Positions 1 through 64,000 of a stretch of 64,000 nucleotides of DNA are shown in pieces; position 1 is the first letter of the stretch, and each line of letters starts with the position of its first letter. The stretch comes from Cristatella mucedo (Eukaryota > Bryozoa > Phylactolaemata > Cristatellidae), in NCBI GenBank assembly GCA_009760855.2, contig WPIO01000091.1, positions 434,001 through 498,000 on the forward strand, in the 5' to 3' direction. The notes beneath the pieces were generated by a model that was given only the letters and a program-made list of their open reading frames with translations, did not search any database and was not told the DNA's origin. A program made the translations under genes and the position numbers.

Positions 1-384
1 GCAAATTTAAAATACGTTTTTGCAGGTGTATCGAATCGAGATAGTTCAATTAGTTGTAGTAGATGTACAATGTAAGTATTGCAGCTTTAACTTGTTTTTA
101 TTTTTCGCATAAAAAACCCAAAGTCTAAACCCAAGTTACAATGCAGTGATGGTCTGACGTAGGCTGCATAATTTGACCTTTCTTTTTCAGGATGAGCGCC
201 CTTGTTATTTTCTTCGCGAAACGCTGATCTCCCTCAGACTTTGTAGGACATTATCTGTGCTGAGACTCGTGGAAATCTCGCGAGGCTTCGGGTGGAATTG
301 CATCAAGAATGCGGATGGTGTTTAAGGTTGAGCTTGATATTGTTCTTATTGAACGTGGCGAACTTGTCTAATACAGTATACAAT
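1..384. other. Unassigned left edge
   Basis: I see no gene or repeat I can name here. It lies next to the 3' end of the minus-strand hAT remnant and could be its 3' untranslated or terminal part, but no terminal inverted repeat was recognised. Confidence 0.3.
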
Positions 385-1165
385 TCAATATTTTCCCGTG
401 TTTCTGTCTCTATGCTTAACAGGGCCGAATCGGAGAGTCCATCTTACCCCATTAATGCTCTCAAATAAGGCGATTTTCTTGAGCTTGCTAAAGGAATGTT
501 CGCAACTGGCAACTGATACAGTTATAGTGAGAATAACTTGCAAGGAAACTCTCAAATTACGCAGCAAAACTTCTCCATAACTGACAATGACAGCTATACG
601 AGCTCCAGTGGTGTTTATAGTGCTGAGTTTTGGCGCTTGGCAAGAAGAGTTTTAAAGTCTTATGTTTGTAGCAAAGCTCCGTTCCATCAACGTCTGAACA
701 ATAGAAACCTACAAGATCTAGATATTGCTGATGGAGTTTGGTCCAGTCACGTGTCTTCAAACGCTTCTTAATTTCCAGCAGGAAACTACATTTGGCATTA
801 AGATCTGTGAGCCTGGAAAACATAGTTGTACTTTCTTGTCGGAGATAGTCTATGCTGTCATCCAAGATTCCTGAAATCTGCTCCTCTGCCGTGAGGCCAA
901 ATTTTTTTAGAGTTCTCCGTGAATCTGTGTCTTTCTGCGGATTCTTCTTTCAACTGCAACTCCCACAATTTACAGCTTATATTCGTATCTAGTACTGAGT
1001 CTTGGTAGAGGCCTTCTCGAAGTCTTGACAGCTCAATTTCAAAGGAATGTAGGTCAGAAGAAGCGTCTTTGCAGTTCCTTTTTGAATCTTGCAGTCTTTT
1101 CTGAATGCGGTCAATCTTCCGTAAGATGCCAAAACGTTTGAGTTAAAATTACACTATGGAAGACT
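385..1165 (-). pseudogene. hAT-type (ZMYM1/ZNF862-like) transposase remnant
   Basis: Read on the minus strand, the 3' part contains the words ITVSVASCEHSFSKLKKI, which match the C-terminal hAT dimerisation motif (family form: L-P-V-T-V-A-S-x-E-R-S-F-S-K-L-K). Upstream, the frame around 557-865 has LRQESTTMFSRLTDLNAKC, and about 890-1,165 reads IDRIQKRLQDSKRNC. Both resemble the middle of the long hAT-derived proteins annotated as zinc finger MYM-type 1 or ZNF862. The pieces lie in order but in different frames, so the gene is broken. The N-terminal zinc finger and the catalytic DDE core were not recognised. It is most likely a decayed DNA transposon rather than a domesticated gene. Confidence 0.65.
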
Positions 1166-1282
1166 GCCAGCTTTAATTCTTGTTTCAAGGGTTGCACTTG
1201 GATCCTCAGAAAGTTGCTCCAAAAGACGTGCAATGCTGTTTAGTCCACCATTGATAGCTTGCACAGCCTCCACTCTGGCACA

Positions 1283-1398
1283 CTATGTGATGTAAGTTAT
1301 CTCCGTCTGTACCTCCACAAAGCCATACAGACTATGTGGGTGTTACGCTGGAGAGTTTTCCATAGTGCACTTACAGCCTATGCGGCTTTCGTTACGTG
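1283..1398 (-). mobile_element. LINE-2, 3' end (distal piece split by LTR element)
   Basis: This is the extreme 3' end of the minus-strand LINE whose body resumes at 3,055. It matches, in reverse, the 3' end of the sense copy at 33,822-34,240, and also the copies near 46.8 and 48.4 kb, including the block with CTCCACAAAGCCATA. In the complete sense copy this block directly follows the sequence found here at 3,055. An LTR element has therefore been inserted between the two halves. Confidence 0.7.
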
Positions 1399-1808
1399 TG
1401 TAGTTTGTTCGCACAGCAGAGAGCCAGCCGATGCCCAACACTGACAGTTTATAACCAACGCACGGAGCCGAAGAGCGCACGGCTCCCTTCGGCCCCTACT
1501 CTCACTCGACTCCCCCTCCTCCACTCTCCAGCCCACCATCTCCCCACCAGCGGGTTACCGGCATGTGTCCATGCCACATCACAGGCGGACCACAGCTGTG
1601 TACCGGCCGACCCTGATGGTGAATCCACCATCTGGCCAACAGCAGGTTACTGGCCTGTGTCCACGCCACATCACAGGCTCATCAGAGGAGCCGGCATACA
1701 ATACATACATACACACACGTACATACGAACTACACGCCCCCTTGACCTTATGGTCACAAGTCAGGAGCCAGCATACCATACATACATACATACGTACATA
1801 TGAACTAC
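1399..1808. repeat. LTR-like direct repeat, left copy
   Basis: Left member of the repeat pair, about 410 bp, starting TGTAGTTTG and ending GAACTACA. A sub-repeat around ACACGCCCCCTTGACCTTA with the following GGTCACAAGT recurs just past its end, so the right boundary is uncertain by a few tens of bases. Confidence 0.6.
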
Positions 1809-2228
1809 ACGCTCCGTTTACCTTAAGGTCACAAGTTTGCAGCAACAACGCATGTAGCTGCAAGGTACAGAGCAGCAATTAGCAAGCCTATCCTCCTCTG
1901 CCGATTCTGCCGTCGCGTCTCCGACATGTGCAGCTGCTTCTCCAGCCTGCACAGCCTCTCAAGCCTTCCCAGTCTCTCCGTCCTGTGCAGACTATTCGAT
2001 CTGCACACTCCGGCCTAGGCCAAGTCACAGCCCACCGGCTGGTCGCCGGCCAACGTCACCGTCATGGCTTGCTCTGCATCGCAGGCCACTGACTCAGTCG
2101 CGGACGCCGCCGACTCTATCGCAGGCCACCGCTGAATCTGTCGCAGGCCATAGCCAACTCCGTCGCAGTCTACCGTAGACTCTGTCGCAGGCCACTGCCG
2201 ACTCGGTCGCAGGCCACCGCCGAATCTG

Positions 2229-2545
2229 TCGCGGACGCCGCCGCCCTCCTCGCGGACGCCGCCGCCGCCCTCCTCGCGGACGCCGCCGCCGCCCTCCACG
2301 CCGACGCCGGCGCCTTCCTCGCGGACGCCGCCGCCTTCCACGCGGACGACTCCGCCTTCCTCGCGGACGCCGCCGCCTTCCTCGCGGACGCCGCCGCCTT
2401 CCACGCGGACGCCGCCGCCTTCCTCGCGGACGCCGCCGCCTTCCACGCGGACGCCGACGCCTTCCACGCGGACGCCGACGCCTTCCACGCGGACGCCGCC
2501 GCCCTCCTCGAGGACACCGCCGCCTTCCTTGAGGACGCCGCTGCT
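2229..2545. repeat. 21-bp GC-rich minisatellite (about 15 units)
   Basis: Tandem units of 21 bp built on GCGGACGCCGCCGCCTTCC, alternating between CTCGCGG and CACGCGG junctions. Because the period is a multiple of three, all minus-strand frames stay open and give Gly/Glu/Val-, Arg/Pro- or Ala/Ser-rich low-complexity frames across 2,015-2,657. I do not regard these as genes. The array forms most of the interior of the LTR element. Confidence 0.85.
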
Positions 2546-2745
2546 GACGCCGCTGCCATCGCCGAGGACGCCGTCGCCCTCCTCCGTGCGAAGTCTCACT
2601 GTCTGTCACCTCATACAACGCCGCTGCTTCGCAAGGGGCAAAACAAGTGCCACTCACTTGGTTCGTAGCTACTTTTCTCGGTCTCCCTCTCGAAGTTCAG
2701 CAGCCTGTTTACACGGGCCACAGTCGCTCCCGCCGAGAAATGGCT

Positions 2746-3054
2746 TGTAGTTTGTTCGCATAGCATAGAGCCAGCCGATGCCCAACACTGACAGTTTATT
2801 ACCAACGCACGGAGCCGAAGAGCGCACGGCTCCCTTCGGCCCCTGCTCTCACTCAACTCTCCCTCCTCCACTCTCCAGTCCACCATCTCCCCACCAGCGG
2901 ATTACCGGCCTGTGTTCATATTACATCACAGGCTCATCAGAGGAGCCGGCATACAATACAAACATACACACGTACATACAAACCACACGCCCGCTTGACC
3001 TTAAGGTCACAAGTCAAGAGCCAGCATACCATACATACGTACATACGAACTACA
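2746..3054. repeat. LTR-like direct repeat, right copy
   Basis: Right member of the pair, about 309 bp, from TGTAGTTTGTTCGCA to GAACTACA. LINE-2 sequence resumes directly after it with ATGCGTTCGGTAGCC. Confidence 0.6.
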
Positions 3055-6000
3055 ATGCGTTCGGTAGCCAACAGACTTCATCTCACAAAACAAAGAGAAA
3101 GTGGGAAGCATAGCAGAGTCGGGAGAGCAGTTGAGGTAGTTAGTAGCATTGAAAAAACAGCTCGGGTCCGCTGAAAATGATGAGCCACAGTCGGCAGCAG
3201 GAGAGTAGTTGTCGTTGCGGGAGAATTGTGGAAGCAAGTTCCACAGTCTGGGACCTGCAGAGCTAAAGCTTCTGTAGCCAACGGTCTGTATGCGGAGGAA
3301 TGGAGTAGCTAATTGATTGCACATACAGGACCTGAGGGCAGGACGAGGCTCAAACTGGTGCAGCAGTTCAGCTAGGTGTAAAGGAGCCAAGCCGTGGCGG
3401 GACTTGTGGGTCAGCCTAAGAACTTTGCTTTGTATCCGTTGATCAACAGGCAGGCATCCTAGCTCTCTTAGCAAAGGAGACACGTCGTCAAACCTTTGGG
3501 ACTTGAAAACTAGTCTTGCAGCCATATTCATAGTCATCTGCAGTGGCCTAGTTGCTTTCTTTGGTAGCCCAGACCAAAGGGAATTACGATAATCAAGCCG
3601 AGAATGAACTAAGGAGCTAGTTAAGTCGTTTGCAAGACACTGTGGAAGACAGTTCCTAATCTTAGATAGGGATCGGTCGTGATATCTAGCTGCAGAAGCA
3701 ATCTTCCGAATGAAGCTTTAAAATTTCGGCAGCTTTCAAAAATGACACCTAAATTTTAAGCATGTTGAGATGGTCGCCCGACAGCATCACCTATTTAAAG
3801 AGCAAAGCCTTTTAGTCGTGTCACACGCTTAGGTTGTCCTATGAGCAGCAATTCAATTTGTTCGTCATTTATTTTCAAGAAGTTTTCCGACATCCAGGAC
3901 CGAATGTCGGTAAGTCAAGCATTCAGGTTATCAGTTGCGGCAGATTCTGACGATTTAATGAAAAACACGGCTAAGTATTGTCACCATAAAAGTGATATTC
4001 TATTCCATGGGCCATAATCACTTTTTGCAGAGGTTGGGTATTAATGAAGATGACAGCAAGGGACTGAGAACGGACCCTTGAGGAACTCCACTGGTGACCC
4101 GTCTCATGTGTGAGACCTGACCCCCCACACGACACGGATTGAACGCAATCATACTAGTACGATATGAACTATGCCAGGGCCTCGTCTTCCAGATCGATCG
4201 TTGTTCTCAATCGTTAAAGTAGAACATCGTGATTAATGGTGTCGAAGGCAGCTGACAGATCTAGCAGAGCTAGGACATTGACATTCCCGTCATCATTGTC
4301 CCATAGAATGTAATTGTTAACACAGAGAAGAGCAGTTTCATTGGAGTGCTGCCTCTTAAACCCTGATTGAAATGTCTCTGAGATTTCATTCTTTTCAGTA
4401 GGTGTAACTAGCTGCTTAACGACAATTTTTTCAAGAAACTTTGACAAGAAAGAAAAAAGTTCAACTGGGCAATAGTTTGCAAGGACTTCTGTATTTCATC
4501 CAGGCTTTTCAATTATGGGTCTAGCGATTGCCGATTTGAAGGACTTGGGTACAACCTCTTTTTCCAAAGAAGCATTACAAATATTGGTTATGGCAGGGCT
4601 ATGTTGGGGTGCTAGTGAAGACCACAGAGATGATTGTATAAGGTCTTCAGGAGACGAGCTCTTTTTACTAGACCTTATTGAGGTAGCAAGATCACTTGCA
4701 GGAATCTCGGAGAACCTTTTAAAGAAAGGTGAAAGGTTGTGTTTCCACGATTGCTTTATTTGGAGGGGGCTTTATGAAGGTACGAATGTGCACAACTTTT
4801 TCAGCACAGAAGGCTTACAATTTTTTGGATGAGCCATTAATATCTGGGAATTCAGACCTCACAGCATAGGCCAGTAAATGGTTTACTGCCTTATAAATCT
4901 GTTTTGGGCCCGAGTGGCAGGAATTCAGTTTTCGAGTGAAAAATGAAGCTTTTTTAGGTTTGTCCAGGTGTAAACTTAAAAGAAATCTTTGGAATTGACT
5001 ATATCTGCATCAGACCCCGATTTCTTAAAACGACGTTCAAGCCCTCGCTTAACCGCCGCATCTTTAGGAGGTTTTTTTGAAAATTGATAGGAATATCCAC
5101 GACTTTGAACGCGGATAGAATGAACGGGAGCATGCTTGTGAAGAGCAATCCTGTGTGTCATGTTCATAGCATCAGTGAGGGTATCAAGGCTGCCGTTCGA
5201 GTATGATTGAGATCAAGAAAACCTGCATGACAAACAGATTTAAAAAATGCGCATGCCAATGCTGTTGAAGTTATGCCGCTGAAAAATTTTGACCCTACCC
5301 TGTACGTACAAGGGAGTAGGAATAGTAAACGAGACCGAGATTCAAGAGGGTCATCGGGCACACCGCAAGGTCAGTGGGGAAGACGTCCATAGTAATTATG
5401 AGATCTAGAATATGGCCACCGACGTGGGTGGTACGATCAACGTGTTGAACCAAACCAAACTTTTTCAGGCAGTCAAGAAATGAGCGGACATGGCTGCTGA
5501 TAGGGTTGTCAACATGAAAATTAAAGTCTCCAGAAATCAGTAAGGGCTTCTAACACACAAATATTTTAGCGAGGAACTCCAAAAACTTATCTATGAACAA
5601 GTTTAGACAGCCGGAAGAAGGTCGGTATATCACAGCAGTGAGTGGCCTTTTCTTTGATGAGGACCTGATTGCAACTGAATCAAACGATGGCCCACGTAAT
5701 GAACTGCACATATTATAGCCAAACAATTCACGAATAACAATCGCAACCCCGCCATCAACCTTGTCAGGACGCATGGACTGGGAGAATGAGAAGCCGGGTG
5801 GGTTGGTGGCACACATACAGTTACTTGAACCAGGCGCCATCCAAGTTTCGGTAAGCAGACATGCATCTAGGTTCTCCTGGACCACCAGATCGCGGATGAG
5901 TATCCCCTTGCTTTTTAGCGAGCGGAAATTTAGTAGGCGGAATTTTAGAGGCTGTCTAACAACTGCGTGACGCCAATGATGTGGCTTGTATTCAAGTTGG

Positions 6001-6470
6001 CGTGTAGCCGGTCCGGCAGACGCGGGCCCTTCGAAGTTAAATTGGACGCTAGTAACGGCCGCCAGCCGACGTTTCGCAACACGCTGCGGGACGGCAGGTG
6101 AGATATTTTCACAGCGAGTGCTATTACGCGCTTTAAACTTACGGGTCGTGGGCTTGAAAGTCGAGCTAGTGATAGGGCGAACGCAAGCTGCAGAAAGGTT
6201 TTCACTCACCCGCCTAAGAAGGCCCGCCGGTTGGTATCGACTGATGGTGATATCGCACCTTTTGCTAAGCAGGTCCTGTTTTGTGTAGCATATCCGGAAC
6301 AGCTCATAACTAGTCGCAGCGAAAATAGCAGCGGAATACCCGAAGATATCGCGGAGAAATCAAGTAAATGTTCACACCACACGAAGATTCGCCCGAGGCC
6401 GCTCTCTAACGCGGTACGGAATGCTTTACCTTGTTGCAAACTCACGTTTGACAGTGATGGCAAAGACTCT
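3055..6470 (-). mobile_element. LINE-2: nearly full-length L2/CR1-type non-LTR retrotransposon, degenerate
   Basis: On the minus strand the order is endonuclease, linker, reverse transcriptase, C-terminal region. The endonuclease at about 6,209-5,500 shows LTETW with the catalytic-type Glu, GGVAIVIRE, and a GDFNFHVDN motif near 5,540-5,510. The reverse transcriptase around 4,447-4,214 shows FQSGFKRQHSNETAL and LDLSAAFDTINHDVLL. The catalytic YADD box near 3,990 is degraded. The C-terminal region at 3,537-3,055 shows RSFSSAGPRLWNLLPQF, typical of L2/CR1 elements. Several stops and frameshifts make it non-functional. The 5' limit near 6,470 is a guess, since no promoter or ORF1 was recognised. 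It is split from its last ~115 bp by the LTR element. Confidence 0.8.
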
Positions 6471-8139
6471 TAGGGGTGTTAGGACGGTTAGGACTGTTGG
6501 AATGCCGACGGCGGGAGGGGTGAACGGCCGTGTGCTTGTTGCGCTGCGAGCCCCAGCCGAATACACGGTGGTTAAATCCCCCTCGGTGTTTCTGTGTCGT
6601 CATCAGTGCGTCAAGCTACAGCTTGGTCCAAGTATGTAAAAATGCCTCACTAGCTCGTCCAGCAATAGTTAAGTTCACTGAAACAACGAGTGACTTAAAA
6701 TAGAGATTGGTGTTCACACCAGAAACAGTTTTAAGATAATATGCACAATCTATTTTGATTTTGGCGCTGCTTCTGCCTTTGCGCCGGGAATATTTGTTCA
6801 ACCTGCTCACCTCTTGCAGTCACCAGGTGCTTTACATGTGCAGCAGTGATCCATCTGACGACTGTGGTAGCTATAGACGAGCACTTACCCCTCGACCAAA
6901 CCAGGGCTACATTGTAATTAGCATTCTATTTTGTCCGCTTTGAGTGCATGCATATCTGTGCACGATTCACTTAACATCAGTAGCTGGCCTAAGAATGACA
7001 TTTATTTGATTTCAGGTGCATGATACCGTGTTTGACACCAATCTTTAAGTAATGATTCTCTTTCCTGGAGTTGCTAAGCGGCTGTGTTGAGATTCAGCTC
7101 TCATAGGAGGTTCAGAAATGACCGATTAATATTAATATTATCATATGTCATTATATGTTACTACAGACTGGAAAAGACATCAGAAGTGACGAATGAGCTA
7201 TTTTACTCTTGGGCCGATGTTGTGCGCATTTCGTCCTGTATCCTGAAGAGAACCACTCTGCTTCAAGGAAACAAAATTGCATTGCGTTCTTGATTGCTGT
7301 CGTGATATGCATTCAGTGGCATACCTGTGAACTTGGGAGCATATAGATTCAATAAATTAGTGCGGCATCCACGATTGGTTAGGTAAGCTTCGGGACGCTC
7401 ACGTCACACTTATCTTTCATGAATCTGCAAGGAATTGATGTTCTTGATGACCCTTGGGGCTCTAGTGGTTAGGCACAAGCTCCGAAAAAATGTATCTACC
7501 ATTAGAATGGGACTATTCTAGCGACGAAAGTCGTTAGTCGTTAGCAGTTAGTTCGTAAGTCGCTATAGCGAGTTCATAACAGCATCGACTAAACGGGACC
7601 TATAAGTGCATGTAACTTTAGTCAGCGTGATGTCAGTGATATTAGTTTCGATCGTCTTGGAAAATCAAAATGAGAAGTCATACTGAACGCAAGGGCAATT
7701 AAGCTTGCAAAGGGCAGTCCCTGCTTTGTACTGTGCAAGAAACACTGTAAAAGGTTTCTCTGCAACATTACCCCTCGAGTGCTTTCTCACATGGACCACG
7801 TTTCACTGCCTTTGCTTTGTACCTTGATAGTTTGAAATACAGTTTTGCTCAGTTTTCCAGCTAGTATTAACATTTCTTTTCTGCCTTTTTAATTTGTATT
7901 AATTTGTATTAATAATTTGTAATATTTCTATTAATTTGTACACATAAAACAAGTTTTGTGTCTTTTATTGCAAGGTCTTCAGAATTAATTTGACTGTGCA
8001 TTGACTGACCAGCTTTATCTCGACTAAAGGCAGTTACACTCATATATGATGATTGGCCATTATAGGAGGAGTCGATTAAGAAACGCATAAGCTGATAATG
8101 ACATCAGTGGGCTTGTATTAATTAAATGCAAGACTATAG
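6471..8139. other. Unassigned 1.7 kb
   Basis: No convincing coding sequence. A possible eroded SINE head with CTCTAGTGGTTAGGCACAAG lies near 7,460, too weak to call. An AT-rich stretch with short TTAATTTGTA repeats lies near 7,890-7,940. Confidence 0.3.
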
Positions 8140-9860
8140 AGGCGGTCTAGAAGAAATTGTTTATCAAGAGTAACAAAAGCTGCCAAGAAATTGAGCAAAC
8201 TAAGCAGATAAACTTTCCCTAAGTTTGCATTCCAAAGTATTTCGTTATGCATCCTAAGCAATGCTGACTCTGTAGAGTGATTAGCTGTAAAACCAAATTA
8301 AACGTACTAGTAACGTTTGAAGTATCAATATTTATGTTCAGCTGGTCTGCCACGACTCGTTAGCCCGTCTTTAATAGGTAGAAGATAGAAGGGCAAATTG
8401 GCGGAAGTTGCTCAACTTCTCTTGGTCTAGTGATGTTTTCTTAGCAGTGGCCTAAATGCAGCGTTTCTGATAATAGAATGGACTTGACCTGCGGCTAATG
8501 ACATATTGACATTGTCACGTATGCATGGCAGAATTAGACCTACGCATCGTAAAAGCGGAACAGTGGGAATAAGGTCTAAAACAGGGATGGGCTGACTTTT
8601 CGGTCCACTAATTTACTTCTGGAGGTCAAGAAATCACACCAGGCCAGAGGAAGCCACGCCCACTCAGATGGGCTGATCAAGTGGACGTAGCCAGACGAAC
8701 AAGCAGTGGCGATGGACGCACAGACACGCGCTGCAGTCATAGGGGTAGCCGTTTATCGCCCCTTTATGGTTCGGCGTTTCACTTTCATGCAAGCGCCCGA
8801 CACCAGCTTTGAAAATAAACACTGGCCACAGCTTGAGCTGCAAACAGCACTCGTGACGGGGAACAGTTCAATTAGGCCGGATCCAGAAAGAAATACGTAG
8901 GAGGTGTTGGGCCGGAATGGAACACTAGCTAGGCCGTCTGTTGCCTAAAAGGCGGAGTTTTCTGACCTCTGGTCTAGAGGAATAGTTATCTGCTTCGCTT
9001 GGGATAAGCACTTCTGGGCGAGGACACACGTGACCTTATAGAAAGTAGGCATTGAGGTGTTACTCAGTATTGAGGGGTGTGACTTAAAGTGGATGCTGCA
9101 ACCACAGGGATGGGCTCTCTTATCTTGTCTATCTCGTTGACAAAGAAGGTAGTGAAGGAATAAGCAAGATCACCACACGGATGAGTAGGCGTGCAACTAA
9201 TTTGTGAGCGGTAAAGAAGATGGTTGATCTTAGACATAAGCATTTTTGGATTGTGCATGTTGAGATTTAACAATGTTCTTTTTTTTACAAAATCTATACT
9301 GGGCGTTTTCTTGGACCGATTAGTGGGATTTACATTAGTCTGCATATGCCTGTCAGCCCTGACCTTTTGTAAGCTTTTTTCCTAGCTCAGTAGACCTAGC
9401 TTGGTCAATGACTGCGGTAAACCGTAGGGACAAAATTCCGTGCTTAAGGCTTTATTTGTTACCAAAAATGGAGGTTGGAGTCACCCAAAATAAAAACATA
9501 TTGATTTCTTGCGCAAAATCTAAATAAGTTCACAGAAATTTGAGATAAAGCAGGACTTGCTAAATGAAGGCGATAATCCTCTGCCATAAGTGGCAGTTTG
9601 CTGTCGGATAAACAAAAAATAAGAGATTCGAAAGAGTGCTTCGAAGGGACGCAAAGAGCTTAAGACTGAAGTACTAACGTACGATATTGGTGTCTCCACC
9701 ACCAGTTTTTCTTGATCTAGAGGTATGAAAGAAGGAGAGGCTTGTCGGGCTTACCTCGTTTCAGATTGGTTAACCGATTTCAGCTATGGTGGTCATACAG
9801 TCAAGGCGAGCCGATTGAGGCACTCTTCAGAAATTTCATTTACTATAAGAGGCTAATTGC
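8140..9860 (-). mobile_element. LINE-1 (L2/CR1-type) fragment: RT N-terminus, linker, endonuclease
   Basis: Minus-strand copy of the family best seen at 13.9-18.8 kb. 8,140-8,520 matches the start of the reverse transcriptase; compare CAATGCTGACTCTGT here with the same words at 17,810. 9,345-9,064 encodes the linker with MHNPKMLMSKINHLLYRSQ. 9,720-9,440 aligns to the endonuclease, with FCARNQYVFILGDSNLHF corresponding to FCARNRSFLVMGDFNIHF-type sequence in the sense copy, so the catalytic-loop GDFN has become GDSN. The catalytic part of the RT and the whole 3' end are missing, so it is a broken internal fragment. About 8,600-8,990 aligns poorly and may hold an insertion. Confidence 0.7.
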
Positions 9861-10336
9861 ATATTCAACGAGAACTGCAAAGACAAGCGTTAACCTGCGC
9901 CGCCAGGGTTATAACAGGTCCGATGATGACCCCCTACTTTAACGAGATTCATAGCAGCACTTGAGTGCCTGACTGTTCGAAACAATGTTACGAATACCAA
10001 ACGAGCGGGACTCCGGTCCCGGCCCACGCGTCGGCTGCAAGGGCACTTTTCTTTTATTAACACTTAATTCATGGACCAAAGCGACAGCAAGTGCATCTAG
10101 GATGCATTTGGACCGCGCGTCAACGAAACGATAATAGGAAGGCACAATCCCACGTAAAACGTAGCTTACGAACAGCTGGACAGTTTAACGCCGCAGCTGG
10201 TGTGGCTTATCCAGTCTCAATAAATAAGCTCTTAGATGTCCATAGGCATACAATGTTTTAGGCGCTACAGTCAAACGACAATTAATTAAGCTTTAAACAG
10301 GATTTCTGCGCTGTATCGGTCTCCGTACACGACGTT
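9861..10336. other. Unassigned
   Basis: No recognisable gene. A 68-residue minus-strand open frame (10,145-9,939) matches nothing I know and is probably chance. Confidence 0.25.
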
Positions 10337-10790
10337 ATAATAATAATAATAATAACAATGTACTTGATAAAGCGCCCTCAGAGAACTTAATCTCTTTCTA
10401 GGCGCTTTACATTTGCTGCAAAGGGTAATGCAATTGAATGGTAAGTAAAATCATGCTTGATAAACAACATAAACACCGTGGTTAGGGGTTACATGCACAG
10501 GAAAAGCATGCAAATGTGGTTAGTGGCAGCATGCACAGTGTCAGCACGCATAAGCACATCAAGGACGAATCACAGGGACCCACTAAATGCTGTCCTAAAT
10601 AGGTGTTTTTAAGTTCCTTTTAAAGGTGGTCAGGTCAAGGGATGTTCTGACGCAGGTCGGGAGGGAGTTCCAGGCTTTGGGAGAATACGAACTAAATGCA
10701 CGGTCTACAAAGGTTGGTATACGAACTAAATGCACGGTCTCCAAAGGTCCAACGTTGGCAAGAGCTACGATTCGTAAGAGAATTATGAAA
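10337..10790 (-). mobile_element. LINE-1 3' end with (TAA)n tail
   Basis: A 5'-truncated minus-strand copy. It begins with an (ATA)n tail at 10,337, then the L2-type 3' end TTGATAAAGCGCCCTCAGAG and CTAGGCGCTTTACATTTGC. Further in is the C-terminal protein region, DRAFSSYSPKAWNSLPT on the minus strand. A 34-bp piece is tandemly repeated at about 10,684-10,750 within the coding end. Confidence 0.85.
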
Positions 10791-13700
10791 GAGACAAGAA
10801 AGACTCGTGAGACTTGGTTAGAGTGCCGTCTCAGTATGAAAATCGTTTTATATTTATTTCGTATAAAATACACGAGTACTTGTAACAGGTTATACAACAG
10901 GTGACAGTAACAGAGAGCTGTTATCATGTCATTGTTTTCAAAACCATTCGTTACTGTTGCGTCTTTCTCAATACAAAAAACGTTTGATCATGCTTGAAAA
11001 AATGGTCACTTTTTCGCTTCAGGTAACTCTATTTAAAATATAACGCAAATTGAACTAAGTTATTCCATAATGATCGTATATCACTTAATTAAATAGCATA
11101 GCACCTTTTTGGTTGCATTTTAATAGTGTAGAGTGTAGCAAGTGCGGAATTCAAGTTATTTTTTGCCATTTTGAATACGTTTTTTAAGAGTACTTACACA
11201 ACTACTTCCACTTTTCTTCACCAATAATTTTTGGTCACGAACACCCAACAGCCGAAATATATTTAGCAGTTAATTAAGTAGCTGCGACGTGAATTCGAAA
11301 AGGAGCTATGGAACTATCTACTCCGATTGAACTTCTAGCAACAGCTGTACATGGGTCTCAAGAAACGGTAGCAGGTCCCAATACGATATCTTTTCGTAAG
11401 AGGGTAAGAAATGAATCACTCCGCTAACAAAGAAGGTCCATTGAGAATCTGAAGACAAAGCCAATTAGCAACAGCTGTTAAAGCAGCAATTTTTAAAGTT
11501 AATTTTCCAGGTTTCCTATGTATTGTATTATTCAAAAGTATTACTTTATATAACATCAAACAATAGAGTAGATGGAGAAATATTATTAAATATTGCTTTT
11601 TCTTGCAAATGATTGAGCATGTATGCATCTTTTTAGATTTGAAGACTATTGCATCGCTTTCGGCAAGCAAGCACTGAAGGGTTTATTCTACGGGTGTCCC
11701 ATTACAAGAAAGTACTAATTTGTATTAAGGAATGCAAGCTCGCGGATATGTAGAAGCCGACTGTTGGTATTCAAAAATGAGGATGTAAACGTATTTTGTC
11801 TCAAATGTGTGTTTCAAAAAAGTGCGTTCAGTTTTACGATACTCGTAGTTTCACATCTTAGGATTTGCACGACATTTGAAGACATAGCCATAATGGCTAC
11901 AGAAAATCGAATCATAAGTGACCCGAAAGTGTCCGCTATTGACCATATTTGTAGTCATTCAAAAAAACATACAGTCCAGCAATTTCCGCAGTAGCTAATT
12001 AGCACGATACTTTAGATATTTGGCAGGTGCATTTAAGCGGAGGCGGGCAACTTCTCCTCACTGCCGTGCTCGCAGGACTCACACTGATCGCGCTTGGTTC
12101 CTCTTCTTTCCCATTTATCCTACATGTTTGTCGAAACTATTGCTAAGATTCTCTCCCACGCTAAAGAATGCTATTCAGGAAAACCCTATTCCAATAGTGC
12201 TCGCTATGATGCTTAAAGGCCAAGTGCTACCCGACTTAAGAATTCGGACCATTAGTCCCGGCTGCTGGTCTAGTGTCTGCCGTCCTAGAAAGAGCTGTAA
12301 CTCGGCTTTCATTGAAATGCCGACCGTTTAATGTGCGCACCAAGTAACTTTCGTCAATTCTCATCACTTCCTGTCGTATTGAATTGACTTGAACGAGTTT
12401 CGGCCTAGCAGTTACGCCAGTGCTTCTGCTAATGATATTTTGCTACCAAGTGCCCATCGGGATTTAGAGCCAGCCATTCTCCAAAAACTGCTCGGCTTCT
12501 GCTAACAGCCTGTTAGCTTCTGAACAATGCTCAGCAGGATAAATATGCTAAAACATTGTCCTAGATCACTCAGCAGAATTCGAAACAATCAACCACACAA
12601 TCCTGTCTGGAGCCCCTCTTGCCTCTGGACCCAGGTTTCATTTTGAAGTGCTAAACTTGATTAGGCCGCGCCTCACGGTAAGATGTCAGAGCGTAAATTT
12701 AAATGCTGCTTTGAGACACGTCCCGGTGCAGTCTCTATTCCCAGACGAGCTGTAAGTTGGCAGCGGGTTTGGCGTCCGGCTTTCAACCATGCTCCAGCGT
12801 AATTCTTGCAGCTCGGCACAAAGATGTAAGTGAAACGTGCTGAGCACGTGTTCAGGAAGAGAGGGAGATGGCGTGGACCTGTGAGCTGCCGCAAAGTAGG
12901 GACTGTAATTCCTTTGTCCGTTGCTAATAAGTAAGCTTAAAGATAATTTCTATTTAATTATCGAAGGTTAAGACCAAGGGCTTATTTGAAATATATCCGT
13001 GAATATGGAAAAAATTGATAGCACGAAACCATCGTCGCTTGTGGCCGACCTGCCAGTGTCTCTTTGGCTAAAGTGGTTACACACTGGCCCTACCATTTCT
13101 CCACTCCTTAATTCTGACGCGAAATGATATCAGCTACCAACTTCTCGGCCGATGACCTAAATTCTCTTCGCATTTTAATAGCTTCTTCTTAATAGTTGTT
13201 CGGCTTGCGATAATTCTTCTAATCGAACCACTCGGAGCCGGCGTCCTTTAATCACCTTCGTACACGCCCTACATCGTAATTAGGTAACCATAATCGATGG
13301 TAAAGCAATTGTGGATTAATAGCCATGCAGGCGGAAAGCAGGCTTAGATCTGCCTCCAGATTCATGTAGCTATTGTCGTGCGAACATTTCGGAAAACTAC
13401 TTACTTGCGGACGCAATTTGAAGATCTGGACCTAGTTAACGTCGCGATATGAATGCACCATATGTTTCATCACCTGAACATTTTATTCGTTATCCGTTTA
13501 AAGCTATTCCGCTAGTTGTTTGATCGTAGCGCGGAAGAAATTACGTGCTTAAGGGCATCTAAACGCTTATCACTTCGGGCCACTGCGTCTCACGCCGGCA
13601 GCAGCCTTAGCTACGCCGGCGGCTAGTAACCTGCCTGTTATTTATGATCGTGCGCACCAATTATTGCTTCGTCGTCGTAGCTCAAATGTGTTTCTAAATG

Positions 13701-13939
13701 GTACTGTGGTTGCTAAGATTTGTGAATTATGCATTAACAAAGAAAGCCCCCCGAAGCCGCCGAGGTGGCCGGGGCAGGCAGCTTAGACGCCGCTCGTTTG
13801 GCGAGAACTGCGAGCAGAGTACCCTCAGTATTCCTAGCATAGTCTCGAGCCGCTCAGCACGCTCCCCAAAAGCGTAACTGTGAATCTCTCTAATTTAGTG
13901 GTAATCAAACCTGTTAAAACTCTGGCGGCCCAACATAAC
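10791..13939. other. Unassigned 3.1 kb
   Basis: No gene or known repeat recognised on either strand. Open frames are short, with no family motifs. The left part (10.8-11.7 kb) is AT-rich; the right part (12-13.9 kb) has mixed composition. Confidence 0.3.
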
Positions 13940-16346
13940 GCATATCTCTAAAAATCCTCGCTCAATGTGCAATAAACCGCTAGTGATCAGCGACCTTATG
14001 TCTGAAAACGGTCTCGACCTGCTCGCCTTGACTAAAAATTGGCTAAAATCGGTAAACTGCCCGACAATTAAAGACGCTTTCCTACTGATCTCTCATTCTT
14101 CTACACCCTCAGATCAATCAAAACTGGAGATTGAGTTGGTATTATCAGGCACTCGAAATTTAACTTCAAGCCGTTCTCAGTACCATCGAATCAGTCTTTC
14201 GAATCGATTGTCTTAATTTAACCCGAAAACAAGCTACCGATGGTGGCAGTAGTCTATCGCCCACCAGATACCAAACCCTCCTTTATCTTAAATTTCTCTG
14301 ATTTCATTTCGATTCTGTGTGCAAGAAATCGATCCTTCCTCGTTATGGGTGATTTCAACATTCACTTTGATAACTTTTCTGACGCCGTCAGCTCTAAATG
14401 TCGAGCATTAACTGACTCATAGCCTCTTGTGGCTCATATGCATGGCCCTACTCACATCAAATTTCACACATTCAATCAAATTTTCTCAAACAACTGCACT
14501 TTTTCATTACCAATTATTACTAACGCCGTGCTGGTTTGGTCTAGCGGTTAAGGTGCTCGCCCCGACCAAGGTCTGACTGAGGTCATGGGCTCGAGCCCCG
14601 AGGCATATGTGAAGCGCCTGAATAGAGATTAAGTTCTATTGGGGCGCTATATAAATGAATTATATATACATATACTAAATCCTGCTTATCTGATCACGTG
14701 CAGATCTCATTCAGCCTACAATGTGTGCACTCCTCCTCTAAAATCACCTGTGAATCGCGAAACCTCAAGACCCTTGACATCGATGCTGTCCGTGTGAGAA
14801 TATCGGCCTCGCCGCTGCACCTCAGTCCCCCCTCCGATCAGTCATCATTAGTAGATAGCTACAACACGACTCTAGCTGAAATGCTCGACGAGTTTGCATT
14901 TCTAACTAAACGCGCTGTGCGCCTCGCCCAGACGGCCTCTGGTTTACCACAGATATTTAACTAGTTAGGTCTACTAAGCACAACCTTGAAAAAAACATAC
15001 TAAAGATCAGGACTGACTGTTTGTCAACAGGCATACGAGGACTACTGTAGGTCGTACCAATCGATCCTAGCAAAGGCCAAGTCTAGCTTCTATAAAACAA
15101 GTTGTTGAATCCATATGCACAATCCAAAAATGATGTAGGCGATCAACCATCTCCTCAACCGCTCCAAGGTTAGCTCATTACCTGACGATCCTTGTGATGA
15201 TCTAGTCGATCGCTTCTCTAGTTTCTTTGTCCAGAAGACAGACAAGATCAGGGTGTCCATCCTTAAGATAAAGTCATCCACCGTAGAATGCTGTCCTCCG
15301 ATTCCTTGCAGCAGCTCAATGTCTACATTCAAGCAGGTCACTAGCGACTTTGTCCTAAAGTTCACATCCCAATACAAAAACGACAATTCATTTGGACCCT
15401 ATTCCGTTTAAACCAGCTTCTACGATACATTGATCTGCTGCTGCCGTGTGTAACTAACGTCATTAATATGTTATTAGCCTCAGGTTATGCCCCAGTACCT
15501 TTCAAAAAAGCTGTGGTCAGGTCACAACTCAGGAAAGCGACACTGGACCAACTAAACTTGAGCAACTCCCACCCAGTCCACTAAATAATATTCCTATCAA
15601 AGACACTGGAATTAGTCGTGGAAGGTCAGCCGAACTCATATATTAAAACTTCAAATTTTGCTAGCTAGTTCCAGTCGGGCTTTAGAGATAATCGCTCCAT
15701 AGAGTCAGCATTGCTTTGGGTGTACAACGATCTGTTTAGGAATGCAGGCATGAGTAGAGTATCTCTGCTTATAGTCCTCAATCTTCCGGCAGCTTTTGAT
15801 ACTATCGATCACCAGGTTCTTCTTGAGTGCCTCTCATCTCACCGGGCATTACTGGAACTTCTCTGCAATTGTTCAGGTCCAATCTCAGTGGCAGACTTCA
15901 GAGTATTGATGTGAATAGACAAAAATCATCCGAGGTACATCTGAAATGCGGGGTACGTCAGGGTTCCGTGCTTGGTCCGGTACTTTTCACGGTCTATACT
16001 TTCCTTTTTGTCGATGTAATTGCCAAGCAAAATCTGGGCTTTCAGTCCTATGCAGATGACACTCAGTTGTACCTTTGCTTTGATTCCTCCCACCCCTCAA
16101 GCACGTCGATTTCTCTCAAACCTCTTGCTGCATTTACTGATGACATTCACACATGGATGGCAGAAAATTTTCCAAAATTAAATGATGATACAACTAACAT
16201 ACTAATAATGGGCAAACCAAGCGTGATTCAGAAATTGAAAGGCTAATGCTAAAAATTGGCTCTGTCAGTATGTCTCCTGTTTAATCTGCTTGTAAGGTGC
16301 CATGTTCCAAAGTGGCCTTTCTTTAGGCGACCACATCAGCTCCGCA
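13940..16346 (+). mobile_element. LINE-1, sense copy, 5' part: endonuclease to RT
   Basis: The longest sense copy of LINE-1. Its endonuclease (about 13,965-14,450) reads MCNKPLVISDLMSENGLDLL and later KLPMVAVVYRPPD and VMGDFNIHFDN. The usual catalytic LTETW is LTKNW here, so the catalytic Glu is lost. A SINE sits at 14,529-14,672. The linker and RT follow: FDTIDHQVLLE near 15,800, GVRQGSVLGPVLF near 15,955-15,990, and an intact YADD at 16,049-16,060. Stops and frameshifts interrupt the frame. At 16,346 an antisense LINE-1 begins; the sense copy resumes at about 17,998. Confidence 0.85.
14529..14672 (+). mobile_element. SINE family A: tRNA-derived head with L2-like tail
   Basis: The head has an RNA polymerase III A box at 14,537-14,547 (TGGTCTAGCGG) and a B box at 14,588-14,597 (GGCTCGAGCC), as in a tRNA. 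The tail, GAAGCGCCTGAATAGAGATT followed by GGGGCGCTATATAAAT, closely parallels the 3' end of the LINE-1 copies (TAAAGCGCCTAGAAAGAGAT...GGGCGCTTTATCAA). Sharing a 3' tail with a partner LINE is how such SINEs borrow its reverse transcriptase. It interrupts the LINE-1 endonuclease/linker region. Confidence 0.8.
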
Positions 16347-17998
16347 ATAATAATAATAATGATAATGTACTTGATAAAGCGCCCTCAGAGAGCTCAATCT
16401 CTTCCTAGGCACTTTACATTTTCGGCAAAGGGAAACGCGATTGAATTGTGAGTAATATCATGCTTGATAAACAACATAAACACCGTGGTTAGGGGTTACA
16501 TGCACAGGAAAAACATGCAAATGTGGTTAATGGCAGCATGCACAGTGTCAGCACGCATAAGCACATCAAGGATGAATCACAGGGACCCACTAAATGCTGT
16601 CCTAAATAGGAGTGCTTTTAGGTTCCTTTTAAATGTGGTCAGGTCAGGGGATCTTCTGACTCAGGTCGGGAGGGAGTTCCAGGCTTTGGGAGCATATGAA
16701 CTAAATGCACGGTCTCCCAAGGATTTGAGGTTTGTACGAGGTATTGGTAAACCGTTGGATTCCGAAAAGCGGGTGGTACGATGCTTGGTCTGGTGGGGGA
16801 GTAGATGTGAGAGACAGGCTGGAGCTAAAGAATGAGGTGACCTAAAAGTGAGCGACAAAACTTTGAAGTCAATCCGTTGCTTGACTGGTAGCCAGTGCAG
16901 GTCAGCGAGAAGTGGTTTTATGTGGCAACTGCGACGCTCACGACAGAAAAGCCTAGCTGCAGAGTTTGGCACCAGCTGCCATCGCCGGATCGAACATGCC
17001 GTTAGGTCACTAAGCAGTGAGTTGCAGAAGTCGAGACGGAATGTCACGAATGCATGGACCAACTTAGACGTGTTATCCTTATCTAAAAAAGCCCGAATTT
17101 TAGCAAATCAAGTGCAATATTATTATTATTATTATTATTATTATGTAGCTAAAAGAAGGCAGATTTGACTGTGGAGCTGATGTGGTCGTCTAACGAGAGG
17201 TCGCTTTGGAATATGACACCTAGATTTGGAGCGGATTCAACAGGAGATAAGCTGGCAGAGCCAATTTTGAGCGTCAGCCTTTCCAATTTGTGAATCACAC
17301 TTGGTTTGCGCATAACTAGTAAGTTTGCTTTATCATCGTTTAGTTTTAGAAAATTAGCTGCCGTCCATGTGCGGATGTCATCAATACATGCAGCGAGTGA
17401 GTTGGGAGAATTTGAGGTGCCCGAAGGCTGGGAGAGATCAAAGCAAAGGTACAGCTGAGTGTCATCCGCATAGAAGTGTATGCCTAGATTGTGATTGGCA
17501 ATTACATCACCAAGAGGGAGAGTACAAACCGTACAAAGAACCGGACCTAAAACGGAGCCCTGAGGTACCCAATATTTCAGATGTACCTCGGATGATCTTT
17601 GTCCATTTACGTCAATCCTCTGGACTCTCCCAGTGAAATATGATCTGGACCATGGTAGAGCAATGCCAGTGATGCCCAGGCGAGACGAGAGGCGCTCTAG
17701 AAGAACTTTGTGATCGATGGTATCGAAAGCTGCCGAAATATCGAGCAAACCAAGCAGAGACACTCTACCTATGTCTGCATTCCTAAGTAGGTCGTTGTAT
17801 ACCCTAAGCAATGCTGACTCTGTGGAGTGATTACCTCTAAAGCCAGACTGGAACTTACTAGCAAGGTGTGAAGTTTCAATATATAAGTTCAGCTGGTCTG
17901 CCACGACCCATTCCAGGGTCTTTAATAGGAATGGTAGAAGGGAGACTTGCTGTAGTTGCTCAAGATCTATTGGTCCAGTGTCGCTTTCTTGAGAAGTG
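16346..17998 (-). mobile_element. LINE-1, antisense copy nested in sense LINE-1
   Basis: A 5'-truncated copy with an (AATAAT)n tail at 16,347 and its 5' break near 17,998. From 18,006 down to 17,149 it keeps an uninterrupted 285-residue reverse-transcriptase frame: FQSGFRGNHSTESALLRVY, LDISAAFDTIDHKVLLE, QGSVLGPVL, and an intact catalytic YADD (17,461-17,472). It is thus better preserved than its host copy and younger. A (TAT)n tract at 17,118-17,144 interrupts it. The word GCAAT occurs at both joins, so a short target-site duplication is possible. Confidence 0.88.
17118..17144. repeat. (TAT)n microsatellite inside LINE-1
   Basis: Nine ATT-type triplets between RT and C-terminal parts of the nested LINE-1. 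The related copy at 61,885 lacks it. It could be the remnant of a very short retrotransposed tail. Confidence 0.8.
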
Positions 17999-18770
17999 GC
18001 AATCAAGACTGTCTACTTTCAACTACATAACATGGCTAAAATCCGCGCTTGTTTAGACAAGGATACCACATCTAAGTTGGTCCATGAATTTGTAACACCT
18101 CGTCTTGACTTCTGTAACTCACTGGTTGCTGATCTACTGGTATGTGCAGTCGGGCGCTTAAAGCTGGTTCACATCTCTGCATCTAGGCTTGTCTGTCGTG
18201 AGCGTCACTGTTACCACATTACACCACTTCTCGCCGACCTGCACTGGATACTAGTCAAGCAGTGCATCGAATTCAAGGTTTTGTCTCTCACTTTTAGGTC
18301 TCTTCATTCTTTGGCTACAGCCTACCTATAAGATCTACTGCCCTGCCACCAGCGTTTCGGAATCTAATTGTTTATCCATCATCCCTCATACGAACCTCAA
18401 ACTATTTGGTGACCGTGCCTTTAGTTCGTATGCTTCCAAAGCGTGGAACTCACTCCCAACTTCCGTCTAGACTTCTTCTGACTTCATCACATTTAAAAAA
18501 TAAATTAAAAACGCACCTATTTATGACAGCAATTAGTAGGTAACTGATTCATCTTTTATGTGCTTATGCATACTGACACTCATGCACGCTGCCACTAACC
18601 ACACTTGCATGCTGACCCTGTGTACGTCACCCCTAATCATGTTATTCATGCTGTTTATCAAGCATGAACTCGTCAATCGATCGTGTTTCCTGTGCAGCAA
18701 ATGTAAAGCACCTAGAAAGAGATTGAGTTCCTCGAGGGTTCTTTATTAAATGTACTATTCATATTATCAT
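17998..18770 (+). mobile_element. LINE-1, sense copy, 3' part with tail
   Basis: Continuation of the sense LINE-1 from 16,346. The protein reads from ...DHISS on the left side into IKTVYFQLHNMAKIRACLD here. Then come VTPRLDFCNSLVADLLVC, the HITPLLADLHW motif, and the AFSSYASKAWNSLPT region. The 3' end GTAAAGCACCTAGAAAGAGA is followed by an eroded ATT-rich tail at about 18,740-18,780. Joining the two halves gives a LINE of roughly 3.2 kb without its insertions. Confidence 0.82.
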
Positions 18771-20539
18771 CAATATTATTCACATGTATGCTATTGATCA
18801 GAGCCAGGAAATGTTGTTGGCCAGCTTCTAGCTGGAGAGATAGACTTACATATTGGCCGCTCACGGAGTCGATCGCCGATTTCTGTGCTGTCATACGTTT
18901 GCCTCTAGTCTAGCCGATGGAGAATATGGTGGACTTACGAACAAACTGTTGGAAACTGTTCTGCTCAATGTCAGGATGATTACATGTATAGCTTGCAGAG
19001 TCAAAATCATAATTTGTGATGCCTCTCCGGCCAAATGGTTTCTCACATTCGGAGGAAAAAGCATTAATTACTAGTCTGTAGGGCTGTTTCTTTAGCTTTA
19101 ACCTTCATCTTGCGAAAGAAAGCAAAGCACTCAGTTCCGCTCAAAGGCCACCCTTACGCGACAAACCCAGCAACCTGTGCATTGAGCAGGTGCTTTGCGC
19201 CGCCTAGGCCAGGCTAGACCGGGCCTAGGTAGCACGGCAGTGGGCCTATACTAGTCCTGTAGGCCTAGGCACTGAGCCGCCTAGTCGGGTCCAGGCCTAG
19301 GTCAATTTGGAGGGCTGGCTACGTGCCCGGCATTGGGAACAGCCGTATTGAAAAGTTCCTTCCTGGTTTAGCTCACTGAAGTATAATTTCTAAGTGAGCA
19401 TTCTTTGGACCAGCGCTCATTCTCAATTTTGCATACAGTTTACCACCAGCGTAAAATATTTGATTTGGTAGTATATGCAGGAAATCTATGACGTTCTCCA
19501 ATTGGAAATTGACATTCAACGATACCTTGGCTTTCGAATTTAATTCAGCCCATGAAGGAGCGCTTAATTAATCGTATATCAAATCAATTTTCCTCGTTGA
19601 AATCAGCTGAAAAGTCTTTGATCCAATCCGGATCCTTAAAAAGTTACACGATTTTTGGTCACTAGACTTAAGCTAAAAATGTACTTATAAATAATAAATG
19701 TCTCTTGAAATGCTCCAAGCAAGCTTCAGCAATGCGGAAAAAGCTCGCGGCAGCTGCGCGGCAAGCAGGCAAGCGTAAAGACAGCCAACAAGTAGCCGAA
19801 GGCTCCGTATCTAGGCTGGGCGTATCTACGCGGACACGACGATTGTTATCGTTTACGCGAGAAATTCGTACACGACGGTACTGCCTAAGTGAAGCAAAGC
19901 ACCTACTTGGCTGTTTCTGCTGTAGTAGTAATATTCAACACCCGAGTCTCTCTCTATACATATCTCGTGCGTCAATGCTCTCTCGAGTAGTCTGCCTTTG
20001 TACCAACCACCAGGCCGGCACTTGACGTTGCGCTCGGTTCGTCGGGCAACGTCTGGTAGAGGAGCGTTTTTTGCTGCTCTACCCGTGCTAGCATGATTAA
20101 CCGCAAGAAGCAACGAATTATCAAAATCCACAGTAATCCATTCAAATTAAGCTAAAAACTGATCGAACATTGAGGTTTGTCGAGCTCAAATTTTGGGCGG
20201 CTACTGTCGTACATGTCGTACTCACGATTTTAGCTATCCACTAAGTTCCGTGTCATTGTTGCCCGCCCACTTTTGCAAAGGAGATGAAACGACGGAGACC
20301 TGTAATGCAAGCAATCCAAGCAATCCACTTTATTTCTCTTTAAATCCGTGACGAATCAGTTGCACAAAGCTCCGCAAAGTTTGGTATACCAAACTGAACT
20401 ACAAGTAAAATGTATTCAGAAGACTTTGCGCGGTTCCGCTTATGTGTTCTCGAGAAGTCCATTGAAATAGGCTTGCAGCGGTACAGGCTAAAACCTCAAT
20501 CCAGCTCAGTCTTCTTCAGTCCACCCTATTCAACTACGC
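18771..20539. other. Unassigned 1.8 kb with CCTAGG cluster
   Basis: No gene recognised. Four CCTAGG hexamers lie within 100 bp at 19,203, 19,224, 19,264 and 19,296, in a CG/CT-rich block between 19,190 and 19,320. A perfect 14-bp palindrome TTTGGTATACCAAA lies near 20,380. The part after 20,290 has words resembling the neighbouring 168-bp units. Confidence 0.3.
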
Positions 20540-23255
20540 AACGAAAGACATCCCGTTCGAAAAGCTCATATTTTGATTGCGTATGACAGTACAGTCTATG
20601 ACAATTGAACTCACACAATTTCACTTGCTACGGAACGTCCGTTCTCGTGCAAGAAGCTGCAATCCGCTGCAATAACCCGCTCCAAAACCACAGTCCGTTT
20701 TAATCTGCCGCATCCACCAAAAAGTGACTCAAAATTAATTTCGCCTAGCTCCAGTTTTTATTGCATATTAAAGAGTATCGTGTTGTGTGCATATTCACAT
20801 AAAATACATGAATTGTGCGGCCGCTTGGTCTGGCAATGTGAGGCAATCGCCCAAAATTACATGGGAAAATGCCCCAAGTCACTATATTTCACTGCAAATC
20901 CTCCTAAAATCGTAATGTGAGGCTCTAATTTACTTGGCATGTAAGACTTGACTCAGTTAAAAGTGCTCCTATAAAATTTCACGCCATCGTTCATACGCGT
21001 TGTCATGCAATGCACTGCAATGGACTGCTACGGCCCGGTCCCATACCACAATCCCCCGCAAAGTAACAGTAATGCATGCACTAGAAGCTCTAATTATGAT
21101 TGCATGCCGAACTCGTATGATTTCATTATAATTGCGCATTTGTGACAATAACACATGCATTGGTGACATCTCGTCTTGACTTATGTAACTCACTGCTTTC
21201 TGGTCTATCGGCCTGTGAAATTAGGTGCTTAAACCTGGTACAAAACTCTGTAGCTAGGCTGAAGTTGCCACATCACACCACTTCTAGCCGCCCTGCACTG
21301 GCTCCCATTCAAGCCGCGCATCGACTTCAAGGTTATGTCGCTCACTTCTAGGTTCTTTCATTCTTTGGCTCCAGCCAACCTATCAGATCTACAGCCCCAC
21401 CAGGCTCAGCATCGTACCATCCGCTTTTTGGAATCTAACAGTTTACCTATACATCGTACAAACCTCGAATCCTTGGAGACCGTGCCTCTAGTTCGTATGC
21501 TCCCAGAGCCTGGGTCTCACTACCGACTTGCGTCCCGACATGCCCTGACTTGACCAGATTTAAAAAGAGACTAAACGCACCTATTTATCTCTGCATTTAG
21601 TGGTGCCCCGTGATTTACCCTGTATGTGCTTACGGCTGCTTACGCTGTGCATGCTGCCACTAACCGTACTTGCATGCTGACCCTGTTTATGTCCCCCTAA
21701 CCATATTATTCCTGTTTATTGAGCAAGCAAACACTAACCAGTCGATTTTCTTTTGTTTGCAGCAAATTTAAAGCGCCTAAAAGAGATTGAGTTATCTTGG
21801 AGTGCTTTATCAAGAGTGTTATCATTATTATTATTGTCATTGTTTTGAACCACTCTACAGCTATGACTGCATTCGAATGTAATGGCCCGAGCAGATACCG
21901 AAATAAACAGCAATCCGATGCAAAATGGTCCGAAATTAGTTTCCCAATGCTTTAATTGCCAAAGTATATTACACAGCACACTGTTAACGGTGTATCCGCG
22001 CTATTTTAACCAATTGCGTTCGAAAACTCTCGGGCAATGAATGGAAATCTACCGTAACGGATCGGCTCGAAGCAGTAATCCACTACAATCCGTCGCAAAT
22101 CGAACGAAAATTGGCTGAACGAAGCTCAAGATATCATTGCATTTAACGTTTCTTTGTCTTAAACGTGAAACCGTAGAATTGTCAAGCTATTTTGCACGTT
22201 TATTGTCAAGAGCGGATAGTAATCGAGAGCAATAGTAGGAGCCGATACCAAAAACCTTAGGCAAATAGACGAGAAATCGGATGCACAAAGCTCCCATTTT
22301 CATCCACGTCATATATCAGTGCCCGGTGCACTTATACTTTCAATTCACTCCGCACGCTCATTTTTGGGCAAGGCATGGCAAACGATGGCAATGGCCCCGG
22401 CAAAGACGGCAATCCAGTGTGATGCATTGCAAGCACCGGAAAGTGGCTAGGTCAAGATCAAATATTTCTTAATTGTCAAATCGCACTGCGCGTAAAGTGC
22501 AATCACACCCTTTCGACCAAACGTGCACGTACAATTGCGAGCAAGGAATGACAGTCGACAGCAATGGCCGGGGCTAATACCCCCATCTCGCAGGCAATTG
22601 CCGGGAAATTGGCAGGGAGGAGCTCCAATTGTGATTGCATATACTTTTTACTGCGTCCAATGTGAAACTATGGCATTTTCAAGCTGCATTTCTCGTTGAC
22701 TGTCAGCAATGCTTGGCAATTGACAGCAATTGTTGAGTCCGATGCAGCAATCCGTGGAAAATCGACAAGATTGGATTCGAGCAACTGAAACTCGTCGTAC
22801 CACGTAACATCCAACTATATCCACGCATACTGTGCACCCATTAGTGCATTTAATCAACGGCAATGTAAGGCAATCGACGGCAACGCCCCGGGAAATGCAC
22901 TGGTCCATAACGGTCTATTACAAATGAACCAACAGTTATTGAGAAAAGCTCCAACATTTTTTCATATTGCAGCACGCTGCATTAAAAGTTCAACCACATC
23001 CTTTTACACAATCGTGAACGTACAGTCGAGGGTAATGCGACGCAATCGATGGCAAAAGCCTGTGTTCTACCACGATCCGTTGCACATTGAGATTGGCTGT
23101 TCCCAGCTCCGATTTTTATGCCACTTATCGATCACTGTGGGTGCACATACTGTCATAAAGTTTTAAACATTCAATCTTGGGCAACGGATAGCATGCTTCG
23201 GCAATCGCTTGCCTTTGACTGCCATATTGTTATAACTATTAGGTAATACGCACTT
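20540..23255 (-). repeat. Inverted-repeat array, left arm (about 12 degenerate ~168-bp units)
   Basis: Units recur every 155-190 bp around a core such as GGCAATCGACGGCAATGGCC (near 20,830, 21,005, 21,880, 22,050, 22,215, 22,380, 22,545, 22,700, 22,865, 23,035, 23,190). The arm pairs in reverse complement with 23,256-25,800. Examples: 20,990-21,052 pairs with 25,300-25,370 (ATGGGACCGGGCCG), 22,690-22,870 with 24,125-24,320, and 22,930-23,080 with 23,945-24,090, by eye near 80% identity. A LINE-1 fragment (21,144-21,845) interrupts this arm, which accounts for the ~690-bp shift in pairing. The outer edge pairs with CGAAAAGCTC at about 20,557. Confidence 0.75.
21144..21845 (+). mobile_element. 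LINE-1 3' fragment inserted in the inverted-repeat array
   Basis: Sense, 5'-truncated. It encodes LVTSRLDLCNSLLSGLSACE and related C-terminal words, then the 3' end AAAGCGCCTAAAAGAGATTG and a short ATTATT tail. Removing it restores the register of the inverted repeat, so it is younger than the array. Confidence 0.85.
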
Positions 23256-23270
23256 TAATAAAGTGCGATT
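23245..23270. repeat. Short palindrome at the centre of the inverted array
   Basis: The sequence CGCACTTTAATAAAGTGCG forms a perfect short hairpin exactly where unit orientation switches (units left of about 23,225 read one way, units right of about 23,300 the other). It is the probable centre of the foldback structure. Confidence 0.55.
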
Positions 23271-25800
23271 TAATATCCTATCAGTACTTTAGTTTTGCAC
23301 ACATACGTGCAGTCAATTGGTGACGGATTGCAGAAGATTGCTGTATTGGCATCATAATAATAATAAAGCATTTGATGTGGCGCCCTCACTGAACCCAGTC
23401 TCTTTGTAGGCAATTTACATTTGCTGCAAAGGAATGGGCCATCGGGGTTGATTGCAGTGAATTGACCTAGAGCTAGCTTTAATAACGGCATTTCCTGCGT
23501 ATACAAAAAATAGAGTATACCGGATTGAGAAATCTAAATGGGAGCATCACCCCTAAATTCACTAAGGCATCCAATCTTTTTGTAACAGACCGCTAGAGAT
23601 TCCCATATTTTCCCGGACCATTGCCGTCGATTTCTGTGCAGTGCTCTCGAATCTAAATTCACGATTGGTTGATGGTATGTGGTTGCAATTTGAATACAGT
23701 GTGCTGCAATACCCAAGAAAAGTTGGATCTTCTCTTAAGAGCTTTTTATTTCGTTGTATCAGACCGTCATTGATTGCCTTATTGTCCCTGGCCATTGCCG
23801 CTGATTGCCTTGCAGTGTCCACGATTGAAGGAGTACAATGGGAGGCAGTGCCTGCACGCACAATAAACTTTATGTGACATGAAAATAAATTGGGGCTGCC
23901 ATTAGCAAATTTCAATTCGTAACTGATTGCTCTTGAAGACAGGCTGTTGCCGTAGATTACCGTGCACTACCCTTGACTATATGTTCGTGGTTGTTTAAAA
24001 TGATGCGGTAGCAATTTTAAAGCAGTGTGCTGCAATACACAAAAAAAGTTGGAGCTTCTCTCAGCAACTGTCGGTCCATTTGTAAGGACCATTATGGATT
24101 GGCGTATTTACCCGGACCGTTGCCATTGATTGCCATCCATTGCTGTTGATTAAGCGCACATAATGGATGCAAATGATGCGTGCGTACAGTTAGATGTGAC
24201 GTGGTACGACGAGCTTCAGTTTCCCGAAGCCAATCTTGTCGATTTTCCACGGATTGCTGCATCGGCCCTGACCATGGCTGACGATTGCCGTGCATTGCTG
24301 ACAGTCAACGAGCAAAGCAGATTAAAAATGCCATGGTTTCACATTAGACGCAGCGAAAAGTTATATGCAATGACAATTAAAGGTTCGAGCAGCCAATTTC
24401 TTGTCGATTGGTCGGTAGTTGGGTATGGCCCCTTGACCATTGCTGTCGATTGCCATTCATTGCTCTCGATTGTACGTGGGAGATTGGTTGAGAGGATATG
24501 ATTGCACTTTTACCATAGTACGCTTTGACACTAAAGAAGTATTTTATCTTGGTCCAGCCACTTTCCAGTGATTTACGATAGACCATACTGGATTGCCGTC
24601 TTTGCAGGGGCCATTGCTGTCGTTTGTTATGAGTTGCCCGAAATTGAACGCACGGAGTGAGTTGAAAGTGTGTGATCGGCCGCAGTGAGATATAACGTGG
24701 AATAACAGTTGGACCTTCGTGCATCGGATTTCTCGTCGATTTTGACAAATAGTTGCGGTATTGGCCCCTACCATTGCTATTGATTGCCTTGCGTTGTTTA
24801 CAATTAATATGCAAATAGTCTAAAACCTTGTAGGCTTCATTTTTACGTCAATGAAATGTTAAATGCAATGACAATAGGAGCTTCACGCAGCCAATTTGGG
24901 GTCGATTTGCCACGGATTGTAGTGGATTGCTGCTTCGTGCCGATCTGTTGCCGTAGATTGCCATGCATTGCCCAAGAATGTACGAATGTAATTGGTTAAA
25001 AATGACGTGGTTTCCCTTTAAACCCGTTCGCTTTGTAAAATGCATTCGCAGTCGTAGTACTGAGAAACCAATTTTGGGGCATTTCGCATCGGATTGCTGT
25101 TTATTGTGGTATTGGCCTGGGCCATTGCTATCGATTTCAGTGCATTGCTGCAGAATAGTCGAGGCATATTATAATATAGAAATATATAGAAATATAGAAT
25201 ATTATAATAAAGTCGTGCGAGTGCACAACAACTGAAGATTAGAACGGCGTGCAATCATAACCAGAGCTTCTAGTCAAAGCGTTTTTGTCGCTTTGTAATG
25301 GATGGCATTATGGGACCGGGCCGCAGCAGTCGATTGCAGTGCATTGCATGAGAACGCGTACGAACAACGGAGTGTAAGTTGCATAGGTGCACTTTTAATT
25401 GAGTCTAGTCCTATATGCAACGTAAATTAGAGCTTCGCGTTGGTGATTTGAGGTTAATTTACAAGAATAAAGTGAATTGCGGTATTTTTACATGTCACTT
25501 CGGGTGATTTCCACTCATTGCCAGACCGGGCTTATGCATAATTTTGTACTTTAAGAAGATGCGAACACAAAATAGTGTGCTTTGCTATGCACTAAGCACT
25601 GGAAACCGTTTCAACCTATTTCTAGTTGTTTTGTCTAGTGGATGCTGCAGATTGGAGTGGACTGTGGTATTGGCCCGGTTTGTTGCAGTCTCTAGAGGCC
25701 GTGCCATTGCAAGTGAAGTTGTCTGAGTGCAACTGTCGTAGAGTACACTATCATATTCGATAAAAAAATTGAGCTTTTCGAACAGCATATTTTTTGTTGC
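23256..25800 (+). repeat. Inverted-repeat array, right arm (about 13 degenerate ~168-bp units)
   Basis: Cores like GACCATTGCTGTCGATTGCC start near 23,602, 23,793, 23,947, 24,117, 24,273, 24,438, 24,610, 24,771, 24,947, 25,121, 25,315, 25,500 and 25,680. The spacings are 154-194 bp, averaging a little under 175. The arm mirrors the left arm. Its outer end, TTGAGCTTTTCGAACAGCAT near 25,770-25,790, pairs with the left edge, and pairing is lost beyond about 25,800. No transposase is seen. Together the arms resemble a foldback-type DNA element or an inverted satellite block. Confidence 0.75.
23353..23432 (-). mobile_element. LINE-1 3' tail fragment
   Basis: About 80 bp: ATAATAATAATAAAG tail, then GGCGCCCTCACTGAACCCAG and the TTACATTTGCTGCAAAGG end. 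A severely 5'-truncated insertion inside the first unit of the right arm. Confidence 0.75.
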
Positions 25801-26189
25801 TTTTTGGAGGCATCATCTAAAAGTAGAAGCAATTAGTCATGTATTAACGGCATCATAGAAGGCTTTTGTATCGTGAACTGGTCATTAGGCTGTTAAGCTG
25901 GTTTGTACTGCGTACCAATCGACTAAGTTTAGAACGTAGGCACTGATCTGAAGTGGATCACTGATAACTAACAAGCACTATTCTTTGAACCTTAGGGAGA
26001 TTTCAATGAAAGGAGCTGAATATTCCAACTTCGAAGTTGATGCATCAGTCAGTACCGGTTCGACCGGTAATAATTAGCTAGCAGTCGAGTTGGTATACAT
26101 ACAATGAGGCATTCCCATAGCTCACGATGGCTCATCACTTTCGATGGCCATCGACGGCAATGTTCTCTCATTTTCGTCTGTGATCGTAG

Positions 26190-26474
26190 ACACTCGAAGC
26201 GCGAGCCGCAAAGTGCGAGGAGATGAAAGACAAGTTGCGACGTCAGAGGCGGAATCTGGAATGCCGCATCGCCCTTGTCACCCCATCGACGCAGGTCTCG
26301 GCCGCATGGAATCGTGACGAACTGCGGCTGGGAAGACAGAGGAGCCCTGCGACTAGATACCAAAACAGCGGTGGCGTAGATGGCAGCTCGGACAACGACG
26401 CGTCTAGTGACCTGGGTAATCCGCTTCGCGGCACACGCTGCACCGAGCCGAAGCGGAAGTCGAGCGAAAAGTAG
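26190..26474 (+). pseudogene. Orphan duplicate of the MXD terminal exon
   Basis: Same 285 bp as 31,539-31,823, with the same acceptor (GATCGTAG) and the same 94 codons and stop; I see no difference. It encodes the leucine zipper and C-terminal tail. It lies about 3.7 kb upstream of exon 1, and no copies of exons 1-4 are visible before it, so it cannot be the end of a normal MXD transcript here. It may be a partial tandem duplicate, a remnant of a second gene copy whose front was lost, or an assembly artefact. Back-splicing or inclusion in an upstream transcript is conceivable but unsupported. Confidence 0.8.
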
Positions 26475-27032
26475 CGCTCTAAGCGTCCTCGCCTTGTCGT
26501 TCAGCGACAATACCATTCACGTTCTTTAGATGACATAGACGTGATTAATGACTGAAGCAAAAGTCACAAGCGTGCGTCACTGTTCGGGTTGGAGAAAGAT
26601 GTCGTAGCACTGTTCAGGCTACTGCATTGATGGATGTGAACTAAGAGTCAGCTGGAGGGCTTGACATCCAAGTGGCAATACATGAAGCACAACGGTGGTT
26701 TGAATTGGGTGCATTACATTTGGCATAAAGCGCTCGATTCCACTGCTACGAGCAATGCACCGAGTCTTTTTTCGGAGGATTGTTGAGCATCTTTTAATTT
26801 GGGGCAACTTGGTACGTTTGTGTGTCTTATGTCGCCCGGTGCTTTGCTCCTTCAAAGCAAGTCGTTTTAGCAATCGTCGTTTAATGTTAGGTCATCTATT
26901 GCCTTTGATATAGGGCAATATCAATTTATATTTTATCAGTTTCTTCAAAGATTAAACAGCTCAGATAAAGGAAGGCGTATCATTAGCATCATTCGCCTTA
27001 TCAAATGTTCACATGCTCGGCCAATCTTGCAG

Positions 27033-27223
27033 TCAGACTGACTCAAAATGGCTTAATGTACGATGAAAAGCTGCTATCGTACTCTTTGACGGAACCTCGC
27101 CGCGTTCGGTATATCGGCTGCTTGCTGCTGGCACGCGATCGGGCTCGTGCTAACTCGCTTTGCTCGCTGCCTATCAATGAGTCATTCTGCACGCATTATC
27201 CAGATATTTATGACTCTTACTGA
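27033..27223 (+). pseudogene. Duplicate of the possible alternative MXD exon 6
   Basis: Copy A counterpart of 32,382-32,572. The open frame ending ...INESFCTHYPDI is kept, with three base differences: one silent and two changing Asp to Tyr near the end. Whether it is an exon at all is uncertain. Confidence 0.3.
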
Positions 27224-28324
27224 AGCCCACTCCGAGCCGCATCAAAGAGGTCACAAAAACCACGGGCAATTTATCGGGACTGTGGATATGGTAATGGTTT
27301 TGCAGCCGTAAATGGGATTCATTCGATGTAGGAGCGGAACATGATGTCTAACCTAGTGCTGCACAATCTTTTAAATCCTAACGAAACCTTTGCAGCATGA
27401 TTGGCACGGAGCTTTTAGCGTCGCCCAGATAATTGCTCGGACACGGGGGCAAGAAGAATGGTCAATACTTTAGCGACAAGTCGGACGACAAAGCACTCGC
27501 ATTCAATATCCTCATGTTTACAAAGTTCTCCGGAGGACGACCGGGGAGAGTTTACGGGCCCCCTGTCTGCGTGAGAATGCAGTAGGCCAGAAAGAATTCC
27601 CAGTCAGACCCAGCACGAAGCGGATGTGATCGTTGATGACGCGTTGGGACGTTTGGCAAGCAGGCGTCAGTCATGAATCTATTTAGTGCTTTCGACGAGC
27701 TAATCACACGAAGCCGGACATGTCATGTGAAAGGCAAAACTTGGCGCCACAAAATCCCCGGCGACTCTGAGGGAGTATTGCTTCAGCAAGCGATCTGTTT
27801 GGTCTGCTTCTATAGTCAACCTCTGGCCTAAAAGTTCAATAAAAAAAAGTGAAAGTTGTGAGGATTGACTAATTCAACGGCCTCATTAATTAAGTGGCAG
27901 AAGAGCCTGCGTAGCTATTCCTCCGCTTGCACGAGCAAAGGGAAATCATCAACTGCATAATTCGCACCTATGATTTCAATCGCAAAATGCGTCTAGTTTA
28001 CCCCTAGGGTAAAATCATTTACCCCGGTCTAAGCGGTGACAAGGAATTCAAAATCTCTTACTATTATGTGAATTGATGTCTTCGGATTCCTTGATATGGT
28101 GCAGGCACAATCTTCCATTCAGCCAAACGCTACACAGTGCAACACAGAACGCCGCCGCAAGCCCAGTGTGGCTTGCGTTTAACTTCTAAACTCCAGAAAC
28201 AGTTATCTAGCTCTCTTTGCCTTATTTTCCACCACACCACTTTCTAGCAGCACACATGCACTAGCGGGATTGCATTGCAATGTGTTATCGCCTTTAGAAT
28301 GTGCCCTAGTCGACAGGTAAAGAG

Positions 28325-28640
28325 TCGACGTCGTTTCCTAAGAATTGTGGAAGTGAGGTTCACAGATGGCAACCAGCACAGCTAAAGTGCCGGCAGACTT
28401 TAAATGGAAGGACGAAACGGCTAGTTTATTTTCCATACACGACCTGAGGGCAGAAGAAGGCTGTGTTTGTTTCGACTCACAGCACACTGACACTCAGATC
28501 GCCTACTTAGACCTGGTCCCTGTCGGGTTTCAGTCAGATGCCATTTTAGTACAATAGACAGTAACCAGTCGTCGCCCAGGGGCGCAGATTCATCGATGAA
28601 TGTAGCTTAAGCAGCAGTTAATGGTACCTTACAATTTGGC
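28325..28640 (-). mobile_element. LINE-2 3' fragment in duplication copy A
   Basis: Matches the minus-strand LINE-2 at 3,220-3,450: GAATTGTGGAAG, CAGCTAAAG and ACGACCTGAGGGCAG recur in order. The same fragment, longer, is in copy B at 34,315-34,690, so it was present before the duplication. Confidence 0.6.
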
Positions 28641-29269
28641 CGCTTCTGAGCTGACAGGGGACATACCCAACCTGTCGCCGAACCCTTCGTGCATTGTTCT
28701 CGTACAACACAATAATCTGGCGAGTGCCGAACTGCCGTTCGAGCCTATCGAAGTATGATAATGGATACTGACACGTGTCACATTTATTTCCGGGTATTTA
28801 GCTCCGCATAAAAGGGTTACTGTATTCATAAGTAGAATTAGTGCCGTTCCTTAACAATGCTGCTATATTACTGCGTGGGGGGACTCGGAGGCAGTGGCTT
28901 TGTCCATTTAGAGGCATGAGCAGCTGACCGACCAGGCTTCAGAGGGTGCTAGCGCAGCTAAAGGGGTAGCTTAAGCAACCAGCTTGCTGTGCGATCGCAG
29001 GAATCTCTACTGTGCATCTTGGAAAGATGCCAAACTCCATTGGAATAGAGGTCAAAAGGCCACCATTCGTAGTAGGCTTAGCGAAAGGTAGGCCCACTAA
29101 AAATATGCCTTAGCTTGTAATCGTAAGATTTACTTTCCAGGAAAATCAGGCAAGTAAAAACTTTAGGATTGTAGTTTTCTTCAAGAAAGAAGTAACTTAA
29201 AAGCTATTTAATGCGTGAGACCACATCTAATCGCACCATCAACCAGGACCGGCAAATCGCAATCGTTAT

Positions 29270-29374
29270 TTCCTAAGATTCTCCCTTTGCAGCAAATGTA
29301 AAGCACCTAGGAAGAGTAAGAGTTGTCTCAGGGCGCTTTAAAAAATACATTATTATTACTATTATTATTACTAC
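29270..29374 (+). mobile_element. LINE-1 3' tail fragment
   Basis: TGCAGCAAATGTAAAGCACC, then GGGCGCTTTAAAAAATACATT and (ATT)n. A tail-only insertion at the right edge of duplication copy A. Confidence 0.75.
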
Positions 29375-29413
29375 CCACAAGTTCAACTACTTTAGTGGTT
29401 CTTTTCTTTAAGT
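29375..29413. repeat. Direct repeat of ~40 bp flanking a LINE-1 fragment, left copy
   Basis: GTTCAACTACTTTAGTGGTT and the following CTTT-rich bases recur at 29,809-29,850, on the other side of the LINE-1 fragment 29,414-29,808. Confidence 0.75.
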
Positions 29414-29808
29414 CCTGCTCTTCGGGAACCCTTTGGAGATCGTGCATTTAGTTCGTATGCTCCCAAAGGCCGGAACTCACTCTCAATTTCCGTCAAGGCA
29501 TCCTCTGACTTGACCACATTAAAAAAAACTTAAAAACACACCTATTTAGGACAGCATTTAGTAGGTCCCTGTGATTCGTTGTTCGTGTGCTGATGCGTGC
29601 TGACACTGTGCATGCTGCCACTAACCACATTTGCATGCTTACCCTGTGCATTTCACCCCTAACCATGTTCATGTTGTTTATCATGCCTGATATTACTCAC
29701 AATTCAATCGCGTTTCCCTTTGCAGCAAATGTAAAGTGCCTAGGAAGAGATTGAGTTCTCTGAGGGCACTTTATCAAGTTCATTATTATTATTATTATTA
29801 TTATTATT
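29414..29808 (+). mobile_element. LINE-1 3' fragment with (ATT)n tail
   Basis: Starts in the C-terminal coding part (GATCGTGCATTTAGTTCGTA), runs through the 3' untranslated region and GTAAAGTGCCTAGGAAGAGA, and ends with a perfect (ATT)n tail at about 29,780-29,806. It is bounded by 40-bp direct repeats, either an unusually long target-site duplication or a local tandem duplication. Confidence 0.85.
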
Positions 29809-29850
29809 CACAGGTTCAACTACTTTAGTGGTTTCTTTTTCTTCAAGTCC
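29809..29850. repeat. Direct repeat of ~40 bp flanking a LINE-1 fragment, right copy
   Basis: Right partner of 29,375-29,413, differing at a few positions within the T-rich end. Confidence 0.75.
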
Positions 29851-29954
29851 AAATAAATACTGCAATATATTGTACTGGTTGATTTTTTAACATATCAGCA
29901 TCATAAGACTTAGGCTATCGCCGGAGTCCGCACCGGTTTTCGCAGCCAGTTCAA

Positions 29955-30155
29955 TTATCGGGAGGCGGGGCTACGATAATAAAGTGAGCACATCGCCATT
30001 GGTTAAACGAGTGGCGTCAACTCAATTGTGACCAATCGGTTGAACTTGCATTTGACTTAAGTAAGCCGGCGTGGTCCCAGGGCTGCAGCAGTGCATTCGG
30101 GTCGTGAGGGGCAAATTTCGGCAAACAAGTACAGGTGTGTCGCCGCGGTAGCCGG
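29955..30155 (+). promoter_or_regulatory. Predicted MXD promoter: GC box and two CCAAT boxes
   Basis: An Sp1-type GC box (GGGAGGCGGGGC) lies at 29,960-29,971. A reverse-orientation CCAAT box (ATTGG in GCCATTGGTT) is at 29,998-30,002, and a forward CCAAT (GACCAATCGG) at 30,032-30,036. They sit 120-200 bp before the first MXD codon, at the left edge of a CpG-rich island that runs to about 31,430, unlike the DNA around it. I see no TATA box in a suitable place. The start of transcription is not determined. Confidence 0.5.
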
Positions 30156-30234
30156 ATGCCGCTCGAAGACGTGGGCATGACGAACCTGCAGCACTTGCTT
30201 CTGGCTGCTGCCTGCATTGAAAGCAGGGCGAGCG
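30156..30234 (+). CDS. MXD exon 1 (Sin3-interaction domain)
   Basis: Encodes MPLEDVGMTNLQHLLLAAAC and IESRAS, ending in phase 1 before GTAAGC. The L-x-x-L-L-x-A-A-x-x-I-E pattern is that of the MAD SID amphipathic helix that binds the Sin3 PAH2 domain. Confidence 0.85.
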
Positions 30235-31823
30235 GTAAGCAGCCAGAGTCTCGGCTGGATTGCCAGGCAGCTAGTGGACCGGCGGGCGCCCGCCGGCGAT
30301 GCGTTTTGGAGGCGCTCTCGGCAGCCGCCGCGCAGCGGTAAGCGGCTTGATTTGTAGCGCAGGAGCACTGCTACGCGGCCGAGCGGCCGCGCTCCGCCGA
30401 GCCCGAGCCAGTCGACCAGGAGAAGTTAAGGTCGGATGCGGAAGGCTCAGCAAAAAGGCTGCCCGCGAAGAGGTGAGAGGACCCTGCGGCTGCTTGGGCG
30501 GCGTGCGCGAGCGAGCGAGCGGAGCTGCGAAGCAGTTCGCCAGGGGCACTCACGGTGGACGGCACGTTGTCACGGCCTGTCGAGGCCGCCACCCGGAAAC
30601 GCCGCCGGGCGCGCCGCTCCGGGCGGAGGCGGCCGCTGATACTGATTCCTGCCGACCTTTCGCTCTATGAGCCGCTACGGCTTAGAGCCGACGCACGACT
30701 GCCCGCCGCGATGGCGCCGCTGCGGCGGCTCGAGCGCGGAGCCGTCACGTGGCTTGCTTGCCGGGGCAGCGACGGCGGCCAGCGAAGCCACGCGACGGCG
30801 CAGCTGCTTGCTAGAACGCGTTCGTGCTGCGGCGGCAACGGCGGCGGCAGCGGCGGCACGCAACTAAATGCCGGCCAAACGTGCCCCAGCCGCGGTCGAT
30901 CTGGCACAGTTTCATCGTTGACGCTCTGCACCATTTTAGATCAACGCACAACGAGCTGGAGAAGCACAGGTAGGCAACGCCACCGCGGCAGCCCCCGCGC
31001 GGCCGGCCGGTCGGCGCTGCCGCCCGCCAGCCGCACCTGATCGCGGCAGGGGCGGCGGTTAGGGCGCTGGCTGCAGGCCCACGCACAGTACCGTATCGTA
31101 CTGTGCTGACGAATCGGTGCGGCTATGAGCGCTGGCGTGGCCGCGAAACGTCCGGCAATGCTTGGGCAAAGTCGCTGCAGTCTAGAAATGTGGGTGTTTG
31201 ATTGGGGGGGGGCGATAGGGCGAAATAGAGGCTACGGGAGCAGCGGCTGTGGCCTCGCTTTGCAGGCGAGCACAGCTGAAGGACGCCCTGGAGGAGCTGA
31301 AGGCAATCTTGCCACTAGGTCGGAGAGCGTCCAAGTATACGAGCATTGGCGTGATCACGCAGGCGTCTCTGTTCATTAAGGTAGTCTTCGCCGACGCGCC
31401 GCGAACTGGGCCGCAGTTGCGGGCGAGGGGATAAGTGACTTTCCGAAAGGCTCACCCCGCTGGCGTGGTCTGGCTAACTGCCATATTTTTCGATGGCCAT
31501 CGACGGCAATGCTCTCTCATTTTCGTCTGTGATCGTAGACACTCGAAGCGCGAGCCGCAAAGTGCGAGGAGATGAAAGACAAGTTGCGACGTCAGAGGCG
31601 GAATCTGGAATGCCGCATCGCCCTTGTCACCCCATCGACGCAGGTCTCGGCCGCATGGAATCGTGACGAACTGCGGCTGGGAAGACAGAGGAGCCCTGCG
31701 ACTAGATACCAAAACAGCGGTGGCGTAGATGGCAGCTCGGACAACGACGCGTCTAGTGACCTGGGTAATCCGCTTCGCGGCACACGCTGCACCGAGCCGA
31801 AGCGGAAGTCGAGCGAAAAGTAG
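30156..31823 (+). CDS. MXD/MAD family bHLH-leucine zipper repressor (Max dimerisation protein)
   Basis: Five exons join in phase to give 207 residues, inside the 206-228 typical of MXD1/3/4 and MXI1. Residues 8-24 (MTNLQHLLLAAACIESR) form the Sin3-interaction domain. Residues 66-113 form the bHLH, with E-box contacts H68, E72 and R76 and helix words LKDALEELKAILPLG. Residues 114-142 form a zipper with heptads L115, C122, L129, L136, then an acidic Ser/Asp stretch. The known role of the family is a nuclear heterodimer with Max that binds CACGTG E-boxes and recruits Sin3/HDAC against Myc. Introns are short (123, 467, 296, 158 bp) and the front is a CpG island. An in-frame stop at 30,105 makes the ATG at 30,156 the first; M8 (30,177) is also possible. 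An alternative last exon may exist at 32,382. Which MXD paralogue it is cannot be told. Confidence 0.88.
30358..30472 (+). CDS. MXD exon 2 (linker, EHxYA motif)
   Basis: Acceptor GATTTGTAG, donor GTGAGA, 115 bp, phase 1 to phase 2. It starts AQEHCYAAERPRSAEPEPVD, where EHCYA corresponds to the EHGYAS that follows the SID in vertebrate MXD proteins. The middle is acidic, the end basic (AKRLPAKR), leading into the basic region. Confidence 0.8.
30940..30969 (+). CDS. MXD exon 3 (30-bp microexon, basic region)
   Basis: Acceptor CATTTTAG, donor GTAGGC. The 30 bp complete Arg65, encode STHNELEKH and start Arg75. This is the RSTHNELEK signature of MAD proteins. The same small size is, from memory, kept in vertebrate MXI1/MXD genes. 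Confidence 0.85.
31266..31380 (+). CDS. MXD exon 4 (helix-loop-helix)
   Basis: Acceptor CTTTGCAG, 115 bp, ending in phase 0 at ATTAAG before GTAGTC. It encodes RAQLKDALEELKAILPLG, then the loop RRASKYTS and helix 2 IGVITQASLFIK. Compare RAHLRLCLEKLK..PLG...H.T...L..AK.HIK in vertebrate MXD proteins, which have the same length with no gap. Confidence 0.88.
31539..31823 (+). CDS. MXD terminal exon (leucine zipper and C-terminus)
   Basis: Acceptor GATCGTAG at 31,538, then 94 codons and TAG. TLEARAAKCEEMKDKLRRQR and RNLECRIAL align with [20 protein letters not shown]...LKWRLEQL of MAD zippers. The acidic patch DGSSDNDASSD parallels the Ser/Asp/Glu-rich tail of the family. It is identical to the orphan exon at 26,190-26,474. 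A usable donor, GTAATC, lies inside at 31,765. Confidence 0.82.
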   Translation, partial: TLEARAAKCEEMKDKLRRQRRNLECRIALVTPSTQVSAAWNRDELRLGRQRSPATRYQNSGGVDGSSDNDASSDLGNPLRGTRCTEPKRKSSEK

Positions 31824-32381
31824 CGCTCTAAGCGTCCTCGCCTTGTCGTTCAGCGACAATACCATTCACGTTCTTTAGATGACATAGACGTGATTAATGA
31901 CTGAAGCAAAAGTCACAAGCGTGCTTCACTGTTCGGGTTGGAGAAAGATGTCGTAGCACTGTTCAGGCTACTGCATTGATGGATGTGAACTAAAAGTCAG
32001 CTGGAGGGCTTGACATCCGAGCGGCTATACATGAAGCACAACGGTGGTTTGACTTGGGTGCATTACATTTGGCTTAAAGCGATCGACTCTACTGCCGCGA
32101 GCAATGCACTGAGTCTTGTTTCGGAGGATTGTTGAGCATCTTTTAATTTGGGGCAACTTGGTACGTTTGTGTGTCTTATGTCGCCCGGTGCTTTGCTCCT
32201 TCAAAGCAAGTCGTTTTAGCAATCGTCGTTTAATGTTAGGTCATCTATTGCCTTTGATATAGGGCAATATCAATTTATATTTTATCAGTTTCTTCAAAGA
32301 TTAAACAGCTCAGATAAAGGAAGGCGTATCATTAGCATCATTCGCCTTATCAAATGTTCACATGCTCGGCCAATCTTGCAG

Positions 32382-32572
32382 TCAGACTGACTCAAAATGG
32401 CTTAATGTACGATGAAAAGCTGCTATCGTACTCTTTGACGGAACCTCGCCGCGTTCGGTATATCGGCTGCTTGCTGCTGGCACGCGATCGGGCTCGTGCT
32501 AACTCGCTTTGCTCGCTGCCAATCAATGAGTCATTCTGCACGCATTATCCAGATATTGATGACTCTGACTGA
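32382..32572 (+). CDS. Possible alternative last exon of MXD
   Basis: A strong acceptor (CCAATCTTGCAG, ending 32,381) opens a frame of 62 codons plus stop: RLTQNGLMYDEKLLSYSL ... SLPINESFCTHYPDIDDSD. The internal donor at 31,765 in the previous exon (CTGG|GTAATC) is phase 1 and this acceptor completes the codon in phase, giving a 251-residue isoform. The frame is kept in duplication copy A. Vertebrate MXD genes do have one more exon after the zipper exon, but I see no clear sequence similarity to it. Confidence 0.3.
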
Positions 32573-33539
32573 AGCCCACTCCGAGCCGCATCAAAGAGGT
32601 CACAAAAACCCAGGGCAATTTATCAGGACTTTGGGTGTGGTAATGGTTTTGCAGATGTAGATGAGGTTCAATCGATGTAGGAGCGGAACATGTCTAACCT
32701 GGTGCTGCACAAACTTTTAATCAGGATCGAAACCTTTGCAGCATGGTTAGCACGGAGCTTTTAGCGTCGCCCAGATAATTGCTCGGACACGGGGGCAAGA
32801 AGAATGGTCAATACTTTAGCGACAAGTCGGACGACAAAGCACTCGCATTCAATATCCTCATGTTTACAAAGTTCTCCAGAGGACGACCGGGGAGTGTTTG
32901 CGGGCGCCCTGTCTACGTGAGAATGCAGTAGGCCAGAAGGATATCCCAGTCAGACCCAGCACGAAGCGGATGTGATCGTTGATGACGCGTTGGGACGTTT
33001 GGCAAGCAGGCGTCAGTCATGAATCTATTTAGTGCTGGAGACGAGCTAATCACACGAAGCCGGACATGCCATGTGAAAGGCAAAACTTGGCGCCACAAAA
33101 TCCCCGGCGACTCTGAGGGAGTTTTGCCTCAGCAAGCAATCTGTTTGGTCTACTTCTGTAGTCAACCTCTGGCCTACAAAGCCGATGGGAAAAGGTAAAA
33201 TTAGTGAGGATCAGCTAATTCAACCGCCTCCTTTACGAAGGGGAAAACGTGCCTTAGCGGCTATCGCTCCGCTTTCAGGGGCAAACGGGAATCATCAACA
33301 GAATTTTTCGCACCTACGATTTCAGTCGTGAAATGCGACTACTTTACCCCTAGGGTATAATAATTTAGCCCAAGCTTAAGACCCAGCGGCAAGCAGTTCA
33401 CGACCTCCTACTGTTAGGTTAATTGATTTTTTGAGCTCTCTTGATATGGTGTAGTAACATCCTTTCACTCAGCCAAAGGCTACACAGAGCACCACGGAAT
33501 GCTACAAGAAGCGCCGCGTGGCTCTCATTTAAATTGAGC

Positions 33540-33615
33540 AGTTAAAAAATCGTTTTAAATTTAAAAATTAAAATTAAATTAAAATTAATTTTTTTAAATC
33601 GTTTAAAATTAAATT
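33540..33615. repeat. AT-rich low-complexity (AAATT)-type tract
   Basis: Imperfect AAATTAAAATT repeats between the conserved part of copy B and the LINE-2 fragment; absent from copy A. Confidence 0.7.
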
Positions 33616-33821
33616 CTAGAACTATTCATCAAGCGCTCCGTGCTTCATTTCCACAACAGCCCTTCCCGGTAGCACAAATGTACCAACTGGATTGCAGTGT
33701 GTTATCGCTGTTAGAGTTCTGAATATCAGCATACACGTTTCTGCGAACGCCACGTCATGTCGAATGACTGACAATGCAGCCACCTTAAGCTTAAAGAACG
33801 GTAAAGACGAAGGTGTGATGT

Positions 33822-34240
33822 TGTTTCAGCCTGTTCGCGCCCTCAGGTCCTGTGTGGACAATAAATTAGCTGTCCAATTTCTCCGGTTAAAGGCAGTTGG
33901 CGACAGAAGCTTTAGCTCTGAAGGTCCTAGACTGTGGAACTCACTTCCACAATTCTTCCGCAACGACAACTACTCTCCTACTGCCGCCTATGGTACATCC
34001 TTTTCAGCGGTCCTGAGCTGCTACTTTCATGCTATTTACTACCTCAACTGCTCTCCTGACTCTGCTTTGCTTCCCACTTTCTCTTTGTTGCGTGAGACGA
34101 AGTCTGTTGGCTACCGAATGCGTACCTAAAGCCGCACAGGCTGTGAGTGCGCTACAAAAAACTCTCCTGCGTAGCACCCACATGGTATTTATGACTTTGT
34201 GGAGTTACAGACGTAGATACGTTACATTACATTGCGGCTT
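33822..34240 (+). mobile_element. LINE-2 3' fragment, sense
   Basis: Encodes PVRALRSCVDNKLAVQFLR, DRSFSSEGPRLWNSLPQFF and LLRETKSVGYRMRT, then the 3' untranslated end with ACATTACATT-like pentamers near 34,220-34,240. It is the most readable LINE-2 3' end in the window and the reference for the split copy at 1.3-3.7 kb. It inserted in copy B after the duplication. Confidence 0.8.
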
Positions 34241-34314
34241 CAAATACTTCCGGTTTATGTCAGTTAGGCCGCGATTATTGTACACCCAGCAATAAAAAGA
34301 CCATCTCAGCCATT

Positions 34315-34690
34315 CAAGAGAAGTCTGAGTTAGGAGAGTAGTTGAGGTAGTTATTAGCATGGCAGTAGCAGCTCAGAAACGGCTGGAAAAGATGTGCCTT
34401 AGTCGTCAGTTGGAAAGTCGACGTCATTTCCTAGGTGTTGGGGAAGTGAGTTCCATAGATTGCAACCTGCACAGCTAAAGTGTCGCAGACTTTAAACGGA
34501 AGAATGAAACGGCTAGTTTATTTTACATACACGACCCGAGGGCACGAGAAGGCAGTGTTTGATTCGACCCACAGCACACTGACACACAGATCGCCTACTT
34601 AGACCTGGTCACGGTCGGGTTTCAGGTGGACTTCATTTTAGAACAATAGGCAGTAACCTGTCGTCGCCCAGGGGCTCAGATCCATCGATG
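34315..34690 (-). mobile_element. LINE-2 3' fragment, antisense
   Basis: Begins GTCTGAGTTAGGAGAGTAGTTG, matching 3,115-3,140, and runs through the AGCTAAAG and ACGACCCGAGGGCACGAG words. It faces the sense fragment at 33,822, leaving a LINE-2 inverted pair with a ~75-bp spacer. Confidence 0.65.
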
Positions 34691-35345
34691 AATGTAGCTT
34701 AAGCAGCAGTTAATGGTACTCTACAATTTTGCCGCTTCTGAGCTGACAGGGTCGCCGAACCCTTCGTACATTGTTTTCATACAACACAATAATCTGGCGA
34801 GTGCCGAACTGCCATTTGAACCTATCGAGGTATGATAATGGATACTGACACGTGTCACATTTATTTCCGGGTATTTAGCTCCGCATAAAAGGGTTACTGT
34901 ATTCATAAGTAGAATTAGTGCCGTTCCTTAACAATGCTGCTATATGGGTGTACTGGGGGGGGGACTCGGAGGCAGTGGCTTTGTCCATTTAGAGGCACGA
35001 GCAGCTGACCGACCAGGCTTCAGAGGGTGCTAGCGCAGCTAAAGGGGTAGCTTAAGCAACCAGCTTGCTGTGCGATCGCAGGAATCTCTACTGTGCATCT
35101 TGGAAAGATGCCAAACTCCATTGGAATAGAGGTCAAAAGGCCACCATTCATAGTAGGCTTAGTGAAAGGTAGGCCCACTAAAAAAGAGGTTTTAGCTTGC
35201 AATCGTAAGATTTACTTTCCAGGAAAATCACGCAAGTAAAAACTTTAGTACTGTAGTTTTCTTCAAGAAAGAAGTAACTTAGGAAAACTCTTTAATGCGC
35301 GAGACCACATTTAATCGCACCATCAACCAGGACCGGCAATCTCGA

Positions 35346-35564
35346 TCGGCCACTGAAAGGGTGAGCAGGCTTGGAGTAGCCTTACCTTCCCAATCAGCCT
35401 CCCAGTGATACTTGATAGCCTCTTTACATACATTTTTCGACGTCGCTTGCTAAAATTCCAAGTGCTTCTTATTCTTGGTCCGGCTGTACATGAGAAGCTT
35501 AATACATGGACCTATCCTCTTATATATCGTCCCAGTGCTCTTCGCCCAACCGCATTGACGGTCG
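35346..35564. other. Unassigned between duplication copies B and C
   Basis: No gene recognised. The MXD terminal exon expected ahead of copy C is not present here. Confidence 0.3.
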
Positions 35565-35808
35565 TCGACTAAGAGATGGAGGGAGTGACATCCGAAGGAC
35601 AATGAAAGAAATGCCTCGCTGTGATTCTCAGTGGGGGAATTGAATTCGGCTTAAAGAGCTTGCTTCCGCTGTAGCAAGTGATGGGCTAAGTTTGTGAACT
35701 TTTGAGCATCTTTTAGTTTGAGGTGACCAGATAGTCTCCGTATGGTTCGTTCCTCCAACTCAAGTCATTTTAGCAATCGTCGTTTAAATTTTGCTCACCT
35801 ATTGGCTT

Positions 35809-35815
<7 letters not shown>
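35565..35815 (+). repeat. Eroded third copy (C) of the MXD 3' flank
   Basis: Aligns with 26,640-26,905 and 31,990-32,255: CTAAGAGATGGAGGGAGTGA for CTAAGAGTCAGCTGGAGGGC, then TTTTGAGCATCTTTTAGTTT, CATTTTAGCAATCGTCGTTT and CCTATTGGCTTTGATATA in the same order. It is much more diverged than A and B are from each other, and it ends in an (AT)n tract where A and B continue with GGGCAATATC. Confidence 0.7.
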
Positions 35816-35849
<34 letters not shown>

Positions 35850-35859
35850 AATACACACG

Positions 35860-35898
<39 letters not shown>

Positions 35899-35950
35899 GC
35901 AACATATATATATATATATGCAAAATATATATATATATATATATGTATAT
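35811..35950. repeat. Compound (AT)n/(AC)n microsatellite
   Basis: About 140 bp of AT, AC and AT runs, broken by two GCAACATA/GCAAAATA words. Confidence 0.95.
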
Positions 35951-36210
35951 GTTGCATTATTCCCTAAAGGTTTTCACAGCTCGCATGAAGAGAATACATC
36001 CTCTGGACGAGACTCTGCTCTAGTGGCTGAGTGTCTGAATCCGCCATACTCGTTTCCTCAAAGTTTCAGACTCTGCGGTCTGAGCTAAGTGTGTATTTGG
36101 TAATTTTTTACTGTTCTCAAATTCCTTGGTTATAAAAGCTGCAGCTTCCAAGTGCTGGGTCAGTGTTTGTATTTCATCCTGACATATCCCCAAAAAGACC
36201 TCTAGTGTCC

Positions 36211-36352
36211 TTGATAGCCCAGGGTTTTCTGAGCTTCCCCTTCAGGGCAGATGCCGTGGGTTCAGATCCTGAGTGGGCGATCTTTAATTTTCAGCTGCAA
36301 TCGGTGGTGATAGTCCCTTAGGCTCTTTTGCGCTATCCAAATAGGCTTTTAA
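36211..36352 (+). mobile_element. SINE family B (tRNA-derived), diverged copy
   Basis: Matches 53,744-53,905: a tRNA-like head with B-box-like GTGGGTTCAGATCC, then GAGTGGGCGATC, TGCAATCGGTGGTGATAG and CTTAGGCTCTTTTGCGCTAT. This body lacks the L2-like tail of family A. Confidence 0.6.
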
Positions 36353-38383
36353 ATAAACAAGAATTTGGCTTTCATGATTATGATCTACCCGCCATGTGTT
36401 GCTGTGGAACCTTTTATACAGCCATTTTCAAAGGTCCTCGCAAACTCCACTCATATGTGATACGAATTTGTCTAACTCTGGTGACTTCAACACACGGGCA
36501 AATAACCTCGTATAAAATGATAGACACCCGCTACTTGGAGGTCTCAATCTCATATCCAGTTCCTGCTCCGTAGCATGAGCACAGATACCTCGAAAATCCA
36601 TTCAAAATAATCCATTATAAACTTAGGAGTGCCCTAGAATAGTGTCCGATAAAGAGAGTCAGTCTAAAGAGCCGAAGAGACTGCCTTCTTCTATTTACAT
36701 GACAAAGTTGAAAAAGAATTCTACGAAAAGTGAAGGCTCGAACGCTGGTGTAAAAAGACAGGGCATGGCAGCGACCTAGCTAGGTTGAAAGAATAAATCC
36801 GCTTCTTCAACAGCAGCCTTAAAAATACCTGAACTCGTTTTCACTACTTGCAGATGTCACGCCAGACAAGCCAGTAAAATCCGGCAAAATCTTTTACAAT
36901 ATTTGAATTATTAGCTTGATAAGGCTAAGATCTCGTTCCCTGGGTAGTAACTGAATGATTGATGGGTTGCTGGTTTCTGTGAAAAATTCCACATCTGTGT
37001 CCCCAAAAGGTTCATTTTGCCGTTGCAAGAGTCGAGTGACAATCTGCCACCTTCCTTAAAAATGTCCCAACGTTTCTGTAGATGAAGTTATTATCTTAGT
37101 TAACTCCAGTAAAATAGCTTGTCGCTTACACTACTCCTATCATAATCACAGTTATAGCCTATGCGAACCAATCTTAACCCTAGGGGAAACTCAGGTTTTC
37201 CACATTTCCTTAAATAAAGAGGTTGATTGTAAGTCTTTTAAATGGGCCGTTTAAAAAAACTACTTAAATCACCAGAACTGAGCTTCAGAAGTCTTAAAAA
37301 GTTATGACCGTGTCTCGGTGATTTATTTTCCATTAACGACTTTTTTGAATGCCTGCAGCTTGTCAAACACACTGAGCGTACTGAATTAAATTAAGAGGAA
37401 TCAGTCGAAATTCCCTGCATCACAGCTCTACTGAAACTGTTATCTTACATGCGATAGCAATGCTAAGGGCAGCACTAATCATGATATCATCTCCTGGTCC
37501 AGTTCAATCTCTCAGTGATCTAACATGCTGCTGAGCACACAATCCCAAACGAATTATTGAGCACAATGAAAGGCTTAGCTGATGAGGCTCTGAATGTAAT
37601 TCGAATCAAATAATTCTGTGAAACAATGGCTGATCCCTTTGGGCATATCTGCACTGGGTTTTACTACAGGGCTCACTTTACCAAGTGCTCTACCAGATCT
37701 TTCTTGTCTGGGTCCGCGGTTGCCTGCTTGCGTCATTCACGAGCTAGTGTTCAAACTCTTTGGGTGCCTTAGCAACATGATCTAGAGAAAATTTGACATA
37801 AATGCTATCTGAAGAGAGCCTCGCCGATTTTAAATCTAAAAAATACCAGGAATTATTTTAAATTGACCTTGCTTTGCAGTTTCTAACTGGTAAATGTCGC
37901 TTTGAAATAGAGTAATTGGGGATTCAACTCTTCATTGCATCCGATTTGCCTGCTGATAAGCACTTGTCATTGTAAGAGTTCAAGGACTTTTTCCTGATAA
38001 TAAATGACAATTTACCAGCTCGGTAAGATAACACGGAGACGTGAGTGGCGTAGTGCAGACAAGTGAGCCTAAAAAGTCAAAATCGTGTGAATTAACATCT
38101 CCGTCGCCCAGCGATCTAGCCCGTTTCCATTCAGGATGTCGTAGGGAGGACTACAGCCTCTCCGACGACAGTACCAAGACTCGGATGTTGTGCTCGCAAT
38201 CGACGACGACACCGAATTTTCCCGATGGTACGGTCAATCTTTGCATAGAACAGTGTTTCCTGTAGTGACATTAAAATCCTGAGCTCCCAGATGTGCGGTT
38301 TATTTGCTAATTATCACGAGTTCCAATCATAGTTTTCATCGAGCTCGCCACCAAAAATCATTCGACCATGCTGCCTTTTCAAC
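36353..38383. other. Unassigned 2.0 kb
   Basis: No gene or repeat recognised. Frames of 81 residues (36,328-36,573) and 74 residues (38,041-38,265) have no family resemblance I can name. Confidence 0.3.
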
Positions 38384-38455
38384 GTATGTTAAGTGCCTAG
38401 AAAGAGACTAGGTTTTCTGACTATGCTATACAAATGCATAATTATGACTATAATT
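38384..38455 (+). mobile_element. LINE-1/SINE-A 3' tail fragment
   Basis: ATGTTAAGTGCCTAGAAAGA followed by GACTAGGTTTTCTGACTATG and TATACAAATGCATAATTATG is the common L2-like 3' end. Too short to say which element left it. Confidence 0.6.
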
Positions 38456-39104
38456 ATCCATTAATTTTGTATGGTAGTCAAGTTACACGCAGCTGACTCT
38501 TCACGTGTGGTGATCCACGTGCAGATCCATGGGTGGTGATCCGCTCTTGGCCCTCTAATCTTCTTTATTTATTTCCTTGTTTTTCTCAGAAAATTGATAA
38601 GGGTGCTTAATTTTATGTTGATGACTCCCAATTGTATATATCCTATAAGTAACCGGAATCAGCTTCGGTGACCGATAAAATAAATGCCCGCCTTAAGCAT
38701 ATGTGATTGTTACGACTGTTGTGACTCCACGTGCCAAACACCAAGTGGCAGTGGCTGACAAAGCATTTTGGCAGGGCCCGAATGGCCCAACCTCGTGTGC
38801 TAGCTATTCAGCCCGCTCTTTTGGCTTACCACTGCTAACAATCAGCAATGGGCCCGCCGCGGTGCACCCAGTAACTTAGACGTGGAAAATTTATAGAGAG
38901 GCCGGCAGCCCGAAGACACACAGACATACGCTCTCTTGAGCTACTCCGTGGCGTTCTGTTCCTCACTAAAGCTGACTACTTTAAAATGTGTATTACTCAG
39001 CGGGTATTTCGCCCTAAGAACACAGCACATTTCAGGCGCGCATCATGGCACATTTCTATTATCCAGCGGAAATTATATCGGATCTCACGGAATCCAGCTA
39101 CAAC
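38456..39104. other. Unassigned, upstream of gag fossil
   Basis: No gene recognised. It could include a left LTR and leader of the gag-like fossil, but no matching right copy was found to prove it. Confidence 0.25.
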
Positions 39105-39880
39105 TGAGATCACCGAGAGCAAGATGGTTTGATAGTTCAACTTCTTCAGCGACAGCTCGAGGAGCAGAAGGAGCATCCGAAGAAACAGGCTCAGCTCATG
39201 ACCGACCAGCACGAGTAGCAGATTCACATTCTGCTAAACTCTTTGCAAGGTATGAGCAGTCAGCAGCAGACCGGCGGTTAGCAAGTGGCGATCCCTACGT
39301 TCGCAGCTTTTGATTCGACCGCCGAGCTGTGGGCAGACTAGTGGGCGAGGTTCAACACGTTTGCGGAGGCACATTCCGTGCCAGAAGTAAAGCTTGCGAC
39401 AGTAATTCTCGTTAGCCAGTGGCCGATATTATTCAAAACGCTGTCAATTACGCTTAGTAGCAGACGCCCGCACTTGATGTCAACTATTTGAACATTCAGC
39501 AGATAGATGACTACATGAGTGCCCAGTTCAACCCTATACGGTTCCTAATTCGGGAAAGGTATAAATACCAGTCAGATCTGCAGTGAAAGGCTTGCGAGTA
39601 TAATCAAGACCTCGCAGCCCGCGTTCGTTAAGAGGCGTCGAAGTGCGATTTCACATCAATCACGGGCCCGCTGGATGATACACTCCACACGAAATTTATT
39701 TGCTCCGTTGAAAGTAAATTCACTCTCAAAGCTCTGTTTTCCATTAAGAATGTAATAACACAATCCTTCGCTTGTGCCATACAGATTACTGTCGAAGTAG
39801 AGGAGTCTTCCGGTCGCTCGTGACGCAGGCCTCAGCAGCAAACACCGCTTATTCACGATTTTCTAAATTGCTAAGAATTG
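39105..39880 (+). pseudogene. LTR retroelement fossil, gag-like region (Ty3/Gypsy type probable)
   Basis: A Gln/Glu-rich coiled-coil segment (QLLQRQLEEQKEHPKKQAQL) is followed by capsid-like sequence of the kind found at the start of Gypsy-type polyproteins in many invertebrates. It is broken, with several interruptions over about 0.8 kb. No protease, reverse transcriptase or integrase was seen downstream, and no LTR pair was identified, so it is an old partial copy. Confidence 0.5.
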
Positions 39881-41555
39881 TGAAAAAATTGTAAAAGAGG
39901 TCAACATTAATGGAATATTATGCTTAAAATGACTTTTCCTAGTAACGACAACACGATTCAAATTCAGTAAAAGTAAAATTGCTTGAGCAGATGGATTTGT
40001 CTGTTTTCAGATGGATCTGTCTGTTGACCGTGACTCCGATAGATCTGCATCTGCACAGTAGTTTATGCCTCACGGACAGCCCACCCTGCCATACACTAAT
40101 ATATTCAGGGAGCCCCTCCTTGGTATTTATGAAAGAGCTCGCCGATGATAAGTAATTTCTGGTTGCTTTAGAAGGGGCACCAACTTTCTAAGTATCTAAA
40201 TGTATGCATTTTCTTACTTTGATACGCTCTACAGAACTTTCGTGTCACTAGCCGGATTGACTACCGGCACGTAGTTCTCATTGTGGCTAGGCTATTCACA
40301 AGGACAGTGACCAAACCATTATTTAAATTTAGCCACAAAGGTGCATGGGCTGCATTCGCTTTCGTCGGCGAACATGCCATTTTCCTTCTAGTTTAGCTTA
40401 GGGTGTCTATGTATCGCCAGACAGAACCTGAACGATGAGAGTAGAGGCGACGCAAAGGCGCTCTCCTCTCGAGCAGGTGGGATCCCGTGGTTGTCCTCTG
40501 TGCCTAGCCAAAGGCTGGATTGAGCGATTGGGACTGAGTGTACTGGTGAAGAATACTTCTGCCGCCTATATTGAAAACAGATGTTGGTATCTGCTGACAC
40601 GCCTAGAATTTTTGAATGCGTGATTCGTTCAGGTTCTCGTTCTTAGTATAAATTGAAGTGCTAGGTCATCCCGAGAAACTAGGCAGCTGAGCGAAACCAG
40701 GTGGTGCACTGAAGCCATGGCTATGACCAGTCCATACAAGCAATGGTGCAAGATTACGGTCCTTCTCTGGCCCCTAACAGCCAACCATAGTGCAACTAGT
40801 GACTGAATATATGAGCCAGAGCATGAACGTCGAGACTTCATTTTCACGATTCATGTTTACGATAGCTGAATTAATGTCACGAGGAAATTCTGATGGTCTG
40901 AAAACCTATAGTTGGGTGGCATTAAAGGTAATATCATGTAAAAGCAAGTGCTCTGACCAATGCAGCTTTTGAGCTCGAAGGGTTCTGCTCTAAGCTGCTT
41001 TAATCATTCAGTCGGCTATTTAGCTGGGGTCGCTACGCCAGGCGGCCGAGTTTTGAGCGACGCTTTTCGCCGACCGGCAGTTCAGTTCAGTGAACTTCCC
41101 CGCGTTCGCCTCACGAGAGAATTTGGATAGCACAGCCGCTGCTAGAAACTTGCAACGCTCGGTTGACCTAGAATAAACGCTATGGTTATGACCTTATCTT
41201 AACTATAGGCGTTCTTCGTTGCTGCCTCTCATCGTCGCTCTAGTTGGACGCCTAAGTGCATTGGCGCCTCACCTGTAGGTCTCCTCGAGCCCCGATACAA
41301 GGTTCAAGCGTTGCTGGCATTTGTCGCACGTCGGCAGGATATAGCACTATTATGTGGGCTCTGTTCGTGGCCTAGTTTATTTGTGGACGTATAAGCTCTT
41401 CTCCTGACTTTGTTATATTTATAAACCACTTTTTAGTTTTTATCTTTTAAGAAACGCATTGACATGGAGCTGAAGCTAATTGCACTCGTCTGACTCCAGC
41501 AGAGACATCTACTGACAAGAGTGTGTTCTGGGCCAAGGAAATAATTGACCGTTCG
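39881..41555. other. Unassigned 1.7 kb
   Basis: No gene recognised. A GC-richer block at about 40,990-41,350 contains AATAAA and could be part of an old LTR, but I could not pair it with another copy. Confidence 0.25.
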
Positions 41556-41556
41556 A

Positions 41557-41713
41557 CAGAGAGGGAGAGAGAAATCGCGAGTGAGCGAAAGAGAGGGCGA
41601 GAGAGAATGAGAATGAGCGAGGGAAGAGAGAAAGCAAGTGAGGTAAAGAGAGCGAGAGAGAGCGAGAGAGCGAGAGAGAGAGAGAGAGAGAGAGAGCAAA
41701 AGAGAGCAAGGCA
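41557..41713. repeat. (GA)n-rich tract upstream of the tetraspanin
   Basis: Imperfect GAGA repeats with the purest run near 41,650-41,700, ending 350 bp before the first tetraspanin codon. It keeps Ser/Leu-rich frames open on the minus strand (41,433-41,726), which are not genes. GA tracts can bind GAGA-type factors; here that is only a guess. Confidence 0.85.
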
Positions 41714-42063
41714 TTTCAAATTTCAATAAGCACTAAATCCATAATTTTCTTGCAGTCTTTATTGAAGATCATTGCATGTGTGTAAGGCTGGCCACTTTGA
41801 TCATCCGGATATCATTGATGGACCTTGGACAGTTTATTCACCAGCTTCATCCAAGAATAGGTTTTCTGCCCTGTATCTTTCTGGCATGAAGCTTAACGGG
41901 ACGTCTCTGTTAAAATCGTTATGACATCTCATGATTCTTTTGTTTTGTGCGTAATTTATTCTTCAGAGCGGGTTTTTTCGGAGCACAATTTCAGTAAATA
42001 TTACCGACTGAAACGATCGAAAGAAGAGTCATTGCATAGCGTATACATGACAGACAGTCTATT

Positions 42064-42306
42064 ATGTTAGAAAAAGAAGAGAAGGCCACACCCACGCAAA
42101 CAGCTAGAACCAAATGCAGTACAACTCCTACCAAAAAGAGTGACCGACCGCACTCAGAAAGCCTAAATGCTCGCAGTAATGACAAGCAGAGGGCTAGCTC
42201 TGGCAACAGTCCTGATGTAATGGTACACAAAGGTCGTTCACAGCCTCAGCCAGTTTGGTACTCCATATCAAAGTGGGGATTGTTTGTGACTAACTTCATT
42301 TTTTGG
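42064..42306 (+). CDS. Tetraspanin exon 1 (N-terminus, start of TM1)
   Basis: First ATG after an in-frame stop at 42,037. It encodes 81 residues ending PVWYSISKWGLFVTNFIFW, followed by donor GTGAGT. The ~70-residue cytoplasmic head is longer than usual (about 20 in TSPAN33) and rich in Ser, Thr and Lys, so it may not be conserved. An upstream untranslated exon is possible. Confidence 0.85.
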
Positions 42307-45300
42307 GTGAGTACACACCAATTACTAGTGCTTATGTGCATGTGTGCACACCGAGTGCTTATGGGTACTGACGCTTTGAATGCCGCCACCATACTGTGTA
42401 TGCTGCCGCTTAGAATATTATGCATGTTGACTCTATGCATGTTAACGCTAACCATACGGTCACTCTTTCTCGGCAGCATATGTGAAGTGCTTACATGTAT
42501 CACTTTCTTTGAGGGTGCACTATACATTTCTAATTCTTCTTCTTCTTATAATTTGCTCTCTACCGGTTCCGTCAAAAATTTGTGAAACTGTGTCGCAGCA
42601 GGCAGCCTCATGCAAATAGCTGATTCCACATCTTAAACGGTTTTAACTAATATACATTGGAAGTTTAGTAAAAAGGTTATTTGCTCGTCATTGCAGTTTA
42701 AATATAAGAGAGGGCGTGCTCTTTACAAATACCCACGTTGCTTCATGAAAAAATCATTTGTTGGATGCCAAAGGAACAATTGATGTAGCTCTCTTATTGA
42801 TGTATGCTAGCAATTAGAAAAAAATGAATTATTTATTACTGACTGTAGTTTTGTAATGACACTTTCGTGAACACGAGTTGATTTTCAACCGGAAGCAGTA
42901 CTCTTTAGCACTTAGCGAGGTGATGGAGTAATAGTAAGCATCGAAGCTGCTGAATCCGTAGATTCCGCAAAAACATTTCTACGAGAGAGGTAATAACCCA
43001 AGCCCACCTTTTAAATACGGCACGGCCGGACAGCGGCCTCTGCTCTCTTCAAAAGAAATGATAAGTTCGCGAGAAAAAGTTAGCACAGATGAAATCAAAT
43101 GTCAATCCTCTTAATGTTTTGATGCTAAGACTGACAGATCTCGAGTGCAAGCTTACTTGGGATCCTAAACTTGGAGACTAGCGAGAAATTGAACTCTCAA
43201 GGCATGCCACATAATGAATCTCCTAGGCCCTCTTCATACTTGGTATTACTCACTGGAGACGCAGTGCCTCTCCCGGGGCAGCGACGTAACTTCCTTCAGG
43301 AGAGCAGTGTGGCGTTGTGGGCTGAAGGAGTGACTCATTCGGCCTGCTTCTTTCAGGCATCTTCTTTTACGATACCGAAGGTCAAATAGCCTCCTCCTCC
43401 TCCTCCTCCTCCTCCACCTCCTCCTCCTCCTTCTCCTCCTCCTCCTTCTCCTCCTCCGTACGGTCTTTTGAATACCAGGACATTCGAGTGGATAATTATT
43501 TTTTTCGAATTCTCCTTGATTGACAAAATTACCTTCTGTTAATCTGCATACAATCACGTGTGAAAGCAATTCTACGTGACTTGCCTCAAAACTATTTTAC
43601 TCTAACAATTGGCCGACTATAGTTAACGAGTTAGATATAATTACAGTGAATAAGCGATTTGCCGCTGTATTTTACTTTGGAGCTCATAAGGCTTCTCCGT
43701 TAATTATAAAAAAGATTTCAGACGAGGAAATGAGAACCAAATGCTCTTGCTACAAACGAGCTGTGGCGTCTTCTCACAAAGCCCAAGTGCCACCAAAACA
43801 GCCCTCGTAACGTTAAAAATCATTACGGACGCGTATTAACTCCAGAAAAGCCAGAGCCTTAAAGTTCAGATAATACGACGCAGATGGGAATGTTGATGGT
43901 TACGACGTACATCGGTATGTTGATGGTTACGGAAATCGGTAGTAGAGCTTTAAAATAGTAGATAGTAGAGCTTTAAAATCACGCTTTAAAATAAGCAGCC
44001 GCCGCCCGCATGCGGCTGCGGAGAGTGGCCTCTTCGAGAGCAACGGAACGTTTCAAGCGTCGAGCGCTGGCCTGGTCCAAAACTCGCACTCGACGCTAGA
44101 AGCACAACTCACCAGCCTTCTGGATTTGGCTTTTCGTATGGACCAACCCTAGATTATGCAATAACCTCAGTTGCTTGTAATAGATTATTCAAAATAATTT
44201 AAAGGCTAATAGTTTTTAAATTTGCAGTAATAAACTAGCTGACGCAGCAAGTCAACTTTTCGATCTATTTCAACAAACCCACATAAGCCGTGAAGAAACT
44301 AAATCAAGTGGTTAGTCAGTGGCCAAATAGTAGCATTCAGTAAAAATGCTAATGCTACGTATTATAGTGATTTCCTGTAAGACTAAGCTGGATGAACGGT
44401 ACCTCGCCAAATAACAATAACATGCAAATTTGTTGAAATCATTATCGCGTACATTTTTCGCAAGTAGAGAGCGCACTTTGTAATGAGCAAGTGGTTTTCA
44501 GTTTCGCATTAAGTTTCATAAAGACATGAGATAAATTGCAATCAATCGGTAGGGAGTTAGTTCTAAGAATTACATTAGCAAGAACTGGATGCTTATGTCT
44601 CGAAGGTTTTGAGGTTTATATTCGTACAGTTCACAGATCACTGTAAGAGGAGCTAGAGTACAACGAGATAATAATAATAATGAATTCAATACAGCGCCCT
44701 CAGAGAGCTCAATCTCTTTCTAGGCACTTAACTTAACAATTGCTACAAAGGAAGATGACATCCGAGAGGTGCATAGTTGCTATAGGCAATCCAGAATGAA
44801 GTATGTAAAGCAAGCGAGATGCGATTGAGCAGACGTTGTGGTTTATTAGATGCTTCATTGGAAGCAAGTGTAAGTAAAAGAAAGGTGATGAAATGTAGCA
44901 GGTGCATCGTCTACGCACAAACAATCCTAGTCGCCTATGTGTGCATCACGTGTGTCAAACTGCACAGCTGCAGGAAGATGCACAAAAAGAGAGGCACGTC
45001 ATAGGATCGGGTCTTATAAATGCATACGCACATTTGCCTTCGGATTTCTCATCTAAGAGTAACAAATGTTTCTTAATTCTGTTTAATTGAAAGCGGAGTA
45101 ACAATTTGACATTTTCTATCAATCGGTATCAATTGCTTAAACCAAATGAAGTCACTTATAGCAACGCAAAGCACCTTACTCAAAAACTATATGAGGGACC
45201 CAAAAAATATCTGTTCATTGCAAAGCATCTTCAAAATAGTGGCAGAACATCTTATGTTCTTTTAGCTTATCTTGCTACGAGTAATACAGAGTTGTGAGCT

Positions 45301-48300
45301 CACGGCTGAAATCAAATGCACCAGCTTAGTTGTGGAGTGTGCTCATTTAAGGCTTGCCTAAGACTGATCAAGCTGAAGAAAGTTATGCAAGCGATTCTTT
45401 CTAAATTCTGATTACTACTGAATATCCCCAAGACCGTTAGACTAGTCTTGATTTTATTCAGAGCGAACGCCCATTTGTGAAAATCCAAGTGACTTAGACG
45501 AAAGGATTTTGTTCATTTGAAAAAGAAAGCTGGTGACCAAAGTAAGAGTAAAAATGTTCCACTGGTTAAGGCCGGTAAAATTTCATGTCATTGACGTTGG
45601 CACATAGTCGACACAAGAATCAACAAATGAAACTTTTAAAGCGCCAAGCTCAGCTCAAAGAGCCGACGATGGAGGCTAGTCATTCCTGTTGGAAAAGCAA
45701 ACGCTGAAGCAATATTTGATCACATTTTATAATTAATAAAATATGGCATATTATGTAATTGAAAGGGAAGCGAAAAAAATTATTTTTGCGCTGCATCAGC
45801 AAATAGGCAGTGCCTTTAAGGTGTAATGATCTAAGTCTTCATGCCTAGCATTGTGGTCCCTTGTTCAAAAGTGAGTTCTGGAGGCGCGCAGAATGATTTG
45901 ACTGATAATTCATTCAAAAATGGTAAGTTAGTTTAGCGTAACTGTTTTGGCCAATGTGTTAAGGAGCTCAGCTTTACGACCAAGGTCGTGGGCTCAATCC
46001 CTATAGCCAATGTTAAAATGTCCTCTGGACATGTTCTAAAAGGCTTGTATAGCCTTCAGCTTCAGCTAGTCGATACCAACGATTCTACGCGAAGGTCAGT
46101 CAATTCGTGAATATATTGCTAGGACTTGTAACTGACTTACACCACCAGATGTTATACCAGTGATAGTTAAATCACCAAATGAATGTAATTTCAAATTTTG
46201 GTTGACTATGTTTTGAGCTGCTTTCTACTTAATTATACAGCCGGCATGACTTGAAGCGCATGTGAACGTACATGAAAGTTCTCAAGATCTCCTTCGAGAA
46301 GAGCATCTGTACTGCAAGGCTGCATGAAGTCACTGTTCTATAGGTTTGGTTGCTAAAGCTTTAGTTGCTTGTGCAATCACTGAGGTCAAATTCAATGCTC
46401 ACATTACGTGATTTTGCAGTTATTATACACTGGACAATCACACAGCACGCTGCCATGCAATTTACTAGCATACTGACTGTCTATAACAGACAAACGAGCT
46501 GGTTAGGCCCAGTGGTTAAGGTGATCGCTCTGACCAAAGTCTAGCCGAGGTTGTGGGCTTGAGCCCCGTGGCATACGTGAATCGGTTGAACAGAGATTAG
46601 GTTCTCTTAATGTAACATACAAATTAATCATTTTTATTTATTTGGAAGACGTTTTTCTTCTAATTGGGGGCTGTTGTGCTACTGTCACTTTTTGCTCAGA
46701 ATTTAGGCGTCCTCTTTGAAAATTGCCTGAATTTTAAAGGTTTCATTAGGAACAGTGCCTCAACATCCAGCCATCACGTAATGTAATGTAACGTATCGCT
46801 GTCTGTTGCTCCACAAAGCCACAATTACTATGTGGATTTTACAATGCTTACATGGGATTATGGACTTTCTACCATGATGTTTAGCAAAGAAAATTATCAG
46901 TTCCTTATTTCTGATTCGGGAAGATTATTCTAACTCCGCTTTGGCGGGGTTACTAAAAAAGCGCTAGGCAACTAAAACTGGTCATACATTTGGCTGCAAG
47001 TCTAGTTAAATAGTTCTCTAGTTTTTACCGTGTGTCTCCTCTTTATTGAAGGGGAAACTTTCAGTAGTGGGGGAGTTATGCCCCGTACTTAAAAGAGATT
47101 TATCCCACGACAGCACATTCAATGATAGCCTTCGTAGACTAATAGAACGATCGGCATGAAAATTGAATCAACAACAAGGGTAACATTAATTATCTTATGA
47201 TGTAGTCATAGCTGCCATGTTGACTTTCTGATGACCTGTAAAAGTCAAGTTCAAGTTTTGAAGTTGACATTAGCCAAACACGTTCACCTTAAAAAGTCAA
47301 CAAATTCAATATAACGCACTTTAAGATATGTAAAGAACACAGCTAAAAAGATGAAGGACACTTTTGTGCAGACTGGGAGACATCTTAAAATGAAAAATAT
47401 AGTAATATTGTTAATACCAGTTTTTCAATTTATCTATTAACCAAATCATTAAAAAAATGCTCCGGAAAGTTTTAACTACTATAACCACATTGCAGAGCCT
47501 ATGAACATTGATTGAATCCTAGTAATACTAAAATTGAAATAAATTGTGCTTCAATTGTAAGTTACATTTTAAAAAGGAATAGTAGCTTAGTGGGAATAGC
47601 AAGATGGAGATTAATAGGAAGAAACAATTTTCTGATGAGCGATCGACAGCGAAGGAAGGTTTTGGTCCGGAACCAGTCGTTACACAATATGTGGATACAT
47701 AATTTAAATGAACCCACTAAAAAAATATTGTACGCTCTTTGAACTCAGCTGCATTGATTAGTAATAATTACATAAAACTGCATTTGAGGTTTGTTTTTAA
47801 CTTGAGTCTTAGTTTACACTTTCAGTGAGCCAATTAGTTTGAAAACCGCTTCGTGTTTTGGGGCTTATATGTTTAAATCTCGCAATGGCAACATAATCAG
47901 TGTAAAATAGCGATATAGGAATCCGGCTGATTTAATCAGTTACATTTAGCGATTGGTATAATAATAATAATAATAATTCACTTGATAAAGCACCCTCAGA
48001 GAACTCAATCTCTTTCTGGGTGCTTTACATTTGCGGCAAAGGGAGTATGCAATGCAAAGAATTATCTGCACGCATTAGATTGTGCTCCGAACGGTAGAGT
48101 TCTTAATATCAGTCTGCAACTGATTGAAGAGTATATCAGCTCACATATATTTGGACGTCACTTATTAGAAAACTTTTTAGTACTAATAACGGTAATAGCA
48201 ATAATGTGTTTGCATAACATTACCTGGGAAATTAATTCTTTTCTAGACACTGGTCGCGTACTGTAAAAGAAATTGTGACCGCATATTTAGTCGTAAAATG

Positions 48301-49874
48301 CAGTGTTGACATTGATAATATGGATAATGGAATTTAATTTATTACTATTTTTTAACTCCACACAACCACAAAACTAAGTGTGTGCTACGCAGGAGAGCTT
48401 TCCATAGCGAACTTATGTCCTAAGTGGCTTTTGGTAAGCATTCTGTAGCCGCCGTACTTCATCTCATGCAATAGAGAGAATCTGAGATACCTAGCTGAGT
48501 CAAGAGAGCAGTTGAGGCAGGAGGTAGCGAGGCAATAGCAGCTTAGGACTGCTAGAGTAGATGAGCTACAGTCGGTAACAGGAGAGTAAATGCCGTTGCG
48601 TGAGAGGCGAAGAAGCGAGTTACAAAACCTTCAGGGAAAAGTCTTCTGTCGCCAGGGGTTTTTAACCAGAGGAATGAGGTAAATAATTCATTGTCCACGG
48701 AGCCTACTTTTTAAATGCTTTCAAGTAAGTGGATATCACGAACTTGTTGTATTTTTACCTGTTTTCTCATAAACATTTGCAAGAAATATCGTAGGATCAG
48801 CTCAAAATGATGAAAAATAATTCTGATTATTATTTCTTCAAGAGTTTGATAGCAATAGGGCTGCTGCAACCCCTTGCTATCATTACGTCAATTCAAAAAA
48901 TATTATTCTAGGTGTGAGTTTTTCAAGAGAAAAGTTTTTTCTAACCTCTGGCAATCGAAATTTTGCAAGCTGTCCCTGAATAGCGGCTGGAGCACGGCGG
49001 AAACCATCTGCTGTTTCAACACGCGGCTAATTGGCACTCCTTAAACATAAAGCCTACGTCCTGGCTTTTCTTGGTAATTGAAAATCTCGTGAATCAAAGC
49101 AATTATCTGAATCTTTAGGTAGATGCAGAGCACAAGATAGGATACCCAAACTTTCATTCCCTATTAAAAATGTATGCCACATATACAGTCCTGTTAGCAA
49201 CCGCGGCGTGTCCACAGGTTCTTAATGAAGCAGCTGAGTATGCAATTTAAAGAGAAGTTCATATTAGTCTTGAGGAGAGCACAACCAATATTACGCATAT
49301 ATTATTGCTGGGGAATAACTAGTTCAAGTGGCATTGAAGGTAAAGCATGAAATAAGGATTTAGGCATCAAGATTTTATGATCACGTAAAAACAATCCGTC
49401 CAACGGCTAACAAAAATAATCTTTTCCAGACAATATCATGCTAAGTAATTTCTATCTCGTTGGCTGAAGTTTCCTGCTCCCATGGCTTCACTTGCAGGCA
49501 TTCGCATTGGGTTTTCATTCGATTTTCTTCTCGAGTATTTTCCTCGCGCTTTTTAATCATGTTATTAGCTTCAAATAAATTGATGCGATTTTTACTTTGG
49601 ACAATCTTCAGATTCTCGGTATTGCATTAATCTGCATTGCTGTGTGGGCTCATTTTCAAAAAGATTCCTACAACTATTCTCCTGTAAGGAACATTTACCA
49701 AGTCTTCTTCAATCTATCGTACGTCATGATGACTACTGGAGCATTTACGGTTCTAGTGTCTTTCATGGGATTTGTTGGATCTTTGAGAGACAACACTTGC
49801 CTACTTAGCTCGGTGAGTACATAGGTGTGTATATCTTGACTAATTTTTCAACCTGGCAGAAACTTTTTACTGGA

Positions 49875-49948
<74 letters not shown>

Positions 49949-52900
49949 TTGGTGTTTCTTTCAAATTTTTGTGATTCCGCAGCTTGATACGATCATTCTT
50001 GGTTTATCCAAAAACACGTTGGGAATAGCTTTCTATTCAAAATCACTGCTACTTGCTTTAATTCAGCGATGAGTGTTCAATCGTGAGTAGGGATTTCGAA
50101 AAAGAGCAATTTTTGAGAAAGAGTGGTTTACTACTTTCAATTTTCAAAAACAGCTGTTTTTACTTTTTATTTTCTTACTAATTTTACAGTCAATAGCCTG
50201 TTTTGTGATTAACACTCTTTAATGATATATCTTACTCGATAAATTCTAAATCAATGCATTTTTACTTCATATGCTAATAATTCAAGAAGTCAAGTGCATT
50301 AGGTGACTTTTCTGAGAGAGGCAATCTTAATTGTGTAAAATTTATTTTAAAAACAAATAATTTTTTAACCTCCGTTGACGTCGGTTTAATGGAAGGAATC
50401 CCGGTGCACAATTTCCGGAAATTTTCTGTGCACTAGCCTGAGTTCCCGAAGAGTCTGAATTCGGGCTTAAGCCATTTGAAACTGTCTTGCCCTCTGACAG
50501 CCATTGATGACCCATATTTTTGAAGCAACAAATTAAACTCCTCTTCAAGAGACTAGTTTACACTTTGAGCATCGTTTGACTACTTTTTGACGAAGAAGTT
50601 TACATCTTTTACTTCAAATAGACGAAACCTGATTTCCTGCGAAATTTAGCCCCAGTTGCTGACGGAGTGACACATGGGTCTTTGAGATTGAACTAGGAGT
50701 TGATCATATCCTTGTTCAATGGCTATTTAACGCGTCACTTCAAATTTTCCATGAGCTTAGTATTACTGTCATTATTTAGGCTATAGAGCTTGTTGAACAT
50801 GAATTCTAAAATTTTGTAATAAGTAACGGGAAACAAATTAATAAAATTTCTTATGAACGTGTTTGTAATTTGTTATGATAGTTTTATCTAATTGGCAAAA
50901 AACTTTGGTAAAGAACAATTTACTAAAAATTGAGTATGATAATTATCAAATTGATCTTAGGGCATCAACAAATATTGATGCTCTTTTCCGCCATGTCTTC
51001 AGTTTGTGATACGTCACAAATCTAAAGGATGCAATTGCCGATGAGCTAGACTGTCAATGCGGAAACTGTAGTACAATCGTCAAATGTTCTAGAAATTCCA
51101 TGACAACGTTGAAGAACCAGTCGTAGCATATAATTAATTTTTATAACCTACTGGAGGGTGTAATTCCAAGGAAGAGCTCGTTAATACTAAAAAACTAAAA
51201 CGACTTCCGATTTTCTGGCACGAAATAATGTGAAGGAGTTTGTTACCAATCTGGCTATTGATGGAATATCGATTAGAGCTATAATAATTTGAAACACGTT
51301 TATACGGGAATCAATCTCAATGGACGGATTCAAAATTCCGGGCAATGAAAGCGCTGTGGTGAAGCTGGTGCATGCTGACTACGTAGAAAAAAGAAACAAA
51401 TCTATTGCCGACATCAAGAGAAAACTCGAAAGAGGATTAGCGTTTAGCGTGACTTTGGATGAAAAAATAACCGTGAGAGGACAGGTATACTTCAAAGTCC
51501 ACAATGACGGCGATAAAACAACAATCAAGACGAGTTTTTTCTATTCGTGCACTGCTCTCGATATGGTTGAATCAATGTAAACGCATTTGAGCACTTTGGA
51601 ATAACAATATTAATAATATCATAAATAATTCTCAATCAATTATAAATAATATCAATGGAGAAGTATTAGGTAGGATCTACTCAGGAAGACTCAGCAGTAA
51701 ATAAGATATGAATTAGCCACATCGCCATCGGACAGTTCTGATTAAACCACGATCTGCACCTTGGCGCATGTGACGCGTGGTACCAGAAGAGTACTAAGAT
51801 GAATGATTTAAACCTGGATTACAAACGTATCACAAACTGAAGACATGGCGGAAAAGAGCATCAATATTTGTTGATGCCCTAAGATCAATTTAATAATTAT
51901 CATACTCAATTTTTAGTAAATTGTTCTTTACCAAATTTTTTGGCCAATTAGATAAAACTATCAAAACAAATTACAAACACGTTCATAAAAAATTTTATTA
52001 ATTTGTTTCCCGTTACTTATTATATATCCATAATGAACGTTAGAGCTTCAGTTGGGGCACTCTTTGCCTAAAAATGTATGTTAGAAACAGTGAATAAAAG
52101 CTGTATACTGTTTTATATTGGACAAAATCAGCTGTTTTACTGTTACTTTGAAATAGTTATCAGGAAGCCTAATCGCAAGGGAACTCAATTATTACCATCC
52201 AGTTTGTAAGTCTTTTAGGTGATGTGCATGTGCGCGAGATTTACACTTTATTGATTAGCAGTTTTTAGATTTGCATGCGCATTTGTTGTTAATGCCTCAA
52301 AATAAAAACTGAGATTAATCGTGTAGATGGACTTGATGCTGCCACTAATATAAACATCCGGACAATCAAGACAAGCAATATAACCAGAACCATATCAAGG
52401 AGAAATGAACACTTAAAATTTAGTGACGTTACGAAATCACAGTCACGAATTATTTACCATCGCGAGTGTTGTTTAAATAGACTAAAATTGCTTCCGAATA
52501 GCTGAAATAGTATTTCGTTGCTTGATGTAATAGGCTACGTAAATGAAAATGATATAGGCAGAGTTTCGGATTATAAACTGGACTGCTGCCTTGAACGGAC
52601 GATGTGGACATCTAAACTAAAAATGAATCTGCTCCTTATTGAACAGCCTCACTGAATGTTTTCAAATATTCATTTGCGTGCTTAAGCAAGCTACAATGTG
52701 AGAATGAGAATTTTGTTCTCTAAAAGGAAAGCTTGCTCAACTTTCGGCCTATGTGAAGGTCTAAGATGTTCTACAGTCAGTTTTGTTTCTGGCACCGAGG
52801 GTAAGGCGTGTTTTATCAACATTATCAGCTAATTTAGCAGGCTTCTGTGCATGATGTCATTGGATGGAACCAATTATGGATTTGGAGTGATAGCGAAAAT

Positions 52901-53161
52901 ATTACAGTGCGTGTAAAATTGCCTCAAATCTCACAAAGTTTTCCGTTATTTCTTTTGCCTAGTAAGCCACTTTAAAATTATACGGAGCATCCAAAGCTCC
53001 GACATAATAGCGCAATCTCGTAAAGTCTTGGTGCTAAGGGACCATCACTGGTGTATTTTTCGCTGGTTAAAACGTGTTAGTCCATAGCAAAGCCACATTT
53101 AAATACCCAAAATCCATAGCAACCAGGTTTTATCAGTTTTAAATAACTCAATCCACCAGCT

Positions 53162-53233
<72 letters not shown>

Positions 53234-55316
53234 TTTTATTTTGGCTGTGACGGACACGGTTAAATGAAGCCGTTGGCTGTACAGTGGATCCCCGGCTCCG
53301 GCTGACCGGCTCGTTCATTTTTAGTGGTGGAACAAGACTTTTGCCTTTGGATGTATTTGGATGCATATATTTACTAGTATATGTATGAGTCAGGTACTAT
53401 GCACATAATAGCTACGTACTCTCAATAATACGGCAGCATGCCAGTAGCTACAAGTTATTGTCAATAACCATCGAGTTAATTAACGACTACAACGAATGAG
53501 TACTACGTACGGTCAAAATTGGTCCAACTGTCGTAGTCAAAATGGTGGTAGGAAGCTCAGCATAGGACTTCTGTAATCTATATATAGCTTACCGTATAAT
53601 TCATTCGCGAAAGTTGACTTCGAGATAGCCTCGAAGTCTCGCGGTCGATGAAAAGGTGAACTTTTACTCAGGCACGAGTGCCTGGTATACTTGATAGACT
53701 TTGTACGTGAAACACACTCTAATCACTTAGCAGAATACTTTTCCCGGTGAACCGTGATGGCTCACCAGGTAAGGCGGTTGCTTCACGACCTCGCCCCGAG
53801 GTCGTTGGTTCGAATCTTGTGTTGGGCGATCCCATATCGCTGCTGCAAGCGGTGGTGATAGCCATAAAGGCTCTCCTGTTGCTATACAAAAGAGGTTGTT
53901 AAATCAGCTATTATTTTATTTTTATTTTTCCTGCTGAATGTTTTTCAGGCAGAATATTTTTCCTGCCGGCTGTTGAGCTTTTTGCCCGTAGCCATAATTT
54001 GTTGTCACCCTTGGTATTCGGTTTGATCGATCACTGAGCCTGCTGTTTCCAACGGTGCATGATGCAAAGAGAAATTACTAGAGACGGTCTGGTGGCTGAA
54101 ACACGACATGAAATGACCCCTCAGCAATGCCGATTCTCAAAGGCAGCCATGCTCTTGTCAGTACGCCAGATATTCTTCAACGGAGTGTGGCTGCAAAGGG
54201 AAATTAGACTGCCTTGAATCTCCATTAAATGCCGATGGAGCTGTAACCGAGATCCTTATCCTCACTCAGTGGCAATAGAAACTCATTTTAATTCTGGCCA
54301 GTAGTGTTGGTTGTAGTAGTGTAGGTTGCTCCGTGTTAAAAGATTTCAGAAATATTATGTGGCATAGTATGAACTGCTCTTTTTTTCCTGCGGAGTACAG
54401 CAATGATCGGCCGACAGCTTCGAAGGAAGCTTCTTTGAAAGAAGCTACTGACCACCAGAGAACAGAAATATGGTCCTATGAGATTTAGCGAAAGCAAACA
54501 AAATCTTTAATTTACGCACACACATTCGCATTGTCTAGACCCGGAACATGTGCATTCACAAGTCCCTAAATTTTGATTGGGAGATACACGAGCCAAATGA
54601 CATTCGGCTGCAGTGACAGAGTCAACAGGTAGGAGCGTAAGCTATTTTAAACTTGTCTTTCTAACGACATAATGCTGATAATAATCGTGTCTAAATTTGT
54701 GAATTACCACTGTGAAGTCTATAATGCGCCTTAGTAAATCGGTAAAGGTATCTGTCTCCAAAATCAAAAGTGATCAACTGAATAACGGACTTCTCTATAA
54801 TAAACTCATGAATCATTTCAAAGGATGTCCAGCAATAGCCGTACTGTGCAGCTCACTTGAAAGCCCAAATCACTGCCGAATGGCTATTACGCGAGTTAAG
54901 CTTCAACGTTGCCTCGGAGTAGATACTGACATAACCGGTTCCCGCTGTAATTCATGAACCGCAAATAATATCTAGATAGTCGTATCCTGGTTCATGTACC
55001 AAGCCGAGGTTTCAGTATAATGCCTATCTCATGTTTAATAGATAGTTGAAAATTGATAACAATTGATGTCAACTGCAAAATGAATAAAATAGCAATAGTC
55101 TATTAATTAAGACAGTAAATATCACGTTTTATTACTGAAATAGCTTTTGCTAAAGCGGCGAAAGCGGATGTTTGGTAGCACTGGCGGACGATGATACTTT
55201 AAAGACAGGAAATTTAATTGTCAGCTGAATAGATACAATGTTTCTTCGATCAAGCAACCGCGATTGCTGAAAGGTCAATGAGACCAACATTCGCAGGGTG
55301 TCGAAGTAAAACTTCT

Positions 55317-55349
<33 letters not shown>

Positions 55350-58300
55350 GCATAGAACTTCCGAATTAAATTAGCCATGCGTTGATAATTGCCAGCAATT
55401 GATTCTAAATATATTCCTTTTACAAGTTGATAAACGTCTTATCGTATCTTAAACACACAGTAAATCGTAGTTCAGCCGGATATAAGGAGCCAATCAATCA
55501 CGGGCTTTAGGGGTCAAAGTAAAAATTATAGGTCAGCCTCTCATGATCAAGCAGAAGCCACTACAGATCCGTAAGCAAAACGAAACCACTATTACGTTTT
55601 ATTGAAATTGTTTACCGTGCAGAGATCATATTCAGTATAAGTTTTAGGGGATTAAAGGCTCTTATTAGCAGACTTGTTAGTTACGTCATTGCATAAGTTT
55701 CACTAAGGTTTCAACATGACCTCTTTCATGAATTCCGTTGAAAACTAAATTCTGATTGTAGTGGCCGATGTATACTTTGATGTGATACTTCACTGATAAG
55801 ACGTCGGTCGACGTGCATTTAAATGTGCTTTCCAAAACCAATAAATACAATGATTTTATTATACAGAAATCTTCCGGCCGAGTTGATGTAAAACCACGCA
55901 AAGCTGTTTAATCGTTGGCGTGACTGCAATATCGAATGTTGAGTCACCGCATTTTCCGTCGTTAGTTGTCATGGGTCATCTCTTTAACATTTTCCTTATC
56001 TGGATGCTGAAAAGGAAGCCAGACAGCGATTTTCTAGATAATGGCTAGGATCGCAAGGTTAGTGGTTGAATTGAGAGCGGCTGGTACTTTTGTGATAGCA
56101 TGGAAACGAGTTTTTTGACGTGCATCTAAGATTCAACCGCGGTCTAGGCTAGACTTTAACTTAAATACCGCAGAGAATACTTCTCACTGCAAGTATATGG
56201 TCGGTTAAAGACTTTTTCAAGCTTGTCATTATTAGGCCGAACTATTTTAACGGCAGCCGTGCGACACCTTGGTAAATCGTCTGGGCAAGAGCATACTATG
56301 TGCTTAGTCGAGGAGCACATTCATTCAGAACATTGGCTAGCGTGTTCTTGTACTATTCAGCTAGTGAGGCGGGTCTAATTTTGAATTAAGCCGAAGCGGC
56401 AAGAAATATGAGCACATCTGCAATATCAACCTTATCAAAGTTTCAAATATTTAGGCGAGTATTTTTGCTTAAAAGGATACAGACTGACAATTAAATTGGA
56501 TAATCAGGCGGTAAAATGTGCTGAATTTAATTATAAAAATAAGTTAAGCGCACAGCCGCAGAAGATTTATTGATTGAGTGAAATTTGTCGCGAGCGGGAC
56601 CGTACACGTGAACGCACAAGGGAAAATTTATCGGCCTATCAACTGACAAGATTCTACCATGTATCTATTGGGATAATCAAAATGAAGTTTAATATCTCTT
56701 ATTATGTGGAAGAGATGATCTACAAGTCTGTTTATTAGGGTTCCGAAACTATTTTATTGATTTTTAAACAGGCATTTAATTATAAAGCTTCCTATGCGAG
56801 CTGATACAAAAAACTTATGCAGCAGGTCATCATCAATTTTCGTATCCGATTACAACGAAACTGGGAAAACGTTTGGCTGAGATAAAGTACATATGACAAG
56901 ATACAATGTCAGTACGGTGCTTTCAAGGATGATATTTTTTATCGCAGCTAAAAATAGGGTAATTTATTTGCGCAGCATGTCTCAGAGACTACATTCACGA
57001 CTGGGCAAAATAAGGCACTCATCGATTGACCTCACTAAAACTTTGTAGTTTGCCGTTTGCGTTATGGCTATTCTCGTCATTGAAGCGGTTACTGCAGTCA
57101 CAGCAGCCACCTACTCGCACGAACTGAAGAACACTTTACTTGGTGTTCTTTCGGAGGGGACAATCTCAAGATATCGAGAAGATATTGATATGGATAACTT
57201 TATTGACTGGACTCAGACGACGGTGAGAGGCACTGGCATCAGGTTCGACTGAAGAGCAGGCTCAGTGGCTGACTGAGTCCGCTGCTCGACGTCGTACACT
57301 TTCGCGCTTCCGTAGTTTCAGTGTTGCGGGTACAGCTCCCTGCTCGCCTACAAAGACTGGAGCATTAACATGTATTTCAACTGCACACCGACTAACCCCA
57401 GCAGCGACCGATGCTCGGTGCCTTACTCGTGCTGCTCAAGGCCGGATAACATCCAGGTGAGCACACGCCTACTGTGTGTGTCCTGGTAGCTTTCATTAGT
57501 TCCAGCAGCTTGCGGGATGCTTACGGTGCTTTTAAAAACTCCAGCTAATAGAGAAATGAATATTTGAAAGCAAATTTATCAACAACGCAAGACTTTCTGT
57601 AGCTAAAAGAATTGGTGGTGGAAGCGCTAGATGAACCTGACCGGGCAGTCAGTCTTACTACGGTTTGGCGGTCGGTGACTCGTTGCAGCTGAGTCTTTGC
57701 TTAGATATATCCATATATGCATGTTCAGTGAGTTTTACATTGACTAACCTTTAAACGCGTTTATTTTTGGTTACACGCTAGTCACTTTTGTATGTGAACG
57801 AAAACGACTGGGTTCAAACCACGAATTTCCGGCGTGGTGCTTCCTTAGCGCCCTTCGTGAGACTTGCAGTACTTCTAAGATAGTAGAGCTATGCTGAGGA
57901 TCATTTGAAAAACATCAGGAGATATAACTAAAAACTGTGCATGTGTAGCTACAAAACTTATTCTCGTACTTAAGCTGACATTGACTTAAATCAATATAAT
58001 TAATACATTTGTATAGCCCCTTCAGAGAACTTAATGTCTCTTTAGGCAATTTTACCTATGCGGTATGGGAAGCAGGTGCATACGGCTAGTGGTAGTGTGC
58101 AGTGTCAACATGCATAGCATGGTTAGCGGTACAAATCAAAGAGTTAGCACGAATTAGCACATATAGATATATAGATCACATATAGATCACAGGGGCCCGG
58201 CTAATGCTGCAAGAAACGGGTGAATGCTTAGCGTCTTTAAAATGTCATCGAGTCAGACGACATCTTGACGTCACTCGCAAGTGAACTCAAGGTTTTTGCG

Positions 58301-60722
58301 AGCATACGTACTAAATTCCTTAATAATGCAAGTGGTGACAGTATCAGTAAGAAAGTCTCACACGTTTGGTGCATGGAAACGACAGCCACCTAAAAACATG
58401 AGTCCAAATTAACTCAGAAGAACTAAAAAAGCCACCAGAATTTGAGTATCAGGTGGCGCAAGAGTGCACTGAAGGAGCACGGATGTAGATGACTGACTGG
58501 CGAAAGTGAGTGCTGTGACTTATAAGCCTTAGAGGGAAACTGCATTAAATTTAATCCTTAGCTTTTTTTCCGACTTCTAACGGTTCTGGCTAGCCAGGGA
58601 GTCTGGAATTAACAGTTCTGTCTTCCGACCAAGATAGCCCGTTTACGTGAACTAGCTATGCTACTTTATTATACTCTAAATATACCCTAATTGTGCCCAT
58701 ATTTTTCAGGTTAAACGCGGCCTACTTTGTAGTTGAGTGCTCGTCCAATAAGCGGTCGCTATCACTTAGCAAGCCCAGGTAATAGACAGGGGTTGCTAGA
58801 GCCATGAAAAATGAAGAAATCTTGAAAGTTCGCTCTTACAGCTCTAGGGAAACACTTGGCTCATCATAAATATGAGTTTGGTCTTATCATCATAGCGATA
58901 CAGGAAGTTAGTAGTAATGCGATAGAGAATTATGTCAATATAGGCTGCAAAGCGGTTAGTAATTCTGGCGAAAAGGAGACTCTGAGGAGGAGAGTTCGAA
59001 GATCGGTAGACTTGGTTGCTATCGGTGCAGAAATTGAAGCCAAAATTGTTTTTTTTCCACCTTAAAATGGGATATACGGTGAGTGCAGAGAGTAAACAGG
59101 AGAATATCTGAGACAAAGCCAGTGGTACTTCATATATCAAGGCTCCCCACCCACCCCGTGAGGAAGGCCAACGAACATGAACGTTTCGCCCGTTGACATA
59201 TCTGATTGAAGTAGGAAGCAGCCCATTTAAGCACTTAGCCAGCGATACCTAGGCGTGATGACAAGGACTCATGACGAATGGGGCTATCAATTGTATCAGT
59301 TGCAGATGAGAGATGTAGGATAACTTGAGAAAAATTCCTGCCATGATCTACCTCCTTATCTCTAGCAGAACCTGGTAAGATTATGCAAACCTATGGCTAA
59401 TGTACTTCTATTCTTTCAAATTTTAAGGTAGGAATGACAGCAGGGATAGCGGGAAAGAGCTACTTAGGTTCTTATAGTCTACGATCAACGTCGTTAGTGG
59501 CCTCACCGTAACCATTTTCCGAGATGTAGGGATGCATTTGTAATATTTTTATGATGGAAAGAAACAGAAAGATGCACCTTATAAGAAAACTGTTGAGGAA
59601 TGGTCAAGACGATTGGCAGTTTATTAGACCTGGAGAAAAATTTAATTAATCGGGTTCAATCAAAATAGAGAGCCGCATGTGAGATAGCAGTCCGTCAGGC
59701 TGAGTCAACAGTGAGGGTTCGCTGTCCCTAATCTGTTCTAGATCTTATATCCAACTAGTATCCATGTTTATAGTCTGCCATGCATTCTGTCCTTGATGCG
59801 TTCTATTGTATGTACTCCATATATCCACCTGGTATCAACGTACCCAATTCATTCTATAATAAACATCAAGAATTGGAGGAAACACTTTGCTAAGTCGAGT
59901 TTTCTGTAACTTTACGGATGACTCATTTAGAAGGCATTAGACGAAAGGCATTTAAGCAGCTTTAGTCTAGTTTCCTCATTGCAGTTCAAATTAAAGACGT
60001 TATAATGAGTTGCAACAGACTAGCGAAATGCTTATATCAAAACGTCATTCCTAGAATGTAATTTATAGTCAAATTTTAAATCTAATCAATCTGCAACGCT
60101 GCGAGTATATAACGACCCTCTCTTGAATGCCGACCTTGGTAGTCCACAATAGTTGCTTACACGGCTTCCAATAAAGTTTATTTGATTTAATAATACTATT
60201 ATTCCTGACGGCGTTAGACGTTGAGCTCTAGCTCCAAATGTACTGCACTAGTATTTAGTGGTAAACTCAGGAAATCTAGTAAGTGAATAGGTAAAACCTG
60301 AGACACTCGCTGCAGGTCATCCATTGTCTTTTCTAAATATTAGCGGAATTATCGAGGGTTTAAATGATCAGTGACTGCGTTGTGTGTGACCGTAAAAAAA
60401 ACAGTGAGAATTAGTGGTAGACCGAGACAGTAGACACGAGGTCTGATTTGACCTCGTACACAGTGTTCGTACGTAGATGAGTATTGGGTTGGTTCGAATT
60501 ATTTCTCAGAAAATAAAGTTACTTGCAAACTGTAAGTAAAATGTAGTCTTTACATAGGATAGAGATTAGGAACAAAGCACGAGCAAGCAACGCTGGAAAA
60601 CATTTATGATCATCAACTCTCTATATATTTGTTGTTGTTAAGTACTGAGACATAGTACCTCCTTTGTTTTGTAGAAAAATATTTACAACTCTCTCTGTGG
60701 AAGTGGAGTTCAACTGCTCACG
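42064..60722 (+). CDS. TspanC8-type tetraspanin (TSPAN33/TSPAN5-like), 3' end not found
   Basis: Five exons, all joined in phase 0, give 269 residues: 42,064-42,306; 49,612-49,812; 57,049-57,222; 57,316-57,456; 60,675-60,722. A Ser/Thr/Lys-rich 70-residue N-terminus precedes TM1 (about 71-96), a small loop, TM2 (112-140), TM3 (149-170) and the large extracellular loop. The loop has the CCG motif (C209 C210 G211), YKDWSINMYFNC, RCSVPYSCC and a further Cys at 261. That gives seven loop cysteines; the eighth and TM4 lie in an exon not found. These words match TSPAN33 (YKDWSQNMYFNC, RCSVPYSCC) and the C8 group generally. Known role of the family: ADAM10 exit from the ER and its surface targeting. 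NYS (N102) and NCT (N228) are potential glycosylation sites. Confidence 0.9.
42330..42560 (+). mobile_element. LINE-1 3' fragment at the start of tetraspanin intron 1
   Basis: Degenerate but ordered words of the LINE-1 3' end: ATGTGCATGTGTGCACACCG, GCTTAGAATATTATGCATG, AACGCTAACCATACGG, then GTGAAGTGCTTACATGTATC and a TTCTTC-type tail. It begins only ~25 bp after the exon 1 donor. Confidence 0.6.
42561..44666. other. Tetraspanin intron 1, unassigned part
   Basis: No gene recognised. It contains a (TCC)n microsatellite at 43,390-43,457, which opens a false Arg-rich minus-strand frame. Confidence 0.4.
43390..43457. repeat. (TCC)n microsatellite
   Basis: Nearly pure CTCCTC repeats with a few TTC interruptions. 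Confidence 0.95.
44667..44750 (-). mobile_element. LINE-1 3' tail fragment
   Basis: (ATA)n, then CAGCGCCCTCAGAGAGCTCA and TCTTTCTAGGCACTTAAC. Severely 5'-truncated copy within intron 1. Confidence 0.8.
44751..45947. other. Tetraspanin intron 1, unassigned part
   Basis: Short open frames only; nothing recognised. Confidence 0.3.
45948..46014 (+). mobile_element. tRNA-derived SINE head fragment
   Basis: GACCAAGGTCGTGGGCTCAA followed by TCCC resembles the B-box half of SINE family A (GACCAAGGTCTGACTGAGGT...GGGCTCGAGCCC), with an eroded A box before it. The tail is not recognisable. Confidence 0.45.
46497..46640 (+). mobile_element. SINE family A, second copy
   Basis: GCTGGTTAGGCCCAGTGGTTAAGGTGATCGC (split A box) and GTGGGCTTGAGCCCC (B box), then GAATCGGTTGAACAGAGATT and GGTTCTCTTAATGTAACATA. 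Same order as 14,529-14,672, with a more eroded L2-like tail. Confidence 0.75.
46777..46880 (-). mobile_element. LINE-2 3' tail fragment
   Basis: TAATGTAATGTAACGTATCG pentamers, then GCTCCACAAAGCCACAATTA and ATGTGGAT. It matches the end of the copies at 1,283 and 34,240 in reverse. Confidence 0.6.
46881..47958. other. Tetraspanin intron 1, unassigned part
   Basis: AT-rich intron sequence. A 76-residue + strand frame (47,512-47,742) matches nothing I know. Confidence 0.3.
47959..48043 (-). mobile_element. LINE-1 3' tail fragment
   Basis: (ATA)n tail, then TTGATAAAGCACCCTCAGAG and GGGTGCTTTACATTTGCGGC. A well-preserved tail-only insertion. Confidence 0.85.
48355..48705 (-). mobile_element. 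LINE-2 3' fragment
   Basis: Follows the LINE-2 3' end in reverse: GTGTGCTACGCAGGAGAGCT, then GAGTCAAGAGAGCAGTTGAGG and GAGCTACAGTCGGTAACAGG, ending in the C-terminal coding part near GGAATGAGG. Coding frame decayed. Confidence 0.7.
48706..49611. other. Tetraspanin intron 1, 3' part
   Basis: Nothing recognised apart from the acceptor CAATCTTCAG at its end. Confidence 0.4.
49612..49812 (+). CDS. Tetraspanin exon 2 (TM1 end, small loop, TM2)
   Basis: Acceptor ATCTTCAG, donor GTGAGT, 201 bp, phase 0 at both ends. It encodes ILGIALICIAVWAHF, a short loop with an NYS glycosylation site, and VFFNLSYVMMTTGAFTVLVS, then GFVGSLRDNTCLLSS. GSLREN.CLL is the conserved end of TM2 and inner loop in C8 tetraspanins. 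Confidence 0.92.
49875..49944. repeat. (AT)n microsatellite
   Basis: About 70 bp of TA repeats, 60 bp downstream of the exon 2 donor; long enough to form a cruciform or vary in length. Confidence 0.95.
49945..50816. other. Tetraspanin intron 2, unassigned part
   Basis: Nothing recognised. A 68-residue minus-strand frame (50,548-50,342) has no family resemblance. Confidence 0.3.
50817..51014 (+). repeat. Terminal inverted repeat, left
   Basis: 198 bp; contains a small internal hairpin, GCATCAACAAATATTGATGC. Confidence 0.9.
51320..51580 (+). CDS. Transposase fragment, hAT-like (tentative)
   Basis: 86 residues inside the inverted-repeat element. IKRKLERGLAFSVTLDEKIT followed by VRGQVYFKVH resembles the catalytic-domain opening of hAT/BED-type transposases (FSLTLDEWTSxxxRxYxxxxxH), where the Asp after L-T-L/S-L is the first catalytic acid. 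Everything after this domain is absent, so it cannot be active alone. The TA-type border is not typical of hAT (8-bp duplications), so the superfamily remains open. Confidence 0.5.
   Translation: MDGFKIPGNESAVVKLVHADYVEKRNKSIADIKRKLERGLAFSVTLDEKITVRGQVYFKVHNDGDKTTIKTSFFYSCTALDMVESM
51825..52022 (-). repeat. Terminal inverted repeat, right
   Basis: Reverse complement of 50,817-51,014; same length with no gaps. Confidence 0.9.
52023..53743. other. Tetraspanin intron 2, mostly unassigned
   Basis: Nothing coding recognised. It contains a pure (AG)n tract at 53,165-53,228. Confidence 0.35.
53165..53228. repeat. (AG)n microsatellite
   Basis: About 32 uninterrupted AG dinucleotides. Confidence 0.97.
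53744..53905 (+). mobile_element. SINE family B (tRNA-derived), reference copy
   Basis: A box TGGCTCACCAGG at 53,758-53,769 and B box GGTTCGAAT at 53,807-53,815, spaced as in a tRNA. The stem-like CCTCGCCCCGAGG lies between them. The body continues GGGCGATCCCATATCGCTGC, AAGCGGTGGTGATAGCC and AAAGGCTCTCCTGTTGCTAT. It recurs, diverged, at 36,211-36,352. No L2-like end is present, so it depends on a different partner. Confidence 0.75.
53906..57048. other. Tetraspanin intron 2, 3' part
   Basis: No gene or large repeat recognised; a (TC)n tract lies at 55,318-55,347. The region ends with the acceptor ACTTTGTAG before exon 3. Confidence 0.35.
55318..55347. repeat. (TC)n microsatellite
   Basis: Fifteen TC dinucleotides. 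Confidence 0.95.
57049..57222 (+). CDS. Tetraspanin exon 3 (TM3 and first part of large loop)
   Basis: Acceptor CTTTGTAG, donor GTGAGA, 174 bp, phase 0. FAVCVMAILVIEAVTAVTAA is TM3. ISRYREDIDMDNFIDWTQTT matches the VxxYRDDxDLQNxIDFxQ segment just before CCG in C8 tetraspanins. The frame reads on to 57,252 past the donor, but splicing at 57,222 is required to reach CCG in frame. Confidence 0.92.
57316..57456 (+). CDS. Tetraspanin exon 4 (CCG motif and cysteine core)
   Basis: Acceptor CTTCCGTAG, donor GTGAGC, 141 bp, phase 0. It starts FQCCGYSSLLAYKDWSINMY, then FNCTPTNPSSDRCSVPYSCC. It carries six of the eight C8-type loop cysteines. It has no ATG at its start, and the 93-bp intron before it is the shortest in the gene. 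Confidence 0.95.
57985..59650 (-). mobile_element. LINE-1 fragment, degenerate
   Basis: 3' end TATAGCCCCTTCAGAGAACT and TAGGCAATTTTACC near 58,010-58,055, then the 3' untranslated and C-terminal parts. An RT part between 58,844 and 59,140 contains YDDKTKLIFMM (compare NDDKANLLVMR in the nested copy), and ATACCTAGGCGTGATGACAA aligns with the RT start near 17,675. It is much decayed and older than the 16-18 kb copy. Confidence 0.65.
59651..60674. other. Tetraspanin intron 4, 3' part
   Basis: Nothing recognised except the acceptor GTTTTGTAG at its end. Confidence 0.4.
60675..60722 (+). CDS. Tetraspanin exon 5 (48-bp, next loop cysteine)
   Basis: Acceptor TTTTGTAG, donor GTAAGT, 16 codons KNIYNSLCGSGVQLLT, phase 0. 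It corresponds to VINTMCGQGMQAFD in TSPAN33. It is too short to be found as an open frame by itself; the match plus two good splice sites support it. The remaining loop and TM4 must follow after 60,722. Confidence 0.82.
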
Positions 60723-61084
60723 GTAAGTTCAGGAGTAGCCCCCCATCTTCTTTTCAATGCAGACTCTTAGTGATAGCACTTTGTTCTACAAATTGTATGT
60801 ACTATAATAATCAAATATTCTGTAAAAAATATTCTGAAAAAGGAAAACTAATTTTATTTTGAAGTCTAGAAATAGTTTGATAAGACGCACGGACCATTCC
60901 CTAAGTTTAGTTTCCGAAATATAACAAGCAGTGACGTCTTTAGTATGTTTTGAGATGCTCATATGCTCAAATTAGATCCGACAGGTAAAATCTGCTACAG
61001 AAATTATTTGTATAAGCATTGAACGACAAAACTTTTATTTTCGTCAGACCACCAAATTTATGGTACATTTACATACGAAAAATG
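60723..61084. other. Tetraspanin intron 5, start
   Basis: AT-rich; no exon with the expected last loop cysteine or TM4 was seen here. Confidence 0.4.
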
Positions 61085-61962
61085 TATAAATATAATAATA
61101 ATGACAGCAATAGCTCATTTTTGTAGTGCCCTCAGAGAACTTTATCTCTTTCCAAGAGCTTTGCATTTACGGTGCAAGAAGCATGATTAAGCGGTTAGTG
61201 GTAGCATGCTCAATGACGACTGACATAACATATTTAAAGGTGCCGTGCACAAGGTCAGCCAGAATGCAAATGTGGTGAGTAGCAGTTTGTATAGTGTCAG
61301 CACGCATAAGCACACAAAAGACGAATCACAAGGACCCACTAAATGCTGTAATAAATAGATGGGTTTAAAGTTTCTTTTAGAAAATTGACGTGTTAGGGGA
61401 TGTGACACCCATCGGAAGTTATTTCCAGGCTTTGGGAGGATGCGAGCTATAAGGCACAGTCTTTAAAGGATTTGAGGTTCGCGCTGGGTATAGGTACTTG
61501 ATTAGATTGCAAACAGCGGGTGTTAATGTGCTTAGCCTGGCGGATAGATCTCGTCGGCAGGCTAGAGCCAAAGAATGAGTAGACCTGATAGGTAGGCTGT
61601 AGCCGAAGGATGAATAGACATAAAACTGAGTGACAGAAGCTTGAATTCGATGCCTTGTTTGACTAGGAGCCAGTGCAGGTCGGCAATAATATGAGTGATG
61701 TAGTAATTACTACGCTCGCGGCAGATAAGCCTAGGTGCCGAGTTTTGCACCAGCTGTAAGTCCTTGACGTCACAGGCCAAAAGACCAGAAAGCAGTGAGT
61801 TACAGAAGTTGATACGGGATGACACAAATGCATAGACCACTGTAGGTGCGATGTTCCTGTGTAAACAAGCCACAATTTTAGCAAAAATGCGTAGCCGAAA
61901 GTAGGCAGGCTTGACTCTGGAGCTGATTTGGTCATCTCATGAAACGTCGCAGTCAAGCAACG
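61085..61962 (-). mobile_element. LINE-1, antisense, 3' part (outer element)
   Basis: (TAA)n at 61,087, then the L2-type 3' end and C-terminal region. On the minus strand 61,873-61,562 reads VYAFVSSRINFCNSLLSGLL and LICRERSNYYITHIIADLHW. The element continues at 62,438 after a sense LINE-1 insertion. Confidence 0.8.
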
Positions 61963-62437
61963 TAGCCACTTTAAGGTTTTGTCACTCATTTGTCGGTCCC
62001 TTCATTCTTCAGCTCCACCCTACCAATCAGATCTACTCCCTTTTGTGCCGCCTGCTTTTCGGAATCCAACTGTTTACCCATACTTCGCATAAATCTCAAA
62101 TCCTTTAGAGACCGTGCCTTTAGTTTCTGTGCTCCCAAAGCCTGCAACTTACTCAAGCCCTAACATCTCCTGACTTGTCCACATTTAAAAAGAAACTACA
62201 AATGCATTTATTTATCACAGCGTTTAGTGGGTCCTTGTGATTTGTCTTTTCCTTTATGTGCATAATGCGTGCTTACCCTGTGGATGTCACCCCTAAACAT
62301 CTTATTCTTGTCGTTTATTCAGCATACCGCCACTAACTATTTGATGGTGCTTCATTTGCGACAAATATAAGCCACCTAGAAAGAGATCGAGTTCTTTGAG
62401 GGCGGTATATCGCATTTACTGTTATTATTATTATTTA
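61963..62437 (+). mobile_element. LINE-1, sense 3' fragment nested in antisense LINE-1
   Basis: Starts in the C-terminal coding part (TAAGGTTTTGTCACTCATTT), runs through GTGCCTTTAGTTTCTGTGCT and the 3' end TAAGCCACCTAGAAAGAGAT, and ends in (ATT)n at about 62,420-62,434. TCACTTTA-like words at both joins may be a short target-site duplication. Confidence 0.8.
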
Positions 62438-62585
62438 AGGTCACTTTAGAATATTACACCTAGATTTCGTGCAGATTCAAGAGGATAGATGCAGGCCAGC
62501 AGAGCCGATTGTGAGAGTTAGTTTTCCAATTTATTAATCACCTTTTGTTTACCCATGACAAGTTCATCTGATTTAGCCCACGGAC
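62438..62585 (-). mobile_element. LINE-1, antisense, RT C-terminal part
   Basis: GTCACTTTAGAATATTACAC with the following CTAGATTTCGTGCAG aligns with 17,203-17,235. It continues the outer element and stops where the R2/RTE-like piece begins. Confidence 0.7.
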
Positions 62586-63065
62586 TCATTTTCCGTCAGC
62601 TCGGGAATCCACCTGTCGTGAAGTGTGACTGAGGTGGTGGCATGGCCTTTGAATCCTTGCGGGCGCCGAAAAAGCACTTTGCCATCTGTAACTGCAAGCC
62701 CAGCGTCGACACAGCCTGTTCAGCTGCAGAAACGAGGGCCTGCAGACCAGAAGACTTGCCTGAGAACAAGACGAGATCCTTTGCCGTGGTATGTACAGAA
62801 AGACAGGGTAGTTCCAACAAGCTAAAAGCAGGACTCGTGCATGCTGGAGGCGAGTCTGACGACAACTTCCTTCGCCAGATCAAAAAGAATCGGCGATAGA
62901 GGATTGCCATGCCGGATGCCGGAAGTCATAGGAAAACGCAACCACCGTCTCTTTGAGCACCCGAAGCTTCTGCAGCGAGCCTGCATCGAGGTGCTCAACG
63001 GACATGCAGAAAATCTCATCAAATGTGGCATGCTGAAGCAGGAGCACGTAGGAACAGGACAGTGA
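62586..63065 (-). mobile_element. Different LINE: R2/RTE-like reverse transcriptase fragment
   Basis: Minus-strand frames 63,031-62,822 and 62,910-62,596 read SGIRHGNPLSPILFDLAKEV and KDLVLFSGKSSGLQALVSAA, then LGLQLQMAKCFFGA. They correspond to RT motifs 4 (GxxQGxPLSPxLF) and 5 (ADDLVLxS..GLQALL) and the following segment in R2/RTE-type elements, not to L2/CR1 sequence. The catalytic ADD is AKD here, so it is dead. It sits between two parts of the antisense LINE-1, which lacks the intervening RT core. It is either an insertion with deletion or a chimeric junction. Confidence 0.65.
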
Positions 63066-64000
63066 GAATAGGGTTTAGAGGACTAGTTTTCTTCTTCCAT
63101 TGGGACAAGAACTTCAGGACGTGGCCACTAGTGATATCCCTGAATGTAGACATTGAGGTGTTGCATGGAATTGAGGGTCGGCATTCCAGAAGGGATACCG
63201 CCATCTTTGAGATGTAATCCCTGATCGTTTCTATCTTGTACGAAAAACTAGAAAAGAAATTAGCTAGATTATTAAATGAATCACTAGGTAAGTAGCTAAT
63301 CTGTGAGCGGTTAAGGAGATGATTGATTGTCGACACGAGCAATTTTTGATTGTGCATCTGTGCTTCAACAGGGTTTTTACAAAAACTCGACGACCTTCGC
63401 TAGGTTCAATTGGCACGATCTACTGTAGTCTTCACATGTTTTTTGGTGGACAGACAGTCCTGATCATGCGTATGTTCTTCAAGCTTGCGCTTAGTGGACC
63501 CAGCTAGCTTTATATCTGCAGCCAACCAAACGGCGTCTGAGCAAGTGCTCATATCGTGTGTCATCAGTGTGTGTCATTAGTGTGCTTAGTCAGCAGTGCA
63601 CAATCGTCGAGCATGTCAGTTAGTGTCGTTTATTGCAATCTACCAATGATGACAGGTCGGAAGGGGTTTTGAGCAGTAGAGACGAAGCAGATATTCTTGC
63701 ACGGGCAGAGTCGATGTCATTGGTCTTGAAGTTTTGTGATTTACAGATGATGATGATTTTAGATGAGGAGGGCATGCAGTGCTCACTAAATGAGATCTGC
63801 ACGTGATCGGATAAGCAGAATTTGATAATTATCTGTGACGATAGCCTGCGTTTGTAGGAGGAAATTTGGTCAATTGTGTGACCTTTGATGTGATTATAGC
63901 CATGCAAATGAGCCACAAGAGGCAGTGAGTCAGTGCACGAAAATTGATGTTAAAGGCGTCAGATAACTTATCGAATGAATGCTGAAATCGCACATTATGA
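63066..64000 (-). mobile_element. LINE-1, antisense, linker and endonuclease end (runs off window)
   Basis: Minus-strand frame 63,357-63,019 reads MHNQKLLVSTINHLLNRSQ, the same linker as MHNPKMLMSKINHLLYRSQ near 9,250. 63,916-63,620 reads KFCLSDHVQISFSEHCMPSS and ARARISAS, which matches the region after the SINE in the 14-kb copy. The element continues past the right edge. Confidence 0.8.

Follow-up and report, generated by a model that had tools for sequence, protein, structure and literature searches.

The inverted array described here, in a 64,000-nucleotide stretch of the Cristatella mucedo genome (the window; contig WPIO01000091.1, positions 434,001 to 498,000), is very probably a damaged, non-autonomous DNA transposon of the foldback type that generated 9-bp target duplications; its likeliest mover is a MULE-type transposase. 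Copies dispersed through the genome share its centre, its order of units and its ends, and their flanks agree over 9 bp. This leads to the present reading and supports the original prediction of a foldback-type transposon with sub-repeats in inverted arms. The family is new; its kind is already known.

In the window, the inverted arms occupy 20,106-25,803, each about 2.4 kb net and made up of ~170-bp degenerate units in an array (Table 1). A gapped alignment of the two arms, excluding the LINE insert, gives 1497 identical positions in 1919 columns (78%, where an estimate by eye had been near 80%) and a score of 1197; the best of 20 shuffles of one arm scored 8. Their similarity is 73% over 1944 columns when taken from a multiple alignment of 20 rows. 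Ungapped inverted-repeat finding recovered ordered mirror pairs, the outermost at 20,568/25,769 and the innermost at 22,957/24,045, so that an anti-diagonal does run between the arms. An iterated profile located 13 '-' units on the left (20,354 to 23,208, one of them split by the LINE) and 14 '+' units on the right (E < 1e-10, 23,431 to 25,782), in keeping with the twelve or so and thirteen oppositely oriented units first counted, with additional weak hits at 23,201 and 23,325. Tandem Repeats Finder returned 0 rows for 19,500-27,000, as expected because the units are so diverged.

All 27 window units keep the expected consensus order as their best match (left c16 to c3, right c1 to c15), with thin margins for the unit at 23,762 and for the LINE-split unit. 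Alignment of the window to the arm consensus extends the left arm to about 20,106, beyond the start at 20,540 initially proposed. This alignment begins at the eighth base of the terminus (20,113) and the first seven bases are placed by extension. The right arm ends early, at about 25,803, and lacks outer units c16-c17 and the terminus; the window copy is therefore asymmetric. Divergence from the arm consensus is 24-25% per arm.

Table 1. Features of the foldback copy in the window
Feature	Position	Strand	Remarks
Degraded outer terminus, left arm	20106..20122	-	AGAAGCAACGAATTATC vs family terminus GGGTTCGACGAATTACC
Left arm, outer part	20106..21109	-	Consensus units c17-c13 and part of c12; outward = leftward
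Later insertion, 3' fragment of L2/CR1-like LINE	21110..21853	-	Self-BLAST; exact borders uncertain
Left arm, inner part	21854..23240	-	Remainder of split unit, then c10-c3
Foldback centre	23241..23282	.	Palindrome CGCACTTTAATAAAGTGCG at 23,249-23,267; same centre in dispersed copies
Right arm, innermost part	23283..23351	+	Precedes LINE tail
Later insertion, ~82-bp LINE tail	23352..23433	+	23,351 and 23,434 contiguous in copies compared
Right arm	23434..25803	+	Units c1-c11 and c13-c15 matched; outward = rightward

The insert in the left arm had been taken for a young LINE-1. Judged from its letters, it is instead an old L2/CR1-like fragment: in self-BLAST, 21,154-21,835 matches the 3' ends of other LINEs in the window at about 75% identity, and its tail is of the ATT type. 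The L2/CR1 label uses RT motifs and the ATT tail, which we take to mark this group, alongside hits to RVT_1 among the window's LINE ORFs. Those hits, in two LINE ORFs, were all that Pfam gave for ten window ORFs; Rfam had 0 matches within the window and a tRNA scan found none. Coding repeats were discounted because the distances between units are not divisible by three, and retrotransposon LTRs because the family ends are inverted. The CpG observed/expected ratio is 0.90, a value suggestive of an invertebrate.

In line with homogenisation of the arms, 168 derived bases are common to both window arms over 1937 columns, where 38 are expected. Their rate of sharing (8.7%) tops that of every other arm tested (highest other rate 6.8%; next count 129/2252). 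Part of this sharing is subfamily-wide, because other arms also lie above chance.

Both other copies and shared end points, for which a genome search had been suggested, were found. The inversion centre is common to other dispersed copies (at least 65 matches, scoring having covered 40 of 1793 first-look candidates); 12 of these matches cover the LINE tail only. The outer end GGGTTCGACGAATTACC, defined on 35 family ends, occurs 656 times (330+326) at up to two mismatches, against 0 for the backward control. Of the two bases past CGAAC, the first is C in 33 and the second in 29 of 35 different ends; farther out the letters are mixed, and the flanks are unrelated among the 35 ends read. The TIRs of the family are ~3 kb long, each with ~17 diverged ~170-bp units, and enclose a short hairpin-bearing core. 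The arm consensus measures 3,035 bp, with a unit spacing of 146 to 215 bp and a median pairwise identity between consensus units of 0.72. Unit order is fixed across copies. In end-to-end alignment the right arms of four copies agree with one another at 0.87-0.89; the left arm of L026 agrees with these four at 0.86-0.87, while that of L017 is farther away (0.80-0.81). Fixed ends and fixed unit order speak against satellite DNA, which forms blocks of head-to-tail repeats that lack fixed ends.

Among 20 fetched copies (9.9 kb each), nine have at least three units on both sides of the centre. Thus the genome does not hold only one-direction satellite arrays of the unit, although the other 11 copies are one-armed or nearly so (two of these adjoin N runs). 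In the assembly, a near-perfect inverted duplication at another copy (C332:10,095,900) includes flanking DNA. Ten two-ended copies measure 2.8-4.9 kb, all below the ~6.3 kb that overlapping copies suggest for the full element, and none of the copies examined is full-length with both ends. No transposase-like ORF was recognised by eye among the core ORFs of six copies; the cores of L012 and L028 contain LINE-like fragments. The family thus has the long inverted arms with internal tandem repeats, the dispersed copies with fixed termini and the short or non-coding middle of a non-autonomous foldback element. Four of its motifs, searched as text, gave no match in published papers.

Foldback elements also duplicate their target. 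In the ten two-ended copies, agreement between flanks peaks at 9 bp, with 44 of 90 positions matching against 21.2 in a mismatched-pair control (p 0.00025). Agreement is at chance for 7 bp (16/70, control 16.1) and 8 bp (21/80, control 19.8). By copy, two match at 7-8 of the nine positions, two at 6/9 and four at 1-4/9; one of the remaining two is clear if a G run is allowed, and the other matches at 5/9 with an indel. The duplication is not visible in four of the ten copies. The first seven copies alone give p 0.020 for 9 bp, 0.036 for 5 bp and 0.044 for 12 bp. The three pairs obtained once 9 bp had been proposed score 4/9, 6/9 and 8/9, and the pair scoring 4/9 has CGGTTTAGG on both flanks plus an extra G run.

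Target duplications are 8 bp long in hAT elements and 7-8 bp long in P elements, the superfamily of Galileo. The best length obtained here, 9 bp, is the usual one for Phantom-type MULEs; for MULEs, the accessible part of PMC6446971 gives 8-11 bp. Because the 9-bp duplication fits MULEs better than hAT or P, a Mutator-like (MULE, Phantom-type) transposase appears the likeliest mover of the family. The genome contains 59 MULE matches. By eye, none lies within 40 kb of the 163 distinct ends listed among the ~656 (164 listed rows, one end being in both lists), and no element combining GGGTTCGACGAATTACC ends with a transposase was found. Eight fetched MULE (PF10551) loci, L053-L060, carry neither family ends nor confident units; two weak unit hits (E 0.07) and one end-like string with four mismatches in these loci were judged to be noise. 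FLYWCH and MULE occur on two of four scanned ORFs. Several MULE loci have inverted ends composed of short motif repeats, and those read here are 14-15 bp motifs with letters unlike those of the foldback family. We therefore leave a minor but real chance that the same foldback transposon has a non-MULE mover (P/Galileo-like, hAT, Merlin or an undescribed class), for which the lack of a MULE with matching ends speaks, as does the origin of foldback arms in different superfamilies, Galileo belonging to P (PMC3688188, accessible part); the length of the duplication argues against it.

The arm consensus contains ATTGC 52 times outward and 13 times inward (Markov expectation 9.8). The spacing between motifs is 10 bp in 20 cases and 20 bp in 7, with none at 5-9 or 11-19 bp. 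The motif core, with limits chosen after the motif had been seen, carries 1.23 bits, whereas the remainder of the unit carries 0.86 bits (p 9e-6). Exact 10-bp phasing and a core more conserved between units strengthen the earlier idea of a protein-binding array, and on these sequence features we consider it a candidate transposase-binding array. It is unlikely that it is instead a candidate host-protein or nucleosome-positioning array, regulatory or architectural, which the transposon merely spread. Phasing and core conservation would suit such a role too, and the resemblance of the unit length to a nucleosome repeat, pointed out previously, does exist, but the spacing between units varies from 146 to 215 bp.

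A small palindrome was correctly predicted at the switch point: it has an 8-bp stem (23,249-23,267), and the window centre has a DNA folding z-score of -3.6. At the centre of copy L025 the hairpin is longer, and its stem has two 9-bp blocks (z-score -5.2). Although these centres fold well as DNA and, in a transcript, the long inverted arms could anneal, it is very improbable that the hairpin was retained since its transcript yields putative small interfering RNA (a hairpin-RNA locus): the window arms are merely 73-78% alike, with many gaps, and two insertions break them. Also very improbable is an immobile local satellite array duplicated in inverse, with a unit length set by nucleosome spacing. 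The units are tandem, ~170 bp and degenerate (median identity 0.72), and inverted duplication with flanking DNA is seen at C332:10,095,900, but shared termini and target duplications largely refute this alternative: a single end sequence lies at hundreds of dispersed places, the flanks of the 35 ends read are unrelated, the same centre recurs at many sites, and unit order is fixed across copies.

For the foldback transposon, we propose that the transposase is provided by another element, most likely a Phantom-type MULE. It would bind the 10-bp-phased ATTGC sites along both arms, pair the two ends, and then cut and reinsert the element; the high number of sites could compensate for a short and common recognition motif. 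Copy correction would have held the arms near-identical in the active source element, with each copy decaying once inserted. Two LINE sequences have inserted into the window copy, and its right end is gone. More tentatively, three levels of repetition might be nested within the ends of this lineage: ATTGC sites in helical phase every 10 bp, units of ~170 bp that match a nucleosome in size, and copy-corrected 3-kb arms. Each element would then carry about a hundred putative binding sites, mostly on the same face, and be recognised by transposase or host protein assembled into a long polymer, not via one end site, with hundreds of such arrays scattered in the genome.

A strict 10-bp motif rhythm can be sustained over some 17 diverged units of a transposon-end array. 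The old question of what oversized repetitive foldback TIRs do can therefore be tested directly, through binding assays on a single defined unit. With its hundreds of ends, the family also lends itself to work on how arms are homogenised and on the inversions and deletions that foldbacks drive beyond Drosophila.

FB (Drosophila melanogaster) and TU (sea urchin) are likewise foldbacks whose arms contain tandem sub-repeats, and we liken the C. mucedo family to them by architecture. Foldbacks of both organisms are mentioned in the accessible part of PMC4079207. The same part describes Tetris of Drosophila virilis, a non-autonomous foldback with ~220-bp tandem repeats in its TIRs, complete copies without conserved ORFs and target duplications of 8-10 bp. 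Its source transposase was not found, its Mutator assignment was drawn from duplication length and its growth into satellite arrays is reported. The C. mucedo family resembles Tetris in being a non-autonomous foldback with tandem repeats in its TIRs, in duplication length and in that the source transposase was not found. It comes from a different organism, and its units differ in length and, so far as was observed, in sequence; they are strongly diverged, with fixed order and 10-bp phased motifs inside. Galileo (Drosophila, P superfamily) also has long internally repetitive TIRs, whose repeats were shown to carry extra transposase-binding sites (PMC3688188, accessible part); by analogy, this mechanism may apply to the C. 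mucedo family. Unlike Galileo, which has a P-type transposase with a THAP domain, the family has a 9-bp duplication that points to a MULE. Tm1 of Meloidogyne (Mutator/Foldback, Phantom class) has mostly 9-bp target duplications and composite TIRs of short tandem motifs, and its non-autonomous and MULE-encoding forms coexist (PMC3169594, accessible part). It shares with the C. mucedo family the 9-bp duplication and TIRs composed of repeats, but has a 13-15 bp motif, elements of up to about 2.6 kb and asymmetric ends. The MULEs L053, L056 and L059 of the C. mucedo genome resemble Tm1 more than the foldback family does.

The original prediction had two arrays of ~168-bp units, lying in opposite orientation and pairing as a long imperfect inverted repeat. 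This is borne out both by repeat finding, in which nested mirror pairs span the whole region, and by gapped alignment. Once the LINE insert is removed from the left arm, this arm and the reverse complement of the right agree in 1497 of 1919 aligned columns (78%; score 1197, compared with at most 8 for 20 shuffles and 0 for the direct orientation). The units were located with a profile built from nine of them and then iterated. Beyond the two arms, this profile has no hit at E up to 1 anywhere in the 64-kb window.

Features of the foldback copy, in window coordinates
Feature	Position	Strand	Details
Left arm outer limit	~20,106		Degraded terminus; comparison with related copies
Minus-strand units	20,354-23,208	-	n=13, one split by LINE; iterated profile
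3' LINE fragment in left arm	~21,110-21,853		~75% identical to other LINE fragments of window
Second LINE tail	23,352-23,433		Two sides directly joined in other copies compared
Strong plus-strand units	23,431-25,782	+	n=14; iterated profile
Right arm outer limit	~25,803		Outer units c16-c17 (arm-consensus positions numbered from the centre) absent; comparison with related copies

The left-arm insert had been called a young LINE-1. From its motif and ATT tail we take it to be L2/CR1-like, and it is neither LINE-1 nor young. The LINE ORFs of the window match RVT_1. Two further LINE pieces (15,528-17,104 and 17,170-18,780) lie in inverted orientation, are 76-80% alike and carry reverse-transcriptase ORFs on opposite strands. 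A two-part module of ~3 kb is present twice in the window in direct orientation (26,139-29,265 and 31,488-35,348; 90-92% identity), with no Pfam match in the ORFs tried; the copies are separated by a G+C-rich stretch (30-32 kb, 62% GC). In addition, there is a 21-22 bp minisatellite at 2,091-2,541 (two overlapping arrays of ~7 and ~15 copies) with several frames open.

The element is dispersed. Positions 23,000-23,600 give at least 65 matches in the assembly (572 Mb, 688 contigs), a lower bound since scoring covered 40 of the 1793 first-look candidates. Twelve concern the LINE tail only; many of the others span the switch point itself. For 20 loci, 9.9 kb of sequence each was fetched. At least three units occur on each side of the centre in nine (L012, L014, L015, which is rearranged, L017, L018, L021, L022, L024 and L028), and the remaining 11 show a single arm, or little more, within the 9.9 kb, L016 and L019 adjoining runs of N. 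Pieced together from overlapping copies, a full element would measure ~6.3 kb, with a left arm of ~2.8 kb, a core of ~0.5 kb and a right arm of ~3 kb; no single copy of this length with both ends occurs among those seen. The core is 1.3-1.9 kb in L012 and L028, with a LINE fragment.

Arms from different copies stop at a common point, ...GGATTGCGGTAATTCGTCGAACCC, followed by unrelated DNA. Among 35 different ends, collected by a pattern that finishes with CGAAC, C is the first base after it in 33 and the second in 29. With up to two mismatches, GGATTGCGGTAATTCGTCGAAC occurs 330+326 times (backward control 0) and a variant terminus pattern 36+28 times (control 0). At L022:8625-8680 two copies meet head to head, with ~20 bp between the right end of one and the inverted end of the other. 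Locus L036 (G000:C38:574,625) has the same terminus, but its arm and the consensus share no BLAST match; it represents a divergent subfamily, possibly nearer to the source element.

Target duplication was assessed in ten two-ended copies (2.8-4.9 kb): six pairs among 100 listed GGATTGCGGTAATTCGTCGAAC matches less that at C332:10,095,998, left out because each of its flanks repeats the other in inverted orientation, together with L018, L021 and three variant-pattern pairs. At 9 bp the flanks agree at 44 of 90 positions compared with 21.2 in mismatched pairs (permutation p 0.00025; second-smallest p for lengths 2-12, 0.038), with 7, 6, 5, 2, 4, 1, 1, 4, 6 and 8 matches per copy. The length was suggested by the first seven pairs (alone, p 0.020 at 9 bp, 0.036 at 5 bp and 0.044 at 12 bp). 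The last three, fetched after it had been settled, score 4, 6 and 8, the pair scoring 4 having CGGTTTAGG on both sides, allowing for a G run beside the element. The five interiors read (L018, L021, L051, L052 and, in part, C42) all fall short of the inferred full length; where the break is visible, internal deletion or rearrangement accounts for this. In the excluded copy (G000:C332:10,095,900-10,097,910; L043, L044; 1.8 kb), the inverted symmetry continues past the two termini and takes in at least ~78 bp of flanking DNA, with a single mismatch and a single indel over ~114 bp. Either the element was duplicated in inverted orientation together with some flank, or the assembly is at fault here.

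Mutator-like elements (MULEs) typically duplicate 9 bp of target: the accounts available give 8-11 bp (PMC6446971) and, for Tm1, mostly 9 bp (PMC3169594). The genome has 59 matches to the MULE transposase domain PF10551, and two of four MULE ORFs scanned combine FLYWCH with MULE, the Phantom layout. Several MULEs here have inverted ends of 14-15 bp motif repeats, so motif-array ends do exist on MULEs of this genome. The terminus of the foldback family is absent from all eight MULE loci fetched, and the 163 distinct ends listed are all more than 40 kb away from any MULE match (compared by eye; ~500 further ends are unlisted). A MULE as mover of the family is thus inferred rather than observed. 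Four of the eight MULE loci (L053, L055, L056 and L059) hold ~2-kb transposase elements with inverted ends of 120-144 bp. In L053, L056 and L059 the ends, much like those of nematode Tm1, consist of GGACAAAATGTCCC-like repeats whose outermost motifs differ between sides; by eye, L056 has AATGGAAA on both sides.

All 27 window units best match their own arm-consensus position, in mirrored order (with a thin margin for two). With order so kept, the array predates the spread of the family and has been copied since as a fixed sequence. Identity among five arms (L025R, L018R, L013R, L019R and L026L) is 0.86-0.89, that of L017L to all is 0.80-0.81, and the two arms of L018 agree at 0.86. Across copies, left arms resemble right arms about as closely as arms of one side resemble each other, so the source arms were nearly identical. 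The window arms have 168 derived bases in common in 1937 columns (8.7%), with 38 expected; against other arms tested, the highest count is 129 in 2252 and the highest rate 6.8%. Part of this sharing is subfamily-wide. Judged from these shared bases, the arms were probably homogenised in a lineage ancestral to the window copy.

The 3,035-bp arm consensus contains 52 outward and 13 inward occurrences of ATTGC (9.8 expected; maximum 19 in 300 simulated sequences). Spacings of 10 bp (n=20), 20 bp (n=7), 31 bp (n=6) and 41 bp (n=7) occur; the ranges 5-9 and 11-19 bp are empty. In the window arms the pattern is the same at lower counts (32 vs 8 and 24 vs 11). Over 18 unit matches the motif-bearing stretch, whose limits were chosen after the motif had been seen, averages 1.23 bits compared with 0.86 elsewhere (p 9e-6). 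As one DNA turn is ~10.5 bp, most adjacent sites would lie on the same face. We read the array as a candidate transposase-binding array, by analogy with Galileo, whose long terminal inverted repeats (TIRs) contain repeats shown, in the account available, to bind a THAP domain (PMC3688188).

Foldback elements whose TIRs are repetitive are already known and are polyphyletic as a group. We found no description of the present family in the portions of the open-access literature consulted. Its closest described counterpart there is Tetris from Drosophila virilis, a non-autonomous element with ~220-bp repeats in its TIRs and duplications of 8-10 bp (PMC4079207). The present family differs in its unit length, in units that are diverged and fixed in order, and in its phased 10-bp motif. 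This is an ordinary kind of mobile element and, as far as seen, a new family, with one unusual and testable feature.
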